Part shown: piece by piece, positions 1 to 64,000 of the stretch
Position numbering within the stretch: the stretch's first letter is position 1
Layout: each line of letters opens with the position of its first letter
Assembly: GCF_041200175.1 (NCBI RefSeq)
Contig: NZ_CP165727.1
Span: forward strand, 2,170,001 to 2,234,000
Origin: Streptomyces sp. R33
GTDB taxonomy: Bacteria > Actinomycetota > Actinomycetes > Streptomycetales > Streptomycetaceae
DNA length: 64,000 bases
Reading direction: 5' to 3'
Notes under the pieces: generated by a model
Seen by the model: the letters and a program-made list of their open reading frames with translations, nothing else
Told to the model about the DNA's origin: nothing
Databases searched by the model: none
Program-made: the position numbers and the translations under genes

Positions 1-2
1 CC

Positions 3-302
3 CCGTACGAAGTCGCCCTGCTCCGCATCGCGCAGTCGGCGCTGGCCAACGTGGTGCGCCACGCCCGCGCGGACCGGGCCGAGATCACCCTGACCTTCAT
101 GGACGCCTCGGTGACCCTGGACGTCGTGGACGACGGCACCGGCTTCGACCCCTCCTGCGCCCCCACCGGCGAGGGCGGGTTCGGCCTCCCCGCCATGCGC
201 TCGCGCGCCGAGACCCTCGGCGGCCTGTTCACGGTCGAGTCCTCCCCCGGCCAGGGCACCGCCGTGGCCGTCACCCTGCCGCTGCCCCTGGAGGCATCCT
301 GA
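3..302 (+). CDS. Sensor histidine kinase, C-terminal fragment (NarL/DesK type)
   Basis: Only the ATP-binding end of this kinase lies in the window; the reading frame is open from the first bases and the start is upstream. Visible landmarks are an N-box (SALANVVRHARAD), a G1 box (DDGTGFDP), a G2 stretch (GGFGLPAMRSRAETLGG) and the closing SSPGQGT motif. This order is typical of the HATPase_c domain of HisKA_3-type kinases, which phosphorylate a LuxR-type response regulator. The stop overlaps the ATG of the next gene (ATGA), so the pair is translationally coupled and is very likely a cognate two-component system. The input domain is missing, so the signal is unknown. Confidence 0.9.
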   Translation, partial: PYEVALLRIAQSALANVVRHARADRAEITLTFMDASVTLDVVDDGTGFDPSCAPTGEGGFGLPAMRSRAETLGGLFTVESSPGQGTAVAVTLPLPLEAS

Positions 303-931
303 TGACGATCCGCCTGCTGCTGGCCGACGACCACCCGGTGGTCCGGGCCGGGCTGCGCGCGGTGCTCGACACCGAGCCGGACTTCGCGGTGGTCGCGGAG
401 GCCGCCACCGCCGAGCGGGCGGTGGAACTGGCCGCCTCGGAACCGGTGGACGTGGTCCTGATGGACCTCCAGTTCGGTACGGGCATGCACGGCTCGGCGG
501 CGACGGCGGCGATCACCGGCCGGCCCGGAGCCCCCCGGGTCCTGGTCCTGACCACGTACGACACGGACGCGGACATCCTGGCGGCGGTGGAGGCGGGCGC
601 CTCGGGCTACCTGCTGAAGGACGCCCCGCCGGAGGAGCTGGCGGCGGCGGTCCGCACCGCGGCGGCGGGCCAGTCGGCGCTGGCCCCGGCGGTCGCGCTG
701 CGCCTGATGGACCGCATGCGCACCCCCGCGGAGGCGCTGACGAAGCGGGAGCTGGAGGTGCTCCAGCTGGTCGCCGACGGCCTGTCGAACCAGCAGATCT
801 CGAAGAAGCTCTTCCTGAGCCAGGCCACGGTCAAATCCCACCTGGTCCACATCTACGCAAAGCTCGGCGTCGACTCCCGCACGTCAGCAGTGGCCACGGC
901 CGCGACCCGCCGCCTGATCCGCACCCCGTAG
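302..931 (+). CDS. LuxR/NarL-family response regulator
   Basis: This 209-residue cytoplasmic regulator has an N-terminal receiver domain (about residues 3-120) and a C-terminal LuxR helix-turn-helix (about 140-200). The receiver shows the acidic pair in LLADDHP, the phospho-acceptor aspartate in DVVLMDLQFG and the conserved lysine in YLLKDAPPEEL. The HTH shows LTKRELEVLQLVADGLSN followed by QATVKSHL. Length is standard for the family. It overlaps the upstream kinase by four bases and is followed by a strong hairpin, so the operon ends here. Targets cannot be inferred. Confidence 0.93.
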   Translation: MTIRLLLADDHPVVRAGLRAVLDTEPDFAVVAEAATAERAVELAASEPVDVVLMDLQFGTGMHGSAATAAITGRPGAPRVLVLTTYDTDADILAAVEAGASGYLLKDAPPEELAAAVRTAAAGQSALAPAVALRLMDRMRTPAEALTKRELEVLQLVADGLSNQQISKKLFLSQATVKSHLVHIYAKLGVDSRTSAVATAATRRLIRTP

Positions 932-973
932 CCACCCCGCCGGCCCCCCGCCCGGCGGGACCCGGCGGGGTGG
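932..973 (+). terminator. GC-rich hairpin after the two-component operon
   Basis: Arms of 12 bases (CCACCCCGCCGG at 932-943 and its complement at 962-973) form a perfect inverted repeat just after the response-regulator stop. There is no clear T-run, as is common in Streptomyces terminators. Confidence 0.6.
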
Positions 974-1126
974 GGTGGAGCGGGGTGGGGCGGGTGGGGC
1001 CTTCCCCCGGGCGGATACACCGGACGGCAGGCGGGTGCCCGGTGTGTCCGCCCGGTTGCATACGGGGTACCGACTGCCGACCAGAGAGCCGCCGGGATCG
1101 GCGTCGGGCTCGCCGTCCGCCTCACC

Positions 1127-1435
1127 GTGTTCACCGCCGCCGTCCTCATCGCCCGCCGTATGCGCACCGGCGCCCGCTGGGCCCGGATCACCCTCGCCGT
1201 CGGCCTCGGTGTCCTCGGCACCGCCTCCATGGTCGCCCAGCCCCTCGGGCACCTCCTCGACGGCGGATCCGTCGCGGCTGCGCTCGACGGGGCCGACGCC
1301 CTCGACCTGGTCTTCGGCGCCAGCCGGGCCGTCCACGTGGCGGCCGTCCTCACGGCCGTGTTCCTGATGTTCCGCCCGGCGTCCAACGCCTGGTTCCGGA
1401 GCTTCCGCAAGCCGGCCCGGGCCGTCCGACCCTGA
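1127..1435 (+). CDS. Small membrane protein, probably N-terminally truncated
   Basis: The frame encodes about 102 residues from GTG 1127. There are roughly three hydrophobic helices (FTAAVLIA; ITLAVGLGVLGTASMVAQPL; AVHVAAVLTAVFLMF) and a basic tail. The same frame stays open upstream to about 1043 with protein-like sequence (QRAAGIGVGLAVRLTV), but no ATG, GTG or TTG starts it there and no good ribosome binding site precedes GTG 1127. It therefore looks like the 3' part of a larger integral-membrane protein whose 5' end has been lost. The family is not recognised. It is convergent with the MocR gene and may be non-functional. Confidence 0.4.
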   Translation: MFTAAVLIARRMRTGARWARITLAVGLGVLGTASMVAQPLGHLLDGGSVAAALDGADALDLVFGASRAVHVAAVLTAVFLMFRPASNAWFRSFRKPARAVRP

Positions 1436-1450
1436 TCCGTCAGACACCCC

Positions 1451-2938
1451 CTAGGCCACCCAGTGCGGCCGCTCCACCGCCGGGGCCAGCGGAACCCCGT
1501 CATGGAACGCGGCCGCCAGCCGCCGCACGGCCTCGTCCAGCCGGTCCGCGGACAACGTGTACGGAATCCGCAGCCGGTGCTCGAACGTCCCGGGGGCCAC
1601 CCCGAACCGCGCCCCCCGCCCGATGTGCACGCCGCAGGCACCGGCCCGCTCCGCCAGCGCCGAGCTCACCGGCTCCCCCAGGTCCACCCACAGCGACAGC
1701 CCACCCGGCGGCACCTGCCACGACCACTCCGGAGTGTGCCGCTCGAGCGCAGCGACCAGCGCCTCCCGCTGCCCCCGCAACTGCGCGAGCCGCGCCGGCA
1801 GGGTCCGCTCCAGCCCCTCCAGCAGCGGCAGCGCCACCAGCTGGTCCAGCACCGACCCCGTCATGTCCGCGGCCACCTTCACCGCCGTCAGCTCGGTGAT
1901 CATCTTCGCGGTGGCCCGTACCCACCCCACGCGCAGCCCGCCCCAGTGCGTCTTGCTGAGCGAGCCGATCGTCACCACGTGGTCCGCCCCGCCCCCCGAT
2001 GCCAGCGAGGCCAGCGGTGGCGGCGACGGCGCGTCCAGGGCGATGTCGGCGATGGTCTCGTCGACCACGAGCCAGGTCCCGGTCCGCCGCGTCGCCGACA
2101 GCAGCCGCAGCCGCTGCTCCTGAGGCATGAGCAGGCCCGTCGGGTTGTGGAAGTCCGGGATCACGTACGCCAGCCTCGGCACGGTCTGGCGCAGCGTGGA
2201 CTCGGCGATCTCCATGTCCCAGCCCGCGTCGGAGACGGCGATCGACCCGGTGCGCAGCCGGGCGTGCCGCAGGGCGTCGAGGGCGTTCGCGTACGTGGGG
2301 TTCTCGGTCACCACCCGGTCCCCGGGCCGGCACAACAGGCTCACGACCAGCGAGAACGCCTGCTGCGCACCGGCCGTGACCAGGATCTGCTCGGGCCGGG
2401 TCGCCAGCCCGCGCCGGGTGAACCGCTCGGCGACGGCGCTGCGCAGGTCGGGCAGCCCGAAGGGGTTGTAGCCGGGGCTCCGGGCGAGGCCCGGCAGCCG
2501 GGGCGCGGCCCACGCGAGGGCCTCGCCGAGGGCTTCCTCGGGGGCGCCCAGGGCGGCGATGGCCAGGTCGATCCCCGGATCGCCGTCGGCGATGTAGCCG
2601 CCGGAGCCGACCAGCAGGTGCGCGCCGACCGGGCCGTGGCCCTCGGGGAGTTCGGTCCAGGTGCCGGATCCGCGCCGGCTGCGGACGTAACCGCTCTCGC
2701 GCAGCAGGTCGTAGGCCCCGGTGACGGTGGCACGGCTGGCGCCGAGTGCCTCGGCGAGCTCGCGCTCGGCGGGCAGCCGTACGTGCAGGGCGATCCGGCC
2801 GTCGAGGATCAGGGTCCGCACGGCGTCGGCGAGGGACCGGTAGCCGGGGCGCGCCAGCACCTCGGAAGGCAGCAGGGCCGCGAGCTGGCGGCTGCCGATG
2901 GTTCTGTCCGCCGTCCGGACGACTCGCCCGTTTGCCAT
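1451..2938 (-). CDS. MocR-type GntR regulator with aminotransferase-like domain
   Basis: This 495-residue transcription factor of the MocR/PdxR class joins an N-terminal GntR winged helix (about residues 25-95: LRLPAERELAEALGASRATV and VRSRRGSGTW in the wing) to a PLP-dependent class I aminotransferase fold. The fold shows GYNPFGLPDLR, NPTGLL, the cofactor lysine in GSLSKTHWGGLRVGWV, and a C-terminal GLSLWVDL. These proteins sense PLP or an amino compound and usually control a divergent gene. The start was put at ATG 2938 because the GntR domain begins soon after it. The upstream DNA carries a 10-bp inverted repeat (2949-2980) that is a likely operator. The true target is unknown. Confidence 0.9.
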   Translation of the reverse strand: MANGRVVRTADRTIGSRQLAALLPSEVLARPGYRSLADAVRTLILDGRIALHVRLPAERELAEALGASRATVTGAYDLLRESGYVRSRRGSGTWTELPEGHGPVGAHLLVGSGGYIADGDPGIDLAIAALGAPEEALGEALAWAAPRLPGLARSPGYNPFGLPDLRSAVAERFTRRGLATRPEQILVTAGAQQAFSLVVSLLCRPGDRVVTENPTYANALDALRHARLRTGSIAVSDAGWDMEIAESTLRQTVPRLAYVIPDFHNPTGLLMPQEQRLRLLSATRRTGTWLVVDETIADIALDAPSPPPLASLASGGGADHVVTIGSLSKTHWGGLRVGWVRATAKMITELTAVKVAADMTGSVLDQLVALPLLEGLERTLPARLAQLRGQREALVAALERHTPEWSWQVPPGGLSLWVDLGEPVSSALAERAGACGVHIGRGARFGVAPGTFEHRLRIPYTLSADRLDEAVRRLAAAFHDGVPLAPAVERPHWVA

Positions 2939-2948
2939 GCCAACCTCC

Positions 2949-2980
2949 CCTGATTGGCTCTGCCTGCCAGGCCAATCAGG
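2949..2980. promoter_or_regulatory. Inverted-repeat operator candidate upstream of the MocR gene
   Basis: Arms CCTGATTGGC (2949-2958) and GCCAATCAGG (2971-2980) are perfectly complementary around a 12-base spacer. Further ATTGGC half-sites follow at about 2995-3014. The position, just upstream of the MocR start and before a divergent reading frame, fits autoregulation by the MocR protein. Confidence 0.55.
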
Positions 2981-3025
2981 GTCCAGACTCGCGGTATTGG
3001 CCCCCGATTGGCAAGGAGACCACCC

Positions 3026-3244
3026 ATGCCGAGCACGCCGACCCCACTGACCGACCGCGCCGAACGCGCCCTGGCGGCTGCCTTGGAGAACCGGATCTCC
3101 GAGCCGCTGCGCCTCGGGCCCGCCCTGGCCTCCGTACGACGCCTGCTGGCGCGGCGGCCACGCACCGGCCCGCAGGGGCGAGAATCGCTGACATGCCGAC
3201 CCACGCAGACTCGACCTCAACCCCCCGGACCCCTGACCCCGTGA
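3026..3244 (+). CDS. Hypothetical 72-residue protein divergent from MocR
   Basis: ATG 3026 is preceded by a good ribosome binding site (AAGGAG, 8 bases upstream). The frame encodes a short arginine- and alanine-rich polypeptide whose first 45 residues look helical (RAERALAAALENRISEPLRL); the remainder is proline-rich. It overlaps the start of the nucleotidyltransferase gene in another frame. No family is recognised. It may be a remnant of the original MocR target gene or a leader peptide; the strong SD and the divergent operator are the only support. Confidence 0.35.
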   Translation: MPSTPTPLTDRAERALAAALENRISEPLRLGPALASVRRLLARRPRTGPQGRESLTCRPTQTRPQPPGPLTP

Positions 3245-3822
3245 TCGCGGGCCTGCTCCTCGCGGCCGGCGGCGGGCGCCGCCTGGGCGGGCGCCCCAAG
3301 GCCCTGCTCACGTACCGCGGGCGCCCGCTCGTGGAGAACGCGGTACGGGTGCTGCGCGAGGCGGGCTGCGGTCCGCTGCACGTGGTGCTCGGCGCCGGCG
3401 CCCGCGAGGTCCGCGAGCAGGCGGACCTGACCGGCTGCGTGGTCGTGGACAACCCCGACTGGGCGGAGGGCATGGGCTCCTCCCTGCGCGTCGGGCTCGC
3501 CTCGCTCGCCGGTACGGGCGCCTCGGCGGCCCTCGTCTCGCTGGTGGACCAGCCGGGCATCGGCCCCTCGGCGGTGGCGCGGGTCCGGGAGGCGTACCGC
3601 TCCCCCGCGAGCCTGGTCGCGGCGGCCTACGGCGGGGAGCGCGGCCATCCGGTGCTCTTCGGAGCGGACCGCTGGGCGGACATCGCGGCGACGGCGACGG
3701 GAGACAAGGGCGCGCGGGTCCATCTGACAGAACACGCGAACGAGCTCACGCTGGTGGAGTGCGGGGACGTCGCCGAGGCCTTCGACATCGACACCCCGCC
3801 CGACCTGGCACGACTGGCTTGA
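3193..3822 (+). CDS. MobA/MocA-like NTP transferase
   Basis: The 209-residue protein belongs to the GT-A-fold NTP transferase group that includes MobA, MocA and CoxI-type molybdenum-cofactor nucleotidyltransferases. The nucleotide-binding signature is at the start (LLLAAGGGRRLGGRPKALL), followed by the metal-binding region SLVDQPGI and the acceptor-side motif ERGHPVLFG. The ATG at 3193 gives about 17 extra residues; GTG 3241 begins exactly at the conserved strand and is an alternative. Xanthine dehydrogenase maturation is a role of some relatives and would fit the purine cluster downstream, but no such oxidase is in the window, so the substrate is uncertain. Confidence 0.8.
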   Translation: MPTHADSTSTPRTPDPVIAGLLLAAGGGRRLGGRPKALLTYRGRPLVENAVRVLREAGCGPLHVVLGAGAREVREQADLTGCVVVDNPDWAEGMGSSLRVGLASLAGTGASAALVSLVDQPGIGPSAVARVREAYRSPASLVAAAYGGERGHPVLFGADRWADIAATATGDKGARVHLTEHANELTLVECGDVAEAFDIDTPPDLARLA

Positions 3823-3925
3823 GCGGAGGTCGAGCAGCAGTTGAGCGGGCAGTGACGAAGGTGGCACTGAGGGCCACCGGGCGCCAGAGTCTGTCGACTC
3901 GGAGAATCTCGACATCAACAAACCA

Positions 3926-3954
3926 TTGAACTTCCACCATAAGGAAATTACTAT
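3926..3954 (+). promoter_or_regulatory. aceB promoter with TTCC-N7-GGAA operator
   Basis: A -35-like TTGAAC (3926-3931) and a -10-like TACTAT (3949-3954) are 17 bases apart, and the 15-mer TTCCACCATAAGGAA (3932-3946) fills the spacer. The same TTCC-N7-GGAA layout occurs upstream of hyi (17390) and twice upstream of gcl (23889, 23910), so this is a likely repressor site of a shared glyoxylate regulon. Confidence 0.65.
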
Positions 3955-4095
3955 CCACTGGTCAGAAGCGCCCTGAACCCCCAGACGGCGCCCGCGACCG
4001 TATCCCGGAACTCTCCACACCCGGCGGCACTGCGTGCCGTCCTGCGCGAGCATTCCCCGCGGCCGCCAGGCACCGCCGCTGAAGGAGTGACAGAT

Positions 4096-5715
4096 ATGTC
4101 CGCACCAGCGCCGTCATCGCTGGCCATCGTCGACGCCGAGCCCCTGCCCCGGCAGGACGAAGTCCTGACCGAGGCGGCCCTCGCGTTCGTGGCCGAGCTC
4201 CACCGGCGGTTCACGCCCCGCCGTGACGAGCTCCTCGCCCGTCGCGCAGAGCGCCGCGCCGAAATCGCCCGCACCTCCCACCTCGACTTCCTCCCGGACA
4301 CCGCACAGGTCCGCGAGGGCGACTGGAAGGTCGCGCCGGCCCCGGCCGCGCTGAACGACCGCCGTGTGGAGATCACCGGTCCGACCGACCGCAAGATGAC
4401 CATCAACGCCCTGAACTCGGGCGCCAAGGTCTGGCTCGCCGACTTCGAGGACGCCTCGGCCCCCACCTGGGAGAACGTCGTCCTCGGCCAGCTCAACCTC
4501 ATCGACGCCTACGAGCGCCGCATCGACTTCACGGACCCGCGCACGGGCAAGTCGTACGCCCTGAAGCCCGCCGAGCAGCTGGCGACCGTCGTGATGCGCC
4601 CGCGCGGCTGGCACCTGGTGGAGCGCCACCTCCAGGTCGAGGGCCGTCCGGTCCCCGGCGCCCTGGTCGACTTCGGCCTGTACTTCTTCCACAACGCCAA
4701 GCGCCTCATCTCGCTCGGCAAGGGCCCGTACTTCTACCTGCCGAAGACGGAGTCGCACCTGGAGGCGCGCCTCTGGAACGAGATCTTCGTCTTCGCGCAG
4801 GACTACGTCGGCATCCCGCAGGGCACGGTCCGCGCGACCGTCCTGATCGAGACCATCACGGCCGCGTACGAGATGGAGGAGATCCTCTACGAGCTGCGCG
4901 ACCACGCGGCGGGCCTGAACGCGGGCCGCTGGGACTACCTCTTCTCCATCGTGAAGAACTTCCGTGACGGCGGCGAGAAGTTCGTCCTGCCGGACCGCAA
5001 CGCGGTGACGATGACGGCCCCGTTCATGCGGGCGTACACCGAACTCCTGGTCCGCACCTGCCACAAGCGCGGCGCGCACGCCATCGGCGGCATGGCCGCC
5101 TTCATCCCGTCCCGCAAGGACGCGGAGGCCAACAAGGTCGCGTTCGACAAGGTCAAGGCCGACAAGGACCGCGAGGCGGGCGACGGCTTCGACGGCTCGT
5201 GGGTCGCCCACCCCGACCTGGTCCCGATCGCGATGGCGTCCTTCGACGCGGTGCTCGGCGAGAAGCCGAACCAGAAGGACCGCCTGCGCGAGGACGTCTC
5301 CGTCGCCCCCGGCGAGCTGATCGCGATCGACTCCCTGGACGCCCGACCGACGTACGAGGGCCTGCGCAACGCGGTCCAGGTCGGCATCCGCTACATCGAG
5401 GCCTGGCTGCGCGGCCTGGGCGCGGTCGGCATCTTCGGCCTGATGGAGGACGCGGCCACCGCCGAGATCTCGCGCTCGCAGATCTGGCAGTGGATCAACG
5501 CGGGCGTCGTCTTCGAGAACGGCGAGGCGGCCACCGCCGACCTCACCCGCAAGATCGCCGCCGAGGAACTGGCCGCGATCCGCGCCGAGATCGGCGAGGA
5601 GGCCTTCGCGGCCGGCAAGTGGCAGCAGGCCCACGACCTCCTCCTCCAGGTCTCCCTGGACGCGGACTACGCGGACTTCCTCACCCTCCCGGCCTACGAC
5701 CAGCTCGTGGGCTGA
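4096..5715 (+). CDS. aceB: Malate synthase A
   Basis: Malate synthase condenses glyoxylate with acetyl-CoA to form malate in the cytosol. The 539-residue length is normal for the A isoform. Recognisable stretches include DRKMTINALNSGAKVWLADFEDA, MRPRGWHLVE, the family motif around KTESHLEARLWNEIF (about residue 220) and RPTYEGLRNAVQVGIRYIEAWL. ATG 4096 follows GAAGGAG; the GTG nine bases upstream overlaps that SD and is less likely. An operator of the type also found at hyi and gcl lies in its promoter, tying it to disposal of glyoxylate from purine breakdown. No isocitrate lyase is present nearby. Confidence 0.96.
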   Translation: MSAPAPSSLAIVDAEPLPRQDEVLTEAALAFVAELHRRFTPRRDELLARRAERRAEIARTSHLDFLPDTAQVREGDWKVAPAPAALNDRRVEITGPTDRKMTINALNSGAKVWLADFEDASAPTWENVVLGQLNLIDAYERRIDFTDPRTGKSYALKPAEQLATVVMRPRGWHLVERHLQVEGRPVPGALVDFGLYFFHNAKRLISLGKGPYFYLPKTESHLEARLWNEIFVFAQDYVGIPQGTVRATVLIETITAAYEMEEILYELRDHAAGLNAGRWDYLFSIVKNFRDGGEKFVLPDRNAVTMTAPFMRAYTELLVRTCHKRGAHAIGGMAAFIPSRKDAEANKVAFDKVKADKDREAGDGFDGSWVAHPDLVPIAMASFDAVLGEKPNQKDRLREDVSVAPGELIAIDSLDARPTYEGLRNAVQVGIRYIEAWLRGLGAVGIFGLMEDAATAEISRSQIWQWINAGVVFENGEAATADLTRKIAAEELAAIRAEIGEEAFAAGKWQQAHDLLLQVSLDADYADFLTLPAYDQLVG

Positions 5716-5801
5716 CCCCGGAAGTCGACTGATTCGCACAGCAGCCGACCCCACTCCGCCTCCGCGCCACACCAGGCCCGGGGGCGGAGCCGTTTCGTGC
5801 C

Positions 5802-6833
5802 TCAGGCGCTCAATCGCCATGCCGCGTAGGCGAGGTGCTGGCTGTGGCCCGCCCGGATCCACGACTCGGCGTTGCCGACGCCGGGGGTTCCCGTACCCGT
5901 GGCGCACGCGTGCAGCCAGCGGTCACCCTCACTGAACCCGGCTCCGCGGAACTCGGGCTCGGCGATCATCCGGCGGGCGATCTCCCGTACCTCTTCGGCA
6001 TGCCCGTCCCCGATCGTGGGCGCCTTGGCCAGCAGGAACGTACGGTCCGTCGTGTAGCGCAGGACGCCCCAGGGCGCGCCGCCGCCCGCGCCGGCGTCGG
6101 CCGCGAAGGCGTGGTGGGCGCCGTAGTCCCCGTAGGTGACGTCGACGGGGAGCTCCGGCCGGGCGTGGCGGACCATGTGCCAGACGTCCCAGTCGTGTCG
6201 CTGCGCCTCGATCGGCCCCCACCCCGACGGCTCGGGCGTGGTGGGCGGAAAGGAACCGGCCAGAAGCACGATCGAGCGCCATCGGGTGAGCGGGCCGAGC
6301 AATTCCAGGGCGCGCAGGGCGCACTTGTCCGCCTGGTGGTCCTCCTCGGTGACCGCCTCCAGGTCCAGCAGCAGGTCCACCGGCAGGTCCCGGGCGAGGT
6401 CCCAACCGGCCAGGCGCTCGACGAGCCGGCGCACCTCCTCGGCACCCTGCTCCGTGGAGGCGTCGGCCGCACGGACCCGCAGCCCGAGGCCGTTCCCGCA
6501 GGCCCGGGCGAAGTCCGCGCAACCGGACTGCTGCCAGTCGGGCCGGCCCGGGCCGGTGACCGGCCGGAGCGGCGTGTGGAGCAGGTACGGCCAGAGCCCC
6601 TCCGTGACGGCGCGCGGCGCACCCTCGAGGTGCCGGGCGTCCACCCAGGCGGGCGTGGCCCGTTGGGCGGCGACGACGGCGCCGGGCGGTCCGGGCGGTC
6701 CGGCCGGATTCGTACGCAGCGGGATCGTCCACAGCGGTGAGACGGCCGCCTGCAGGAACGGCGCCAGCCGGGAGTACGCCGCGAGCGGGCCGCGGCGCAT
6801 CGGCAGGACGGGTACGTAGAGCGGCTCGACCAT
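5802..6833 (-). CDS. Beta family protein (T4 beta-protein-like)
   Basis: The 343-residue protein starts at ATG 6833 behind GGGGGAGCC and opens with YVPVLPMRRGPLAAYSRLAP, the characteristic beginning of the T4 beta-protein-like family (PF14350 by recollection). In that family many members are uncharacterised proteins of phage or defence contexts. Acidic and tryptophan-rich segments (DLPVDLLLDLEAV; SGWGPIEAQRHDWDVWHMV; RHARPELPVDVTYGDYG) continue the typical pattern, and EGDRWLHACATGTGTPGVGN is near the C-terminus. It stands alone between aceB and the lipase gene, on the opposite strand. No enzymatic residues are assigned and the function is unknown. Confidence 0.7.
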   Translation of the reverse strand: MVEPLYVPVLPMRRGPLAAYSRLAPFLQAAVSPLWTIPLRTNPAGPPGPPGAVVAAQRATPAWVDARHLEGAPRAVTEGLWPYLLHTPLRPVTGPGRPDWQQSGCADFARACGNGLGLRVRAADASTEQGAEEVRRLVERLAGWDLARDLPVDLLLDLEAVTEEDHQADKCALRALELLGPLTRWRSIVLLAGSFPPTTPEPSGWGPIEAQRHDWDVWHMVRHARPELPVDVTYGDYGAHHAFAADAGAGGGAPWGVLRYTTDRTFLLAKAPTIGDGHAEEVREIARRMIAEPEFRGAGFSEGDRWLHACATGTGTPGVGNAESWIRAGHSQHLAYAAWRLSA

Positions 6834-6947
6834 GGTGGCTCCCCCGTTGACCGCCTTGGTTGCGCTTCTGTTCACAGGGTGAGCGTGAACGGCCGCCGAG
6901 GGAACGGCGCAATCCGGCCAGGGGCGGGACGGGGCGGCGCGGCGGCT

Positions 6948-7011
6948 GACGGGCCGACCGATCGATCGGTTGTTACTCCATCGTAACTTTCCTGTACCTA
7001 GCGGTAACAAC
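6948..7011. promoter_or_regulatory. Palindromic region between beta-family and lipase genes
   Basis: The spacer holds a palindrome centred on CGATCGATCG (about 6957-6970) and a perfect 8-base inverted repeat GTTGTTAC (6969-6976) with GTAACAAC (7004-7011). A third GTAAC sits inside at 6983-6987. It is upstream of both divergent genes and looks like a regulator binding region; the regulator is unknown. Confidence 0.4.
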
Positions 7012-7120
7012 GCGCGCCGTGTCACCTTTCCGATGCCACCGGCCGGCGGTACCCCCACTTCCCCAGCCATGCGCCGGAGTTCGCTCCGGCTTCGCCATGG
7101 CCGACCGCAGGAGTTCCGCC

Positions 7121-8311
7121 GTGATCGGATTCCGCAACGCCAGCAAGGACCCAGCCCGCAGTCGAGTGCGACGACTCGCCGGGGGCGGGTTGGTTCTGCC
7201 GCTCACCGTCAGTGCGCTGGTCGCCGGCTCCGCCGGGACCTCCGTGGCCAGTCCCGGGACCGGGCCCACCGCCGTGGTCTCCATGGGCGACAGCTACATC
7301 TCCGGCGAGGCCGGCCGCTGGAAGGGCAACAGCCTGACCAACAGCGGGAACCGGACCGGGACCGACCGCGCGTGGGTCTCCGGGAGCACCTACGACCCCG
7401 CCAAGGTGTACGGCACCACCGCCGGCGGGTGCCACCGCTCCGACTCCGCCGAGGTCAAGAGCGCCGGGGCGATCGCCGACGTGGCCGTGAACCTGGCCTG
7501 CTCCGGGGCGATTTCCGAGAACGTCTTCCGCGCCTCCAACGGCGGCGTGCCCTTCAAGGGCGAGGCCCCGCAGGCCGATCAGCTGGCCGCCGTGGCCGCC
7601 GCCAACAACGTCAAGGTCATCGCGCTGTCCATCGGCGGCAACGACCTCGGCTTCGCCGACATCATCAAGGACTGCGCCCTCGACTTCGTCATCTGGAACT
7701 CGTACTGCTACGACGACCAGCAGTACGGGGTCGACCAGAAGATCGACGGCGTCATGGCGAACGTCGGCAAGTCCGTGGACGAGATCCGCGCCGTGATGCG
7801 GACCGCCGGGTACACCGACTCCTCGTACCGGATCGTGCTGCAGTCCTACCCGTCACCCATCCCGCGCGGCGCCGAGAACCGGTACACGCAGAGCGACTGG
7901 AGCCGCCTCAACACCGGCGGCTGCCCCTTCTGGAACCGGGACTCCGACTGGGCGCGCGACTCGCTCGTGCCGCAGATCGCCGGTCGCCTCAAGGGGGTTG
8001 CCGCCGCCAAGGGCGTGCAGTTCCTGGACCTGCGGGACATGATGCAGGGCCGTGAGGTGTGCGCGAAGGCCAGCCAGCAGGTGACCACCTCGGCTCCCGC
8101 CTCGGCGAAGACGAGCGAGTGGGCGCGCTGGATCGACAGCAGCGAGACGCAGGGGCCGGTCCAGGAGTCCATGCACCCGAACTACTTCGGCCAGCTGGCC
8201 GTCGGCCGCTGCCTGGCCCTGGCGGTCGCCCAGCCCGCGAACTCCGCCGCCGGCTGCAAGAACACCGCCGGAGCGGACCAGACGGGCATGTTCCTGACGC
8301 CCACCCCCTGA
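7121..8311 (+). CDS. Secreted SGNH/GDSL-family hydrolase (lipase/esterase-like)
   Basis: This is an exported esterase-like enzyme. GTG 7121 was chosen because GCAGGAG lies seven bases upstream and the residues that follow form a signal peptide (basic start, then LAGGGLVLPLTVSALVAGSAGTSVAS). The mature part opens with block I VVSMGDSYISGEA, in which Asp-Ser replaces the textbook GDSL order as in many actinobacterial SGNH enzymes. It then shows the glycine/asparagine blocks (LACSGA; LSIGGNDLGF) and the C-terminal histidine block (ESMHPNYFGQ). Substrate is not predictable. ATG 7097 would add eight residues before the signal. A strong hairpin follows the stop. Confidence 0.88.
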   Translation: MIGFRNASKDPARSRVRRLAGGGLVLPLTVSALVAGSAGTSVASPGTGPTAVVSMGDSYISGEAGRWKGNSLTNSGNRTGTDRAWVSGSTYDPAKVYGTTAGGCHRSDSAEVKSAGAIADVAVNLACSGAISENVFRASNGGVPFKGEAPQADQLAAVAAANNVKVIALSIGGNDLGFADIIKDCALDFVIWNSYCYDDQQYGVDQKIDGVMANVGKSVDEIRAVMRTAGYTDSSYRIVLQSYPSPIPRGAENRYTQSDWSRLNTGGCPFWNRDSDWARDSLVPQIAGRLKGVAAAKGVQFLDLRDMMQGREVCAKASQQVTTSAPASAKTSEWARWIDSSETQGPVQESMHPNYFGQLAVGRCLALAVAQPANSAAGCKNTAGADQTGMFLTPTP

Positions 8312-8332
8312 CGGGGACATGCGTGCCGTGCG

Positions 8333-8362
8333 GGGCGTCCGCGGAGAGCTCCGCGGGCGCCC
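8333..8362. terminator. Bidirectional terminator between lipase and TetR genes
   Basis: Arms at 8333-8346 and 8349-8362 (GGGCGTCCGCGGAG with its complement, one G-T pair) form a 14-bp hairpin followed by CTTTCG on the plus strand. It separates two convergent genes. Confidence 0.7.
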
Positions 8363-8374
8363 TTTCGCGTTCGA

Positions 8375-8971
8375 TCAGCCCCGTACGGCGGCCAGTGCCT
8401 CGTCGTACAGGGCCGCCAGGTCGGCGCTGCCGCCACTGCGGACCCAGGCTTCGGTGGCGGCGTCCACGCAGGCGAAGACGGTCGCGACGACCGCCGCGGC
8501 GCGTACGCCGGGGACCAGGCCCTCCCCTTCCGCCATGCGGGCCGTGACGGCGGGCAGCACCAGCTCCTGCCAGCGCAGCCGCTTCTGGGTGTACCGGGCG
8601 CGCAGCGACGGGGTGTCGAAGATCAGTGCCGTGATCTCCAGCAGCTGCGCGGGGTCGCCGTGCGCGTCCACGAGCACTTCGAAACCGGCTCGCAGGGCCT
8701 CCCACGCAGTGGCGGTGGCGGGCTGGGCCTCCACCGTCGCGCGCAGCAGCTCGCCGAGCTCTTCCTGCTCGCCGCAGACGATGTCCTCCTTGGTACCGAA
8801 GTACCGGAACAGCGAACGCTGGGAGATGCCCGCTTCCTTGGCGATCTGCGCGATCGTCGTGGCCTCGTAGCCCTGCTCGGCGAAGAGCCGCATGGCCGTG
8901 CCGAAGATGCTCGCGACCACGGCCTGCCGGGAGCGGTCCCACAGGCTCGGCTGCGTTGCGGTGGTCACCAT
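8375..8971 (-). CDS. TetR-family transcriptional regulator
   Basis: The 198-residue repressor has an N-terminal HTH (about residues 20-62: AMRLFAEQGYEATTIAQIAK, then GISQRSLFRYFGTKEDIV) and a ligand-binding C-terminal domain. The start at ATG 8971 gives the standard length. It is divergent from an SDR-family gene, and the 114-bp spacer contains a perfect 29-bp palindrome (9012-9040) overlapping the SDR promoter. This arrangement is the classic one for a TetR repressor that controls its neighbour and itself. The inducer is unknown but is plausibly a substrate of the SDR enzyme. Confidence 0.93.
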   Translation of the reverse strand: MVTTATQPSLWDRSRQAVVASIFGTAMRLFAEQGYEATTIAQIAKEAGISQRSLFRYFGTKEDIVCGEQEELGELLRATVEAQPATATAWEALRAGFEVLVDAHGDPAQLLEITALIFDTPSLRARYTQKRLRWQELVLPAVTARMAEGEGLVPGVRAAAVVATVFACVDAATEAWVRSGGSADLAALYDEALAAVRG

Positions 8972-9011
8972 CCGCCCAGCATATAGGCGGACCGCCAGCC
9001 TTGCTCCCACT

Positions 9012-9047
9012 GCCCGCTTGGCAGTCACTGCCAAGCGGGCATACAGT
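9012..9047. promoter_or_regulatory. TetR operator overlapping the SDR promoter
   Basis: Arms GCCCGCTTGGCAGT (9012-9025) and ACTGCCAAGCGGGC (9027-9040) are perfect complements around a single centre base. A TTGGCA -35 (9018-9023) lies inside the operator, and a -10-like TACAGT (9042-9047) follows after 18 bases, so a bound repressor would block RNA polymerase. Confidence 0.8.
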
Positions 9048-9085
9048 GATGGCAAGACGATGTCCCCCCATGAGCAGGAGCCACT

Positions 9086-9883
9086 GTGAACGCGGTCGAT
9101 TACCGAGACCGGACCACCCTGATCACCGGCGCCAGCTCGGGCCTGGGCGCCGAGTTCGCGCGCCGGCTGGCCGCACGGGGCTCCGACCTCGTGCTCGTCG
9201 CCCGCCGGGAGGACCGGCTGAAGGCGCTCGCCGGTGAACTGTCGGCGGCGCACGGCGTCAGCGTCGAAGTGATCGCCATGGACCTGGCCGTCGAAGGGTG
9301 CGGTGAACTGCTGGCCGCCGAGGTGGAACGGCGCGGGATCACGGTCTCCAGCGTCATCAACAACGCCGGATTCGGCACGTACGGGCCCTTCCACGAGGAG
9401 GACCCGCAGCGGCTCCGCCAGGAAGTGGGCCTCGACGTGATGGCCGTCGTCGACATCAGCCGGGCCTTCATCGGCACGCTGCGCCGCCGCGGCGAGGGCG
9501 TACTGGTCAACGTCGCCAGCTCGGCCGCCTACCAGCCCGTCCCGAACATGGCCGTCTACGGCGCCACCAAGGCCTTCGTGCTCAGCTTCACCGAGGCCCT
9601 CTGGCAGGAGTCCCGGGGCAACGGGCTGCGCGTGCTGGCGCTGTCACCGGGCGCGACCCGGACGGAGTTCTTCGACGTGGTCGGCACCGAGGACGCCGCC
9701 AGCGGCACCAAGATGCAGACCTCCGAGGAGGTCGTACGCACCGCGCTGAAGGCGCTGGACCGCAAGAACCCGCCGCCGAGCGTGGTCTCCGGGGCCCTGA
9801 ACCGGATCATGACCCTCAGCGGGCGGTTCGCGAGCCGCCGCACGGTCGTACGGATCGTGGCCCGCATGACCAGGCCGCGCTAG
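9086..9883 (+). CDS. SDR-family NAD(P)-dependent oxidoreductase
   Basis: This 265-residue classical short-chain dehydrogenase starts at GTG 9086. The Rossmann glycine motif is TLITGASSGLGAEFARRLA (about residues 8-26). NNAGFGTYGPF gives the NNAG motif, NVASSAAYQP carries the catalytic serine, and AVYGATKAFVL gives the YxxxK pair. Arg residues after the second beta strand (VARREDRLK) suggest an NADP preference. It is divergent from the TetR regulator with the operator over its promoter. The C-terminal KKNPPPSVVSGALNR-like segment resembles actinobacterial SDRs annotated as short-chain reductases of unknown substrate. Confidence 0.9.
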   Translation: MNAVDYRDRTTLITGASSGLGAEFARRLAARGSDLVLVARREDRLKALAGELSAAHGVSVEVIAMDLAVEGCGELLAAEVERRGITVSSVINNAGFGTYGPFHEEDPQRLRQEVGLDVMAVVDISRAFIGTLRRRGEGVLVNVASSAAYQPVPNMAVYGATKAFVLSFTEALWQESRGNGLRVLALSPGATRTEFFDVVGTEDAASGTKMQTSEEVVRTALKALDRKNPPPSVVSGALNRIMTLSGRFASRRTVVRIVARMTRPR

Positions 9884-10481
9884 CCGGACACCCCCTGGGG
9901 GTGGCGGACCGGGGTGCGGGCCGCGACGTCGAGGGTGAGGCCGCCGGGCTGCAGGATGGTGCGCGTGCTGAACACGGGCGTGGTGCCCTCGGCACGGGTG
10001 ACCCGGTGCCGGGCGACGACGGTGGCGGTGGCGGTGGCGGTGACCATCGCGACCATCGCGAAGTGAGCGCCCAGGCAGGTGCGCGGTCCGCCGCCGAAGG
10101 GCATGAAGGCGTACTTGGGCAACGGGGTGGCGGGGCGCTCCGTCCAGCGCTCGGGGCGGAACGCCGCCGGCCGGTCGTAGTGGCGCGGGTCCCGCTGGAG
10201 CACGAAGGGGCTGACGGCCACCCGCTGGCCGGGGCGCAGCGGGTAGCCGGCGAGCCGGGTGGGCCGGTCGACGGTCCGCTCGAGCAGCCACAACGGCGGG
10301 TAGAGCCGGAGCGCCTCCTTCGCCACGGCCTCGACGTGTTCCGCAGGAGCTTCGCTCCCGAGGGGTCGTCGGCCAGGGAGGCGGCACTGGATGCGGCGTA
10401 GGCCGATCCGCCACCGATCAGCACGGCCGCGGCGGAAACCGCGACCAGGATCGCCTTGCGCAGGGGGTTCAGGGCAGCCAT
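9880..10481 (-). pseudogene. Cytochrome P450 remnant joined to a secretion signal
   Basis: The frame at 9880-10326 encodes only the last third of a P450. It includes the ExxR helix (KEALRLYPP), the PERF-like FRPERW and the haem loop FGGGPRTCLGAHFA with the cysteine ligand. The oxygen-binding I helix and everything before it are absent. Upstream on the same strand, ATG 10481 behind GCAGGAC begins a signal-peptide sequence (ALNPLRKAILVAVSAAAVLI, ending SAYAASSA). After about 50 residues that frame runs out of phase into the P450 part near 10330. This looks like a deletion that joined the 5' end of a small exported-protein gene to a P450 3' end. Its stop overlaps the stop of the SDR gene. Confidence 0.75.
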
Positions 10482-10709
10482 GGCTGTCCTGCTTCCGGAA
10501 TTCCGGACGGCGGGTCCGCCCGGTTCATGCCCTCCATTGCGCCGGGCCCCGGCCCCCGGGGCATGCCACGCATTCTCGTGACATGCCCCGAACCCCCTGG
10601 ACCTGGCACGACCCCCGCCCCGCGGCCCGCCGGCCACCTGGCCACCCGGCAACCTGGACACCGAAAATCCGGATGATCACAGCGCCGCGGGCTGGCATGA
10701 TCCCGGATC

Positions 10710-11324
10710 ATGCCGACCCGTACCGTACGTCCCAGCCTCTACATCTCCGTCGACATCGAGGCCGACGGCCCGATCCCCGGCCCGTACTCGATGATCAGCT
10801 TCGGGGCCGCCGTCGCGGGGCGGCAGGACGGCGGTTCGTATACGGCCGCCGACCCCGAGCAGCACACCTTCTACCGCGAACTCCGGCCGATCAGCGACGC
10901 GTACGTCCCCGAGGCGCTGGCCGTCAGCGGCCTCGACCGGGACCGGCTGGTGCGGGAGGGCGCCGAACCCGCGGCGGCCATGGCCGAGTTCCGCGCCTGG
11001 GTGCGCGAGGTCGCCGCGGAGACGGGGGCCCAGCCCGTGATGTGCGGCTACCCGGCCTCCTTCGACTGGACCTTCCTGTACTGGTACTTGATCCGGTTCG
11101 GCGGCGACAGCCCCTTCGGGCACTCCGGCTGCCTCGACATGAAGACCCTGTACGCGGCGAAGGCGCAGGTGCCGCTGCGCGCAGCCGTCAAGGGGCGGAT
11201 GCCGAAGCAGCTGCTTTCCCGCCGCCGGCACACCCACCACGCGCTCGACGACGCGATCGAGCAGGCCGAGCTGATGAGCAACCTGATGCTCTGGACACCC
11301 CCGGCCCCCGGCGCCGCCGGCTGA
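10710..11324 (+). CDS. DnaQ-like 3'-5' exonuclease family protein
   Basis: The 204-residue protein belongs to the DEDDh exonuclease superfamily. The first acidic pair is in YISVDIEADG (Asp and Glu at about residues 15-17), a middle aspartate is in GYPASFDWTFLYWY, and the last motif is THHALDDAIEQAEL with histidine and aspartate five residues apart. It resembles stand-alone RNase T or oligoribonuclease-like proteins rather than a polymerase proofreading subunit. ATG 10710 gives a short leader before the first strand. It is monocistronic and is followed by a strong hairpin shared with the convergent permease gene. The nucleic-acid substrate is not known. Confidence 0.82.
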   Translation: MPTRTVRPSLYISVDIEADGPIPGPYSMISFGAAVAGRQDGGSYTAADPEQHTFYRELRPISDAYVPEALAVSGLDRDRLVREGAEPAAAMAEFRAWVREVAAETGAQPVMCGYPASFDWTFLYWYLIRFGGDSPFGHSGCLDMKTLYAAKAQVPLRAAVKGRMPKQLLSRRRHTHHALDDAIEQAELMSNLMLWTPPAPGAAG

Positions 11325-11357
11325 CTCCCCCGCCCGGGCGGGTGGGGAAAGACGGCC

Positions 11358-11396
11358 GGTGCGTACGCCACACCCGCAGTGGGTGGCGTACGCACC
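11358..11396. terminator. Bidirectional terminator between exonuclease and permease genes
   Basis: Perfect 14-bp arms (GGTGCGTACGCCAC at 11358-11371, complement at 11383-11396) with an 11-base loop lie between two convergent stops. Confidence 0.75.
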
Positions 11397-11423
11397 GCCG
11401 TAGTGGGCCGGCCCTCCGTAGGG

Positions 11424-12809
11424 TCAGTGCACCGCCACCGGTTCCGGAGCGGCAGCCGCGCCGCGCCGGGCGCCGAAGTGGTTGAAGGCCAGGTTGAGCG
11501 CGATGGCCACCACGCAGCCCGTGCTGATGCCCGAGTCCAGGACGACCAGCAGGTCCTTCGGGAACGCGTGGTAGAAGTCCGGTGCCGCGATCGGGATCAG
11601 GCCGATGCCCACCGAGGCGGCGACGATCAGGGCGTTCTCGCCCTTCTCCATGGCCGCGCCGGCCAGGGTCTGGATCCCGCTGGCCGCGACCGAGCCGAAC
11701 AGCACGATGCCGGCGCCGCCGAGGACCGGCAGCGGGACCACGCCGATGACGGAGGCGGCGATCGGGCACAGGCCCAGCAGGATCAGGATGCCGCCGCCGG
11801 CGGCGACGACGAACCGGCTGCGCACCTTGGTCATCGCCACGAGCCCGATGTTCTGCGCGAAGGCGCTGCACATGAAGCCGTTGAACAGCGGGCTGAGCGC
11901 GCTGCCGAGGGTGTCGGCGCGCAGCCCGCCCTCGATGGTCTTCGCATCCGCCGGGCGGCCGACGATCTTGCCCAGCGCCAGGATGTCGGCGGTGGACTCG
12001 GTCATGCAGACGAGCATGACGATGCACATGGAGACGATGGCGGCGGCCTGGAACTGCGGGGCGCCGAAGTGGAACGGGGTCGGGAAGCCCACGAGGGAGG
12101 CGTTCCTGACGGCGTCGAAGCTGGTCATACCGAGCGGGAGGGCGATCAGCGTACCCGCGACCAGGCCGAGCAGGATGGAGATCTGCTGGAGGAAGCCGCG
12201 CAGGAACTTGCGCATCAGCAGCACGATCACGAGGGTGACGGCGGCCATGCCGATGTTCTTCATCGAGCCGTAGTCGGTGGCGGTGCGGTTGCCGCCCTGT
12301 GACCAGTTGAAGGCCACCGGCAGCAGGGACACGCCGATCAGGGTGATGACCGTGCCGGTGACGACCGGCGGGAAGAACCGGACGAGTTTCCCGAAGTACG
12401 GGGCGGCGAGGAACCCGACGAGCCCGGCGACGATGATCGCGCCGAAGATTATGGGGACGGCGTCCGCGCCCTCACCCTTGCCGATGGCGATCATCGGGGT
12501 CACACCGGCGAACGAGACGCCGTTGACGAAGGGGAGTTTGGCGCCGACCTTCCAGAAGCCGAGGGTCTGGAGGAGGGTGGCGAGGCCGGCGGTGAAGAGC
12601 GAGGCGCCCATCAGGAACGCGGTCTCGGTGGCGGAGAGTCCGACGGCAGGGCCGACGATCATGGGCGGGGCGACGACACCCGCGTACATGGCGGCCACGT
12701 GCTGGAGGCCGCTCGTGAACATTTTCAGCGGAGGCAGGGTCTCGTCGACCGGGTGCTTCTCCTCCGGTACTGCGACAGCATCTGTTCGAAACCTGGGCGT
12801 CTTGGCCAC
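11424..12809 (-). CDS. NCS2-family purine (urate/xanthine) permease
   Basis: This 461-residue inner-membrane transporter of the nucleobase-ascorbate/NCS2 family has about 12-14 hydrophobic helices. The family signature is visible as QNIGLVAMTKVRSR (about residues 300-313), and a conserved acidic helix reads CMTESTADILALGK. The protein probably imports urate, xanthine or a related purine by proton symport and so feeds the deaminase and urate oxidase downstream on the same strand. A GC-rich hairpin (13038-13065) separates it from the deaminase gene, so it likely has its own promoter in 12810-13037. Substrate choice among purines cannot be read from the sequence. Confidence 0.92.
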   Translation of the reverse strand: MAKTPRFRTDAVAVPEEKHPVDETLPPLKMFTSGLQHVAAMYAGVVAPPMIVGPAVGLSATETAFLMGASLFTAGLATLLQTLGFWKVGAKLPFVNGVSFAGVTPMIAIGKGEGADAVPIIFGAIIVAGLVGFLAAPYFGKLVRFFPPVVTGTVITLIGVSLLPVAFNWSQGGNRTATDYGSMKNIGMAAVTLVIVLLMRKFLRGFLQQISILLGLVAGTLIALPLGMTSFDAVRNASLVGFPTPFHFGAPQFQAAAIVSMCIVMLVCMTESTADILALGKIVGRPADAKTIEGGLRADTLGSALSPLFNGFMCSAFAQNIGLVAMTKVRSRFVVAAGGGILILLGLCPIAASVIGVVPLPVLGGAGIVLFGSVAASGIQTLAGAAMEKGENALIVAASVGIGLIPIAAPDFYHAFPKDLLVVLDSGISTGCVVAIALNLAFNHFGARRGAAAAPEPVAVH

Positions 12810-13037
12810 GGCTTCCTCCGGTCGGGTAACACGTCGGCAGGGACGTGGGTGTCTTGGAGGTGGTGCGAAAGCTGTGCGAGTCGATCTCGTGTTCAGTTGT
12901 GTGAAGGCATGCAGAAACGATTCGCCCGATTCGTTCCAGAAGCAGTGGCACGAGTCACCGCCCCCGGGGGCGCCCTCGGAAATCCTCGGGCGCTTCCCGG
13001 GAACGGCTGCCGCGGACCCCGCTCGGGTCCGCGACCG

Positions 13038-13065
13038 CCGGCCGGGGGCCGTCCCCCCCGGCCGG
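13038..13065 (-). terminator. Terminator after the deaminase gene
   Basis: CCGGCCGGGGG (13038-13048) pairs perfectly with 13055-13065. It lies just beyond the stop of the leftward deaminase gene and upstream of the permease promoter region. Confidence 0.6.
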
Positions 13066-13077
13066 ACTCCGTGGGGA

Positions 13078-14481
13078 TCAGCCCTGCGCGGAGATCCGCG
13101 CGAGGCGCTGGGCCTCTTCCCGGGTCGACACCGCGATGGCGTCCTCGTCGGCGAAGAGCAGTCGGTTGTTCTCGACGATCTGCTTGCCGTTGACCAGGGA
13201 GAGGGTGACCGGGGCGGCCGCGCCGAAGACCAGCGCGGTGACCGGGTCGGCGATGGACGAGTGGGCCAGGGTGCTCAGGTTCCACATCACCAGGTCGGCG
13301 CACTTACCGACCTCGAGCGAGCCGATGTTGTCGGCGCGGCCGAGGACCTGGGCGCCGCCGTACGTACCGAGGCGCAGGGCCTGGCGCGCGTTGAGGGCGG
13401 CCTCGCGGTGGACCGGGTTCAGCCGGTTGATCAGCAGCGCGTTGCGCAGCTCGGTGTGCAGCTCACCGGACTCGTTCGAGGCGGTGCCGTCCACGCCGAG
13501 GCCGACCGGGACGCCGGCGGCGAGCATGTCCGGGACGCGGGCGATGCCGGCGGCCAGACGGGCGTTGGAGGACGGGCAGTGCGCGACGCCGGTCTTGGTG
13601 CGGGCGAACGCGGCGATGTCGGAGTCGTTCATGTGGACGCTGTGCGCCATCCACACGTCCTCGCCGAGCCAGCCGGTCGACTCGAAGTAGTCGGTCGGGC
13701 CCATGCCGAACAGTTCCTTGCAGAACTGCTCTTCCTCGACGGTCTCGGAGCCGTGCGTGTGCATGCGCACACCGAGGCGGCGGGCCAGCTCGGCGCCCTG
13801 CTTGAGCAGCTCGGTGGAGACCGAGAAGGGGGAGCAGGGGGCGACGGCGACCTGGGTCATCGCGTCGAAGGAGTGGTCGTGGTGCTTCTTGACCGTCGCC
13901 TCGGTGTCGGCGAGCGCACCCTCGAGGGTCTCGACGGCGTGGTCCGGGGGCAGGCCGCCGTCCTTCTTGCTGCGGTCCATGGAGCCGCGGGCGAGGGTGA
14001 AGCGGACGCCCATCTCGGACGCGGCGCGGATGATCGCGCCGGAGAGGTCGCCGGAGCCCTTGGGGTAGACGTAGTGGTGGTCCATGGCGGTGGTGACGCC
14101 GCCCTTGGCCATCATCGCCAGGGAGCCCTGGGCGGCCGTGTAGGCCATCTGCTCGTCGATGCGCGCCCACGTCGGGTACAGCGCGACGAGCCAGTTGAAG
14201 AGGTTGTGGTCGGTGGCCAGACCGCGGGTGATCCACTGGTAGAAGTGGTGGTGCGTGTTGACCAGACCCGGGGTGACGAGGTGACCCGTGCCGTCGATGC
14301 GGCGGACCACATTGTCGAGGTTCTCGGGGGCTTTGCCCGCACCGATGGACTCGATCTTGTTGCCGGCGACGACAACGTGGCCCGAGGCGTACTCGGTGTC
14401 GTTCGCGTCGACGGTCGCAATCGCACAGTTCTCGATGACGATGCGCTCTACGGCGCCGTCATGCGCTGCCGATGCTGCCAT
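13078..14481 (-). CDS. 8-oxoguanine/guanine-type deaminase (amidohydrolase family)
   Basis: The 467-residue enzyme is a metal-dependent amidohydrolase of the TrzA/AtzA/guanine deaminase group and most resembles 8-oxoguanine deaminases of purine catabolic clusters. It would hydrolytically remove the purine 2-amino group, giving xanthine or urate. Metal ligands are visible as LVNTHHHFYQW, MHTHGSE, MAHSVHM and VGLGVDGTASNESGEL. ATG 14481 follows GAGGAAG; twelve further residues upstream are possible but lack an SD. It sits 191 bases downstream of urate oxidase on the same strand. If 8-oxoguanine is the substrate the product is urate, which feeds the next enzyme directly. Confidence 0.85.
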   Translation of the reverse strand: MAASAAHDGAVERIVIENCAIATVDANDTEYASGHVVVAGNKIESIGAGKAPENLDNVVRRIDGTGHLVTPGLVNTHHHFYQWITRGLATDHNLFNWLVALYPTWARIDEQMAYTAAQGSLAMMAKGGVTTAMDHHYVYPKGSGDLSGAIIRAASEMGVRFTLARGSMDRSKKDGGLPPDHAVETLEGALADTEATVKKHHDHSFDAMTQVAVAPCSPFSVSTELLKQGAELARRLGVRMHTHGSETVEEEQFCKELFGMGPTDYFESTGWLGEDVWMAHSVHMNDSDIAAFARTKTGVAHCPSSNARLAAGIARVPDMLAAGVPVGLGVDGTASNESGELHTELRNALLINRLNPVHREAALNARQALRLGTYGGAQVLGRADNIGSLEVGKCADLVMWNLSTLAHSSIADPVTALVFGAAAPVTLSLVNGKQIVENNRLLFADEDAIAVSTREEAQRLARISAQG

Positions 14482-14672
14482 GGGACTTCCTCGTGCTTTC
14501 AGTGGCGGTGGGGGCACGGCAGGACCCAGGGGATTTGAGTGCCGGAGGCGGGGGACCTCGACAGCTGACAGTACTGCCGTCCCTCGTTGTGCGTCCGGGT
14601 GCCGATTCAGGAAGTTGAAGCGTGTCGCGCGGTCCCGGGGCCACTGCGGAGCCCCGGGACGCGCGTGCCGTG

Positions 14673-15596
14673 TCAGAGGTTGGTCATGTCCACGGGGATG
14701 CGGGCGTCAGCGCCGTCCCGAAGGATCGTGGCCTCGATCAGACCGTACGGGCGGTCCGCGGCGAAGTAGACCTCGTTGTCGTTCTTGAGCCCGAACGGCT
14801 CGAGGTCGACGAGGAAGTGGTGCTTGTTCGGGAGCGAGAAGCGGACCTCGTCGATCTCCGAGCGGTGGTTGATGATGCGCGAACCCATCTGGTACAGGGT
14901 CTGCTGCAGCGAGAGGGAGTAGGTCTCCGCGAACGCCTGGAGCATGTGCTTCTTGGTCTCGGCGTAGGACTTCTCCCAGTTGGGCATCCGCTGCTCGTCG
15001 TCCGACCAGTTGAAGCGCCAGCGGCCCGACACCTGGGTGGCCAGGATGCGGTCGTACGCCTCCTGCAGGGTCGTGTACTTGTCCTTCACGTAACCCCAGA
15101 ACTCCGAGTTCGTGGAGTTCATGACGATCAGGTCCTTGAGGCCGGAGATGACCTCCCAGTTCTGGCCGTCGTACGTGATCTGGGTGACGCGGGTCTCCAT
15201 GCCCTTGCGGACGAAGGAGTGGTTCACCTCGTCGGAGCCGATGAACTTGGAGTTGGCGTCCGAGGTGGCGATCCGGTCCCAGGCGTACTCCTCGATCCGG
15301 ATGCGCGCACGCTGGATCGGCTCCTGGCTGTTCACGAACCAGCGCGCCAGGTGGATGCCGAACTGCTCGGCGGACTCGATGCCGTACTCCTTGGCGAACG
15401 CGTACACCGTGTTCTTGGTGGTGTCCGTCGGAAGGACGTTGGCGTTCGAGCCGGAGTAGTGGACGTCGTCCATGTCGCCGGAGAGGGCGACCGAGACGTT
15501 CAGGTCCTTGATGTGGTGGGTGTCGCCGTCCCGCGTGATCTTGACGACGCGGTTCTCTGCCTTGCCGTACTGGTTCTGGCCCAGAATCGTGGCCAT
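14673..15596 (-). CDS. pucL: Factor-independent urate oxidase (uricase)
   Basis: Urate oxidase converts urate and O2 to 5-hydroxyisourate plus H2O2 without a metal or flavin. The 307-residue length is normal for the tetrameric cofactor-free enzyme made of two T-fold domains. Landmarks are NQYGKAENRVVKI (catalytic lysine region), LPTDTTKNTVYAFAKE (catalytic threonine), ETRVTQITYDGQNWEVISGLKDL, and the C-terminal PNKHHFLVDL with the conserved histidine. Its ATG lies one base after the uraH stop, so the three steps urate to allantoin are one operon (uraD, uraH, uricase). The H2O2 it makes explains the catalase gene nearby, whose promoter carries the same operator. Confidence 0.96.
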   Translation of the reverse strand: MATILGQNQYGKAENRVVKITRDGDTHHIKDLNVSVALSGDMDDVHYSGSNANVLPTDTTKNTVYAFAKEYGIESAEQFGIHLARWFVNSQEPIQRARIRIEEYAWDRIATSDANSKFIGSDEVNHSFVRKGMETRVTQITYDGQNWEVISGLKDLIVMNSTNSEFWGYVKDKYTTLQEAYDRILATQVSGRWRFNWSDDEQRMPNWEKSYAETKKHMLQAFAETYSLSLQQTLYQMGSRIINHRSEIDEVRFSLPNKHHFLVDLEPFGLKNDNEVYFAADRPYGLIEATILRDGADARIPVDMTNL

Positions 15597-15597
15597 G

Positions 15598-15993
15598 CTA
15601 GCTCCCTCGGTAAACGGAGTAGCCGAACGGGTTGAGCAGCAGCGGTACGTGGTAGTGCTCGCCCGGGTTCACCGCGAAGGTGATGGTGACCTCGGGGAAG
15701 AACGCACCGCTGTCCCTTACGCGGGGGGCGTCCTGCTGCGCCTCGGCTTGCTTCTTCTCGAAGTACGTCTCGGTCTCGAAGTCGAGACGTACGTGGGTGG
15801 TGCCCTCCGGCAGCGCCGGCAGGTCCTTGCAGCGCCCGTCCGCATCGGTGGCGGAGCCGCCCAGGGCCGCCCACTCGCCGTCCAGCCCGGCACGGGCGGA
15901 CAGGGAGATGGCGACGCCCTCGGCGGGGCGTCCGATGCTGGTGTCCAGGATGTGCGTGGACACCGACGCGGTGGTCGCGGTGCTCATGCTCAC
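15598..15993 (-). CDS. uraH: 5-hydroxyisourate hydrolase
   Basis: This 131-residue transthyretin-like enzyme opens the ring of 5-hydroxyisourate to give OHCU. The N-terminal histidine and aspartate motif is THILDTSIGRPAEG, the middle contains VRLDFETETYF, and the C-terminus ends in the diagnostic YRGS tetrapeptide (YSVYRGS). ATG 15993 overlaps the uraD stop by four bases, and urate oxidase begins one base after its own stop, so the three are translationally coupled in pathway order reversed. Confidence 0.95.
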   Translation of the reverse strand: MSMSTATTASVSTHILDTSIGRPAEGVAISLSARAGLDGEWAALGGSATDADGRCKDLPALPEGTTHVRLDFETETYFEKKQAEAQQDAPRVRDSGAFFPEVTITFAVNPGEHYHVPLLLNPFGYSVYRGS

Positions 15994-16508
15994 GCTCCTT
16001 CTTCTGCGAGTTCGACGAGGCGGGTCAGACGGATCCGGTTGATCTTCACGAGCTCGCCGCGGGCGATCTCCCGCTCCTGCTCCGGCGAATTGTCGATCCG
16101 GACCTTGACCGCGTCCCGCATGAACTCACCGGTCGCACCGGTGGCGCAGATGAGGAAGACGTGGCCGAACTTCTCCTGGTACGCCAGGTTCAGTTCGAGG
16201 AGCTCGTTCTTGAGCTCCTCCGAGGCTCCGGCCATGCCGCGCTGCTCGCGGGCGGAGGTCGGGTCTCCCGGCTTCGGCCGGCCGATCGGCGCGTGGCCTG
16301 CCATCGCTTCGGCCAGGTCCTCGGCGGTGAGCTCGGCCATGGCGGCCTCGTTCGCGGAGAACAGGGAGTCGGCGGTGGCGAAGGGGCGCTGGGCGAGCAG
16401 CTTGCTCCCCCATGCCGAACTGGCGCACACCTCGTGCAGCTCGGCCGTGGCCGCGCTGTCGTCCAAGGCGTTGAACCGGGTGAGACCCGGGGTCGGACTC
16501 GAAGTCAC
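15990..16508 (-). CDS. uraD: OHCU decarboxylase
   Basis: The 172-residue enzyme decarboxylates 2-oxo-4-hydroxy-4-carboxy-5-ureidoimidazoline to S-allantoin, the last step of the uricolytic pathway. It shows the family pattern FNALDDSAATAELHEVCAS, GHAPIGRPKPGD (catalytic histidine region), REQRGMAGAS and the motif YQEKFGHVFLICATG. The GTG start at 16508 is preceded by GGAGG. It is first in the operon, and the operator shared with katA covers its -35 box (16574-16592). No allantoinase is in the window, so allantoin breakdown must be encoded elsewhere. Confidence 0.94.
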   Translation of the reverse strand: MTSSPTPGLTRFNALDDSAATAELHEVCASSAWGSKLLAQRPFATADSLFSANEAAMAELTAEDLAEAMAGHAPIGRPKPGDPTSAREQRGMAGASEELKNELLELNLAYQEKFGHVFLICATGATGEFMRDAVKVRIDNSPEQEREIARGELVKINRIRLTRLVELAEEGA

Positions 16509-16550
16509 GGTAGGCCTCCGTGGCCTGTTGTTGCTTTGACGGGCTGCGCA

Positions 16551-16592
16551 TAGCTAACGCCCTCGACAACACGGCGTCAACACTTTGTTGAA
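16551..16592 (-). promoter_or_regulatory. uraD operon promoter with TTCAACA-type operator
   Basis: Read on the minus strand, TTCAACAAAGTGTTGACGC (16592 to 16574) contains an inverted repeat TCAACA-N3-TGTTGA whose end is the -35 TTGACG. A -10 TAGCTA (16556-16551) follows 18 bases later. The katA promoter has the same 19-mer with one difference and the same 18-base spacing. Confidence 0.75.
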
Positions 16593-16662
16593 ACTTCCCG
16601 TACACAAAAGCCGCCGCCCGGGTGAATTGGGCGGCGGCTCGTCACAGCGGGTCAAGCAGGCT

Positions 16663-17046
16663 TCACGCCTTGCTGTTCTTGTTGGGGTTTTCCCTGTTCA
16701 GATAGTTGTAGACCGTGAAGCGGCTTACGCCCAGGGCGCCCGCGACCGTCTCCACGCCGTGCCGGACGGAGAAGGCGCCGCGCGCTTCCAGTATCCGGAC
16801 GATGTCCTGCTTGGACTTCCGGTCGAGCTGTGACAACGGTACGCCGTGGCGGCGCTCCAGCGCCGCGAGGATGTGGTCCAGCGAGTCGGACAACTGGGGC
16901 AGGCGCACGGCCAGCAGGTCCTCACCCTCCCAGCTGAGCACGACATCGTCGGGCAGCGCCTGGGCCGGATCCATCAGCTCGCCACCCATCGCGTCGACCA
17001 ACGGCTTGACCGCGGTGACGAACGGGTGGTCGCGGGGCTCGGTCAT
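16663..17046 (-). CDS. Helix-turn-helix protein of the purine cluster
   Basis: This 127-residue cytoplasmic protein has a C-terminal HTH (about residues 78-118: SKQDIVRILEARGAF, then VAGALGVSRFTVYNYLNRE), similar to the HTH_22 module of YheO/DauR-type regulators. The N-terminal 70 residues could form a small sensor domain (DDVVLSWEGEDLLAVRLPQL). It starts with ATG overlapping the stop of the thiamine-binding-like gene, and lies 155 bases upstream of uraD on the same strand. It is a good candidate for the protein that binds one of the two operator types in this cluster, but no binding evidence exists in the sequence. Confidence 0.75.
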   Translation of the reverse strand: MTEPRDHPFVTAVKPLVDAMGGELMDPAQALPDDVVLSWEGEDLLAVRLPQLSDSLDHILAALERRHGVPLSQLDRKSKQDIVRILEARGAFSVRHGVETVAGALGVSRFTVYNYLNRENPNKNSKA

Positions 17047-17303
17047 GGGGTGTCCTCCCCGATCACGTTGACCTGGAGCGAGACGCGCGTGGCCCCGGAC
17101 TCCAGCGAGTCGCGCAGCAGCGCGGCCACCGCGGCCAGCACCTCGTCGGCGTCACCCTCGGCGGTATTGCCGAACGGACCGACGTCCACCGCGTCCAGCT
17201 GGGCCTTCTGGATGACCTCGCGAGCGGCCACGGCATGGGCAGGGGCCTCTTCGAGATCGAAGGGCTCGGTCGTGAACTCCACTCTCAATCGCACGCTGGT
17301 CAA
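17043..17303 (-). CDS. Thiamine-binding-like protein (MTH1187/YkoF superfamily)
   Basis: The roughly 86-residue protein matches the ferredoxin-like MTH1187 pattern. The recognisable stretch runs from AREVIQKAQLDAVDVGPFGN through the acidic EGDADEVLAAVAALLRDSL to SGATRVSLQVNVIGED; relatives bind thiamine or related small molecules. TTG 17303 was chosen because GGGAGG lies four bases upstream; GTG 17294 is the alternative and starts exactly at the first beta strand (VRLRVEFTTEP). Its stop overlaps the HTH start (ATGA), so the two are probably made together, perhaps as a ligand sensor and DNA-binding pair. The gene is divergent from hyi. Confidence 0.6.
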   Translation of the reverse strand: MTSVRLRVEFTTEPFDLEEAPAHAVAAREVIQKAQLDAVDVGPFGNTAEGDADEVLAAVAALLRDSLESGATRVSLQVNVIGEDTP

Positions 17304-17339
17304 GCTACCTCCCAGTCGGCTTTTTTCGGCAGTTCGCAC

Positions 17340-17404
17340 TTGACATCTGCGACAAGCCCCATGCAGTCTTCCATCAAGCAGAAACTAACTTCCGCAATAC
17401 GGAA
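17340..17404 (+). promoter_or_regulatory. hyi promoter region with TTCC-N7-GGAA operator
   Basis: A consensus TTGACA (17340-17345) is followed by a weak -10 near 17363. Downstream, TTCCGCAATACGGAA (17390-17404) is a palindromic site matching those at aceB and gcl, and it ends immediately before the ribosome binding site. Confidence 0.65.
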
Positions 17405-17420
17405 GGAGCGCACACCCCTC

Positions 17421-18254
17421 ATGGGATACACGGACCAGCGCTTCGATGTGAACCTTTCGATCCTCTTCACGGAACTCCCGCTTCTGGAGCGTCCCGCGGC
17501 TGCCGCCGCGGCGGGCTTCACGGCGGTCGAGCTGTGGTGGCCCTGGATCGAGACCCCCACCCCCGCTCAGGCGGAGCTCGACGCCCTCAAGAAGGCTCTT
17601 GAGGACGCCGGGACCCAGCTGGTGGGCCTGAACTTCTACGCCGGCCAGCTGCCGGGCCCGGACCGCGGTGCGGTATCGGTTCCCGGTGAGGAGTCGGAGC
17701 GCTTCAACGCCAACATCAACGTGGCTGCGGACTTCGCCGCCTCGGTCGGCTGCAAGGCGCTGAACGCCCTCTACGGCAACCGCGTCGAGGGTGTGGACCC
17801 GGCCGTCCAGGACGAGCTCGCCCTGAAGAACCTGGTCGTGGCGGCCCGGGCCGCGGACCGCGTCGGCGCGATCCTCCTGATCGAGACCCTCAACAAGCCC
17901 GAGTCGCCGCTCTACCCGCTGGTGAGCGCCCCGGCCGGCATCGAGGTAGTGGACAAGGTGAACGAGGCCACCGGCCTCGGGAACGCCAAGTTCCTGCTCG
18001 ACCTGTACCACCTGGCGATGAACGATGAGGACCTCTCCGAGGTCATCGAAAAGTACGCCGCCAAGACCGGGCACGTCCAGATCGCGGACAAGCCCGGACG
18101 CGGTGCCCCCGGCACCGGCGAGCTGCCCCTCGAGGAGCTGCTCGACCAGCTGAAGAAGGCCGGATACGAGGGCTACGTAGGCCTGGAGTACAAGGCCGCC
18201 GACGCCGCCGCTTCCTTCGCGTGGCTGCCGGCCGAGGCCCGCGCCGCCCAGTAG
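17421..18254 (+). CDS. hyi: Hydroxypyruvate isomerase-like protein
   Basis: This 277-residue TIM-barrel protein of the Hyi/xylose-isomerase-like superfamily interconverts hydroxypyruvate and tartronate semialdehyde. It begins FDVNLSILFTELPLLERPAA and has metal-binding acidic residues in LLIETLNKPESPLY (Glu, about residue 155), LLDLYHLAMNDEDL and HVQIADKPGRGAPGTGEL. The final glutamate is in YVGLEYKAA. ATG 17421 follows GGAAGGAG. It is followed 75 bases later by glxR on the same strand; together with gcl these complete the glycerate route from glyoxylate. Confidence 0.93.
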   Translation: MGYTDQRFDVNLSILFTELPLLERPAAAAAAGFTAVELWWPWIETPTPAQAELDALKKALEDAGTQLVGLNFYAGQLPGPDRGAVSVPGEESERFNANINVAADFAASVGCKALNALYGNRVEGVDPAVQDELALKNLVVAARAADRVGAILLIETLNKPESPLYPLVSAPAGIEVVDKVNEATGLGNAKFLLDLYHLAMNDEDLSEVIEKYAAKTGHVQIADKPGRGAPGTGELPLEELLDQLKKAGYEGYVGLEYKAADAAASFAWLPAEARAAQ

Positions 18255-18329
18255 GCGGACAAAGTCCAGGCGATCAGCCAGGCACGTCACGCACTTTTCG
18301 TACAAAGCATTAAGAGAAGGACCCTCATC

Positions 18330-19229
18330 ATGAGCAACCCCACTGCGCTCCCGTCGATCGCCTGGATCGGGCTCGGCATCATGGGCTCCCCCATGGCCGA
18401 GAACCTCCTGAAGGCCGGCTACTCGGTCACCGGCTTCACGCTGGAGCAGGACAAGCTGGACCGCCTGGCCGCCGCCGGCGGCACCGCCGCCGGCTCGATC
18501 GCCGAGGCCGTCAAGGACGCCGACGTCATCATCACGATGGTGCCCGCCTCCCCGCAGGTCGAGGCCATCTCGTACGGCGAGAACGGCATCCTCGAGAACG
18601 CGAAGTCCGGCGCGCTGATCATCGACATGTCGTCGATCACCCCGCAGACCTCGATCGACCTCGCCAAGAACGCTGCCGAGAAGGGCATCCGCGTCATCGA
18701 CGCCCCGGTGTCCGGCGGCGAGGCCGGCGCCATCGAGGCCGTCCTGTCGATCATGGTGGGTGGCGAGAAGGCCGACTTCGACGCGGCGCTGCCGATCCTC
18801 GAGGCGCTCGGCAAGGTCATCGTCCTGTGCGGTCCGCACGGCTCCGGCCAGACGGTGAAGGCCGCCAACCAGCTCATCGTCGCGGTGAACATCCAGGCGT
18901 GCGCCGAGGCCGTGGTCTTCCTCGAGAAGTCGGGCGTGAACCTCCAGGCCGCCCTGGACGTCCTCAACGGCGGTCTGGCCGGCTCCACGGTCCTGACCCG
19001 CAAGAAGGACAACTTCCTGAACCGCGACTTCAAGCCCGGCTTCCGCATCGACCTGCACCACAAGGACATGGGCATCGTCACCGACGCCGCCCGCAACGTC
19101 GGTGCGGCCCTCCCGGTCGGCGCGGTCGTCGCCCAGCTGGTCGCCTCGCTGCGCGCCCAGGGTGACGGCGGCCTGGACCACTCGGCCCTGCTGCGTGCGG
19201 TCGAGCGCCTCTCCGGCGCCCAGATCTGA
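18330..19229 (+). CDS. glxR: 2-hydroxy-3-oxopropionate (tartronate semialdehyde) reductase
   Basis: The 299-residue beta-hydroxyacid dehydrogenase reduces tartronate semialdehyde to D-glycerate with NAD(P)H. The Rossmann motif IGLGIMGSPMAENLLKAGY is at residues 9-27, the substrate motif VIDAPVSGGEAGA at about 128-140, and the catalytic lysine in GQTVKAANQLIVA at about 172. It follows hyi after a short AT-richer spacer with its own SD (AGAAGGA). A long hairpin after the stop (19284-19343) separates it from katA. Glycerate would enter glycolysis after phosphorylation by a kinase not seen here. Confidence 0.95.
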   Translation: MSNPTALPSIAWIGLGIMGSPMAENLLKAGYSVTGFTLEQDKLDRLAAAGGTAAGSIAEAVKDADVIITMVPASPQVEAISYGENGILENAKSGALIIDMSSITPQTSIDLAKNAAEKGIRVIDAPVSGGEAGAIEAVLSIMVGGEKADFDAALPILEALGKVIVLCGPHGSGQTVKAANQLIVAVNIQACAEAVVFLEKSGVNLQAALDVLNGGLAGSTVLTRKKDNFLNRDFKPGFRIDLHHKDMGIVTDAARNVGAALPVGAVVAQLVASLRAQGDGGLDHSALLRAVERLSGAQI

Positions 19230-19283
19230 GCCCGCGGCCCGCTCGCCGGGCCGCCGCTCCTCCCCCTCCGGGGGGCCTGAGTT

Positions 19284-19343
19284 TCCGGATGGTGCCGGTG
19301 CTGACACCTGTCCTGTCGCGCCCAAGCGCCGGCACCGTCCGGA
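19284..19343 (+). terminator. Long-loop hairpin between glxR and katA
   Basis: A 15-base arm (TCCGGATGGTGCCGG, 19284-19298) pairs with 19329-19343 with one G-T pair and a 30-base loop. It probably ends the hyi-glxR transcript and insulates katA, which has its own promoter just downstream. Confidence 0.55.
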
Positions 19344-19362
19344 TCACCTCTCTCCATCTTTG

Positions 19363-19404
19363 TTCAACAAACTGTTGACGCTGCGTTCGGCCTGAAATTA
19401 GGCT
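19363..19404 (+). promoter_or_regulatory. katA promoter with the operator shared with uraD
   Basis: TTCAACAAACTGTTGACGC (19363-19381) contains the TCAACA-N3-TGTTGA inverted repeat overlapping the -35 TTGACG (19375-19380). A -10 TAGGCT (19399-19404) follows after 18 bases. It differs from the uraD site by one base of 19. Confidence 0.75.
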
Positions 19405-19459
19405 GTTCCGCATGACGGGAGACGCTTTCCGTCAGCAGGTTCCCGTACGGAAGGTCACC

Positions 19460-20917
19460 ATGTCGAAGCGCACGCTGACGACCGAGTCCGGCGCCCCGGT
19501 CGCCGACAACCAGAACTCCGCCACCGCCGGCGTCGGTGGCCCGCTGCTGATCCAGGACCAGCAGCTGCTCGAGAAGCTTGCCCGCTTCAACCGGGAGCGC
19601 ATCCCGGAGCGCGTGGTGCACGCCCGCGGCTCGGCCGCGTACGGCTACTTCGAGGTGACCGACGACGTCACCGCGTACACCAGCGCCGCGTTCCTGAACA
19701 CGGTCGGCAAGAAGACCGAGACCTTCCTGCGGTTCTCCACCGTGGCCGACTCGCTGGGTGGCGCGGACGCGGTCCGCGACCCGCGCGGCTTCGCGCTGAA
19801 GTTCTACACCGAAGAGGGCAACTACGACCTCGTCGGCAACAACACCCCGGTGTTCTTCATCAAGGACCCGATCAAGTTCCCCGACTTCATCCACTCCCAG
19901 AAGCGCGACCCGTTCACGGGCAAGCAGGAGCCGGACAACGTCTGGGACTTCTGGGCGCACGCCCCCGAGGCGACGCACCAGATCACCTGGCTGATGGGTG
20001 ACCGCGGCATACCCGCCTCGTACCGGCACATGAACGGCTACGGCTCCCACACGTACCAGTGGACGAACGAGCAGGGCGAGGCCTTCTTCGTCAAGTACCA
20101 CTTCAAGACGAACCAGGGCATCCGCTGCCTGTCGTCCGAGCAGGCCGCCGAGCTCGCGGGCAAGGACGGCAACAGCCACCAGACCGACCTGCTCCAGGCG
20201 ATCGAGCGCGGTGTGAACCCGAGCTGGACCCTGTACGTCCAGATCATGCCGGCCGCCGAGGCCGCGGAGTACCGCTTCAACCCGTTCGACCTGACCAAGG
20301 TGTGGCCGCACAGCGACTACCCGCTGCAGCGCGTGGGCCGCCTGGTCCTCGACCGCAACCCGGACAACGTCTTCGCCGAGGTCGAGCAGTCTGCGTTCTC
20401 CCCGAACAACTTCGTCCCGGGCATCACCGCCTCGCCGGACAAGATGCTCCAGGGCCGCCTGTTCGCGTACGCCGACGCCCAGCGCTACCGCCTCGGTGTG
20501 AACCACACCCTGCTGCCGGTCAACGCCCCGAAGGCGACGAAGGCCGAGAACTACGGCCGCGACGGCGTCATGGCGCTGCGCAACGGCTCGCGCCACGACA
20601 AGAACTACGAGCCCAACTCGTACCAGGGTCCGGCCGAGACCGGTCTGGCGCTGGGCGCCCCGAAGGCCGTCTCCGGCTACACGGGCACCCACGAGGCCCC
20701 GGCCCACACCAAGGACGACGACTTCTTCCAGGCCGGTGAGCTCTACCGCCTGATGTCGGAGGCCGAGAAGCAGCGTCTGGTGGCGAACATCGCCGGCGGC
20801 CTGTCTCAGGTCACCCTCGAGGACGTCATCGAGAAGAACCTGGCTCACTTCCACGCCGCGGACGCCGATTACGGCAAGCGCGTCGAGGAGGCCGTCCGCG
20901 CCCTGCGCGACGCCTGA
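19460..20917 (+). CDS. katA: Monofunctional haem catalase (clade 3 type)
   Basis: Catalase disproportionates H2O2 to water and O2. The 485-residue length fits the small-subunit clade. The catalytic histidine is in [13 protein letters not shown] (residue 54), the catalytic asparagine in [19 protein letters not shown], and the haem tyrosine in [16 protein letters not shown] 19460 follows GGAAGGTC. Its place between purine genes and the shared operator with the urate oxidase operon indicate that it removes the peroxide made during urate oxidation. An inverted repeat after the stop (20931-20960) probably terminates it. Confidence 0.96.
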
Positions 20918-20930
20918 GCCCATAGCTGCA

Positions 20931-20960
20931 CCGGGGACCTGGCGGGAGGTCAGGTCCCGG
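20931..20960 (+). terminator. Hairpin after katA
   Basis: CCGGGGACCTG (20931-20941) pairs with CAGGTCCCGG (20951-20960) with one bulged G, 14 bases after the katA stop. Confidence 0.6.
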
Positions 20961-21191
20961 GTGCCGAGCCCGAACCGCGGACCCGGATGAGGGGTGGTAC
21001 GCGGTAAGGGCCGGACGAGGACCGCGACGGGCGTGTGAGCCAGTGCGGTGGTAATGGGGGCCGAGGCCCGTCTCTTGACCTGAGGGAGACGAAGCCGAAG
21101 CTCTCGTCACCGCCCGTCGCGGTCCCAGCCACTCCTCATACACAGGGGCCACGCACAGGGTCCCCTGTATATGAGGACAGCCTCCCCAACG

Positions 21192-21217
21192 ACTCCGCCC
21201 GGCGATGCGAATGTCCT
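21192..21217. repeat. 26-base direct repeat, copy 1
   Basis: Begins ACTCCGCCCGGCGATGCG and ends AATGTCCT. The identical sequence recurs at 21306-21331; the bases on both sides also partly match. Confidence 0.75.
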
Positions 21218-21305
21218 CTTCTGGACGCCGTCCTCGCACCGCTGCGCGGGCATCGGGCCGGCTGCGCCGGCCTCCGGCCGTCGGGCTCTGCCCGAGGCCA
21301 CTCCA

Positions 21306-21331
21306 ACTCCGCCCGGCGATGCGAATGTCCT
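21306..21331. repeat. 26-base direct repeat, copy 2
   Basis: Exact copy of 21192-21217. The 88 bases between the copies are unrelated and GC-rich. Confidence 0.75.
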
Positions 21332-21368
21332 GTCGCGCCAGCCTCGTACCGTCGGGCGGTCAAACCCA

Positions 21369-21408
21369 AAGCGCCGAGTCACGGACGGTCCCGTGACTCG
21401 GCGCTTTG
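21369..21408. terminator. Strong 17-bp hairpin terminator
   Basis: Perfect arms AAAGCGCCGAGTCACGG (21369-21385) and its complement (21392-21408) with a 6-base loop, A-tract on one side and T-tract on the other, so it can work in both directions. It lies next to the end of the decayed ATPase gene. Confidence 0.8.
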
Positions 21409-21848
21409 TCATGCCCGGTGGTCGATGATGGGGACCGACAGGTACGGCCGGTGCGTGGCGAGTGCGTGGTGAGCGCGGCCAGTCCGTCCGAGGCGGGTCC
21501 GGCTGAGCGCCGCGACGACGGACATGCCGCGCCGCGGGCGTCCGGCGGGCAGGATCTGCCCGTCGGGGTGAGCGAAGAACCGGAGGTCCTTCGTCGCCGT
21601 GATCGGCTTCCTGACCGGCCGGCCGTGCGCGTCGAGCCGGGTGTCGGTGCCCCGGCCCTCGTCCGCCACTGACACCGAGCCGTCGGCCGTGGAGCGTGAC
21701 CGTAGACCGTACGACGCCCCGCCGGTGCACTGCGCCTCGTCGGCCGCGTACGCGACGACTTCGAGGATCAGGTGGGCAAGCCCGCCGGGGCGAACAGGGC
21801 CTGGTTCTCGCGGATGTGAGCACGATGGCCGGCATGGCCGGCGTCCAC
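21409..21848 (-). pseudogene. GyrB-like ATP-binding protein, frameshifted remnant
   Basis: From GTG 21848 the frame reads HIRENQALFAPAGL and then stops at once. One frame over, the sequence continues with LAHLILEVVAYAADEAQ, SVSVADEGRGTDTR (the GHKL ATP-binding aspartate and glycine box) and ATKDLRFFAHPDGQILP, ending GMSVVAALS. Restoring one base near 21780 would join the two parts into the N-terminal GHKL domain of the small GyrB-like ATP-binding proteins of streptomycetes. After VAALS the similarity is lost, so the 3' end is also decayed. It is probably a non-functional copy. A sequencing error could explain the shift but not the degraded end. Confidence 0.6.
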
Positions 21849-22054
21849 GGACCCTGCCCGGTCGTGCGTCGTGCTGCGCCACGAGGCCCTTGATCCGTCC
21901 ATCGGAAAAGCCGGCATGCCGAAGCCCTGCGGCAGCAGCAGCACGGAGGGTACGGAGGCCAGGGGCGGCCCCGTGGGGCATGCAGAACGGCCCCCGTTCC
22001 TCCTCGTGGAGGGACGGGGGCCGTAACGTGCAGCCGCTACTGTGGGCCTGGGGC

Positions 22055-23842
<1,788 letters not shown>

Positions 23843-23888
23843 CGAGTTCTCCTGCGGGTCTGGCGGTCAGACTGTTTCCCGGGGGCGT

Positions 23889-23954
23889 TTCCACAATCCG
23901 GAAGTTTTGTTCTGCTATACGGAACAAGCTAAGCGGCCAGTCCCCGCACGTCAA
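23889..23954 (-). promoter_or_regulatory. gcl promoter with two TTCC-N7-GGAA-type operators
   Basis: On the minus strand, -35 TTGACG (23954-23949) and -10 TAGCTT (23931-23926) are 17 bases apart. Downstream lie two sites, TTCTGCTATACGGAA (23910-23924) and TTCCACAATCCGGAA (23889-23903), spaced 21 bases centre to centre (two helical turns), so a dimer pair could block transcription start. Confidence 0.7.
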
Positions 23955-24123
23955 GGAGCTTCCGCACCCCGGAACACACCAAATGCCGCGTCTCGCACAA
24001 GCGAGTTGTACGAACCACCGGGACCCGGCCGAATCTCGGGGGAAAATCGAGGGCAGGCCCGCCCGCCGGTGGCAGGTGGTGGAGCATGGACCTACGCACA
24101 GCGACGGAGGGGGCGCAGCACTC

Positions 24124-25008
24124 ATGGCGGAAGCGGTACCGGTGCGCTGCCCGGCGTGCCTGCGCGAGAACGGCTACGCCGCCCCGGTCTTCCCGTGCGC
24201 CTGCGGAAGCCCGGTCACCCCGCCCCTGGACCTCGCGGCGCCGCCGGTGCCGCTGACGCACCGCACCTGGTCGGAGAGCTGGGCGGCGGTGCGGTGCACG
24301 GCGTGCGGGCGGGTGAGCGAGTGGCCGCATCCCGAGCTGGGATGCGCCTCGTGCGGGACGGTGGTGCGGATCCCGGTGCACCCGGTGGAGCCCGAGACGG
24401 GAAGGGAGACGGGGCCGTGGCGCGGGTTCGCGCCCGGGACCGGCCTGCGGGACGGGCTGCCTCCGCGGCCCGGCGCACGTGGGGACGCCCGGGAGGCGGG
24501 TCCGGGGCGGCCGGGCACGGCAGGCGCACCGGGCGCACCGGGCCGGGAGGGGTCGGCCCGGGGCGACGGGGCGGCCGGGTCGGACCCGGCCCCCGGGCAG
24601 CCTTCGGCGGCGCCGGTGCCGCGGCCGGCGTTCCGCCCGGTGACCATCCGTACCGCCCGGGACGCGGTGACCGCGGCCGCGCTGTACCTGCGGTGGCTCG
24701 GCTTCCAGGACGTCCGCCAGCCCGACGGTCGGCCCATCCCCTCCGCGGCCGTGGACCTGCGGGCCCCCGGGCTGGTGGCGCAGGTGGACCCGACCACCGC
24801 TCCGGCCGGACTGCGGGCCGTGGAGTGCGTCTGGCTGAACGGCCTGACGGCCTCCGCGACCAGCGTCTACTTCGCGCTCGCGGGGTATACGGAGGACGCC
24901 CGCTCGCGCGCGGACGACCTCGGGATACCGCTCTTCGTCATGGATCTCACGGGCATGCCGCAGCCGGTCAACGACCCGGCGGACCGGCTGGTGGGTTCGG
25001 GGGCCTAG
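24124..25008 (+). CDS. Zinc-ribbon protein with restriction-endonuclease-like C-terminus
   Basis: The 294-residue protein starts with two zinc-ribbon pairs (CPACLRENG with CACG, and CTACGRVS with CASCG) in residues 6-85. A low-complexity glycine-, alanine- and proline-rich linker covers about 105-165. The C-terminal domain of about 120 residues (DAVTAAALYLRWLGFQDVRQ; AVDLRAPGLVAQVDPTTAP; GIPLFVMDLTG) resembles the PD-(D/E)XK/Mrr-like fold often annotated as restriction endonuclease in actinomycetes. The catalytic lysine is not evident, and an aspartate-x-valine-aspartate-like arrangement remains (QVDPT). The role may be nucleic-acid binding rather than cutting. It is divergent from gcl and has no operon partner. 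Confidence 0.6.
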   Translation: MAEAVPVRCPACLRENGYAAPVFPCACGSPVTPPLDLAAPPVPLTHRTWSESWAAVRCTACGRVSEWPHPELGCASCGTVVRIPVHPVEPETGRETGPWRGFAPGTGLRDGLPPRPGARGDAREAGPGRPGTAGAPGAPGREGSARGDGAAGSDPAPGQPSAAPVPRPAFRPVTIRTARDAVTAAALYLRWLGFQDVRQPDGRPIPSAAVDLRAPGLVAQVDPTTAPAGLRAVECVWLNGLTASATSVYFALAGYTEDARSRADDLGIPLFVMDLTGMPQPVNDPADRLVGSGA

Positions 25009-25192
25009 TCAGGGACGCAGTCAGGGCCGCAGTCAGGTACCCAGCCAGGGGCCCGGCATGGGGCGGCTTGCCGATCAGCCCTGCACGGGCAGGACGTAGG
25101 CTCGGAACACACATCCGTATCCGTTGGTTGCTTGCGTGCGTGCCCGCTTGCCTGCCTGCGGGCCTGCCCCTTTCCCTGCCGAGGAGAGCCCG

Positions 25193-25681
25193 ATGAGCCT
25201 GTACGACATCCCGCTGACCACCCTGTCCGACGAGCCCACCAGCCTGGCGGCCCACAAGGGCAAGGCGATCCTGCTGGTGAACACCGCTTCGCAGTGCGGT
25301 CTCACCCCGCAGTACTCGGGACTGGCCCGGCTGCAGTTCAAGTACGAGGAGAAGGGCTTCACCGTCGTCGGCGTGCCCTGCAACCAGTTCGGCGAACAGG
25401 AGCCCGGCAACGCCGAGGACATCGCGACCTTCTGCGCGGCCGGTTTCGGCGTGACCTTCCCGATGCTGGAGAAGACCGAGGTCAACGGCGAGAACCGGCA
25501 CCCGCTGTACCAGGAGCTGGTGAAGACCCCGGACGCCGACGGCGAGACGGGCGACATCCAGTGGAACTTCGAGAAGTTCCTGATCTCCCCCGCCGGCGAG
25601 GTCGTGGCGCGCTTCCGTCCGCGCACCGAGCCCGAGTCCCCCGAGGTCATCGCCGCGATCGAGGCGCAGCTGCCGGCCTAG
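25193..25681 (+). CDS. Glutathione peroxidase-family thiol peroxidase
   Basis: This 162-residue thioredoxin-fold peroxidase reduces hydroperoxides using thioredoxin-type reductants in actinomycetes. The peroxidatic cysteine is in NTASQCGLTPQY (about residue 37) where animal enzymes carry selenocysteine. The glutamine is in VPCNQFGEQEPG, and the tryptophan-asparagine pair in DIQWNFEKFLI. ATG 25193 follows GAGGAG; the frame is open upstream but the DNA there is a run of near-repeats (GCTTGC, GCCTGC) that does not look coding. A hairpin after the stop separates it from the convergent acyl-CoA ligase gene. Confidence 0.93.
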   Translation: MSLYDIPLTTLSDEPTSLAAHKGKAILLVNTASQCGLTPQYSGLARLQFKYEEKGFTVVGVPCNQFGEQEPGNAEDIATFCAAGFGVTFPMLEKTEVNGENRHPLYQELVKTPDADGETGDIQWNFEKFLISPAGEVVARFRPRTEPESPEVIAAIEAQLPA

Positions 25682-25694
25682 CTCCGACCGTACG

Positions 25695-25727
25695 GAGGGC
25701 GGCCCGACCCGTGGTCGGCCGCCCCCG
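25695..25727. terminator. Hairpin between convergent genes
   Basis: GAGGGCGGCCCGACC pairs with GGTCGGCCGCCCCC (one bulge) across a short loop between the peroxidase and acyl-CoA ligase stops. Confidence 0.6.
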
Positions 25728-25745
25728 GCGGTACGAGGGCCGGGC

Positions 25746-27479
25746 TCAGCCGAGCTCGGCCTCGTCGTACTCCGCGCCCGAGCCGGCCGCGGTGAGCTCC
25801 CGCAGCTCCACCCGGCGGATCTTGCCCGACACGGTCTTCGGCAGCTCCGCGAACTCGATCCGGCGGATCCGCTTGTACGGGGACAGCACCGCGCGGGAGT
25901 GCGCGAACAGCGCCCGTGCGGTCTCCGGCCCGGGCTCCCAGCCTGCGGCGAGCGCGATGTACGCCTTCGGTACGGCCAGCCGCAGCGGGTCGGGGGCCGG
26001 GACGACGGCGGCTTCGGCGACGGCCTCGTGCTCGAGCAGGGCGCTCTCCAGCTCGAACGGGCTGATCTTGTAGTCGGAGGCCTTGAAGACGTCGTCCGAG
26101 CGCCCGACGTAGGTGAGGTACCCGGCTTCGTCGCGCGAGGCGATGTCGCCGGTGCGGTAGAGCCCGTCCGCCATGGCCTCGGCGGTGCGCTCCGGGTCGT
26201 CCCGGTAGCCGGTCATCACCCCGGCGGGCCGGCTGCGCAGGTCCACGCAGAGTTCGCCCTCGTCGGGGGACTCCTTGCCGGTGACGGGGTCGAGGAGCAC
26301 GATCTCGTACCCGGGCGCCGGGCGCCCCATCGAGCCGGGCTTGACGGGGACCCCCGGGAAGTTGCCGACCTGCAGGGTGGTCTCGGTCTGGCCGAAACCG
26401 TCGCGGATGGTGACGCCCCAGGCCTCGCGTACCTTCTCGATGACCTCGGGATTGAGCGGCTCGCCCGCGGCGACGGCCTCGCGCGGAGGGGTGCGGAGCT
26501 TGGTGAGGTCGGACTGGATCAGCATCCGCCAGACGGTGGGCGGGGCGCAGAAGGTGGTCACGCCGTGCCGGTCCATTTCGGCCATCAGCCGCTCGGCGTC
26601 GAAGCGGGTGTAGTTGTGCACGAACACGGTGGCGCCGGCGTTCCACGGGGCGAAGAGGTTGGACCAGGCGTGCTTGGCCCAGCCGGGCGAGGCGATGTTC
26701 AGGTGCACGTCGCCGGGGCGCAGCCCGAGCCAGTACATGGTGGAGAGGTGCCCGATGGGGTACGAGGCGTGCGTGTGCTCGACGAGCTTGGGGCGGGCGG
26801 TGGTCCCGGAGGTGAAGTAGAGCATCAGCGGGTCGGTGGAGAGCGTCTCGCCGTCCGGCCGGAAGTGCGCGTCGGCCCCGTACATGTCCTCGAGCCGGCG
26901 CCAGCCGGTGGGTACGTCCGCTCCGGCGGCGATCCGGGTGTAGGTGCCGGGGACCTCGTCGAACTTGCCGGCGTCCTCGGCGCGCACGACGACGTGCCGT
27001 ACGTGGCCGCGTTCGATGCGGTCGCGCAGGTCCGCCGCGCCGAGCAGCGGGGTGGCGGGGATGACGACGGCGCGCAGCTTCATCGCGCCGAGCATGACCT
27101 CCCACAGCTCGCGCTGGTTGCCGAGCATGACCAGGACGCGGTCGCCGGCCGCGACGCCCTGGTCGCGCAGCCAGTTGGCGGCGGAGTCGGACCGTACGGC
27201 CAGCTCCCCGAAGGAGACGGACCGGCTGGTGCCGTCCTCCTCGACGATGCGCAGGGCGTCGGCGGCGTTGCCGGTGGCGATGCGGTCGAACCAGTCCAGG
27301 GCCCAGTTGAAGCGCTCGGGCCGCGGCCAGGTGAAGCCGGCGTGGGCGGCTTCGTAGTCGCCGCGGCGTTCGAGCAGGAAGTCGCGTGCGGCCAGGAACG
27401 CGGCGGTGGCGTCGCTGTTGATGAAGCCGGTGCCGGCGTTCTCGGGGCTTTCGGGGCTGTTGTGCGTCATGGGAGGCAT
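25746..27479 (-). CDS. AMP-binding acyl-CoA ligase (medium-chain type)
   Basis: The 577-residue enzyme activates a carboxylic acid with ATP and couples it to CoA. It shows the ANL core motifs in order: MLYFTSGTTARPKLVEHTH (about residue 225), DGFGQTETT (A5), ELCVDLRSRPAGV, RTGDIASRDEAGYLTYVGR (A7), SDDVFKASDYKISPFELES (A8) and SGKIRRVEL with the A10 lysine. ATG 27479 or ATG 27470 could start it; neither has a strong SD. Similar proteins include medium-chain acyl-CoA and benzoate-type ligases, so the acid cannot be named. It lies 36 bases downstream of the winged-helix gene on the same strand and may share its transcript. Confidence 0.88.
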   Translation of the reverse strand: MPPMTHNSPESPENAGTGFINSDATAAFLAARDFLLERRGDYEAAHAGFTWPRPERFNWALDWFDRIATGNAADALRIVEEDGTSRSVSFGELAVRSDSAANWLRDQGVAAGDRVLVMLGNQRELWEVMLGAMKLRAVVIPATPLLGAADLRDRIERGHVRHVVVRAEDAGKFDEVPGTYTRIAAGADVPTGWRRLEDMYGADAHFRPDGETLSTDPLMLYFTSGTTARPKLVEHTHASYPIGHLSTMYWLGLRPGDVHLNIASPGWAKHAWSNLFAPWNAGATVFVHNYTRFDAERLMAEMDRHGVTTFCAPPTVWRMLIQSDLTKLRTPPREAVAAGEPLNPEVIEKVREAWGVTIRDGFGQTETTLQVGNFPGVPVKPGSMGRPAPGYEIVLLDPVTGKESPDEGELCVDLRSRPAGVMTGYRDDPERTAEAMADGLYRTGDIASRDEAGYLTYVGRSDDVFKASDYKISPFELESALLEHEAVAEAAVVPAPDPLRLAVPKAYIALAAGWEPGPETARALFAHSRAVLSPYKRIRRIEFAELPKTVSGKIRRVELRELTAAGSGAEYDEAELG

Positions 27480-27515
27480 CGTGCCGTGCCTGTCGTACGC
27501 CCCACCAGAGCGGCG

Positions 27516-28631
27516 TCAGCCGCTGATTGACCCGAAGCGCACGGACGCGCGGCCGCCGTGGTCCGTCATGTCGGCGATCAACCGCTCCCCCTCGGCCACG
27601 ATCTCTTCCTTGTCCTCCTTCGACGCCTTCCCGAAGAGCTCGACGGTCAGCGTCCCCTCCTCGAGCCGCCACAGCCCGGCGAGGAACCCGTCGACGAGGA
27701 GGGTGCAGTGGGACTGGTTCCCGGTCCAGGTGCGCCCCTTGATCTCGGGGGCGACCACGCGGGTGCGGTCGGCGTGGGAGAGCAGCAGGTTGTCGAACTC
27801 CGGGAGGAAGCGGGGCGGTGCCGGCGTGTCGGCGTCGGGCCGGGGCGCGTCGGGCAGGTCGAACAGCTCGACGCCGTTCACGTCGCGGAAGACGGCCAGC
27901 TGCGGGCGCAGCCGCTCGAAGGCCTCCTTCAGCCGGGTCAGCCCGGCCCAGACCTGCATGTCCTTGACGGAGGCGGGCCCGAAGGCGCCGAGGTAGCGCA
28001 GTACGACGTCGTCCACGGCCTGCGGGGCCGCTGCGGCGGGTGCAGCGGGCGTGTCGAGCCACTGCTCCACGGTGGTGAGCCGTACCTGCCCGCTGCGTCC
28101 CCACACCCCCCGGGGCGTGACCTGGACGAGCGGGAGCCGGCACCGCGCGGCAACGGCCAGGGCCTGCGGATCGGCGTCCGGCCACTGCGTGAGCAGCTCC
28201 TCGCGGATCTCGCCCATCGTGCGGGGTTCGGCCTCGACGAACGCCCGCGCGAGCTCGCCGAGCCGCTCCAGGTCCACTCCGACGAGGCCCTTGCGGAAGT
28301 AGTTGACCTCCTGGTCCCGGGCGCCCTGGACCAGCGGCCGCAGGGTCAGCGCGTCGTGCGCGGTGTGGGTGTGGATGGTGGACCGCATGGTGACCATCCG
28401 GACCACCTGCCGGGACTCCATCAGCTCCGCGAGCTCGGCGGGCCGGAATCCGGCGAGCCGGGCGTGCAGCTGGAAGTAGGGCGGCTTCACGTTCTGCGCC
28501 TGGAGCCCGAGCAGGTGCGCGACGGCGTCCTGCGCGGACGTTGCGGCGCGGCTCAGGAGCAACTGGCGGGCGAGCGTGGCACGGTTGACGGAACGGGTGC
28601 CGAGTACGGGATGCGCGGTCCGGGAGGCCAT
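27516..28631 (-). CDS. Winged-helix DNA-binding domain protein (HTH_42/AlkZ-like)
   Basis: This 371-residue protein belongs to the winged-helix family DUF1006/HTH_42, whose characterised members AlkZ and AlkX/YcaQ are DNA glycosylases for alkylated or cross-linked bases. Visible features are RQLLLSRAATSAQDAVAHLL, GLQAQNVKPPYFQLHARL (the QAQ-type motif near residue 50), MVTMRSTIHTHTAHDAL with MRxTIH, and FLPEFDNLLLSHADRTRV near the C-terminus. ATG 28631 was chosen because upstream sequence is non-conserved and lies in the divergent promoter. Repair activity is inferred from the family only. Confidence 0.85.
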   Translation of the reverse strand: MASRTAHPVLGTRSVNRATLARQLLLSRAATSAQDAVAHLLGLQAQNVKPPYFQLHARLAGFRPAELAELMESRQVVRMVTMRSTIHTHTAHDALTLRPLVQGARDQEVNYFRKGLVGVDLERLGELARAFVEAEPRTMGEIREELLTQWPDADPQALAVAARCRLPLVQVTPRGVWGRSGQVRLTTVEQWLDTPAAPAAAAPQAVDDVVLRYLGAFGPASVKDMQVWAGLTRLKEAFERLRPQLAVFRDVNGVELFDLPDAPRPDADTPAPPRFLPEFDNLLLSHADRTRVVAPEIKGRTWTGNQSHCTLLVDGFLAGLWRLEEGTLTVELFGKASKEDKEEIVAEGERLIADMTDHGGRASVRFGSISG

Positions 28632-28708
28632 GGACAGCAAGCTACCCCCGGTTGCGGACAGATACGGTCCTCGACAAGGGGCCCGATATCCTTCGATCGC
28701 CCGAAATG

Positions 28709-28744
28709 CACGCTCGACAACACGCTCGACAACACGTGCGACAG
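28709..28744. repeat. Three tandem 12-bp repeats between divergent promoters
   Basis: CACGCTCGACAA occurs twice in a row (28709-28720, 28721-28732), followed by a degenerate third copy CACGTGCGACAG (28733-28744). The array lies between the divergent winged-helix and CorA starts, 28 bases before the corA start, so it may be a cooperative protein-binding site. Confidence 0.6.
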
Positions 28745-28771
28745 ACACCTTCGACCGGGAGCTGACCTGCG

Positions 28772-29935
28772 ATGTCGGAGCGCCCAGACCGCCGCCCCTC
28801 GCCGTCCGGGAAACGCCCTGGATGGCGCCGCCCCACTCCCCCGCCCGCCACGCCACCCGCCTCCCCGCCGGCCGGCCCGAAACCCGCGCCGGCGCCGGCC
28901 CCTCCTCCGAACCACCGCAGCGTGATCGACTCCGCCGTCTACCGCGACGGCCGGCGCATCGCCTCCCCCGCGACCCTCGCGGAGACGTTCCGCCAGCTGC
29001 GCGACCAGCCCGACGGCATGGCCTGGATCGGCCTGCACCGCCCCACCGAGCCCGAGCTCCACTCCCTCGCCGCCGAGTTCAACCTCCACGAGCTCGCCGT
29101 CGAGGACGCCCTCGAGGCCCACCAGCGCCCCAAGCTGGAACGCTACGGCGACACCCTCTTCGTCGTCCTGCGTGCTGCGCGCTACCTCGACGCCCCGGAG
29201 GAGGTCGAGTTCGGCGAGCTGCACATCTTCGTCGGCCCGGACTTCCTGATCACGGTCCGCCACGGCGCCGCCCCGGACCTCTCCGCGGTCCGCCGGCGCA
29301 TGGAAGAGACCCCGGAGCTCCTCTCCCTCGGTCCCGAGGCCGCCCTGTACGCGATCCTCGACGCGGTGGTCGACGGCTACGCGCCGGTGGTCGCGGGCGT
29401 CCAGAACGACATGGACGAGATCGAGACGGAGGTCTTCCGCGGCGAACCGGAGGTCTCCCGCCGCATCTACGAACTCTCCCGCGAAATGGTCGAGTTCCAG
29501 CGCGCCACCCGCCCCCTGGTCGGCATGCTCCACGGCCTGATGGCCGGCTTCGCGAAGTACGGCACGGACGAGGAACTCCAGCGCTACCTCCGCGACGTGG
29601 CCGACCACGTCACCCACACCAGCGAACGCGTCGACGGCTTCCGCCAGGCCCTGACGGACATCCTGACGGTCAACGCCACCCTGGTCTCCCAACAACAGAA
29701 CGCCGAAATGCGCGCCCTGGCCGAAGCCGGCTTCGAACAGAACGAGGAGATCAAGAAGATCTCCTCATGGGCTGCCATTTTGTTTGCTCCCACATTGGTG
29801 GGAACCATCTACGGCATGAACTTCGAGACCATGCCGGAACTGCACTGGGCAGCGGGCTACCCTTTCGCGATCATGCTGATGGCGGTGGTCTGTACGAGCC
29901 TGTACGTCATCTTCAAGAAGCGCGACTGGCTGTAG
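28772..29935 (+). CDS. corA: CorA-family divalent metal transporter
   Basis: The 387-residue inner-membrane Mg/Co channel protein has a proline-rich N-terminal tail (residues 1-50) and a large cytoplasmic alpha/beta and coiled-coil domain (about 50-320). Two C-terminal membrane helices follow, with the signature YGMNFETMPEL in the loop between them. The last residues are basic (FKKRDWL), as expected for the family. ATG 28772 comes after GGGAGCTGACCTGCG with a weak SD. It is the last clearly chromosomal gene before the integrative element. Confidence 0.93.
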   Translation: MSERPDRRPSPSGKRPGWRRPTPPPATPPASPPAGPKPAPAPAPPPNHRSVIDSAVYRDGRRIASPATLAETFRQLRDQPDGMAWIGLHRPTEPELHSLAAEFNLHELAVEDALEAHQRPKLERYGDTLFVVLRAARYLDAPEEVEFGELHIFVGPDFLITVRHGAAPDLSAVRRRMEETPELLSLGPEAALYAILDAVVDGYAPVVAGVQNDMDEIETEVFRGEPEVSRRIYELSREMVEFQRATRPLVGMLHGLMAGFAKYGTDEELQRYLRDVADHVTHTSERVDGFRQALTDILTVNATLVSQQQNAEMRALAEAGFEQNEEIKKISSWAAILFAPTLVGTIYGMNFETMPELHWAAGYPFAIMLMAVVCTSLYVIFKKRDWL

Positions 29936-30334
29936 CGAACCACTGCACGAGCTTGATCGACTTAGCGCAAGCGAACCTCGAATGACGTCCCCAGAGGCAC
30001 CGTGGGGAGAATCTGGGGAGAATGTGCGGCAAGGGGTCGCCCGGACTCGGCGTCGTCACCTCAACGGGGGCGGCGCCCGGCGCAGTCATCGCTGACCGCG
30101 CTCCGCGGGAAATGGCCATTCGGCACACCCTGCGATTCCACAGCGTGGCACACGACCGAAAAGCTGCGGCGCAGGCCAGCAGGCTGTGCAGCCGGCCGGA
30201 CATTCCCGAAGACATGGCCGACTTGCACTCTTGTCACCCACACGATCATGACGGTGCATCAGTTTCTCTCAGTGGCCGCCGCTACAACCGATCTGGAGGT
30301 CCGCACGGCGCGGACCGATGGGGAGGGATTCGGC
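29936..30334. other. Intergenic region at the left edge of the element
   Basis: No gene or tRNA is recognised in these 399 bases. GGGGAGAAT occurs twice in tandem (30003-30011 and 30014-30022). The region marks the junction between corA and the mobile-element genes and may hold an attachment site, but no matching second copy was identified. Confidence 0.4.
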
Positions 30335-30547
30335 ATGCCGAAGGTTCCGGACGGATACGTGCGCGTACGAAGCCACCTCCGCCGCAAGCCGGGCCCGAAG
30401 TCCGCCAAGGGCCTGAGCGTCTGGGCCATCGCCGGCCTGTGTGCGGTGGTGTGGCTCTGGGGCCAGATCTTCGGGTTCGGCGACAGCTCCGCCGAGCAGC
30501 AGCCCGTGCCGAAGCCCGGCGTCTCCGCGCCGGCGGGCGGGCAGTGA
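30335..30547 (+). CDS. Small single-pass membrane protein
   Basis: This 70-residue protein starts at ATG 30335 behind GGGAGGG. It has a basic N-terminus (RVRSHLRRKPGPKSAKG), one hydrophobic helix (LSVWAIAGLCAVVWLWGQIF, about residues 27-46) and a short proline-rich tail. The stop overlaps the GTG of the following membrane-linked nuclease (GTGA), so the two are co-translated and may form a membrane complex. Tiny partners of this kind often precede Mrr-type nuclease genes in streptomycete mobile elements, by recollection. Function unknown. Confidence 0.7.
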   Translation: MPKVPDGYVRVRSHLRRKPGPKSAKGLSVWAIAGLCAVVWLWGQIFGFGDSSAEQQPVPKPGVSAPAGGQ

Positions 30548-31230
30548 CGGCCCGGCGGCGGCGAAGCATCCGGTGGCGACCGCGCAGTACCGCAGACGTC
30601 CTGGGTGCGGCAGCCGTTGCCCTCGCTCTCGCAGTCGCCCTGGCACAGGCCGCATCGCGCCTCCTTGCGAGGGCCGCCGAGAGCTGGCCGCTGCTGATCC
30701 TGATCGGTCTGGCCCTCGCCACCGGCTTGGTCTGCCTCGGGCTACGGCGCTCCCGCCGGAACCGCGCGGACAGCGAGAGGCTGGCTCGTCTGCGCATCAC
30801 CTTGGCCGAGTTGGACGAAATGGACGACCAGCAGTTCGAGTACGCGCTGCGCGATCTCCTCGTCCGCGACGGCTGGGCGGCCACGAAAGTGGGCCGGGGC
30901 GGAGACCAGGCCGCGGACGTGATCGGCGTCCTGATCCCCCTCGGCCGGATCGTGGTGCAGGCGAAGCACACCCGCGTCGGCGGCAAGGTCGGCTCGTCGG
31001 TGATGTACGAGGTGAAGGGCACGGCAGGCCCCGCGCACAGGGCGGACCACGCGGTCGTCGTCACCAACGGCTCCTTCACGCGCGACGCCATGGCCTGGGG
31101 CGACCGCCACGGAGTCCACTGGGTCGACCGCGACCGACTCGACCAATGGGCCCACAAGGGCAAGGCCCTGCACGAACTGCTCAGACTGCCCTCGCGGCGC
31201 CCCCGCCTGCCCTGGCGTCGAGCGGCATGA
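30544..31230 (+). CDS. Membrane-anchored Mrr-type restriction endonuclease
   Basis: The 228-residue protein starts with two hydrophobic segments (DVLGAAAVALALAVALAQAA and WPLLILIGLALATGLVCLGL). It then has an Mrr-like PD-(D/E)XK nuclease domain: FEYALRDLLVRDGWAATKVG, GDQAADVIGV with the aspartate, and IVVQAKHTRVGGKVG with the QxK pair, then AVVVTNGSFT. GTG 30544 overlaps the previous stop. Mrr-family enzymes cut modified foreign DNA; a membrane anchor would place cutting at the site of DNA entry. The gene is convergent with the integrase and separated from it by a strong terminator. It may be defence cargo of the element. Confidence 0.82.
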   Translation: MTARRRRSIRWRPRSTADVLGAAAVALALAVALAQAASRLLARAAESWPLLILIGLALATGLVCLGLRRSRRNRADSERLARLRITLAELDEMDDQQFEYALRDLLVRDGWAATKVGRGGDQAADVIGVLIPLGRIVVQAKHTRVGGKVGSSVMYEVKGTAGPAHRADHAVVVTNGSFTRDAMAWGDRHGVHWVDRDRLDQWAHKGKALHELLRLPSRRPRLPWRRAA

Positions 31231-31253
31231 GACGCAGATCCTGACCCACCAAC

Positions 31254-31293
31254 GAGAACGGGTGGCACAGCATGAGCTGTGCCACCCGTTCTC
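31254..31293. terminator. Perfect 18-bp hairpin between nuclease and integrase
   Basis: Arms GAGAACGGGTGGCACAGC (31254-31271) and complement (31276-31293) with an ATGA loop. The right arm overlaps the integrase stop codon region, so it terminates both convergent transcripts. Confidence 0.85.
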
Positions 31294-32539
31294 AAGCAAG
31301 GGCAAGGTCGTCTGGGACGTACTGAGGGGCCACACCGAGCAGCGCATCGACTGCCGCGCGGCCCTTGCCGCCGGCCTCGGGCATGAAGTGGGCGTAGTGG
31401 TCGAGGGTGATGGTCGGGCTGGAGTGGCCGAGCCATCGGGCGAGGGTGACGACGGATTCACCCGCCTCGAGGATCACGGAGGCGTAGGTGTGTCGGAGTA
31501 CGTGGAAGCCGTCCTTGCGGGAGGCCTTCCAGCGCTGGCCCTTCTCCCTCAGGGGGATCACGCCGGCCTTCGCGAGGGCGGGCTTCCACACCTCGTCGTT
31601 GAAGACGTTGGCGCGGATCGCGTTGCCGTAGGTCGTGGTCAGGACCAGCGGGTAGGAGCGCTTCTCCCGGTCGGGTTCGGGGCCGCCCCAGGGCAGCTCG
31701 ACTTCGACGGCCGTGTGTTGCAGGAAGTGTGCGCGCAGCTCGGCGGCCACCGAAGGCGGCATGTCGACGACCCGGGTCTTACCGCCCTTGGGGAGAGTGA
31801 AGTACAGGCGGCCGTACAGGAGCTGGACCTGTCGGCGGACGCGGATGAGGCCGCGCCCGAAGTCGACGTCCATCGGCGACAGCCCGAAGACTTCCCCCTG
31901 ACGCAGCCCGCACCCGAGGGCGACGACGACGGCGATCTGGTACCGCTGGTTGATGACGCCCCGCACCCGTTGCGCGGTCTCCAGCGGCCAAGCCTCCCGT
32001 TGGTCCTCCGGGGCCTTGGGCCAGCGCACGGACTTGGCACGCATCGGGTTGCGGACCAGGCGCTTGTCGTCGATCGCCGTCTCGAAGACGTTCGAGAGGG
32101 TGGTGAGGATCTGCCGGGCGTAGCGCGGTGCGCACTCGGCTTCGAGCGTGGCGACGTAGCCGCGCAGGACCGATGCGGTGACGTCCCGCAGCGCGACGTC
32201 ACCGATGTGCGGGAGTACGTGGAGGCGCACACGCTCGTCCACCCGCTTGACCGTGCCCGGTGCTCCTCGCACGCCCGCCTGCCAGTGGCGCGCGATGTAG
32301 TCGGCGACGGTGATGGAGCCGTCGCGCGGGTCGACGAACTCGCCCCGTTCGCTGTCGGTGCCGGCCCTGCGGAGCCACGCCTTGGCGTCCTCCAGCGTGT
32401 CGAACGACATGCCCCGGACACCCGGGATGCCCGCGACCCGGTAGCGGCTGCCCTTGCCGTACCGGGCGGTGCGCTCGCGCTTGCCGGTGACGGGGTCCTT
32501 CTTCTTGTTGATCCAGCGGTCTTCGATATAGCCGGCCAA
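31292..32539 (-). CDS. int: Tyrosine site-specific integrase
   Basis: The 415-residue recombinase integrates and excises the element. Catalytic residues are all present: Arg213 in GLRQGE, a lysine in LPKGGKTR (251-254 region), His346 and Arg349 in HVLRHTY, His372 in WLGHSS and Tyr382 in TLDHYAH. The N-terminal arm-binding region (about 1-60) and a core-binding domain (70-180) precede them. The start is TTG 32539 behind AAGGAA. It is followed on the same strand by nothing but the terminator, and preceded by the excisionase gene, the usual xis-int order of actinomycete integrative elements. Confidence 0.95.
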   Translation of the reverse strand: MAGYIEDRWINKKKDPVTGKRERTARYGKGSRYRVAGIPGVRGMSFDTLEDAKAWLRRAGTDSERGEFVDPRDGSITVADYIARHWQAGVRGAPGTVKRVDERVRLHVLPHIGDVALRDVTASVLRGYVATLEAECAPRYARQILTTLSNVFETAIDDKRLVRNPMRAKSVRWPKAPEDQREAWPLETAQRVRGVINQRYQIAVVVALGCGLRQGEVFGLSPMDVDFGRGLIRVRRQVQLLYGRLYFTLPKGGKTRVVDMPPSVAAELRAHFLQHTAVEVELPWGGPEPDREKRSYPLVLTTTYGNAIRANVFNDEVWKPALAKAGVIPLREKGQRWKASRKDGFHVLRHTYASVILEAGESVVTLARWLGHSSPTITLDHYAHFMPEAGGKGRAAVDALLGVAPQYVPDDLALA

Positions 32540-32584
32540 GTGTTTCCTTGCAGCTAGGGGTTCGGGACGGTCGGCCGGAAGCCG

Positions 32585-32902
32585 TCAGACGGTTACCGAG
32601 TAGGCAGCGCGCCGCTGCGGTGCGGCGCTCACGGGGTTGAGGTCGGGGTTGGAGCGGGAGTCCGCCTGCTCCTGCGCACGTATCCACGCGTCGAGCGCGT
32701 CGACCCTGTACGTCACCCGCCCGCGGGCGCCCATCCGGAAGCTGGGCGGCCCCTGCCGTCGGTGACGCCAGACGTAAAGCGTCTTGGGTGAAATGCCGAG
32801 ATACGCGGCCGTTTCCTGGACCCCGAGAAACGCACGGCCGACGGTGGAACGGTGGCGAAATTCGGGGGAACCGACAGAGGAAATCGGATCGACGACGGAC
32901 AA
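32585..32902 (-). CDS. xis: Excisionase-type helix-turn-helix protein
   Basis: This 105-residue MerR-like excisionase has the winged HTH GVQETAAYLGISPKTLYVWR and ends the motif with RVTYRVDALDAWIRAQE, the pattern of streptomycete Xis proteins. TTG 32902 was chosen because AAGGA lies seven bases upstream. A longer form from GTG 32947 would add a non-conserved stretch. It lies 45 bases upstream of int on the same strand and probably bends the attachment sites for excision and directs the integrase. Confidence 0.85.
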   Translation of the reverse strand: MSVVDPISSVGSPEFRHRSTVGRAFLGVQETAAYLGISPKTLYVWRHRRQGPPSFRMGARGRVTYRVDALDAWIRAQEQADSRSNPDLNPVSAAPQRRAAYSVTV

Positions 32903-32990
32903 GCGAAGTTCCTTACGAAGGGGACGGGGAAATAGACCACTGGCCACGCACGGGCGCAGCGGCCTCCAGGGACCACCAATGGTGCGGAGA

Positions 32991-33015
32991 ATCCCCGGTT
33001 TCGGAAACCGGGGAT
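32991..33015. promoter_or_regulatory. 25-bp perfect palindrome between xis and the repressor gene
   Basis: ATCCCCGGTTTC (32991-33002) and its complement (33004-33015) flank one centre base. It lies between the repressor stop and the xis start. Related TTTCG cores occur at about 33412 and 33538, upstream of the repressor and replication genes. It may be a repressor operator or a short-loop terminator. Confidence 0.5.
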
Positions 33016-33021
33016 CGTCGG

Positions 33022-33306
33022 CTATATTCCGCCCACCCTCAGCGACTCGGGGTGGCTCGACGAAGCAGCGAGAAGCGCGTGCGGCGGCGCTCCGAGGGCT
33101 GCGGCGATGGCGACGAGGTCGTCGATGTCGCAGCGGCGTACCGTGCGTTCGATGCGGGAGAGCGCGGTGAAGGTCATGGGGCGACCAAGTGCGGTGACCC
33201 GGGCGGCGAGCTGGCGCTGGGAGTAGCCACGGGCCACGCGGGTGCGTTCGATGGCGTGGGCGGCGGCGCGTCCGGCGGGTCCGATTTCGAGAGGGCGTGG
33301 CGGCAT
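33022..33306 (-). CDS. XRE-family repressor of the element
   Basis: The 94-residue protein carries a Cro/CI-type HTH: RVARGYSQRQLAARVTALG followed by TFTALSRIERTVRRCDIDDL. It has little beyond the DNA-binding domain. ATG 33306 was chosen over upstream starts because the conserved fold begins shortly after. It is transcribed away from the replication genes, so the spacer 33307-33560 contains both promoters. This is the normal position for the maintenance repressor of an integrative element. Confidence 0.8.
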   Translation of the reverse strand: MPPRPLEIGPAGRAAAHAIERTRVARGYSQRQLAARVTALGRPMTFTALSRIERTVRRCDIDDLVAIAAALGAPPHALLAASSSHPESLRVGGI

Positions 33307-33559
33307 TGGTGTGTTGTAGCTTGCCCGCAGGAGGCTAGGGAAGGGATTCCCCGTCTGCTGTGAGCGATCCCGGCCCGACATCGAATATCGCGGGCGATTT
33401 CACCGACCGGGGTTTCGGGTTTACGGTCGTGCGTCCGGAAGACCTTTCACGGCCGCTTGAGTCAGGCCTGGACTTCTGGACCCGGGGTGTGGCTGTGTTG
33501 TCCACGCACCCCGGCCCCGTCGGTTTCCCTACCCCGATTTCGAAAGGCGGTCGACCTCC

Positions 33560-34453
33560 ATCGCCCGTATCCGCACCATCAAGCCCGAGGCCTTCGCCTC
33601 CGAGTCCCTGGCGGCCGTGTCGCTGAGCGCCGAGCGGACCTTCTTCGGCCTGCTCACCCAAGCCGACGATAAGGGCCGCATCCGCGACCAGTCCGCCGTC
33701 ATCGCCGGACAGTTGTGGTCACTGCGCCGCGAACACGGCCCGGTGGAGGTCGAGGACGACCTGACGCAGCTCGACGCCGCCGGCCTGATCTGCCGCTACG
33801 AGGGCGGGGACGGAAGGCAGTACCTGCACGTCGTAGCGTTCGCCCTCCACCAGAAGATCAACCGCCCCAGCATCAGCAGGATCCCGTCCTGCCCGCACCA
33901 CGACCTCGGCGTCCCGCGTGAGCCCTCACCGCCGGTACACGGAACCGTCACGGAGGCCTCCAGGAGGGGTCAGGCAGCATGCAGTGAGGCCGCCATGAGC
34001 AGGGACTCCGCAGGTCAAAGGCAGTTCAGTGAGTCCTCACAGCCGGTTGCGGGAGGGCTCACCGAACCTGACGTGAGCCCTCAGCGTCCGGATCTAGGAC
34101 CTAGGAACAGGGATCTAGGAACTACTCCGTTGGGGGGCGCGAGCGCCCCCGCGCCCCAGACCGTCTCGGCGAAGGACCTCATCACCGAGTACGCCGCGGC
34201 CTGCGAGCACCGCCCTCCCTCCACCGTGCTAGGCCAACTCGGGCAGGAGGCCAAGAAGCTCCTCGACGAGGGCATCGACCCCGCCCACGTACGAGCCGGT
34301 CTCGACCGCCACCGGGCCAAGGGCCTCCACCCGAAGACCCTGCCCAGCCTCGTACACGAGGTCATGAATGCGGAGCCCGCAGCACCCACCGTCACCCACC
34401 GCCCCTGGACCAACCCCACCGACGTCGCCGCCGCCTACGGAGGTTCCCTCTGA
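33560..34453 (+). CDS. DnaD-like phage-type replication protein
   Basis: The protein starts with the pattern ARIRTIKPEAFASESLAAVS, then LSAERTFFGLLTQADDKGR and a winged-helix-like region (SLRREHGPVEVEDDLTQLDA), as in phage replication proteins that act with a DnaC-type loader. The conserved N-terminus begins at 33560, where the codon is ATC preceded by AAAGGCGG. No ATG, GTG or TTG lies in frame between the upstream stop (33458) and GTG 33617. Thus either an ATC start is used, or the start has mutated and translation now begins 19 residues late. The middle (about 100-190) is a poor-complexity linker. The stop overlaps the next gene. Confidence 0.65.
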   Translation: MARIRTIKPEAFASESLAAVSLSAERTFFGLLTQADDKGRIRDQSAVIAGQLWSLRREHGPVEVEDDLTQLDAAGLICRYEGGDGRQYLHVVAFALHQKINRPSISRIPSCPHHDLGVPREPSPPVHGTVTEASRRGQAACSEAAMSRDSAGQRQFSESSQPVAGGLTEPDVSPQRPDLGPRNRDLGTTPLGGASAPAPQTVSAKDLITEYAAACEHRPPSTVLGQLGQEAKKLLDEGIDPAHVRAGLDRHRAKGLHPKTLPSLVHEVMNAEPAAPTVTHRPWTNPTDVAAAYGGSL

Positions 34454-35154
34454 TCACCACCGCCCTCCCGCAGCCCGCCGACCACGTCGTCCGGGCCATG
34501 GCGGGGATCCTGCGCCGCCGGGGCATGGACCCGTCCGTCATGGACTCGCAGGAACCGGACCCCGCGCCCCAACCGGTCACCTCCCTGCAACTGGCCGACG
34601 CCCGCATCCCCCCGCGCTACCGGCAGGCCCTCGCCGATCACCCCGAGGTCGCCGCCTGGGTGGACGAGATCGCGTGTGCCGGGCGCCCCGGCCCATCCGG
34701 CACACGGGGCATCGCAGAGGGCCCGTCGTTGCTGATCGTCGGCCCCACCGGCACCGGCAAGACCCACCAGGCCTACGGCGCCGTCCGCAGCCTGCTCGCA
34801 GCCGGCGTCCGCCTGCGCTGGGAAGCCGTCACCGCCGCCGACCTGTACGCCCGCCTGAGGCCGCGCCCAGGACTCGACGCGGAACGTGAACTGCACACCC
34901 TGGCCCGCTGCCCGCTGCTGGTCCTGGACGACCTCGGCGCCGCCAAGGGCAGCGAGTGGACGGAGGAGCTGACCTACCGGCTGATCAACCACCGGTACGA
35001 GTACCTGCGCCCCACCTTGCTCACGACGAACCTCCCCATCCCCAAGCTCCGCACCGCCCTCGGCGACCGCGTCGCCTCCCGCCTCTCCGAGATGACCCAC
35101 CGGGTCATCCTCGACGGGCCCGACCGCCGCCGTCGCAATTCCCCCGCCGCTTGA
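34450..35154 (+). CDS. DnaC-like ATPase (helicase loader type)
   Basis: This AAA+ protein of about 234 residues has Walker A in IVGPTGTGKTHQAYG, Walker B in LLVLDDLGAAKG, sensor I in LLTTNLP and the arginine finger region in VASRLSEMTHRV. It resembles phage DnaC/IstB-type helicase loaders. In-frame ATG 34498 is the first canonical start, but CTG 34450, seven bases after GGAGG and overlapping the upstream stop as CTGA, makes a coupled start likely. With the preceding DnaD-like gene it would support replication of the excised element. An IstB origin is unlikely because no IS21 transposase is nearby. Confidence 0.75.
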   Translation: MITTALPQPADHVVRAMAGILRRRGMDPSVMDSQEPDPAPQPVTSLQLADARIPPRYRQALADHPEVAAWVDEIACAGRPGPSGTRGIAEGPSLLIVGPTGTGKTHQAYGAVRSLLAAGVRLRWEAVTAADLYARLRPRPGLDAERELHTLARCPLLVLDDLGAAKGSEWTEELTYRLINHRYEYLRPTLLTTNLPIPKLRTALGDRVASRLSEMTHRVILDGPDRRRRNSPAA

Positions 35155-35183
35155 ACGCCCCCACCCTTTGGAGCACCACCCGC

Positions 35184-36047
35184 TTGACCACCACCTCCCA
35201 CCGCACGCAGACCGCCGAGCGGTACGCCCTGGCTATCGCAGGCTGCGTCATCGTCACTCTCACCGCCGCGGGTTTCTGGCTCTCCTACGCCCACCTCGCC
35301 GAAGTTGCGGGGCGTCACGGCCTCGGGACTTCCCCCACCCGCCAATGGGCGTGGCCCGCCACGCTCGATGCCTTCATCGTCGCCGGCGAAGTGCTCATGC
35401 TCCGCGCCAGCCTCCGCCGGGAAACCGACGGGTGGGCGATCTCCCTCACCGCTGCCGGATCGCTGGGCTCGATCGCCCTGAACGTCGCCGGCGTCAGCAG
35501 GTCCGACGGCGTCCCGGCCCCGGCCCTCGACTACGTCGTCGCCGCTGTCCCACCAGCAGCCGCGCTCTTCGCCTTCGGCGTCCTCATGCGGCAGATCCAC
35601 CGCCACGTCGCTGCCGAGGAGTCCACCCACAGTCGCCGTCCGGTAGGGGAACCCTCGGCCCATCCCGCGGACCTGGGCCGTCCCCGCGGGCACTCCGCCA
35701 CACCGCAGCTCCCGGACCCGGAACGGCACTCGGACCACGAGGGTGACCGCCCCACTTCGGCTGACGCCGGACAGGACGCACCAGGCGATGTGGCGGAAGA
35801 GACCGATCAAGTGGCGGAAGCCCACGTCCCGCCGAAGAAGCGCACCGGTCGCAAGCCCGCCGCCACCGACGACGAGCTGTTCGCCATCGCTCTCACCGCC
35901 CCGCTCGGACGCGATGGACGCGCGTCGAGCCGCCACATCGAGACGGCTGTCCGCTCCCGCGGCCTCTCCCTCGGCAGGGACCGCCGAGACAAGATCACAC
36001 GGCAGGTCCAGTCCGAACTCGACAGCGGCCAAGCGGACGCCGCGTAG
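35184..36047 (+). CDS. DUF2637 (SpdB-like) membrane protein
   Basis: The 287-residue protein has four predicted membrane helices in the first 140 residues (YALAIAGCVIVTLTAAGFWL; TLDAFIVAGEVLMLRASL; AISLTAAGSLGSIALNVAGV; YVVAAVPPAAALFAFGVLM), which is the DUF2637 pattern shared with plasmid-spread (Spd) proteins of streptomycetes. A long charged, disordered middle (about 150-235) is followed by a small C-terminal domain that may bind DNA (GRDGRASSRHIETAVRSRGL). The start is TTG 35184 behind GGAG. Such proteins assist intramycelial spread of conjugative elements together with a TraB/FtsK translocase, which is missing here. Confidence 0.8.
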   Translation: MTTTSHRTQTAERYALAIAGCVIVTLTAAGFWLSYAHLAEVAGRHGLGTSPTRQWAWPATLDAFIVAGEVLMLRASLRRETDGWAISLTAAGSLGSIALNVAGVSRSDGVPAPALDYVVAAVPPAAALFAFGVLMRQIHRHVAAEESTHSRRPVGEPSAHPADLGRPRGHSATPQLPDPERHSDHEGDRPTSADAGQDAPGDVAEETDQVAEAHVPPKKRTGRKPAATDDELFAIALTAPLGRDGRASSRHIETAVRSRGLSLGRDRRDKITRQVQSELDSGQADAA

Positions 36048-36238
36048 GCCCCGCCCGAAAGTCACGCTGCCCCCGCGCATCCATCGCGGAGCGAGCTGGC
36101 GTTCGTACGCCCCATCCCCGCAGCACCGAAGCCGTTCCAGCCCGACCAACAGGAGACACGCTCTTGCACGAACACCGCAAATGCCCACGACCACCGACAG
36201 GCGGCCCCTACCCAAGCCCGAGACGGAGCAAGTTATCC

Positions 36239-36273
36239 CTTTGGACACTCCACCATCGGCGGAGTGTCCAAAG
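36239..36273. repeat. 13-bp perfect inverted repeat at the mobC start
   Basis: CTTTGGACACTCC (36239-36251) and its complement (36261-36273) are separated by nine bases, and the GTG of mobC lies inside the right arm. A transfer-origin recognition site or an autoregulatory operator is possible. Confidence 0.6.
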
Positions 36274-36806
36274 GGCTCTCCGCCCCAGGGGGACGGAGCC
36301 TCGGCCAGCGCCGGGGGACACCTGACGAGGAGGCTGCGACCGCAGCGCGGGCGCAGCCGGGAGAAGATCAACAGCCCCCGTGCGAAGCCCCGAACACCTC
36401 CGCTACCCCTCCAGAGCCCCGCACACGACGCCGCACCCGCAAGCACAGCCGACGCTCCAAAGTGTGCAGCGTCCGTATGAACGACGCCGAGCACGCGCTC
36501 GTCGCGACCGCCGCCAAAGCTGTCGGCGTGACCGTCGCCGGCTTCTTCGCCAAAGCCGCCCTCAACGCGGCCCACGACCCTCACACCAGCGCCGCGGCCA
36601 TCGCCGGACGTCGCGAGACCGTCATCGAACTGTTCACTGCCCGCAGACACCTCGGTCAGATCGGCAACAACCTCAACCAGCTGACCCGCGCCGTCAACTC
36701 CGGCGGCCGACCGACCGACATCCAACTCGACGCCGTGCTCGACTCGGTCCGCCAGGCCTCCGCGCGCGTCCAGGACGCCACCGACCAGCTCCTCGAACAC
36801 GGCTAG
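36264..36806 (+). CDS. mobC: MobC-family relaxosome protein
   Basis: This protein of about 180 residues has a disordered basic N-terminus and a MobC domain in the last 110 residues. The domain starts [20 protein letters not shown] with a ribbon-helix-helix-like fold and ends with the diagnostic [18 protein letters not shown]. MobC proteins help a relaxase open DNA at oriT. The relaxase gene that normally follows is absent; the next gene is on the other strand. GTG 36264 is the first start in the frame and lies in an inverted repeat; an internal start nearer the conserved part cannot be excluded. Confidence 0.75.
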
Positions 36807-36877
36807 TACCTGCCTCACCGAGGTCCCCGAGATCCACCCTCCCCGCGTGTTATCCCCATGCGCGCGGTCGATCCGCG

Positions 36878-37291
36878 TCAATACTCCAGGACGACGTCGA
36901 GGTGTTCTTGCACCGGCTCGAACAGGCGGTACGGGACGTACTCAGAGATGTCGGCGCGGGCCACCCACGCGAGTTCGGCCAGCTCGTCGGTGTCCGCGAT
37001 GTGCGCGTGGCCGCCAGCCACCTCGCAGGCGGTGTACGACATCAAGCGGCCGGTGTCAGGGTGGACCCGTTCCCCCAGCGGTTTCAGCGCCCTCACGGCG
37101 AGGCCGGTCTCCTCCAGGGTCTCGCGTACGGCGGCCTCCTCCCGGGCTTCGCCCGGCTCGACCTCACCGGCGGGGAACTGCCAGGACAGCCGCCCCTCGC
37201 TGACCCGGCGCCGCACCATGAGAACGCGGCCCTCGTGGACCACGACGGCCGCTGCGATGGCCGGTCGGCCCTCAGCGTTCTGCTGCTCCAC
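36878..37291 (-). CDS. NUDIX hydrolase
   Basis: The 137-residue protein has the full NUDIX box (GEVEPGEAREEAAVRETLEE plus TGL, about residues 41-63) preceded by SEGRLSWQFPA. It hydrolyses a nucleoside diphosphate linked to some moiety; the sequence is of the MutT/ADP-ribose type without a clear specificity. It is the last of three leftward genes (XRE-TPR regulator, flavoprotein, NUDIX) and is separated by 54 bases from the flavoprotein gene. It probably belongs to the same cargo module as the divergent operon with nucleotide-related enzymes. Confidence 0.88.
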   Translation of the reverse strand: MEQQNAEGRPAIAAAVVVHEGRVLMVRRRVSEGRLSWQFPAGEVEPGEAREEAAVRETLEETGLAVRALKPLGERVHPDTGRLMSYTACEVAGGHAHIADTDELAELAWVARADISEYVPYRLFEPVQEHLDVVLEY

Positions 37292-37345
37292 GTTGCTCCT
37301 CCAGATCGGGCGGGCCGGCTGCCCCGAGGGGCGATACTGGCACGT

Positions 37346-37900
37346 TCACTGGGGCTCGGCTCCGGTCCGGAGGAGCGGGGTGAGCAGATCGACCACCTCC
37401 TCCCACGGGAAGCGGTCGGCCCCGCCACCGGACTTCGGGCGGTGTGGCTCGTAGCTGCCGATCAGCACGCCCATCTCCCGGAGCTCGTCGATGCTGCGCC
37501 GGTAGGCCCGGTGGGCGGCGAGCGCGGTGTTCACGTAGGGCAGCAGGACCATAGGGACGCCCATGCCGGGGGCTTCGCAGAGGATGCCGAGCGCCAGGTT
37601 GTCGGCGAAGCCGGCGGCCCACTTGTTGACCGTGTTGAACGTGGCCGGCGCGACCGCGATGGCATCAGCCGGCGGGTATGTCCGCGCCTCGCCGGGCGAA
37701 CGCCAGGCGGACCTGACCGGGTACCCGGTCTGCTCCTCGATAGCCCAGGTGTCGAGGAACTCGAGACCCTGTGGCGTGGCGATCACCCCGACCTCCCAGC
37801 CCCGTTCCTGCGCTGCGGTGATCAGCCTGCCGACGTCGCCGGCGATCCCGGCGGCGCACACGACGACGTACAGGAAGGGCTTGGGCTGCGGCTCGGTCAC
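37346..37900 (-). CDS. HFCD-type flavoprotein (PPC decarboxylase-like)
   Basis: The 184-residue protein belongs to the homo-oligomeric flavin-containing Cys decarboxylase family (Dfp/CoaC, EpiD, MrsD). It begins FLYVVVCAAGIAGDVGRLITA, has the FMN motif VAPATFNTVNKWAAGFADNL (about residues 82-101) and a substrate-clamp area LLPYVNTALAAHRAYRRS. Members oxidatively decarboxylate C-terminal cysteine of peptides or phosphopantothenoylcysteine, but many stand-alone members have unknown substrates. Its start overlaps the stop of the regulator gene, so the pair is coupled. Whether it acts on a product of the divergent operon is not known. Confidence 0.82.
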   Translation of the reverse strand: MTEPQPKPFLYVVVCAAGIAGDVGRLITAAQERGWEVGVIATPQGLEFLDTWAIEEQTGYPVRSAWRSPGEARTYPPADAIAVAPATFNTVNKWAAGFADNLALGILCEAPGMGVPMVLLPYVNTALAAHRAYRRSIDELREMGVLIGSYEPHRPKSGGGADRFPWEEVVDLLTPLLRTGAEPQ

Positions 37901-39165
37901 GCGGATACTCCCAGTCGGCGGCTGAAGTGGTGGAGCTCCGGCAGCGTACGTCGACGGTCCCGCGCGGCCATGTCGGCGACCAGCTCGCGGACGGCGGGAC
38001 GGCGTACGTCCTGGGCGGCGCAGGTCTCGGCGATCCGCAGGGCCTGGTAGCCGTCTGCCAGGCGGCCCTGCTGGGTATAGGCGCGGGCGGCCTCGATCCA
38101 GAGTGCGGCACGGCGCTCGGGGACCGGGATGTGGCGGTGCATGAGCGGGCGGGCCGCGTCGAGGGCGATGCCCGCGTCGCCGAAGGAGACCGCCGCACTG
38201 ATCCGGTGAAGGGTGACGTTCGTCGGGCTGAAGTTGGCCCAGGCGTCCGGCCGGTCGAGGGCGACGTACCGGGCCACCTCCTCCGCTTCGGCGAGGAACT
38301 CCCCGGTGGCGGCACGGTCGTCCGCGCGGCTCGCGGCCGTGGCTCCACGCAGCAGGAGCAGACCCAGGACGGCGAGGTGGTGCGGAGAGCGACGGTCGTA
38401 CGAGCCGGTGAGCTGCGAAGCGGTGTGCCGGATCAGCGTGACGGCTTGTCCGGGGTGCTTCTCACGGACGAGGACGTGCGCGTGGAGCCGGACGCTGGCG
38501 GCGAGGACGAGGGGGTCGCCGAAGCGTTCGGCCTCCGCCATGGCCCGGCCGACAGCCAGCCAGGCCGTTCCGGCGTCACCCTGCTTGAGGAAGAGGCTGG
38601 CCGAGGTCTGGTAGGCCGTGGCGAGGAAGCGGGACACCTCCTCGGGCCGCAACGAGCTGCCGAGTGCATGGCGCAGATCCGTGATCAGGCCAGGAAGCGT
38701 GCGCTCCAGTTCCGCGTAGTCGCACGTGGTCAGCAGCCTGCGGATGGAGGTGGCTCGTAGGCGGAGCCGATCCGTGGAGGCCGGCTCCGTCGTCGGGGCT
38801 GCGAGGACGCCGGGCAGGAGGGCCTGGACCAGCGCCGGGTGCGCGGCGGGCACGGGGGCGGCCAGCGCAGTGACGCCCGCGGCGAGGAAGGTACGGCGGC
38901 GCATGTCGTCTGTCTCCGGATCGTGGGGCTCTGCTTCCGGGCCGGCGTCAGCGAGCCCGAGCTGGACCGGCGGGATCCGCAGTACCCGGGCGACGTCGCG
39001 GAGGACCCGGATGTCGTCGGTTCCGCGGCCGCCCTCCAGGCGGCTGATCTTCGACTGGTGGTAACCCAGTTCAGCGGCCACGTCCGCTTGTGAGCGGCTC
39101 TGTAAGACCCTTGCCCGGCGGATCAGCACACCGATGCGGTGCGCCTCGCCCTGTGTGTCGGCCAT
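37897..39165 (-). CDS. XRE-family regulator with TPR-like domain
   Basis: This 422-residue actinomycete regulator has an N-terminal HTH (about residues 10-65: VLIRRARVLQSRSQADVAAE then YHQSKISRLEGGRGTDDI). A twin-arginine-like tract (MRRRTFLAAGVTALAAPVPA) lies in the middle, as is common in this protein class, and a helical repeat domain covers about 150-415 (TAWLAVGRAMAEAERFG; AALWIEAARAYTQQGRLADG). Such proteins often control an adjacent small-molecule or signalling locus. ATG 39165 was preferred; GTG 39174 sits too close to the SD. A 19-bp palindrome in the divergent promoter region (39238-39256) is its likely binding site. Confidence 0.85.
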   Translation of the reverse strand: MADTQGEAHRIGVLIRRARVLQSRSQADVAAELGYHQSKISRLEGGRGTDDIRVLRDVARVLRIPPVQLGLADAGPEAEPHDPETDDMRRRTFLAAGVTALAAPVPAAHPALVQALLPGVLAAPTTEPASTDRLRLRATSIRRLLTTCDYAELERTLPGLITDLRHALGSSLRPEEVSRFLATAYQTSASLFLKQGDAGTAWLAVGRAMAEAERFGDPLVLAASVRLHAHVLVREKHPGQAVTLIRHTASQLTGSYDRRSPHHLAVLGLLLLRGATAASRADDRAATGEFLAEAEEVARYVALDRPDAWANFSPTNVTLHRISAAVSFGDAGIALDAARPLMHRHIPVPERRAALWIEAARAYTQQGRLADGYQALRIAETCAAQDVRRPAVRELVADMAARDRRRTLPELHHFSRRLGVSA

Positions 39166-39237
39166 CTGCGCCACGGCCCCTTCTGCCGAGACCGATCCTG
39201 CCTGCTCAACCGAGCCTATCGGTAGGGAAATTGCCCG

Positions 39238-39256
39238 CCATGCAGAACCTGCATGG
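39238..39256. promoter_or_regulatory. Palindromic operator candidate of the cargo locus
   Basis: CCATGCAG (39238-39245) and CTGCATGG (39249-39256) are complementary around AAC. The site lies between the divergent regulator and HATPase genes, so one bound dimer could control both transcripts. Confidence 0.6.
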
Positions 39257-39341
39257 ACGATGCACGCCCTGCCCACGGCGTCGCGGGCAGCGCCCCCGGA
39301 CCGGTTGCCTGGTGGAACCGCACCCCTCCAGGAGGCCCCCG

Positions 39342-39779
39342 ATGGAAGTGCACGAAGTCACCCTGCTTGTGACGGGTACGCCGGAAGGCGCCGCCCACGC
39401 CCGACGCACGGTAATGGACGAAGTCAGTGGCTGGCGACGGGGCGCGGTCACCAACGAACTGCACGGAGCGGAAACCGTGGCGGGCGAGCTCCTGGCCAAC
39501 GCCGTCCGGCACGGAGGCGCTGGGACCGCATCCATCACTGCTCGCCTACGCGGTGACCGGCTGCGTTTCGAGGTCCGCGACCAGAGTTCGGCCGTCCCCC
39601 GGATGCGCGTCGGCCACCCGGACGCCGAGCACGGGCGAGGTCTGTTGATCATTGCCGCCCTCGCCGACGAGCACGGCGTCGAACAGGGCTCCTCGGGCAA
39701 GTCGTGCTGGGCCGAGTTCGACCTCGCCGCCCGCCCCACAACCTCCGTCTTCCCCCAACCTCTCGACCGAAGGAGTTGA
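39342..39779 (+). CDS. HATPase anti-sigma-type ATP-binding protein
   Basis: The 145-residue protein has the GHKL ATP-binding fold of RsbW/SpoIIAB-like kinases. It shows AETVAGELLANAVRHGGAG (N-box), RFEVRDQSSAVPRM (G1-like), and EHGRGLLIIAALADEHGVEQ (G2-like), ending SCWAEFDL. Streptomycetes often place one such gene next to an XRE regulator. The ATG at 39342 follows AGGAGG and the gene ends two bases before the MurA-like start. It may relay a signal to sigma-factor control or act as a partner of the regulator; the first rather than the second role is known for the family. Confidence 0.85.
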   Translation: MEVHEVTLLVTGTPEGAAHARRTVMDEVSGWRRGAVTNELHGAETVAGELLANAVRHGGAGTASITARLRGDRLRFEVRDQSSAVPRMRVGHPDAEHGRGLLIIAALADEHGVEQGSSGKSCWAEFDLAARPTTSVFPQPLDRRS

Positions 39780-39781
39780 TC

Positions 39782-41107
39782 GTGGCACTCACCCGAGCTT
39801 CGGCCTCGAACGCCGAAGTGATCGCCGTACGCCCCGGCAGCCCGCTCGCCGGCTCCGTCACCGTCGACGGCTCCAAGAACGCCGCCCTTCCCATGCTGGC
39901 GACCGCGGCGGCCGTACGTCGAAACGTCCAGCTGGAGAACGTTCCGGCCAGCGCCGACGTCCAGGCGATGGTTGCCCTCCTCCAGGGGACCGGCTGGCAC
40001 GTGGCCCGAGCGGTCGGACGGCCTGACACCCTGCTGGTCATCGCTCCCGAACACGCGCCCGCCATTCCCGACCTGAGCCGCGCCTCGGTCATTCGGGCCT
40101 CGTACTACATGGTGCCCGCCCTCCTCGCGTTACGGGGCACTGCCCGGCTGCCTTGGCCCGGCGGGTGCCGGATCGGACAGCGCGGTATGGAGCTGCACTT
40201 CAAGGTGTACGAGGCGTTCGGGGACCAAGTCACCATCCAGGACGCCGGGTACTCCGTCGAGGCCAGCGGGCAGGGCAGCGGCGGCACGGTCTCGCACGCG
40301 CTGCCCTTCCGGTCGCGCGGCGCGACGATCGCCGCAGTGCTGCGGGCGGTCGTCGCCGACCGGGCGTTGCGCCTGGGGCGCCCGAACCTCTCGCCGGAAG
40401 TCCTGACCGTGCTCGATGCACTCTGCTCGGCAGGTTGGCAGGCCAAGGTGAGCGACCGGTTCCTCGCTCTCGATCCGGCACCCACACTCGCCGACGAGAT
40501 TCCGGCCTGGCGCGTGCCGGGCGACAAGGTCGAGGCGGGGACCCTCGCCTGTGCCGTCGCCGCCACCGGCGGCAAAGCACGGATCGACGGCATCCACGGC
40601 CGGGACCTCGTGCCGTTTCAGGCGGCACTTCAGCGGCTGGGCATCGCCACATCGGTGCGGGGCGAGGCGCTCCTCGTCGACGGCAGTAGCAACGCCGGCC
40701 CGACGAGCCGGCCGCTGCGGGCCATCGCCACCCTCTCTCCTGGGGGCCTGGACGCGGACTTCGAGCCGCCGCTGATGGCCCTGGCCCTCGGCCGGGCCGG
40801 CACCCACCTGTTCGCCGACTCGATCAACCCCGGCCGCCACGGCAACCTCCTGCCCCAGTTGGCGAGGCTCGGAGCCGACATCGAGGAGATCTCACCCACC
40901 GAGTGCCGCTTTACCGGTCCCCAGCGCCTCACCGGAGCCGGTGTCGAAGCCACGGACATCCGCACCGGCTCCGCCCTCATGGTGGCCGCCCTGACCGCCC
41001 GCGGGATCACTACCCTCGGCGGGGTCGCCCAGCTGCGCCGGGGCCACGCCGATCTGCCCGGCAAGCTGCTCCAGCTCGGCGCCGACATCTGCGAGGTCAC
41101 CCCGTGA
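39782..41107 (+). CDS. MurA-like enolpyruvyl transferase (paralogue)
   Basis: This 441-residue EPSP-synthase-fold enzyme would transfer enolpyruvate from PEP to a sugar hydroxyl. Residues needed by MurA are kept: Lys32-Asn33 in DGSKNAAL, the catalytic Cys129 in PGGCRIGQR, the Arg five residues later, an aspartate in GGLDADFEPPLMA, the arginine in ATDIRTGS, and the final arginine in LRRGHADLP. Many other positions differ from housekeeping MurA. The operon with nucleotide enzymes suggests a special acceptor, as for NikO/PolA-type enolpyruvyl-UMP synthases of nucleoside antibiotics. GTG 39782 follows AAGGAG. Backup MurA activity giving fosfomycin tolerance is the alternative, but Cys129 means fosfomycin sensitivity is expected. 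Confidence 0.82.
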   Translation: MALTRASASNAEVIAVRPGSPLAGSVTVDGSKNAALPMLATAAAVRRNVQLENVPASADVQAMVALLQGTGWHVARAVGRPDTLLVIAPEHAPAIPDLSRASVIRASYYMVPALLALRGTARLPWPGGCRIGQRGMELHFKVYEAFGDQVTIQDAGYSVEASGQGSGGTVSHALPFRSRGATIAAVLRAVVADRALRLGRPNLSPEVLTVLDALCSAGWQAKVSDRFLALDPAPTLADEIPAWRVPGDKVEAGTLACAVAATGGKARIDGIHGRDLVPFQAALQRLGIATSVRGEALLVDGSSNAGPTSRPLRAIATLSPGGLDADFEPPLMALALGRAGTHLFADSINPGRHGNLLPQLARLGADIEEISPTECRFTGPQRLTGAGVEATDIRTGSALMVAALTARGITTLGGVAQLRRGHADLPGKLLQLGADICEVTP

Positions 41108-42333
41108 CCGCGGGCCGTTCGGTCCGGCAGATCCTCGCCACCACGGACGTGCACTCCGCCCTCGGTGTCGGCGCCGCCTTCCTCGGCCAACTCCACGAGG
41201 CACGGTCTGACAGCCTGCTCGTGGACTGCGGCGACTTCTTCGAGGGCACCGGCTACTACCGGCTCGGCAAGGGCACTCTCGAACGGGACGTCCTGCTCGG
41301 CCTGTACGACGTCATCGCCCCGGGAAACCACGGCTGGGCGCACTACTTCGAGCCCGCCCTCCACCAGCGGACCGTCTGCGCGAACGCAGTCGACGATTCG
41401 ACCGGCACCCCGCTCTTCCGGCGCCTGCGCATCGTGGAGGTCGCGGGCCGGCCCACGGCCGTCACCGGGGTGATCGGGCTCCAGGCGTTCGACTCGATCC
41501 CGGTCGCCCAGCGGCCGGGGCAACGGGCCGTCGAGCCCGTGAAGGCCCTGCGCGAGTTGATGCTGGCGCACCACCATGAGGTCGACTCCTGGGTGCTCCT
41601 CAGCCACTGCGGCTTCGAGGAGGACCTCGGGCTCGCCGATACCTGCCCCTTCCTGGACGTGATCTTCGCGGGCCACTGCCACAGCGATCACACGGGCCCC
41701 GCACGCATCGGCAACACCCTCGTCCTGAAGGGCCGCGAGCTCGGCGTCGGCTACGCCGTCGCCACGTACACCCCCGACCGCTGGGTCGGCCGAACCGCCC
41801 TCTTCTCCGACACCGCGGACACCGCCCCATCCGTCCTGCCGCCCGAGCTGGCCTCCGTACGGGACCGGATCGCGGCGTTCGACGCACAGCTGACCGAGCC
41901 GTTGGGCCGGATCGCGGAACCGTACCGGAACAAACAGCTCGATCGCCGGGCCCTGGTCCAAGACCTGGCCGACCAGCTCCGGAGCGGCCTGGGCAGGGAC
42001 GCCGTCATCCTGAACGAGACCGCCCTCCGCACCACGATCCTGGGCGAAATCCTGACCACCGGCGATCTGCTGATCGTCGAGCCGTTCGCGAACTCGCTGG
42101 TCGAGGCCAGCATCGCTCCGGCCCACCCCCACGACACCGAAGCCCTCCTCGCCCACCTCACCGAGCGAGTCGGGCCGCTCGTCACTTCTCCCGACCCGCT
42201 TCCGGCCGGGCTGACGAGCGTGCTGACCACCGACTACCTGGCCGACAGCTGCCTGGGCGGCCGGGCCCGTCCCACCGGCCTGAGCGTGGGCTCGGCGATC
42301 CGGAGCACCCTCACGAACGGAGACGACCAGTGA
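41104..42333 (+). CDS. Intracellular 5'-nucleotidase-like metallophosphoesterase
   Basis: The 409-residue protein has the calcineurin-like metal motifs in order: ATTDVHS, VDCGDFFEG, APGNHGW, LLSHCGF and AGHCHSDH, followed by a C-terminal domain with the UshA/5'-nucleotidase pattern (LNETALRTTILGEILTTGDLL, about residues 300-320). No signal peptide is present, unlike periplasmic or secreted UshA, so it should act in the cytosol. GTG 41104 overlaps the upstream stop (GTGA). It probably removes a phosphate from a nucleotide or modified nucleotide intermediate made by the neighbouring enzymes. Confidence 0.82.
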   Translation: MTAGRSVRQILATTDVHSALGVGAAFLGQLHEARSDSLLVDCGDFFEGTGYYRLGKGTLERDVLLGLYDVIAPGNHGWAHYFEPALHQRTVCANAVDDSTGTPLFRRLRIVEVAGRPTAVTGVIGLQAFDSIPVAQRPGQRAVEPVKALRELMLAHHHEVDSWVLLSHCGFEEDLGLADTCPFLDVIFAGHCHSDHTGPARIGNTLVLKGRELGVGYAVATYTPDRWVGRTALFSDTADTAPSVLPPELASVRDRIAAFDAQLTEPLGRIAEPYRNKQLDRRALVQDLADQLRSGLGRDAVILNETALRTTILGEILTTGDLLIVEPFANSLVEASIAPAHPHDTEALLAHLTERVGPLVTSPDPLPAGLTSVLTTDYLADSCLGGRARPTGLSVGSAIRSTLTNGDDQ

Positions 42334-42866
42334 TCCTGACCGGTCCGGAGATCATCTCCGCCTCGCGCGACGGGCGGCTGCGCATCGCCCCCTTCTCCTC
42401 CTCCCAGGTCAACCCGAACAGCTACAACGTCCGACTCGGTCCCACCCTGCTGACCTACACGGACGACGTCCTCGACGCCCACCGCCCCAACCCCACCCAC
42501 CGCATCCAGGTCGGCGAAGACGGCCACACCCTGCAGCCGGGCGAGCTGTACCTCGGACACACGATGGAGGAGGTGGGCTCGGACCGCTTCGTCCCGCTGC
42601 TCTTCGGCCGCTCCTCCGTGGGCCGGCTCGGACTCTTCGTCGAGATCACCGCGCCCATCGGAGACATCGGCTTCCACGGGCAGTGGACGCTGATGCTCAC
42701 CCCGACCCGCCCCGTCCGCGTCTACGCCGGGATGAAGATCGGACAGATCATGTTCTTCGTCTCCGAGGGCGCCATCGACCTGTACTCCGGCAAGTACCAG
42801 GCGTCCGCCGGGCCGCAGCCCTCCGCCTACTGGCGCGACCTCGACCCCTCGGCGGTGACGTCGTGA
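42330..42866 (+). CDS. dCTP deaminase-like protein A (lacks catalytic glutamate)
   Basis: The 178-residue protein matches Dcd through most of its length: GPEIISASRDGRLRI at the start, GRSSVGRLGLFVEITA (Gly93 to Ala108) and the C-terminal GKYQASAGPQPSA. The GRSS box, the downstream arginine (Arg99) and the aspartate equivalent to E. coli Asp128 (Asp112) are kept, but the position of the catalytic Glu138 is Met122 (WTLMLTPT). Alone it should not deaminate. The next gene encodes a same-length paralogue that keeps the glutamate but loses the GRSS box. Dcd trimers form active sites between subunits, so the two may work as a hetero-oligomer. GTG 42330, GTGA overlap. Confidence 0.85.
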   Translation: MILTGPEIISASRDGRLRIAPFSSSQVNPNSYNVRLGPTLLTYTDDVLDAHRPNPTHRIQVGEDGHTLQPGELYLGHTMEEVGSDRFVPLLFGRSSVGRLGLFVEITAPIGDIGFHGQWTLMLTPTRPVRVYAGMKIGQIMFFVSEGAIDLYSGKYQASAGPQPSAYWRDLDPSAVTS

Positions 42867-43399
42867 TCCTGACCGGACCGGCCATCGCCGCCGCCCGCGA
42901 TGCGGGCCACATCACGATCGACCCGTACGAACCCGACCGCCTCTCCCCCAACGCCTACGACTGGCGCCTCGGCAGCACCCTCCGCGTCTGCCAGGGCGAC
43001 TTGGACGCCGCTGCCCCCACCACCTTCCGCGAACTCACCCTCCCCGACGACGGCTACGTCCTCGAACCCGACAACCTCTACCTCGGCCACACCCTGGAGC
43101 GGACCGGATCCGAGACCTACGCCCAACTCCTCAACGGCGACCGGACCACCGGCTGCCTCGGCATCTGGGTCCACGTCTCCGCGCCCCTCGGCCACCAGGG
43201 CCACGCCATCCGCTGGACCCTGGAGATCAGGGCCACCCGCCCCGTTCGCGTCCGGCCCGGCATGACCTTCGGCAAGCTCGTCTTCCTCCGCACCCACGGC
43301 ACGCCGGCCAGCTACCAGCAGCACGGCCTCAAGTACCGCACCAGCGAAGGCATCGAAACCTCCCGCCTCTACGAGGAGAACCCCGGAGGACGCCGGTGA
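42863..43399 (+). CDS. dCTP deaminase-like protein B (keeps glutamate, lacks GRSS box)
   Basis: Also 178 residues, this second Dcd-like protein begins ILTGPAIAAARDAGHITIDP like its neighbour. The box equivalent to GRSSLAR is GDRTTGC (Gly92 to Cys98), so the phosphate-binding serine and arginines are gone, and the Asp128 equivalent is not acidic (PLGHQGH). The catalytic glutamate is present as Glu121 in RWTLEIRA, and the C-terminal GLKYRTSEGIETSR keeps the lysine-tyrosine pair. It starts at GTG 42863 overlapping the first paralogue. The complementary losses suggest a tandem duplication that subfunctionalised into an obligate heteromer or a nucleotide-binding non-enzyme. Confidence 0.82.
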   Translation: MILTGPAIAAARDAGHITIDPYEPDRLSPNAYDWRLGSTLRVCQGDLDAAAPTTFRELTLPDDGYVLEPDNLYLGHTLERTGSETYAQLLNGDRTTGCLGIWVHVSAPLGHQGHAIRWTLEIRATRPVRVRPGMTFGKLVFLRTHGTPASYQQHGLKYRTSEGIETSRLYEENPGGRR

Positions 43400-44493
43400 A
43401 CCCCCTCGTCGCCACCGCCCTCGACCTCCCGTACCCCAGCCCAGGCGGGAGCGTCGAACTCTTCCTCGACCTCTACACCGGCGAGCGGCCCGCCGTCCCC
43501 GCCCGCGCCTTCATGCTCGCCCCCGACGGCCCCCGCCCCCGGACGCCCGCCGGCCTCGACCTCCTCCACGCCACCGGGAAGTGCATCGGCGGCGACCGCT
43601 TCAACAGGTACGTCACCGACCTCCGTCACGCCCTCACGGCCGCCGTCGACCCGCGGCAGATCAGCGTGCTGCACCTCCACCACCTGGCCTTCGGCGCCAC
43701 CCCGGCCCTCCTGCGCGCCTTCCCCCGCCACCCCCGCATCGCGTTCGTCCACGGCACCGACCTCCTCTACGCCGAGAACCACAGCACCCAGCTCCGCGTC
43801 CTGCGCGAGGCCGCGAACGCGGCCGACGCGATCGTCGTCCCCACCCACGCGATGACCGACCGCCTGCTCAAGCTCGCTCCCAAGACCGACAGGCGCAAGA
43901 TCGAGAAGATCCCGTGGGGCGTCCCCGACCAGCTCCTGAGTGCTCCCCCGCCCCGGCCCGCACACCGCCGCACCAGCCACCTGCGCGTCCTCTTCGCAGG
44001 CCGCGTGAGCTCCGAGAAGGGCCTCGAACCCCTCCTCCAAGCCGTCGCGGCCACGCCCTCCATCGAACTGAGCGTCGCCGCACCCCGGTCCCAGTTCCAG
44101 GACCTCGTACCGGTCATCCGCCAGCTCGGTGTCCACGTCCGCTACCTCGGCTGGTTCCGCCGACAGCAGCTGTGGAAGGTCTTCGCCGACCACGACGTCC
44201 TGGCCGTGCCCTCCACCACCCTGGAGGCCATGGGCCTCGTCGCCCTCGAAGCCCAGGCCTGCGGCCTCCCCGTCCTCTACCAGCCCGTCCCCGGCCTCAC
44301 CGAGGCCCTCGCCGGCACCGGCATGGCCACGGACTTCACCACCCCCGCCACCGCGGCCCACGACCTCAACCGCCTCCGCACCACACCGGGCCTGCTCGAA
44401 CTGCTCCGCACGGCCGGCCGCACCAACGCCGCCCGCTTCCCCCTCAGCGCCACCGCCTCGGCCATCACCGAACTCGGCCGACGGCTCACCTGA
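43396..44493 (+). CDS. GT4-family glycosyltransferase
   Basis: The 365-residue GT-B enzyme begins LVATALDLPYPSPGGSVELF, the usual GT4 opening with a GG loop. It carries RVLFAGRVSSEKGLEPLLQA at the start of the C-terminal domain and the EX7E motif in TTLEAMGLVALEAQACGLPV (about residues 275-294). It transfers a sugar from an NDP donor with retention. GTG 43396 overlaps the previous stop, making it the fifth coupled gene. No membrane segment is visible, so it likely modifies a soluble acceptor, plausibly the product of the preceding enzymes. Confidence 0.88.
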   Translation: MNPLVATALDLPYPSPGGSVELFLDLYTGERPAVPARAFMLAPDGPRPRTPAGLDLLHATGKCIGGDRFNRYVTDLRHALTAAVDPRQISVLHLHHLAFGATPALLRAFPRHPRIAFVHGTDLLYAENHSTQLRVLREAANAADAIVVPTHAMTDRLLKLAPKTDRRKIEKIPWGVPDQLLSAPPPRPAHRRTSHLRVLFAGRVSSEKGLEPLLQAVAATPSIELSVAAPRSQFQDLVPVIRQLGVHVRYLGWFRRQQLWKVFADHDVLAVPSTTLEAMGLVALEAQACGLPVLYQPVPGLTEALAGTGMATDFTTPATAAHDLNRLRTTPGLLELLRTAGRTNAARFPLSATASAITELGRRLT

Positions 44494-44581
44494 CACCACC
44501 CGTGGCGCAGTCGGGCCGACCCCTGACACGTCACTAGGCTGGCCAGCGGACCACCCGCGGCCGTACGACGATCGGGAGACC

Positions 44582-45640
44582 ATGACCACGCCCTCCACCG
44601 CCCGTATCGAAGACCTCCTCAAGACCGGCGTGCGCGAGGAGGTCTACCCCGGCGCGGTGTGGGCGGTCGGGGACGCCGACGGCGTCCGCGCGAGCGGAGC
44701 CGTCGGCCTCCTCGACCCCGACCGGCCCGACGAGCCCATGCGGCTGGACACCGTCTTCGACGTGGCCAGCCTCACCAAGATCCTCGCCGTCTGGTCCACG
44801 ATCGGCACGCTCGTCGAAGAGGGCAAGCTCGACCTCCACGCCCCGCTGGGCACCTTCTGGGACGAGGTGGCCGGCCACCCCCTGACCCGGGCCACGGCCC
44901 ACCACCTCCTGACCCACACTGCGGGCCTGCCCCTGCGCGCCAACCTGAAGAACCTCTACGGCACCGACCCCCAGGACATCCGCGACGGCGTCCTCCACGA
45001 AGCCCTCCACCGCCCACCGGGCGAGGCCGTCGAGTACACCGACCGGGCCGCCCTGATCCTCGGCTACCTCGCCGAACACCTCTCGGGCCAGCCCCTGGAC
45101 CAGCTAGCCATCGACCGCGTCTGGCACCCCCTGGGAATGACGCGCACCCACTTCGGCCCCCTCCCCACCACCGAAACGACCTGCTGCGCCCCCACCGAGT
45201 ACGACGACACCACCGGCACCCACCTCAAGGGCACCGCCCACGACTTCTCCGCCCGCCTCCTCGGCGGCGTCTGCGGCATCGCCGGCACCTTCTCCGTCCT
45301 CGACGACCTCGCCCTCTTCCTCCGCCACATGCTCGCCCCCACCCGGGCCGCGTTCGGCCCGACCTGGGTCAAGGACTCCCTCCACCTCCAGACCGGTGCC
45401 CTCACCCCCGCCCGTGGGCTCTTCTGGCACCCCGCCCCCGGCACCGACCCCGCCGCGGACGTCTGGGTCCACTACGGCTTCACCGGCACGGGCATGTGGA
45501 TCAGCCCGGCCCAAGACCGGTGGGCCGTCCTCCTCACGAACAAACTCCGCTTCAACCGCGATCGGGAGCCCTTGACGGAAATCCGCAACGCTTTCCGTCT
45601 CGCCGCATTCACGGTGGTTGTTCCGAGGCTCCAGGCCTGA
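44582..45640 (+). CDS. Serine hydrolase of the beta-lactamase/esterase family
   Basis: This 352-residue class C beta-lactamase-like protein (PF00144 type) has Ser63-Leu-Thr-Lys66 in DVASLTKI, a YTD motif (EYTDRAALILGYLAEHL) and HYGFTGTGMWI as the third box. It lacks a signal peptide, so it is an intracellular esterase, amidase or transacylase rather than a secreted beta-lactamase. Known relatives (for example LovD-like acyltransferases) work in metabolite pathways. ATG 44582 follows GGGAGACC. It lies 88 bases after the glycosyltransferase, so it may have a separate promoter but belongs to the same strand and module. Confidence 0.85.
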   Translation: MTTPSTARIEDLLKTGVREEVYPGAVWAVGDADGVRASGAVGLLDPDRPDEPMRLDTVFDVASLTKILAVWSTIGTLVEEGKLDLHAPLGTFWDEVAGHPLTRATAHHLLTHTAGLPLRANLKNLYGTDPQDIRDGVLHEALHRPPGEAVEYTDRAALILGYLAEHLSGQPLDQLAIDRVWHPLGMTRTHFGPLPTTETTCCAPTEYDDTTGTHLKGTAHDFSARLLGGVCGIAGTFSVLDDLALFLRHMLAPTRAAFGPTWVKDSLHLQTGALTPARGLFWHPAPGTDPAADVWVHYGFTGTGMWISPAQDRWAVLLTNKLRFNRDREPLTEIRNAFRLAAFTVVVPRLQA

Positions 45641-45948
45641 CGGCAACCCCGTCCACGCGGAGGCTTTGATCGGCTTGGCGGAGGACCTCTCTTCGGCCGT
45701 GTCCGAGACTGCCTATCGGGCAGTCCGGGCACAAGGCCCGCACGCTCCAAGCGTCTTACCTGTAGAGCCATTGGAACGCGAACTGCCACGGGCCCGCTGC
45801 CGTATCCCACCGGCGCTCTCATCCTGGGTGACCGACGCGGCAGTCAGCCATCGGGGAGACGGCAGCTCGGAGGCCACCCGGAAGTCCTGCTACGGCACCA
45901 GGTGGCCGATCACTACCAGCGTGACGTCCCCACTACGCGTACAGGAGC
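45641..45948. other. Intergenic region after the cargo locus
   Basis: No gene is recognised over 308 bases. A small hairpin (GACTGCC at 45707-45713 with 45719-45725) may end the rightward operon. The segment separates the cargo locus from the leftward ASCH gene. Confidence 0.5.
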
Positions 45949-46428
45949 CTACGCAGGCGTCAACTCACTGAGGGCCCCTTGTAGGGCTTCGCTCTTGAGA
46001 AGGGTCGCCGCAGCCAGTTTCCGCAGATCCTCGCCAGTCAAATAGCGGTAGCTCTGCGGTGGATGGAACGAGCCGGAGGCCCTGAGAGCCGCCAGAGGAA
46101 CCGGCTCCTCGAAGGCGACCGGCTCCTCCAAGGAGAGGCCGCTGGCCCGGGTCGCGCCGCTCATGTAGTCGTCGTACTCCCGACGGCTGATGCCAGTGCT
46201 CGTGCGACTGGCGGTCCACACCTCACGAGGGCTGGCCACCTGCACCGAGGCGATCCTCGCCATGCCGACGATGGCCATCGTCGGCGCGGTCGCGTAGAGG
46301 AGTACGGGCGTCCCAGGAGGAGCGGCGACGCGTTGGCGGCGTACCTCCACCGTCTTGGTGCCGGCCAGGATCGCCGTCGCGAACCTCGGGTGGACGGACA
46401 ACAGCATCGCGCGCTCCGGATCGCTCAC
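45949..46428 (-). CDS. ASCH-domain protein
   Basis: The 159-residue protein begins MLLSVHPRFATAILAGTKTV followed by EVRRQR, the ASCH/PUA-like RNA-binding opening. It continues VLLYATAPTMAIVGMARI, and later EEPVAFEEPVPLAAL with the FxxPxPL pattern near the end. Small ASCH proteins bind RNA or act as amidohydrolases on modified nucleosides. GTG 46428 overlaps the stop of the large upstream gene (GTGA), so the two proteins are made together. A pair of an ASCH protein with a GNAT/PIN protein recalls toxin-antitoxin or tRNA-targeting systems, but this is inference. Confidence 0.8.
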   Translation of the reverse strand: MSDPERAMLLSVHPRFATAILAGTKTVEVRRQRVAAPPGTPVLLYATAPTMAIVGMARIASVQVASPREVWTASRTSTGISRREYDDYMSGATRASGLSLEEPVAFEEPVPLAALRASGSFHPPQSYRYLTGEDLRKLAAATLLKSEALQGALSELTPA

Positions 46429-48479
46429 GTCTTTCGGTGCCCCTCTTCGTACACGGCCTGGAACAGCGCGTTGTCGATCTTCGACAGCGACATCAGCGAC
46501 AACCGTAGCCCCAGCCCGTTCGCCAGCGCGGTCAATCGCGAATGCGTCACCTGTACGGGAAACAGCTCCGTGTCCGAGAACCTCAGCGCCATGACCCGGC
46601 CCGTAGCATCGGCTGCCGCACGCACTTCGGCACGACCATATACGCCCAGGTGTTCGAATCGCGAGAAGAGGGCGTCAGGGTCGCCGATGACCACCTCGTC
46701 GAGGCGCGAGCAGCCGATCACCATCTTGCCCTGCTGCCCTGCGGACCCCTCACTGACGTACCAAAGGATCCGAGCGGGGACGCTCTCGCCCCGATGGCCG
46801 GCCGACCGGTAGTACACGTGCTCGCGACTGATTCCGAGTACGTCGTCGCGCGGTACGAGCATTGCCGGAACGTCGAAGAGCTCCGTGGACCAGCGCGGCT
46901 TGACGGGTGCGATGAAGGTCGACAAGGCAGAATCGACCAGCTTCGCCGGCCACCACACCCTCTCGGCGATGCTCGCGATCTCCGCTGGCGCACGGGTGTC
47001 CAGGACCGGCGTCACAGCGCCGGTCCGCCCCGCGATCTGCCCGGCGGCCCCGGAGACCGCCTCCGTCGGCCCGCACACGTCTACCAGGAGCGCGGTGAAG
47101 CCCTTCTCGTCCTCGACGAAGCCGTCGGGGCCTGCTGCGACCACAGCCGCCCTTGAGGGGCCGGGGTCGATGATGCGCACGGCCTGGGCGCCCCGGTCCC
47201 GCCCGAGCCTCTTCAGCATGAAGAGCAACTGGCGGGCCAGCGTCTCTTCCAGAGCGTGCGATGCGGTCCTCAGGAGAGGAACGTTCAGCGTGCGGCCGTC
47301 CAGCGCCCAGGCGTACAGCGCGACAGGGCGCCCATCGCCGTCCCGGATGAGTTCCCTGCGCCACAAGACACCGTCACGGGCAAGGCTGGTCAGACGCTCC
47401 GACAAGCCGACTCCACCGTCACCACCGGCCTCGTCGAAGAAGGCGACGAGCCCCTCTTCACTTCCGGGCTCGACCTCGGCGGCGGAGAAGGCCGTTCCCA
47501 TGAGATCGGCAGGGCGATACATCTGGGCTTGGCGGAGTTCGTCCACATGGAGCGTCACGGCCTCGGGAGAGACCACCCTGACGCGCGCCACCTCCCAGGC
47601 GATGTCTGCCAGCGCCGCCAGGTCGGAATCACGGGTCACCAGTACCTGCAGGCCAGCACAAGACGTCTCGGCCACGTAGCGCAGCCGCGCACGCAGGCCG
47701 ACATCGATCACAACGCCGGGCATCTCCTTGCCCACCGCTGCGGTCAACTCCTGCTGGCGGCTGACCACCGCGGCGGTGTCGGGCGCCAGGGAGCGGAGCC
47801 TGGACAGGCCGGCACGTTGGTGGTTCCGCTCCTCCCGGTCCTCCACCGCTTGAACGTGCAGGAGGAGCTGCGGCGTATAGGCGAGCTCGACCAGGTCTGC
47901 GAGCCACCCGGCCTCAAGGGCCCTCGCTTCCTCGACCGCACTCTCGGCACCCGTGCCGTGAAGCCCGGAGAAGACCGTGTGGTCGACCGTCACGACCAGC
48001 AGGGCGTCGCTCTGCGCTCCCGTGAACAGGTCGTCGTGACCGTGGTCGAGCCACCAGGTGTCGAGGGTCTCCTTGTCACTACCCCGCCCGAGGCCCTCGC
48101 CCTTCGGCACGAAGCCCAGGCCGCTCCAGGTGGCGCTGAGCCCGTAGTCACGGCGACACCTGGCCCTGATCCCGAGCCTGTGACTTTGACTGCGCCGCAG
48201 TTCTGCGATCAGGAGCCTCGCGACCCCCTTGCCCCGGTGCTCCTCCGCCACGCACAGGTGCACGAGGCGAACGTGCTGGCTACGCTTGGGCAGTCCGAAG
48301 AGCGCGTATCCGACCAGCTCACCGTGGTCCAACGCAACGAGCAAGCCACCGTCGTCCGCGTACTTCCGGTACGCGGGTGGCGTGAGCAGACCGAGCCGCT
48401 TCGTGTAGCGGTTGCCCAGGGCGATGGCCGCACCGAGCATCTCCGACTGCTCTCCGGTCACCGGCAGCACTTCGATCAC
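46425..48479 (-). CDS. GNAT acetyltransferase - PIN-like multidomain protein
   Basis: This 684-residue protein has an N-terminal GNAT domain (about residues 30-140: VHLCVAEEHRGKGVARLL gives the acetyl-CoA loop). A PIN-like nuclease region follows (about 150-305: LLVVTVDHTVFSG and QVLVTRDSDLAALADI carry aspartates). A second GNAT-like segment (about 345-460) precedes a C-terminal PUA/EVE-like domain (about 500-680: ARILWYVSEGS, then IGCSRLDEVVIGD). GTG 48479 follows GGAGGGGG. It overlaps the ASCH gene. The combination of acetyltransferase, RNase-like and RNA-binding folds next to a DISARM locus suggests a toxin or defence factor acting on tRNA or ribosomes. The domain boundaries are rough. Confidence 0.7.
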   Translation of the reverse strand: MIEVLPVTGEQSEMLGAAIALGNRYTKRLGLLTPPAYRKYADDGGLLVALDHGELVGYALFGLPKRSQHVRLVHLCVAEEHRGKGVARLLIAELRRSQSHRLGIRARCRRDYGLSATWSGLGFVPKGEGLGRGSDKETLDTWWLDHGHDDLFTGAQSDALLVVTVDHTVFSGLHGTGAESAVEEARALEAGWLADLVELAYTPQLLLHVQAVEDREERNHQRAGLSRLRSLAPDTAAVVSRQQELTAAVGKEMPGVVIDVGLRARLRYVAETSCAGLQVLVTRDSDLAALADIAWEVARVRVVSPEAVTLHVDELRQAQMYRPADLMGTAFSAAEVEPGSEEGLVAFFDEAGGDGGVGLSERLTSLARDGVLWRRELIRDGDGRPVALYAWALDGRTLNVPLLRTASHALEETLARQLLFMLKRLGRDRGAQAVRIIDPGPSRAAVVAAGPDGFVEDEKGFTALLVDVCGPTEAVSGAAGQIAGRTGAVTPVLDTRAPAEIASIAERVWWPAKLVDSALSTFIAPVKPRWSTELFDVPAMLVPRDDVLGISREHVYYRSAGHRGESVPARILWYVSEGSAGQQGKMVIGCSRLDEVVIGDPDALFSRFEHLGVYGRAEVRAAADATGRVMALRFSDTELFPVQVTHSRLTALANGLGLRLSLMSLSKIDNALFQAVYEEGHRKT

Positions 48480-48717
48480 CGTGTTCCCCCTCCGCTTCCG
48501 TGAGGATCGGGTCGATCACTCCCAGCGCATGGTGTCGAACCATGGGTGAGCGGGCCACCGTTTGACCAATTTCAGCCGTGTTGGCTTGAATTGACACTCC
48601 ACGGCGGCGGTGCGGCGGCGGCCACCCCAAGCAGACACGGGAGCGCGACCCTACGGGGTTACCGAATGAACGCTGAGCAGTTGTCCGGAGGTGGAAACAA
48701 AAGGCAGTCGTAGGGGC

Positions 48718-49239
48718 GTGCCAGCGCCGCGGGACGCCAACGTCCGGAAGGTGATGACCGCCCAACGCAACCGGGACACTGCGCCGGAGCTGGCGCTGCG
48801 CCGCGCCCTTCACGCGTTGGGCTTCCGCTACCGCGTGGACCTGCCGATCCCAGGAATGCCGCGTCGGCGCGCTGACGTCACCTTCACACGCTGGCGGACG
48901 GCGGCGTTCGTCTAAGGCTGTTTCTGGCACGCCTGCCCGACACATCAGCACGCTCCGAAGCACAACTCCGAGTGGTGGGGCAGGAAGTTCGACACCAACG
49001 TTCGCCGGGACGAGGAGACCGACGCGCACCTCGCGCTCCTGGGCTGGCTACCACTCCGCGTCTGGGAGCACGAAAGCGTGGACGGTGCTGTTCGGCGCGT
49101 GACGGCGGCCCTCGCCACCCGGGGCCATCCCCTCGCCCTGCGGCTGGACGCCCGGGACGTCGACACGTCGCTCCAGGCCGGAACAGCACCCCCACGGTCG
49201 GCGGCGTTAACCCGCTCAGGACTGTGGAACTCCCGCTGA
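48718..49239 (+). pseudogene. vsr: Vsr-type very short patch repair endonuclease, nonsense mutant
   Basis: The frame from GTG 48718 reads RDANVRKVMTAQRNRDTAPE, then ALRRALHALGFRYRV and RRRADVTFTRWRTAAFV, where a TAA (48913-48915) interrupts it. The frame goes on with GCFWHACPTHQHAPKHNSEW, the Vsr active-site block, and ends RVWEHESVDGAVRRV near 49239. Vsr nicks DNA next to T-G mismatches at cytosine-methylation sites; no cytosine methyltransferase is next to it. The stop replaces the residue just before GCFWH, so the N-terminal product lacks the zinc and catalytic histidines. Unless the stop is misread or a base-call error, the gene is inactive. Confidence 0.8.
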
Positions 49240-49531
49240 GACGCTCGGCTCGTCTGTTGCTGGCGGGTGCGCGTACATGCCCTCACTGAACGGGGTGAAC
49301 CAAGCACCGAACGGCATGGGCGCCACCCCAAGGCGGAGCCGACCCCGCTCTCATCGATGCCGTCCATCGAATCGCCGTACAGCCGCTCGAGGCCCACGGG
49401 GGCCAGTAGGCTCTCTCTGTGTCCTACCAGCGGCGTCTGCCGGGCTGGGATGCAACTGGTGACATAGGACTCGGGCAAGACTCGGGCTCGCGCCACGATG
49501 CACGGAACGACAGGCGATCCGGGAGCGGAAG

Positions 49532-52500
49532 TTGACACGGGTGGGTATCGAAGAGGTCGACGAGGCGGACGAGGCGGTGCCAACCGTCGGCCAACTAGTT
49601 ACGGTACGTAATCGGAACTGGGTAGCCACTGCCGTGGAGCGCTCCTCGATCACGGTCGAAGAGCCGGGCAGTCCACTGTTTGCCGAGGCGCAGCACCTGG
49701 TCTCCCTGGTTTCGGTGGACGGTGACTCCGGTGACGAAGAGTTGCGCGTCCTGTGGGAGCTGGAGCCCGGTGCCACCGCCCGTGAGCAGCACGCCTTGCC
49801 GTCTCCGGTGAGCGGGTTCGATGACCCGGCGAAGTTGGATGCCTTCCTTGACGCTGTGCGCTGGGGCTCGGTGGCAACAGCGGACAAGACGTTGCTGCAG
49901 GCGCCGTTCCGCTCCGGCGTGAAGCCGGAGGACTACCAGCTCGACCCTGTGGTGCGGGCGCTGCAGATGCCGCGTACGAACCTGCTGATCGCGGATGACG
50001 TTGGTCTCGGTAAGACCATCGAGGCAGGTCTGGTAATGCAGGAACTGATGCTGCGGCACCGGGCGCGGACCATGCTGATCGTGTGCCCGGCTTCGCTCAC
50101 TTTGCAGTGGCGTGATGAAATGCGCGACAAGTTCGGCCTGGGGTTCAAGATCGTGGATGCGGAGCTCCTGAAGGAGCTCCGCAGGTCTCGCGGGCTGTAC
50201 GCGAATCCGTGGACGCACTACCCGCGATTGATCGTCTCGATCGACTGGCTCAAGCGGGAGCGGCCCATGGCGCTGCTGCGCTCGATCCTGCCGCCGGCCC
50301 CGCAGTATCCGCGCGCCTTCGACCTCCTCGTCGTCGATGAGGTACACACATGCGCGCCTTCGGGTTCCGGGAAGTACGCGGTCGACTCACAGCGCACCGA
50401 CGCGATCAAGACCTTGGCCCCGCACAGCGAGCACCGGCTGTTCCTGTCGGCGACGCCGCACAACGGCTACTTGGAATCTTTCACCGCCCTGTTGGCTCTG
50501 TTGGACGGCCACCGCTTCGCCCGCACCCTGGAGCCCTCGGAGGAGGCCAAAGCGCAGGTGATGGTGCGCCGACTGAAGCGGGATCTGCCGCCGAACTGGG
50601 ACGGTAGCCCGCGCTTCCCAGAACGTGATCTCGACCATCCTCTAGAAGTCGTCTACGATGCCGCGACCCGCGACGCCTACGCAAAACTCGACCTGTACGC
50701 GCAGTCCCGCCGCGAGACGATCTCCGGACAGCTGACCTTGCAGGGCACTGCGCCAAGCCGGGCTGCGGACTTCGTCGTCACGCTACTCAAGCGCCGCTTC
50801 CTGTCCAGCCCGAAGGCCTTTGCCAATACGGTGGACACCCATCTGAAGACGATGCTCGCCCGGGGGAGGCACAACGAAGCCGAGCTGGAGTACGACCGCG
50901 GCACGTACACGGTGGCGGAGAAGGTCCTCGCAAAGATGATCGGGCAGCTGGACGAAACGGCTGAGGACGATGCCGCCTTCGCTGAGACAGCCCAGGAGGC
51001 CCTTGCCACAGTTCGTCGGTTCGCCCCGCCGCTTACCCCCGCCGAACAGAAGCTGTTGGAGGACCTGCGCGACTGGGGGGACCACAACTCGGAGAAGTCC
51101 GACGGCAAGTTCACCGCCTTCCTCGGCTGGCTGCGCGCCACCGTGCAGCGAAACGGAACCGATGGGGTGAGCGGCAGCTGGGACGGCGAGCGGGTCATCG
51201 TGTTCACCGAATACCGCGATACCCAGCGCTGGCTGCACGAACGACTCATCAGCGCCGGTGTGCCGAACGAGGCGATCGCCCAGCTCTACGGCGGCCAGGA
51301 CCGCGATGAACGCGAGCGCGTCAAGAACGTCTTCCAGGACGACCCGGGCGTCGACCCGGTGCGGATCCTGCTCGCCACCGACTCCGCGAGCGAGGGCATC
51401 AACCTGCAGAACCACTGCCACCGGGTCCTGCACTGGGAAATTCCGTGGAACCCCAACCGCCTGGAGCAGCGCAACGGCCGAGTGGACCGGCACGGACAGA
51501 CCGCGGCGAAGGTCGAGATCGTCCATTTCGTGCCCGAGGGCTGGGACCAGCAGCGCGAAGAGGACACCGGATTCACCGAGGGCACCTTGGAGGACGCGAT
51601 GGCGTTCCTCGGCGTCGCGGTCCGCAAGGTCGAGCAGATCCGCACCGACCTCGGTAGTGCCGGAGAAGTGATCGCCAGCCAGGTCGAGCAGAAAATGCTC
51701 GGCAAGCGCTCCAGCTGGCAGACCACCGACAGGGAGATCCAGCGTCTGGCCGGCAAAGCCGTACTGAAGATCGAACGGAATCTGGCGCACGACCTCCAGC
51801 AGGCCCAGGAACAGCTCACCCGGACCCGCACCGAGCTGAATCTGAACCCGGAGACGATCGAGCGGGTCGTACGGACCGCGCTCCGCCTGGCCCACAAGAA
51901 GGATCTGATCGAGACTTCGTCGCCCAGGGGAGTCAATGCACGGTGCTTCAAGCTCCCGGAACTGAAGGAAGGCTGGGCGCAGGCACGCAACGACGGCCTG
52001 CGGCACCCGGTCAGTGGCAAGGAGCGCCCTGTCACCTTCGACCAGAACTACGCCGGACGTACTGACGTCGTGCTGCTGCACCTGAACCACCGCCTGGTCG
52101 ATCTGTGCCTGCGTCTGCTACGCGCTGAACTGTGGTCCCAGGACGAGCACGGCGCGTATCTGTCCCGTGTCACCGCCCGGATCGTCCCCGGCGACCTGCT
52201 GCGCAACCCTGCAGTGATCGCTCACGGCCGCGTCGTGCTCACCGGCAACCGAGGAGTGCGTCTGCATGAGCAGATCGCCCTGGCCGGAGGATCCATCGAA
52301 CACGGCAAACTGGTGGTGGAGAAGAACCCGGAAGCCCTGGAACAGTGGCTCACTGCCGCGTCGCAGGAGGCACCGCCGCCCGAGTTCCTCGACCGGCTCA
52401 CCGCGCTGTGGGGCGTACTGGAGACCCCTCTCAGCAAGGCGCTGCAGACCGAGTCCAACAAGATCGCACGCAAACAGCGCAAAGTCCTGGACAAGCGCTG

Positions 52501-52813
52501 CGAGGAAGACGTCAAAGCAATGCAGTCGGTACTGACCGAGCTGGAGCGCAGCATCCGGGACTCCCTGAACTCCAACCCGCTCTGGCGCCAGGACTCCCTG
52601 CTGGCCCCCGACCCGGAACGCGACCAGCTCAGGAAGGACCGCACGGAACTGGAGGCACGCCTCGCCGCCGTCCCTGAACAGCTCGTGTCCGAGGCGGCGG
52701 CCCTTCGCCACCGGTACGCGGACCCGGTCGCCCGCCGCTTCCCCGTGGCGGTCACCTTCCTCGTCCCCGCCTCCCTGACCGTAGCCGCTCCTTCCCACCA
52801 GGCAGGCCACTGA
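49532..52813 (+). CDS. drmD: DISARM class 1 SNF2-like helicase DrmD
   Basis: The 1093-residue SF2 helicase has Walker A in DVGLGKTIEAG (Lys161), the DEVH box at about 269-272, motif III SATPHNG at about 306, and helicase motifs V-VI in TDSASEGINLQ and the arginine-rich WNPNRLEQRNGRVDRHGQ. These are the SNF2/RapA type. The C-terminal third (about 700-1090) is the DrmD-specific extension. TTG 49532 was chosen with GGGAG six bases upstream; GTG 49541 is possible. The stop overlaps the methylase start by one base. In class 1 DISARM this protein is the distinguishing component and is required for restriction of phage DNA together with DrmABC. Confidence 0.93.
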   Translation: MTRVGIEEVDEADEAVPTVGQLVTVRNRNWVATAVERSSITVEEPGSPLFAEAQHLVSLVSVDGDSGDEELRVLWELEPGATAREQHALPSPVSGFDDPAKLDAFLDAVRWGSVATADKTLLQAPFRSGVKPEDYQLDPVVRALQMPRTNLLIADDVGLGKTIEAGLVMQELMLRHRARTMLIVCPASLTLQWRDEMRDKFGLGFKIVDAELLKELRRSRGLYANPWTHYPRLIVSIDWLKRERPMALLRSILPPAPQYPRAFDLLVVDEVHTCAPSGSGKYAVDSQRTDAIKTLAPHSEHRLFLSATPHNGYLESFTALLALLDGHRFARTLEPSEEAKAQVMVRRLKRDLPPNWDGSPRFPERDLDHPLEVVYDAATRDAYAKLDLYAQSRRETISGQLTLQGTAPSRAADFVVTLLKRRFLSSPKAFANTVDTHLKTMLARGRHNEAELEYDRGTYTVAEKVLAKMIGQLDETAEDDAAFAETAQEALATVRRFAPPLTPAEQKLLEDLRDWGDHNSEKSDGKFTAFLGWLRATVQRNGTDGVSGSWDGERVIVFTEYRDTQRWLHERLISAGVPNEAIAQLYGGQDRDERERVKNVFQDDPGVDPVRILLATDSASEGINLQNHCHRVLHWEIPWNPNRLEQRNGRVDRHGQTAAKVEIVHFVPEGWDQQREEDTGFTEGTLEDAMAFLGVAVRKVEQIRTDLGSAGEVIASQVEQKMLGKRSSWQTTDREIQRLAGKAVLKIERNLAHDLQQAQEQLTRTRTELNLNPETIERVVRTALRLAHKKDLIETSSPRGVNARCFKLPELKEGWAQARNDGLRHPVSGKERPVTFDQNYAGRTDVVLLHLNHRLVDLCLRLLRAELWSQDEHGAYLSRVTARIVPGDLLRNPAVIAHGRVVLTGNRGVRLHEQIALAGGSIEHGKLVVEKNPEALEQWLTAASQEAPPPEFLDRLTALWGVLETPLSKALQTESNKIARKQRKVLDKRCEEDVKAMQSVLTELERSIRDSLNSNPLWRQDSLLAPDPERDQLRKDRTELEARLAAVPEQLVSEAAALRHRYADPVARRFPVAVTFLVPASLTVAAPSHQAGH

Positions 52814-55800
52814 TGCCAACGCGCACCCGCTTCCCGAAAACGGAGCAGCAGACCCCGATCGAGCAGCACGCCGAGTGGCTCAACCTGCTTCGTCCGGACG
52901 GGCCGTTCCTCACCGCGAAGATCCTCGCGGACGCATTCCCGCAAGGCCTTGACGTTGTCGACACTCCCCTGCGCGGCCGCCTCCGGCAGGCCTGGGCCGA
53001 GCTTCAGGCCGAACCGGCGACGCTGTGCAGCGCCTGGCAGCACCTGATCCTGGAAGAACTGCTCGGCTACCAGGGCCAGGCACTGCGCCAAGGCTCGATG
53101 CTGCCCCGCGAACTCACCGACCACCCCGGCACAGCCCCCGACGCATTGCTCATGGGCCCTCCCGACCCGACCAGCGGCATGCCCGGCGCGGCCGAACGCG
53201 CCCTCATCTACCGCCGCCCCTGGGGCGAACCCCTCACCCGCGCCACGAAGGGCTTGCCGTCGGCGGCCGAGCAGGCCGCCGAGCTGTGCCGGCGTCGTGC
53301 CGTCCCCCTCGCGCTGCTCACCAACGGAACCTTCTGGGTCCTCGTCCACGCCCGGCCCAAAGCACCGACCTCGGTGGCGGTCTTCGATGCCGACACCTGG
53401 TTCGAGGAACCGCTGCTGCTGCGCGCCTTCACCTCGCTGCTCGGTGTCCGCTGCGCCGCGATCGCGCCCAAGGACAGCGAGGGCAAAGACACCGACTCCC
53501 TCGCCGCCCTGTTCACCCGCACAGCCGACGACACGACCGCCGTCACCAAGACCCTCGGCAAGCAGGTCCGCGCGGCCGTCGAACTCCTTGTCGCGGAGCT
53601 CTCCCGCCTCGACCGTGAGGCCGACGGCGTCGTGCTGGAAGGCGTCGCGCCGCGGACCGTCTACCGCGCTGCGCTGACCGTGATGATGCGGATCGTGTTC
53701 CTCCTCTACGCGGAGGAACAGGGCCTGCTCCCGGCCGACGACGAGCTGTACGCCGACTCGTACTCGGTCACGAAGCTCTACGACCGCCTCGATCAGGACG
53801 ACGCTGACATCGCCGACCGCTGGAAGGCCGCCTGGCCCACCCTGCTCGCCACCTTCCAGGCCATCCACGGCGGGGCCCGGCACCCGGACATGTGGATCCC
53901 CGCATACGGCGGATCGCTGTTCGACCCGAAGCGGTTTGCCTGGCTGGAACGCCTTAAGGTCACCGATCGTGTCGTCTTCGCCATGCTTGACGCCCTAATC
54001 AAACTCAAGCGCACCACGCCTGCAGGCAAGGTCACTTCGACGGAACGCCTGTCCTACAAGGGCCTCGACGTCGAGCAGATCGGCCATGTCTACGAGGGCT
54101 TGCTCGAACACTCCGCCATTCGGCTCGACGAGACACGCCTCGGGCTCAAGGGCAAGGCTGGTGTCGACGTCAAGCTGGCTGACCTTGAAGAGTGGAGCGC
54201 GGCGGGTCACCTCCAGGCCAAGACCGTCAAGCTCGCCGGCCTGACGGCGAAGCAGTTCACCGCCGCAATCGCGACCGAGCCGACCGGCGCACAGATCGGT
54301 ACCCTCGACGCAGCCTGCGACAACGATCCCGAGCTCGCCGACCGAGTGCGGCCATTCTTCGGCCTGCTGCGCTCCGACCTGCGTCACGAGCCGGTTGTTC
54401 ACCCTGCCGGGACGGTCATCGTCACCCAGGTCGGCGACCGGCGCGACTCCGGCACGCATTACACACCGCGCGCGCTCGCCGAAGAGATCATCCTGCATAC
54501 CCTCGACCCGCTGTGCTTCTCACCCGGCTCCCCGGACGGTGTTCCGCGACCCGCCGATGGGAGCCAGCCGCCCGAGTGGCAAGTTCGTCCGGCATCGGAA
54601 CTCCTGGCGCTCAAGGTCCTCGACCCCGCAATGGGCTCCGGCGCGTTCCTGGTCTCGGCATGCCGGTACTTGTCGGAGCGGGTCGTGGAGGCATGGGACC
54701 GCGATGGGCTGCCGGACGCGGTCGGTGCGCGTCTCGACGAGCATCGCGAGGACCGCGACGCGAAACTCCTTGAAGCCTGTCGCATGGTTGCCGACCGCTG
54801 CCTTTACGGTGTCGACACAGATGAGATGGCGGTGGAACTCGCCAAGCTCTCTCTTTGGTTGGTCACTCTGGCGAAGGGCCGTCCGTTCAACTTTGTTGAC
54901 CACGCGCTACGCTGCGGCGACTCCCTCATCGGCTGCTTGACGGCGGACCAGATCGAAGCCTTCCACCTCAACCCGGGTGAAGGCCATCGCCTCAACGCTC
55001 GTCTCAGCGGGGAAATCGACAAGATCACTGGCCCGTTGCTCTCGCAGGCAGCGGAGCTGCGCCGTGACATCGAGCAACACGAGGTCGTCGACATCCGAGA
55101 CGCCCGGGCGAAGGCTAAGAAGCTCGTCGAGGCCGAAGCGCTGACGGAACAACTTCGCCTTGCTGCCGACGCTCTGGTTGCGGCGAAACTATCCACCGCA
55201 ACGACCAAGTCCAATGATGCGTACGATAACCGCCTCGCTTCCATCGCCGACCTCGTTGAGCAGGCGCTGCTGGGAGACAAGGCCGCAGCAGCCGAGGCCC
55301 GCACGATCGTCGATGGCTGGCTCCTCGGGTCCAGCGGCGGGTCGCGCACGGTCCCGCTGCGCCCGCTGCATTGGCCGCTCGAGTTCCCTGAGATCTTTGC
55401 CGATTTCACGCGCGGCGATCACCGCTTCGACGCTGTAGTGGGAAACCCACCATTCTCGGGCGCAATGGATATCCGCAGCCGAATTGGTATTGATTGCTTG
55501 AGCTATATTGGGCAGGTTGTCGCAAATGGCTCGACAGCTGGAGGCAGGGCAGATCTGTGCACCTATTTCCTACTAAGAAATTCCCAGCTTGCCCCAAAGC
55601 GGCGTATGGCAATCATCGCAAGCAACACGATTGCCCAGGGAGATTCCCGGGAGGTTGGCATCGCGAGGGCGATGGCGCATGACTGGGAGATCTTTCGCGC
55701 AATCAAATCTCAGCCGTGGATCGGTGCGGCAAATGTTTTCGTATCGCTGATTTGGTTGAGAAGTGACGGACTCGACGATCAGGCAATTCTCGATGGTGTC

Positions 55801-56928
55801 AGCGTGCCAAGGATCGACTCGAGCCTGACTCGACCATCCCGAGTAACTGGCGACCCGCATGAGCTCAAGATGTTTTCTGGGCGATCCTCGCAGGGGTGCA
55901 TCACGGTTGGCACGGGCTTCGTGATTGAAACGAGCAAAGCCCAGGCGCTCATCGCCGCCGACCAACGCAATCGCGAAGTAGTCCGCCCATACCTGATCGG
56001 CGATGACGTTAATAACGATCCGCAATCACTGGCGAGTCGCTGGGCTATCGATTTCTTTGAAATGTCCCTTTCGGAGGCGCAAGAATATCCGGATCCGCTC
56101 GCCATTGTCGAGCGCGAAGTCAAGCCTTGGCGGCAAGAAGTCAAGCCCAATGGTGAATATGTACGCCGCAAGCCGCTGCCGCAGCGCTGGTGGCAGTACG
56201 GGGATAAGCGAAAGGCGATGCGTGACGCCATTTCGAGTCTCGATAAGGTAGTCGTTATTGGCCGGGTAAGCAAATACGGCCTCCCGAACGTTGTCCCAAC
56301 TGGCCAGATTTACTCTGATCAGTTGGTCGTCTTTTATGAATCTGATCACGCCGCCATGCTCGCACTACTCACCAGCGCCTGGCACTTCAACTGGTGGACG
56401 GTCAAGGGTGAGTCGACGATGAAATCAGACCCCCGCTACACCCCCTCCGACGGCTTCGACACGTTCCCGCAGCCGGAACTCACCCCGCGCACCCGGGCTG
56501 CCGGCGAGGATCTAGATACCTACCGTCGCCATGTCCAGCTATCGCGGACACCACAACTCGGCATGACCGACCTCTACAACGAGGTCCACAACCCAGCAAA
56601 CCTCGACGCCGATATCCAGCGCCTGCGCGATATCCATGTCGAGATCGACGAAGCCGTCACTGAGTCCTACCTCGCCCACCCTCTCGCGGCGCACTTCGGC
56701 TGGACGCCGCTCGTGCTGAACCACGGCTTCCACGAGACAGTCCATGGCCTGCGCTGGACTGTCGCCCCGGATGTCCAGATCGAGATGAACGACCGTCTCC
56801 TCGAACTCAACCACGCCCTGTACGAAGACGAGGTCCGCCGTGGCCTCCACAACAAAAAGGGCCCCGCCAAGCCCAGGAAGACTGTTGTCCCCGCAGCGAC
56901 CCCGGATCCCGGTGATGGGCTCTGGTAG
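52813..56928 (+). CDS. drmMI: DISARM class 1 adenine-specific methylase DrmMI
   Basis: This 1371-residue protein is a large Eco57I/BREX-type N6-adenine methyltransferase. The AdoMet motif is DPAMGSGAFLV (Asp604), and the catalytic NPPF motif is VGNPPFSGAMD (Asn878). The N-terminal third (about 1-300) is the helical region usual in type IIG-like methylases without an evident nuclease motif. Residues after about 880 form the target recognition domain, where the DNA is clearly lower in GC (about 55430-56400) than the rest. It overlaps drmD. It marks host DNA so that DISARM does not attack it. Confidence 0.93.
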   Translation: MPTRTRFPKTEQQTPIEQHAEWLNLLRPDGPFLTAKILADAFPQGLDVVDTPLRGRLRQAWAELQAEPATLCSAWQHLILEELLGYQGQALRQGSMLPRELTDHPGTAPDALLMGPPDPTSGMPGAAERALIYRRPWGEPLTRATKGLPSAAEQAAELCRRRAVPLALLTNGTFWVLVHARPKAPTSVAVFDADTWFEEPLLLRAFTSLLGVRCAAIAPKDSEGKDTDSLAALFTRTADDTTAVTKTLGKQVRAAVELLVAELSRLDREADGVVLEGVAPRTVYRAALTVMMRIVFLLYAEEQGLLPADDELYADSYSVTKLYDRLDQDDADIADRWKAAWPTLLATFQAIHGGARHPDMWIPAYGGSLFDPKRFAWLERLKVTDRVVFAMLDALIKLKRTTPAGKVTSTERLSYKGLDVEQIGHVYEGLLEHSAIRLDETRLGLKGKAGVDVKLADLEEWSAAGHLQAKTVKLAGLTAKQFTAAIATEPTGAQIGTLDAACDNDPELADRVRPFFGLLRSDLRHEPVVHPAGTVIVTQVGDRRDSGTHYTPRALAEEIILHTLDPLCFSPGSPDGVPRPADGSQPPEWQVRPASELLALKVLDPAMGSGAFLVSACRYLSERVVEAWDRDGLPDAVGARLDEHREDRDAKLLEACRMVADRCLYGVDTDEMAVELAKLSLWLVTLAKGRPFNFVDHALRCGDSLIGCLTADQIEAFHLNPGEGHRLNARLSGEIDKITGPLLSQAAELRRDIEQHEVVDIRDARAKAKKLVEAEALTEQLRLAADALVAAKLSTATTKSNDAYDNRLASIADLVEQALLGDKAAAAEARTIVDGWLLGSSGGSRTVPLRPLHWPLEFPEIFADFTRGDHRFDAVVGNPPFSGAMDIRSRIGIDCLSYIGQVVANGSTAGGRADLCTYFLLRNSQLAPKRRMAIIASNTIAQGDSREVGIARAMAHDWEIFRAIKSQPWIGAANVFVSLIWLRSDGLDDQAILDGVSVPRIDSSLTRPSRVTGDPHELKMFSGRSSQGCITVGTGFVIETSKAQALIAADQRNREVVRPYLIGDDVNNDPQSLASRWAIDFFEMSLSEAQEYPDPLAIVEREVKPWRQEVKPNGEYVRRKPLPQRWWQYGDKRKAMRDAISSLDKVVVIGRVSKYGLPNVVPTGQIYSDQLVVFYESDHAAMLALLTSAWHFNWWTVKGESTMKSDPRYTPSDGFDTFPQPELTPRTRAAGEDLDTYRRHVQLSRTPQLGMTDLYNEVHNPANLDADIQRLRDIHVEIDEAVTESYLAHPLAAHFGWTPLVLNHGFHETVHGLRWTVAPDVQIEMNDRLLELNHALYEDEVRRGLHNKKGPAKPRKTVVPAATPDPGDGLW

Positions 56929-57016
56929 GGGCCTTCCAGCACCGGAGCCCACGTGCGGCACAAGCTTTGGCTGCGTTGCGCCGCGCTGTCAGTGGCTCGT
57001 CCTATCGTTGTGACCC

Positions 57017-60000
57017 ATGAGCGATAAGTTGCCGCCCGCGACGTCGAACAGCCCGGTGCTGGCTGTCCCGTCCCCAGGCTCGATACGTGACGAGCTGGCC
57101 AAGCTCGTGGTGCTGGACCTGCTCGGACCGGTGGGCGGCGACCAGGAGGAGGTTGCTGACTCCCCGACCGACTGGTACGTGCTCGGGCGGCTCGCGCCGA
57201 ACGGCACAACGATCGTGCCGGAGGAGATGGACGCCTCGCTCGGCGACAGTGAGCTGCCGGGCACGGATGAAGGGTCGCCGGACACGGACGCGCCGAACGT
57301 GCCGAGTCTGGCCCCGTCATCGGTCGGATTCACCGCGCGGGTACGCGGTGATGCCGACCGGCTGGAGGTGACCGGGCGGTGGGCACGTTACGTCCGCTCA
57401 CACTCGACGGATCCGAGCATCGAAAAGCTGATCTGGCGGCGCACGCCCCACACCGGCTGCGTTCCGGTCAAGCTGGTCGAGGGCCTGGTCGAGGCTCTGG
57501 TGCTCGACTCCGAGGACGAGAAGGTAGTGCTGCGCGGCCGGGTGCGGCGTTTCCATGACGACTGGCTGGTCACGCTCTTCCTTGTCAATACCACCGAGAC
57601 CGACTCCAACTCCGCGCTGCACTGGGTGTTCCAGGCCGAGCTGTCAGCGGAGGGCGTGGACGGCGCGGCGGTGTTCCTGCCCCGGCACGAGCCTGGATCC
57701 GGAGGCGATGCCCTCGACCAGGGCGAGCAGCGGCGGTTGGCCATGGCCTACCGGTTCAGCCCGGAGTTCGCGGTGGGGCACGCGACAGGGGTGAGCGCGA
57801 CGGCCAGTGGCTCCGACCCGATGAGAGCGGTCTCTGTCTACACCAAGGCCGCGCCGGAGTACGACATCGCGCAAACCGACGCGCCGTCGTTCGACAGCGA
57901 TCCGGACCTCCCGGAGCTGGTGGACCTGTTGGTCGACATGGAGGAACTCGGCGCGTGCGAGCCGCAGCGCCTGCGAGCGGGACTGATGCCGCTTGTGGCC
58001 GGTTATCGGGCGTGGATCGAGCGGGCCGAGGCGCGGATCGGACAGGACGGCCAGTATCTCGACGAGTACGCAGATCAGGCCGCGGAGGCGCTGGCCGAGG
58101 CGAAGCGGGCAGCCGACCGGATCGAAGCGGGCATCGAGCTGGTGCTCGGTGACCCGGATGCCCTGGCCGCCTTCCGCTTCGCGAACAGCGCGATGCACCT
58201 GCAGCGTATCCACACACGGGTCGCCTCCGCCCGACGCCGTGACGGATCCCGCGACCCTGACTCGGTGTTCCGCGACGAGGACAAGCCGGCCAACCGCTCC
58301 TGGCGTCCCTTCCAGCTCGCGTTCCTGTTGCTGAACCTTCCCGCGCTGACCGATCCGGCGCATCCGGAACGTGCCACGGGAGCCGAAGCAGTGGCGGACC
58401 TCCTGTGGTTCCCCACCGGTGGCGGCAAGACCGAGGCGTACCTCGGCCTGACCGCGTACACCCTCGCCATCCGCCGGCTGCGACCGGACCTCGGCGGTCT
58501 CGACGCGGGCCACGGGGTCGCCGTCCTGATGCGCTACACCCTGCGGCTGCTGACGATCCAGCAGTTCCAGCGTGCCACGGCGCTGATCTGCGCGTGCGAG
58601 GTCCTGCGCCGCGGCGACGAGGCTCGATGGGGTGCAGAACCGTTCCGGATCGGCCTGTGGGTCGGGGGGAAGGTGTCCCCGAACACGACCGACAAGGCCA
58701 TGGACTGGGTCAAGGACGTCCGCAGGGCGAGCGGGAAACCCCATCAGAACTCTGGCAGCCCCTACCAGCTCACCAGTTGCCCATGGTGCGGAACGAAGAT
58801 CGAGAAGGGCCGGGACGTCCAGGTCGACAAGACCCTTCGCCGCACCTTCCTGCGCTGCCCCGAGCTGTTCGGCTGCCCCTTCGGCGGTGGCGACCCGAAC
58901 GGTGAAGGTCTGCCGGTCGTCGTCGTTGACGAGGAAATCTACCGGCTGTTGCCGAGCCTTGTGATCGCGACCGTCGACAAGTTCGCGCAGCTCACCTGGA
59001 ACGGGCGCACCCAGGCCCTGTTCGGCCGCGCCTCCCAGCACTGCTCCCGGCACGGCTACGTCACCGCCCAGATCGCCGAGGAGGACTGGGAAGCCACCAG
59101 CCATCTCGCGGAAGGACGCTATCGCGCCGCTACGCTCACCGCGGCCATGCCGGTGCGTCCCCCGGACCTGATCGTGCAGGACGAGCTGCACCTGATCTCC
59201 GGTCCGCTCGGTTCGCTGACCGGCTTGTACGAAGCTGCCGTGGACCGCCTTGCCACCTGGGAGTACGCGCCGGGCAAGACGGCGCGGCCCAAGGTGATCG
59301 CCTCGACGGCCACTGTGAGGCGCGCCGAACGGCAGATTCATGCCCTGTTCGACCGGCGCACCGGGGTCTTCCCACCACAGGGCCTGGAGATCGGGGACAG
59401 CTTCTTCGCCAGACAGCGGCCCAAGGACTCGCACCCCGGCCGCCGCTACATCGGGATCTGCGCGCAGGGAGTGCGCACGAAGTCCACGATGATCCGGGTG
59501 TACGTCGCGGTGCTCGCCGCCGCGCAGACCGTGCACAAGAAGTACGGGCACAACCCGGTGACGGATCCCTACATGACCCTCGTCGGCTACTTCAACAGCC
59601 TGCGCGATCTGGGCGGCATGCGTCTGTCGGTCGAGGACGATGTCTCCACCCGACTGGAGCGGATCAACGAACGCGGCTTGTCGAGGCGCTACGACCTGCG
59701 GCTTGAGGAACTCACCTCGCGCCTGACCTCGGAGAAGATCCCGGACATCCTGCAGCAACTGGAGTACACCTTCCCCCGGGCGAACAAACTGACACCGATC
59801 GACGTGCTCCTGGCAACCAATATGATCGCCGTCGGAGTCGACGTCTCCCGCCTCGGCGTCATGATTGTCGCCAACCAGCCGAAATCCACCGCCGAGTACA
59901 TCCAGGCCACCAGCCGCGTCGGCCGCGCCGCCCCCGGCCTCGTCTTCACCGTGTTCAACTGGGCCCGCCCGCGCGACCTGTCCCACTACGAGACCTTCGA

Positions 60001-60544
60001 ACACTTCCACGCCACCGTGTACCGGCATGTCGAAGCGCTCTCGGTCACCCCGTTCGCCGAACGCGCGATAGACCGTGGCCTCACCGGGGTACTGGTGGCG
60101 CTCGCCCGCAACCTCGAGGCCGGCGACAACGGCAACCTCGGTGCGCAGACCTTCGATACGCACAGCAGCAAGGCCGACCACATCGTCCGCTACCTGGAGC
60201 GCCGCGCCGGCGAGGTCGCCACCGACCGGTCCGTCGGAAGCCGGGTACGCGAGGAACTCGACAGCATCCTGGACTTGTGGGCACGCGAACAGCGCCGCCC
60301 CGCCGCCCGACTCGCGTTCAACGCCAAGGGCAAGGCCGACGACATCGTTGGCTTGCTCCACAGCCCGGACTCAGGCCCGTGGAAGCGCACATCCTGTCCC
60401 ACCTCGCTGCGTGAAGTCGAGCCAGGTATCCGACTGGTGCTGCGGACCGCTCCGGGTAACGCCGACGACCACGAGCAGCACCCGTTCCTCCCGCGCCCGA
60501 ACCCGGACGCCAACGGCGCCGGACACGAAGGGGACCTCTCATGA
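57017..60544 (+). CDS. drmA: DISARM helicase DrmA
   Basis: DrmA is the core helicase-like protein of DISARM and binds DNA ends together with DrmB. The 1175-residue product has Walker A in FPTGGGKTEAY (residues 466-472), the DELH box (Asp722) in IVQDELHLISGPLGSL, motif III-like IASTATVRRA and motifs V-VI in ATNMIAVGVDVSRLG and YIQATSRVGRAAPG. ATG 57017 lies 88 bases after drmMI, so a separate internal promoter is possible; the two genes are on the same strand. Its stop overlaps the drmB start. Confidence 0.93.
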   Translation: MSDKLPPATSNSPVLAVPSPGSIRDELAKLVVLDLLGPVGGDQEEVADSPTDWYVLGRLAPNGTTIVPEEMDASLGDSELPGTDEGSPDTDAPNVPSLAPSSVGFTARVRGDADRLEVTGRWARYVRSHSTDPSIEKLIWRRTPHTGCVPVKLVEGLVEALVLDSEDEKVVLRGRVRRFHDDWLVTLFLVNTTETDSNSALHWVFQAELSAEGVDGAAVFLPRHEPGSGGDALDQGEQRRLAMAYRFSPEFAVGHATGVSATASGSDPMRAVSVYTKAAPEYDIAQTDAPSFDSDPDLPELVDLLVDMEELGACEPQRLRAGLMPLVAGYRAWIERAEARIGQDGQYLDEYADQAAEALAEAKRAADRIEAGIELVLGDPDALAAFRFANSAMHLQRIHTRVASARRRDGSRDPDSVFRDEDKPANRSWRPFQLAFLLLNLPALTDPAHPERATGAEAVADLLWFPTGGGKTEAYLGLTAYTLAIRRLRPDLGGLDAGHGVAVLMRYTLRLLTIQQFQRATALICACEVLRRGDEARWGAEPFRIGLWVGGKVSPNTTDKAMDWVKDVRRASGKPHQNSGSPYQLTSCPWCGTKIEKGRDVQVDKTLRRTFLRCPELFGCPFGGGDPNGEGLPVVVVDEEIYRLLPSLVIATVDKFAQLTWNGRTQALFGRASQHCSRHGYVTAQIAEEDWEATSHLAEGRYRAATLTAAMPVRPPDLIVQDELHLISGPLGSLTGLYEAAVDRLATWEYAPGKTARPKVIASTATVRRAERQIHALFDRRTGVFPPQGLEIGDSFFARQRPKDSHPGRRYIGICAQGVRTKSTMIRVYVAVLAAAQTVHKKYGHNPVTDPYMTLVGYFNSLRDLGGMRLSVEDDVSTRLERINERGLSRRYDLRLEELTSRLTSEKIPDILQQLEYTFPRANKLTPIDVLLATNMIAVGVDVSRLGVMIVANQPKSTAEYIQATSRVGRAAPGLVFTVFNWARPRDLSHYETFEHFHATVYRHVEALSVTPFAERAIDRGLTGVLVALARNLEAGDNGNLGAQTFDTHSSKADHIVRYLERRAGEVATDRSVGSRVREELDSILDLWAREQRRPAARLAFNAKGKADDIVGLLHSPDSGPWKRTSCPTSLREVEPGIRLVLRTAPGNADDHEQHPFLPRPNPDANGAGHEGDLS

Positions 60545-62412
60545 CCATCACCGCCGACGGGACGCGCTCGGCAAGCAACCTGCGGGTCGGGGAGCTGAGG
60601 CCCAGCCAACTGCTTCACACCTACGGTGTCGGCGCAGTCGCGGACCTCCCGAATCTCTCTGTGATGGTCCTCGGGCTCGACGAGTGGGAGCTGGAGAAGG
60701 CCGCTATCGTACCGGAGGAACGGCTGCTGGCGGCGGTGCGCAGCAAGGTCGGCGCCCAGGTGCAGAACCTGCGGATGCCTCCGTACACGCCGGAGGATCC
60801 AAACGACTTCACCGGCGCCTGGTCCCGGATCGGTGTGCCGGTCGCGGTGTTCCCGGGCTGGCTGCGCTGCACCGACACTCGGTGCAACCGGCTCGCCCCG
60901 GCCGATTCCGGGCTCTTTCACCTGCTGCCCAACAGCGTGGCACCCGACCAGACCCGCTTCGTCCACTCCTGCCGCGAGACCGGCCGTAAACGGCCGACCG
61001 CGGTGCCGGCCAGGTTCGTCTCTGCCTGCCCGGCCGGCCATGTGGACGACTTCCCGTGGATGTACTTCGTCCACCGTGGCGCCCCCTACGGGGCGGACCA
61101 CACACTGAAGCTCGTCGAGCGCGGTACCACCGGCGAGGCCGCGAACATCTTCGTCGAATGCTCCTGCGAGGTGAAGGCCCGATCCATGGCCGAGGCGATC
61201 GGTACCCGTAGCGAACAGGTACTCCCTGCCTGCCGGGGTCGGCACCCGCACCTGGGAACCTTCGAATCTTGCACCGAACAGACCCGGACCATGGCACTGG
61301 GCGCGACGAACGGCTGGTTCGCCATGCAGTTGCGGGTTTTCTCCATCCCGCACGCCGAGAATCCGGTGGACAGCGCCGTGGCCGAACATTGGGCCGGGCT
61401 CCGGGTGGTGGCACAGCTGCCCCGCGAGACCGCGCGCCTGGTCCTTCCCACCCAGGTTATGTGGCCACAACTCGAACGCTTCGGCGCGGACGAGGTGTTG
61501 GACGCGATCTCGCGACACCAGGGAGAGAACCAGGCCAGCACCGCCGAAGACACCGACGCATTGGACATCTCCGGACCGGAATGGCTTGCCTTCATCGGCA
61601 GCCCGCAGAACCACCCTGACTTCAGCGTCAGCAACGAGCCCGTCCCAGCCGTACACCGCGACTGGCTCGGCCAGGTGCGCCTGGTCAAGCGCTTGCGCGA
61701 GGTATCCGCGCTATACGGATTCAGTCGGATCGACGCGCCGGAATGGGGCTCCGCGACCAGCGGAGGCGAGGCCCTGGAGGAGAACCGCGCGCCCCTCTCC
61801 AGCTCCGCGCCGATCTGGCTGCCCTGCGCGGAAACCCGCGGCGAGGGGATCTTCCTTCGCTTCGACGAGAAGCGGATCAGCGCCTGGGAACAGGACCCGA
61901 ATGTCATCCGCCGGACCAGAACGCTGATGAAGGCACACGAGAAGTGGTGCACCCAGCGCCGCACCGCCGCAGAGTGGCCAGGCATCCGCTATGTGCTGCT
62001 GCACACCTTCTCCCACGTCCTGATCCGAGAGTTCGCTCTTGAGTGCGGGTACGGCGCCTCCGGAATAGGCGAGCGGATCTACGCGCGCTCCGGTGCAGAT
62101 CCAATGGCCGGCATCCTGCTCTACACCGCAGCCCCCGACAGCGAGGGCACCCTCGGCGGGCTGGTCAGCCTCGGTGGACAGCACAGACTTGGTGCGTTGA
62201 TCGATCAAGCGCTCGAAGCTGCGCGGCTGTGCGGCTCGGATCCGCTGTGCGCCGACCACGACCCGGTCGCCCACGGTCGCCTGCACGGTGCTGCCTGTCA
62301 CGCCTGTCTGTTCGCGGCGGAAACGTCCTGCGAACGGGGCAACCACTTCCTCGATCGCGAACTGCTCGTAGAAACATTCAGCGGCCGACCAGGCGGGTTC
62401 TTCACAGCATGA
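60541..62412 (+). CDS. drmB: DISARM DUF1998 protein DrmB
   Basis: This 623-residue DUF1998-family protein partners DrmA. The diagnostic C-terminal segment is YVLLHTFSHVLIREFALECG, then YGASGIGERIYAR, followed by a cysteine cluster (HDPVAHGRLHGAACHACLFA and ETSCERGNHFLDR) that likely binds zinc. The N-terminal part includes further cysteines (RCTDTRCNRLAP; CSCEVKARS; ACRGRHPHLG). ATG 60541 overlaps the drmA stop (ATGA). In DISARM the DrmAB complex recognises foreign DNA and is needed for protection. Confidence 0.93.
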   Translation: MTITADGTRSASNLRVGELRPSQLLHTYGVGAVADLPNLSVMVLGLDEWELEKAAIVPEERLLAAVRSKVGAQVQNLRMPPYTPEDPNDFTGAWSRIGVPVAVFPGWLRCTDTRCNRLAPADSGLFHLLPNSVAPDQTRFVHSCRETGRKRPTAVPARFVSACPAGHVDDFPWMYFVHRGAPYGADHTLKLVERGTTGEAANIFVECSCEVKARSMAEAIGTRSEQVLPACRGRHPHLGTFESCTEQTRTMALGATNGWFAMQLRVFSIPHAENPVDSAVAEHWAGLRVVAQLPRETARLVLPTQVMWPQLERFGADEVLDAISRHQGENQASTAEDTDALDISGPEWLAFIGSPQNHPDFSVSNEPVPAVHRDWLGQVRLVKRLREVSALYGFSRIDAPEWGSATSGGEALEENRAPLSSSAPIWLPCAETRGEGIFLRFDEKRISAWEQDPNVIRRTRTLMKAHEKWCTQRRTAAEWPGIRYVLLHTFSHVLIREFALECGYGASGIGERIYARSGADPMAGILLYTAAPDSEGTLGGLVSLGGQHRLGALIDQALEAARLCGSDPLCADHDPVAHGRLHGAACHACLFAAETSCERGNHFLDRELLVETFSGRPGGFFTA

Positions 62413-63254
62413 CCGGCCACAGCGTCTACGAAAGTGCGCCCAGCCTGCCCGAAGTACTCTCCGGCCTCGTCGCTACTCTCCCCGCAACGCACCTCGCTGC
62501 CTGGATCAACGTCCTGCGGACGATGCATGCCCCTGACGGACGCACGGAATCCCGCCTCGTCGCCGCGCACCCGGGCGTAGGTCTCGGACCGCGCGCTGAC
62601 CTGCTGCTGTCCGCGTGGCGGTCCACTGATCCACAACTGCCGGGATGTGCCCTGGCCCTGGCCCTCGAAGCCGCCGGCAACCGATACGAGCAGGACCTCG
62701 CCACCCATCACGTCGAAATCGCCGTCTCAGGACCAATGAGCGACGCGGTGTCGGTCAGGCTCACCGCATCCGCCGCAATCCAGGTAATCCGGGCTGCCAA
62801 CGCCACGCTCCTGGTCACCAGCTACGCCGCGTTCGGCATCCAGGAGATCGTCAGCGAGATCAGAGCAGCCGCAGACCGCGGCGTAAGCGTGGATCTGGTC
62901 CTGGAGACCGCCCGCGCTTCCGGAGGCCGACTGCACGGAGAGGGCGACGGGCGCACTGCGTTCTACGAACTGCGCTTCCATCCGGACGTACGCCTGTGGC
63001 AGTGGGCGAACAACGAGCGGCACGGGCCCGGTGGCCGATACGGCAGCATGCACGCCAAGGTCATCGCCGCCGACCGCAACATCGCCCTACTCGGCAGCGC
63101 CAACCTCACCGACAACGCATACAGCGACAACCTGGAGGTAGGTGCTGTCATCCGCGACCCCAGCGCCGTCACCAGTCTCGTCGATCACTTCATCAACCTG
63201 ATGCACTCAACGGACGGTCCCTTGATCCGACTGCCCTGGCAACCAGCCTCATAG
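62409..63254 (+). CDS. drmC: DISARM phospholipase D-like protein DrmC
   Basis: The 281-residue PLD-superfamily protein has one HKD motif, MHAKVIAADRNIALLGSANL (His215), and a degenerate upstream half (LLVTSYAAFGIQEIVSEIRA). PLD-type nucleases dimerise to form the active site. In published DISARM systems DrmC is dispensable for much of the protection. ATG 62409 overlaps drmB, so four of the five genes of the operon are coupled or nearly so. The last gene of the operon; no hairpin was recognised after it. Confidence 0.9.
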   Translation: MTGHSVYESAPSLPEVLSGLVATLPATHLAAWINVLRTMHAPDGRTESRLVAAHPGVGLGPRADLLLSAWRSTDPQLPGCALALALEAAGNRYEQDLATHHVEIAVSGPMSDAVSVRLTASAAIQVIRAANATLLVTSYAAFGIQEIVSEIRAAADRGVSVDLVLETARASGGRLHGEGDGRTAFYELRFHPDVRLWQWANNERHGPGGRYGSMHAKVIAADRNIALLGSANLTDNAYSDNLEVGAVIRDPSAVTSLVDHFINLMHSTDGPLIRLPWQPAS

Positions 63255-64000
63255 GGCCACACGCAAACCGCTGCCACACCCTGTGGGTGGCTGGTGCGAT
63301 CGAACGAACAACCGGCCAGTTCCTTGCCGGTTCAGCCCCTGCTAGAGTTTTCTCCCCCTGTAGAGAGGGTAGTTGGCCTCGTAGATCACGCCCCTGAGTT
63401 CGATGTCTCTCACCTGGCGGGCAGCCGAAGATCCCTGGCTGTGGTGATGGGCGTAGTGGTGGAGGGTGCGATGCTGCGGCGTGCTCGGTAAGCACGCGGC
63501 AGATCGACTCGGCGCCGCCGCAGCGGGCCCCGGTCCGCCAGGCCCGCGCGGAGACAGAGGCGGACCTCACGAAGCAGATACGGACCATTCACGGCACTAC
63601 GTGGGGAGCCTCCGGGAGACGGCGCCTCGGAACGGCGGCCACTCAGCCAGCAAAGGGCCAGCGCCGGTACGGCAGCCAGGAGCGGGAACTAGCCAACATG
63701 GCGTTACGGTGAATGGGACCTCCCGGCGCATGCGGGCGCTTCCCACCTGCGGCAATGTGGATCCGCTGGGTGATGGTTCCCGCCACAGCTTCGACCGTTT
63801 TGGTGGCGCGTCTCCTACTTTCCCGGACTGATCCAATCGTTCGTGGGCAGGATGGACCGCTAAAGAGCAGCTGGTCTCGGGGGAGATGGCCTATGTCCTT
63901 GCTGTTTTGGCGAGCCTCCGTGCCCAGCGGTTCGCCCCACGCGATCACCGCCGAGCCAGGTCATGCCGAGGCAGTTCCGGGTATTCCGCTCCAGAGGGTC
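63255..64000. other. Region after DISARM without confident gene
   Basis: No convincing gene, tRNA or array was found in 746 bases. One frame at about 63487-63712 reads APPQRAPVRQARAETEADLT, then KQIRTIHGTTWGASGRRRLG, which vaguely resembles a decayed IS3-type transposase, but it lacks a start and the match is weak. Short reading frames on the other strand have no recognisable features. Confidence 0.4.

What the first reader, a model, noticed from the sequence alone, without database searches (positions are those of the whole stretch)
55430..56400. Low-GC island inside the DrmMI target-recognition domain
From just before the NPPF motif to about 56400 the coding DNA uses many A/T third bases (AAT, ATA, TTT, GAA), unlike the flanking GC-rich sequence of the same gene. 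It covers the region that should recognise the methylation target. This suggests domain replacement by recombination with a foreign allele, i.e. a change of DISARM specificity.
Basis: seen in the sequence. Interest (0 to 1): 0.5.

Follow-up and report, generated by a model that had tools for sequence, protein, structure and literature searches.

The report
Swappable AT-rich target domain in DISARM
The part of this bacterial anti-phage enzyme that reads the DNA target has been swapped between related bacteria, but its AT-rich composition is a lasting property of this swappable part in every relative examined, not a sign of recent import from a foreign species.

Summary
In detail: in drmMI (52813-56928, +) GC3 falls from 0.82 to 0.61 over 55393-56367. 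Streptomyces sp. Isolate_45 (L006) has the same locus at about 93-95% identity, except about 54750-56550, whose core is 44-63% identical: a clean allele mosaic. But low GC is not the footprint of a foreign import. It includes conserved codons, follows where close relatives differ rather than where distant ones do, and avoids TTA as the rest of the actinobacterial gene does. So the recognition domain behaves like an accessory gene inside a core gene: exchanged repeatedly (16 of 16 disjoint close pairs) and, I infer, drifting toward AT within its host group. Three relatives carry an inverted spare TRD beside a recombinase gene; the window has no spare TRD. A changed methylation motif is inferred, not shown.

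The parts
52813..56928 (+). drmMI, 1371 aa, MmeI-like adenine methyltransferase of a DISARM operon
   Evidence: PADLOC PDLC02643 DrmMI 1433.6 bits; Pfam MmeI_Mtase, Eco57I, N6_Mtase and MmeI_TRD above cut-off; fold closest to MmeI 5hr4, Z 23.8, 534 residues aligned, rmsd 6.0
55393..56367 (+). GC3-poor segment (aa 861-1185), GC3 0.606 against 0.824
   Evidence: change-point scan and 500 shuffles; fourfold sites
55444..55455 (+). NPPF catalytic motif (aa 878-881), near the usual left edge of the exchanged stretch
   Evidence: sequence; invariant N-P-P at positions 342-344 of alignment A1, which begins at aa 537; edges
55738..56400 (+). target-recognition domain, about aa 976-1196
   Evidence: read from the secondary structure of the model, mean pLDDT 84; Pfam MmeI_TRD aa 1033-1223
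55501..56250 (+). core that is not shared with L006 (44-63% DNA identity per 150 bases; 48 gap columns in the last block)
   Evidence: global alignment with L006
54751..55350 (+). left shoulder, 85-89% identity to L006 between 92-98% upstream and the unrelated core; may be a second or longer exchange tract
56251..56550 (+). right shoulder, 67% then 84% identity to L006, before return to about 95%
49532..52813 (+). drmD, SNF2-like helicase
   Evidence: PADLOC DrmD 1306 bits; no comparable GC3 segment
57017..60544 (+). drmA, helicase
   Evidence: PADLOC DrmA 1017 bits; no comparable GC3 segment
60541..62412 (+). drmB, DUF1998 protein (the domain name is from PMC9142583, passages)
   Evidence: PADLOC DrmB 246 bits
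62409..63254 (+). drmC, PLD-family protein (family from PMC9142583, passages)
   Evidence: PADLOC DrmC 353 bits; start codon overlaps the drmB stop

Best explanation
The segment is the exchangeable specificity module of a DISARM adenine methyltransferase: the end of the methyltransferase fold from about the NPPF motif plus the MmeI-like target-recognition domain (TRD). Shown: related strains keep the operon and the rest of drmMI and differ in this module, with left edges mostly near NPPF (10 of 16 between aa 861 and 899) and right edges spread over aa 1194-1322. Inferred: exchange is by ordinary homologous recombination in the conserved flanks, and it changes the methylated motif that marks self DNA. 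Shown: the module is AT-shifted at third positions in every relative examined, conserved codons included. Inferred: because many divergent alleles circulate and cannot recombine with one another inside the module, each has a small effective population and little gene conversion, so weak selection for GC-ending codons (or GC-biased conversion) fails there and the composition relaxes toward the mutational equilibrium of its own host group. The low GC is thus a standing mark of a swappable domain, not a mark of one recent foreign import.
For: Mosaic against L006 at a collinear chromosomal place (95.6% over 32962-46812 on the same contig). 16 of 16 disjoint close pairs with backbone DNA identity 0.84-0.96 have an inner stretch at 0.51-0.71, median aa 868-1252; with codon positions 1+2 only, aa 882-1243. 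Island in 53 of 53 other homologues, mean GC3 difference -0.257, and 71 of 71 in all. Columns conserved in 95% or more of genes: GC3 0.644 in the island (22 columns) against 0.906 in the N-terminal backbone (136 columns). GC3 along the gene follows the divergence of close pairs (rho -0.84, positions 1+2) but not that of distant pairs (rho -0.09). At the right shoulder, pairs that differ further out are also GC3-poor further out (r -0.525, 1 of 5000 permutations; control aa 100-700 r +0.04). Pooled fourfold sites in the island are near strand parity (A 0.193, T 0.206, C 0.299, G 0.302; backbone C 0.493, G 0.385). TTA 9 of 300 TTR codons, 113.5 expected. Low-GC hosts shift further down. Streptomyces BREX-2 PglX repeats the pattern (23 of 23, rho -0.89).
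Against: No donor allele was found: the best island match is 51% identity in 392 genus genomes and 60% (L001) among the aligned genes. Within the 54 actinobacterial genes island GC3 does not follow backbone GC3 (slope -0.21, p 0.33), which a shared, slightly AT-rich pool would also give. The drop is nearly absent in a few: L081 -0.030, Nocardia -0.017 and Planktothrix -0.026. In the window itself the 22 most conserved island codons are less low (0.737 against 0.832). The left-shoulder test is weak (r -0.19, 276 of 5000), five regions were tried without correction, and an all-positions version was confounded (its control was significant too). GC3 also follows close-pair divergence a little within aa 1-700 (rho -0.41). 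TTA is depleted in the backbone as well (10 of 352, 63 expected) and per codon is commoner in the island (9 of 17070 against 10 of 53799), so it could have been purged after import. Strand parity is a pooled figure: per-locus C-G skew is 0.13 (sd 0.18) in the backbone and 0.00 (sd 0.20) in the island, and 0.15 in the window's island. Very fast divergence in place, instead of exchange, is not formally excluded for each pair. No population data were available, so the drift or conversion step is inference.
Confidence: 0.68

Rival explanations
1. One reading: this one allele was imported recently from a foreign, lower-GC lineage, and its low GC is the footprint of that import.
For: Real mosaic boundary against L006; GC3 step at the same place.
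Against: Island in 71 of 71 relatives; the window's dip (-0.211) is smaller than the mean of the others (-0.257); the L006 allele is equally poor; TTA avoidance kept (0 TTA and 3 TTG in the window's island, too few to test alone; 9 of 300 in the pool); no close phage, plasmid or viral-contig match.
Confidence: 0.07
2. TRD cassettes of each host group circulate through somewhat AT-rich vehicles (plasmids, phages, accessory genome) and never ameliorate fully, because they are exchanged again before they can.
For: Island GC3 is independent of backbone GC3 within Actinobacteria; accessory genes are generally lower in GC than core genes (PMC5303225, abstract); the middle 450 bases of Streptomyces HsdS matches are GC3-poorer than neighbouring frames in 18 of 20 loci.
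Against: One phage hit only, at 33% identity; all 393 plasmid records that match are under 60% identity; none in viral contigs, by a search that reaches close relatives only; TTA avoidance.
Confidence: 0.2
3. Low GC is selected in the domain itself, for instance slower translation for folding or an mRNA property.
For: It is found in all homologues examined and extends to conserved codons.
Against: The right-hand edge varies with how far the pair differs, rather than sitting at one domain border; it is seen in another defence methyltransferase, BREX-2 PglX, again where alleles differ.
Confidence: 0.07

Closest known systems
[quoted passage not shown]
   Same: Specificity domains replaced by recombination in conserved flanks; that paper says Type III TRDs even move between non-orthologous genes at sequences encoding conserved methyltransferase motifs.
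   Different: Here the gene is a single-chain DISARM methyltransferase; no movement between two TRD positions was seen in the window. 'GC content' and 'base composition' have 0 occurrences in that paper's main text.
BREX methyltransferase PglX/BrxX (PMC11341690 and PMC11842806, passages)
   Same: Methyltransferase plus TRD in one chain; [quoted passage not shown] the Streptomyces BREX-2 version shows the same low-GC3 island; related fold (Z 12.5).
   Different: Different defence operon, and a longer C-terminal part.
MmeI, Type IIL restriction-modification enzyme (5hr4)
   Same: Best fold match of aa 537-1371 (Z 23.8, 534 aligned, rmsd 6.0); Pfam MmeI_TRD.
   Different: DrmMI lies in a DISARM operon; its N-terminal part (aa 1-536) was not modelled and no cleavage activity was assessed.
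Phase-variable, recombinase-linked specificity loci such as the pneumococcal tvr locus (PMC6265443, search listing and abstract start only)
   Same: Spare specificity sequences beside a recombinase gene, as in relatives L187, L188 and L189 (the tvr layout is partly recalled).
   Different: The window has no spare TRD; in the three relatives inversion was not observed directly.

Membership tests
Class 1 DISARM | drmMI together with drmD, drmA, drmB and drmC in one cluster | tested here: met
   PADLOC matches for all five genes, consecutive on the + strand, 49532-63254. That drmMI and drmD define class 1 is recalled.
Class 1 DISARM | Protects against phage and methylates a host motif | not testable with these tools
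   needs a phage assay and a methylome
MmeI-like adenine methyltransferase with TRD | Adenine methyltransferase domain with NPPF motif followed by an MmeI-type TRD | tested here: met
   Pfam Eco57I 56.2, MmeI_Mtase 50.4, MmeI_TRD 36.0, N6_Mtase 29.7 bits, all above cut-off; fold match
TRD allele replacement | Near-identical flanks around an unrelated core in an orthologous gene | tested here: met
   16 of 16 disjoint pairs
TRD allele replacement | Donor of the present allele identified | tested here: not met
   no close island match in what was searched
TRD allele replacement | Changed methylation motif | not testable with these tools
   no methylome available
Recent import from a foreign low-GC lineage | Composition island absent from homologues | tested here: not met
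   present in 53 of 53 and 71 of 71
Recent import from a foreign low-GC lineage | Codon usage of a low-GC donor, including TTA | tested here: not met
   pooled: 9 TTA of 300 TTR in actinobacterial islands, against 106 of 157 in cyanobacterial islands; the window's own island has 0 TTA and 3 TTG
Invertible TRD switch | Inverted spare TRD plus recombinase beside the gene | tested here: not met
   one TRD only in the window, no relative of the three recombinases; nearest match to a recombinase family is an integrase-type one at window 31385-31951, about 18 kb from drmD. Layout present in L187, L188, L189

The most novel reading that the evidence does not exclude
Specificity domains of self-marking methyltransferases are accessory genes nested inside core genes: everywhere they are exchanged so often that they live in their own population-genetic regime, which leaves a permanent AT-ward shift with edges at the recombination junctions. 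GC3 would then be a general locator of swappable specificity domains in DISARM, BREX and restriction systems. Some DISARM loci have further turned exchange into an in-house, recombinase-linked TRD switch.
Probability: 0.4. Interest if true: 0.72.

Novelty: new member of a known kind. Interest (0 to 1): 0.5.

Why it matters
It corrects a common inference: an AT-rich patch in a specificity domain should not be read as a recent foreign import. It shows that DISARM methyltransferases exchange their target-reading part as restriction systems do, and that a simple GC3 profile finds that part. If the cause is reduced GC-biased conversion or codon selection in domains that cannot recombine, these domains give a within-gene natural experiment on why some bacterial genomes keep a high GC content. 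The recombinase-linked spare TRDs in three relatives suggest that some DISARM systems may change their self-mark within one strain.

Tried and rejected
Donor search: whole gene or island against genome contigs (6 loci), 199 and 392 genus genomes and 394 class genomes, plasmids (393 records, all under 60% identity), phages (1 record, 33%) and viral contigs (none): no donor.

Site-wise relaxation as the cause of low GC3: rejected because conserved columns are low too and because divergence of distant homologues does not predict GC3.

Shoulder test on all codon positions: dropped as evidence because lower GC3 by itself raises third-position differences, and the control region was also significant; its 1200-1350 value was not a number because of empty bins. 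Repeated on positions 1+2, where the left shoulder is weak and the right is clear.

TTA codons as a bldA-type developmental control of drmMI (recalled idea): none counted in aa 1-840, 880-1200 or 1230-1371 of the window's gene; dropped.

HsdS control: crude, because frames were taken stop to stop and compared with neighbouring frames; 24 of 30 loci gave a frame, 20 had a usable neighbour, 18 were lower. Supportive only. In the PglX control the low region was chosen from the same 23 genes in which it was then counted.

Rows dropped: one search used 54 genes including the window; one duplicate (L002 = L008) and one truncated gene (L091) were left out, as were the island-only loci (L037-L066) and short or weak matches (the script kept frames of 900 aa or more at E 1e-100). 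The 17 plasmid relatives were my choice from the 30 listed of 393, and not all lie in an annotated DISARM operon. The 43 stretches include three picked because one search had shown a spare TRD in them, so 3 of 43 is not a frequency; one search examined 53 loci, most with 1.5 kb of flank.

A search for relatives of the L189 recombinase in 396 phylum genomes found none at E 1e-110; the cut-off was strict, so it says little. The two-genus follow-up (5 genomes; 49 genomes) gave no second strain with the same spare TRD, so no second orientation could be looked for.

The sequence search of solved structures found no relative (best E 0.059); only the fold search did.

Paper searches for DrmMI or DISARM specificity exchange, inversion, or low GC in TRDs: (the last listed nothing). 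No title or abstract start in the lists announces it, and the passages I read (PMC11341690, PMC9142583, PMC3983042, PMC10273834, PMC7365801, PMC9716671, PMC11842806) do not report it; most listed papers were not opened and the library holds open-licence papers only.

The collinearity claim was checked. An earlier count gave 37-62% for TRD identity of close pairs; one search shows 37-75%.
Full report
What is there. The gene at 52813-56928 (+) encodes a 1371-aa DrmMI in a DISARM operon with all five genes: drmD 49532-52813, drmMI, drmA 57017-60544, drmB 60541-62412, drmC 62409-63254 (PADLOC). Pfam gives an MmeI-type methyltransferase and an MmeI-type target-recognition domain (TRD), all above cut-off. 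An AlphaFold model of aa 537-1371 (mean pLDDT 84) is closest to MmeI (5hr4, Z 23.8, 534 residues aligned, rmsd 6.0). Read from the model's secondary structure, the methyltransferase fold runs to about aa 966, the TRD from about 976 to 1196, and helices follow.

The observation. A change-point scan places a GC3-poor segment at 55393-56367 (0.606 against 0.824; gain 30.9, largest of 500 codon shuffles 11.0), beginning just before the NPPF motif; the other four operon genes have no comparable segment (gains 2.5-6.2). Fourfold sites agree. In a baseline of 180 ORFs of 310 codons or more, from the window and twenty 20-kb stretches of the same genome, one other had a lower 310-codon minimum, at a stop-to-stop ORF start.

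The mosaic. Streptomyces sp. Isolate_45 (L006) has the operon in a collinear place: on the same 125,179-base contig window 32962-46812 matches in one alignment at 95.6%, and parts of 25000-33000 at 84-93%. Over the operon Blast gives 95.4% for 46813-55462 and 93.3% for 56353-62923. In between, identity per 150 bases falls to 85-89% (54751-55350), 73% (55351-55500) and 44-63% (55501-56250), then rises through 67% and 84% to 95% from 56551. So one of the two strains has exchanged this module. The graded left shoulder may mean more than one event.

Exchange is the rule in this family. Among 54 actinobacterial DrmMI genes (the window included), the 40 closest pairs share 85-95% of backbone residues but only 37-75% of aa 951-1150. 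Taking disjoint pairs with at least 80% backbone DNA identity, 16 of 16 have an inner divergent stretch (0.51-0.71 against 0.83-0.94 outside), median aa 868-1252; with codon positions 1+2 only, aa 882-1243. Ten of 16 left edges lie between aa 861 and 899, near the NPPF motif (878-881); right edges spread over aa 1194-1322. Very fast divergence in place is not formally excluded for each pair, but a core near 50% DNA identity between flanks of 93-95% speaks for replacement.

Low GC is not the footprint of this exchange. It is in 53 of 53 (mean difference -0.257; the window's -0.211 is shallower than average; the smallest is L081, -0.030). It is in 17 of 17 chosen plasmid-borne relatives, eight of them with backbone GC3 of 0.26-0.55, though the drop is very small in Nocardia (-0.017) and Planktothrix (-0.026). 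Over all 71 genes the island is lower every time. Streptomyces BREX-2 PglX, a different defence methyltransferase, shows GC3 of 0.59-0.68 over its allele-variable stretch against about 0.88 in most other bins, lower in 23 of 23, with rho -0.89 against divergence of close pairs (region chosen from the same genes). HsdS matches point the same way (18 of 20; crude).

What the low GC follows. It is regional: columns conserved in at least 95% of genes have GC3 0.644 in the island (22 columns) and 0.906 in the N-terminal backbone (136 columns); in the window alone the figures are 0.737 and 0.832. Along the gene it follows the divergence of close pairs (rho -0.84, positions 1+2), that is, where alleles differ between near relatives, and not the divergence of distant pairs (rho -0.09), that is, where the protein is variable; within aa 1-700 alone the close-pair relation is weaker (rho -0.41). 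At the right shoulder, pairs that differ further out are GC3-poor further out (r -0.525, 1 of 5000 permutations); inside the island r is -0.27 (135 of 5000); at the left shoulder it is weak (r -0.19, 276 of 5000); in the control region aa 100-700 it is absent (r +0.04) (five regions tried, no correction).

Home-made or foreign. Leucine TTA is 9 of 300 TTA+TTG codons in actinobacterial islands where 113.5 are expected from other purine-ending codons; in cyanobacterial islands it is 106 of 157, and in six other non-actinobacterial genes 12 of 37. TTA is also avoided in the actinobacterial backbone (10 of 352, 63 expected), so the island carries its host group's own signature; the window's island alone (0 TTA, 3 TTG) is too small to test. 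That TTA is rare and developmentally regulated in Streptomyces is recalled. Pooled fourfold sites in the island are close to strand parity, as expected if codon preference has lapsed, but the backbone's own C-G skew is modest and single loci scatter (0.13, sd 0.18, against 0.00, sd 0.20). Across all 71 genes island GC3 rises with backbone GC3 (slope 0.64), but within Actinobacteria it does not (slope -0.21, p 0.33). I read this as alleles of each host group drifting toward a common mutational composition because exchange keeps many mutually non-recombining alleles. This last step is inference, and an AT-rich within-group pool remains the main rival.

A related find outside the window. Three relatives carry a second, partial TRD in inverted orientation directly downstream of drmMI (L187, L188, L189). 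In L188 the two arms share exact inverted blocks of 192 and 404 bp separated by divergent DNA, in L187 98 and 165 bp, in L189 only 26 and 31 bp. Each has a recombinase gene next to the spare TRD: serine recombinases in L188 and L189 (83% identical to each other, although the hosts are of different families) and a phage-integrase-type protein in L187. The L189 copy has an internal stop and may be decayed. These look like TRD switches for DISARM; inversion itself was not observed. The window has no spare TRD and no relative of these recombinases; the nearest recombinase-family match is integrase-type, at window 31385-31951 (-), about 18 kb upstream of drmD.

What is known. TRD exchange is described for Type I and III systems (PMC3983042, passages) and TRD variability for BrxX (PMC11842806, passages). 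The DISARM structure paper (PMC9142583, passages) notes that the methylation modules recognise specific sequences; 'recombination' does not occur in its main text. My searches listed no title or abstract start that announces TRD exchange or inversion in DrmMI, or a standing AT shift in TRDs.

Verdict. Observation confirmed; domain replacement supported by independent evidence; foreign low-GC origin not supported; change of specificity likely but untested.

Noticed in passing
L188 (G723) 5901-9898: Spare inverted TRD frame (7201-8556) tail to tail with drmMI, exact inverted blocks of 192 and 404 bp, serine recombinase gene just outside (start near 7202): candidate invertible DISARM specificity switch.
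   Followed up: partly
L187 (G110) 7859-10892 and L189 (G695) 6301-8896: Same layout: spare inverted TRD plus a phage-integrase-type gene (L187) or a serine recombinase 83% identical to that of L188 (L189).
   Followed up: partly
L195 (G122): Two complete DrmMI genes facing each other about 3.7 kb apart, with 65-73% identical inverted stretches.
   Followed up: no
Streptomyces BREX-2 pglX loci L231-L252 and L254: The same low-GC3, allele-variable stretch in another defence operon.
   Followed up: partly
window 54751-55350: A stretch of 85-89% identity to L006 between 92-98% upstream and the exchanged core; perhaps an older or separate recombination tract.
   Followed up: no
window 46801-48900: This stretch upstream of drmD, which includes a GNAT-domain gene, is 97-100% identical to L006, mostly higher than the operon itself, so the operon may have its own history.
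   Followed up: no
window 31385-31951 (-): Phage-integrase family match (47 bits, open frame 430 aa) about 18 kb upstream of the DISARM operon; whether an integrated element is present was not looked at.
   Followed up: no
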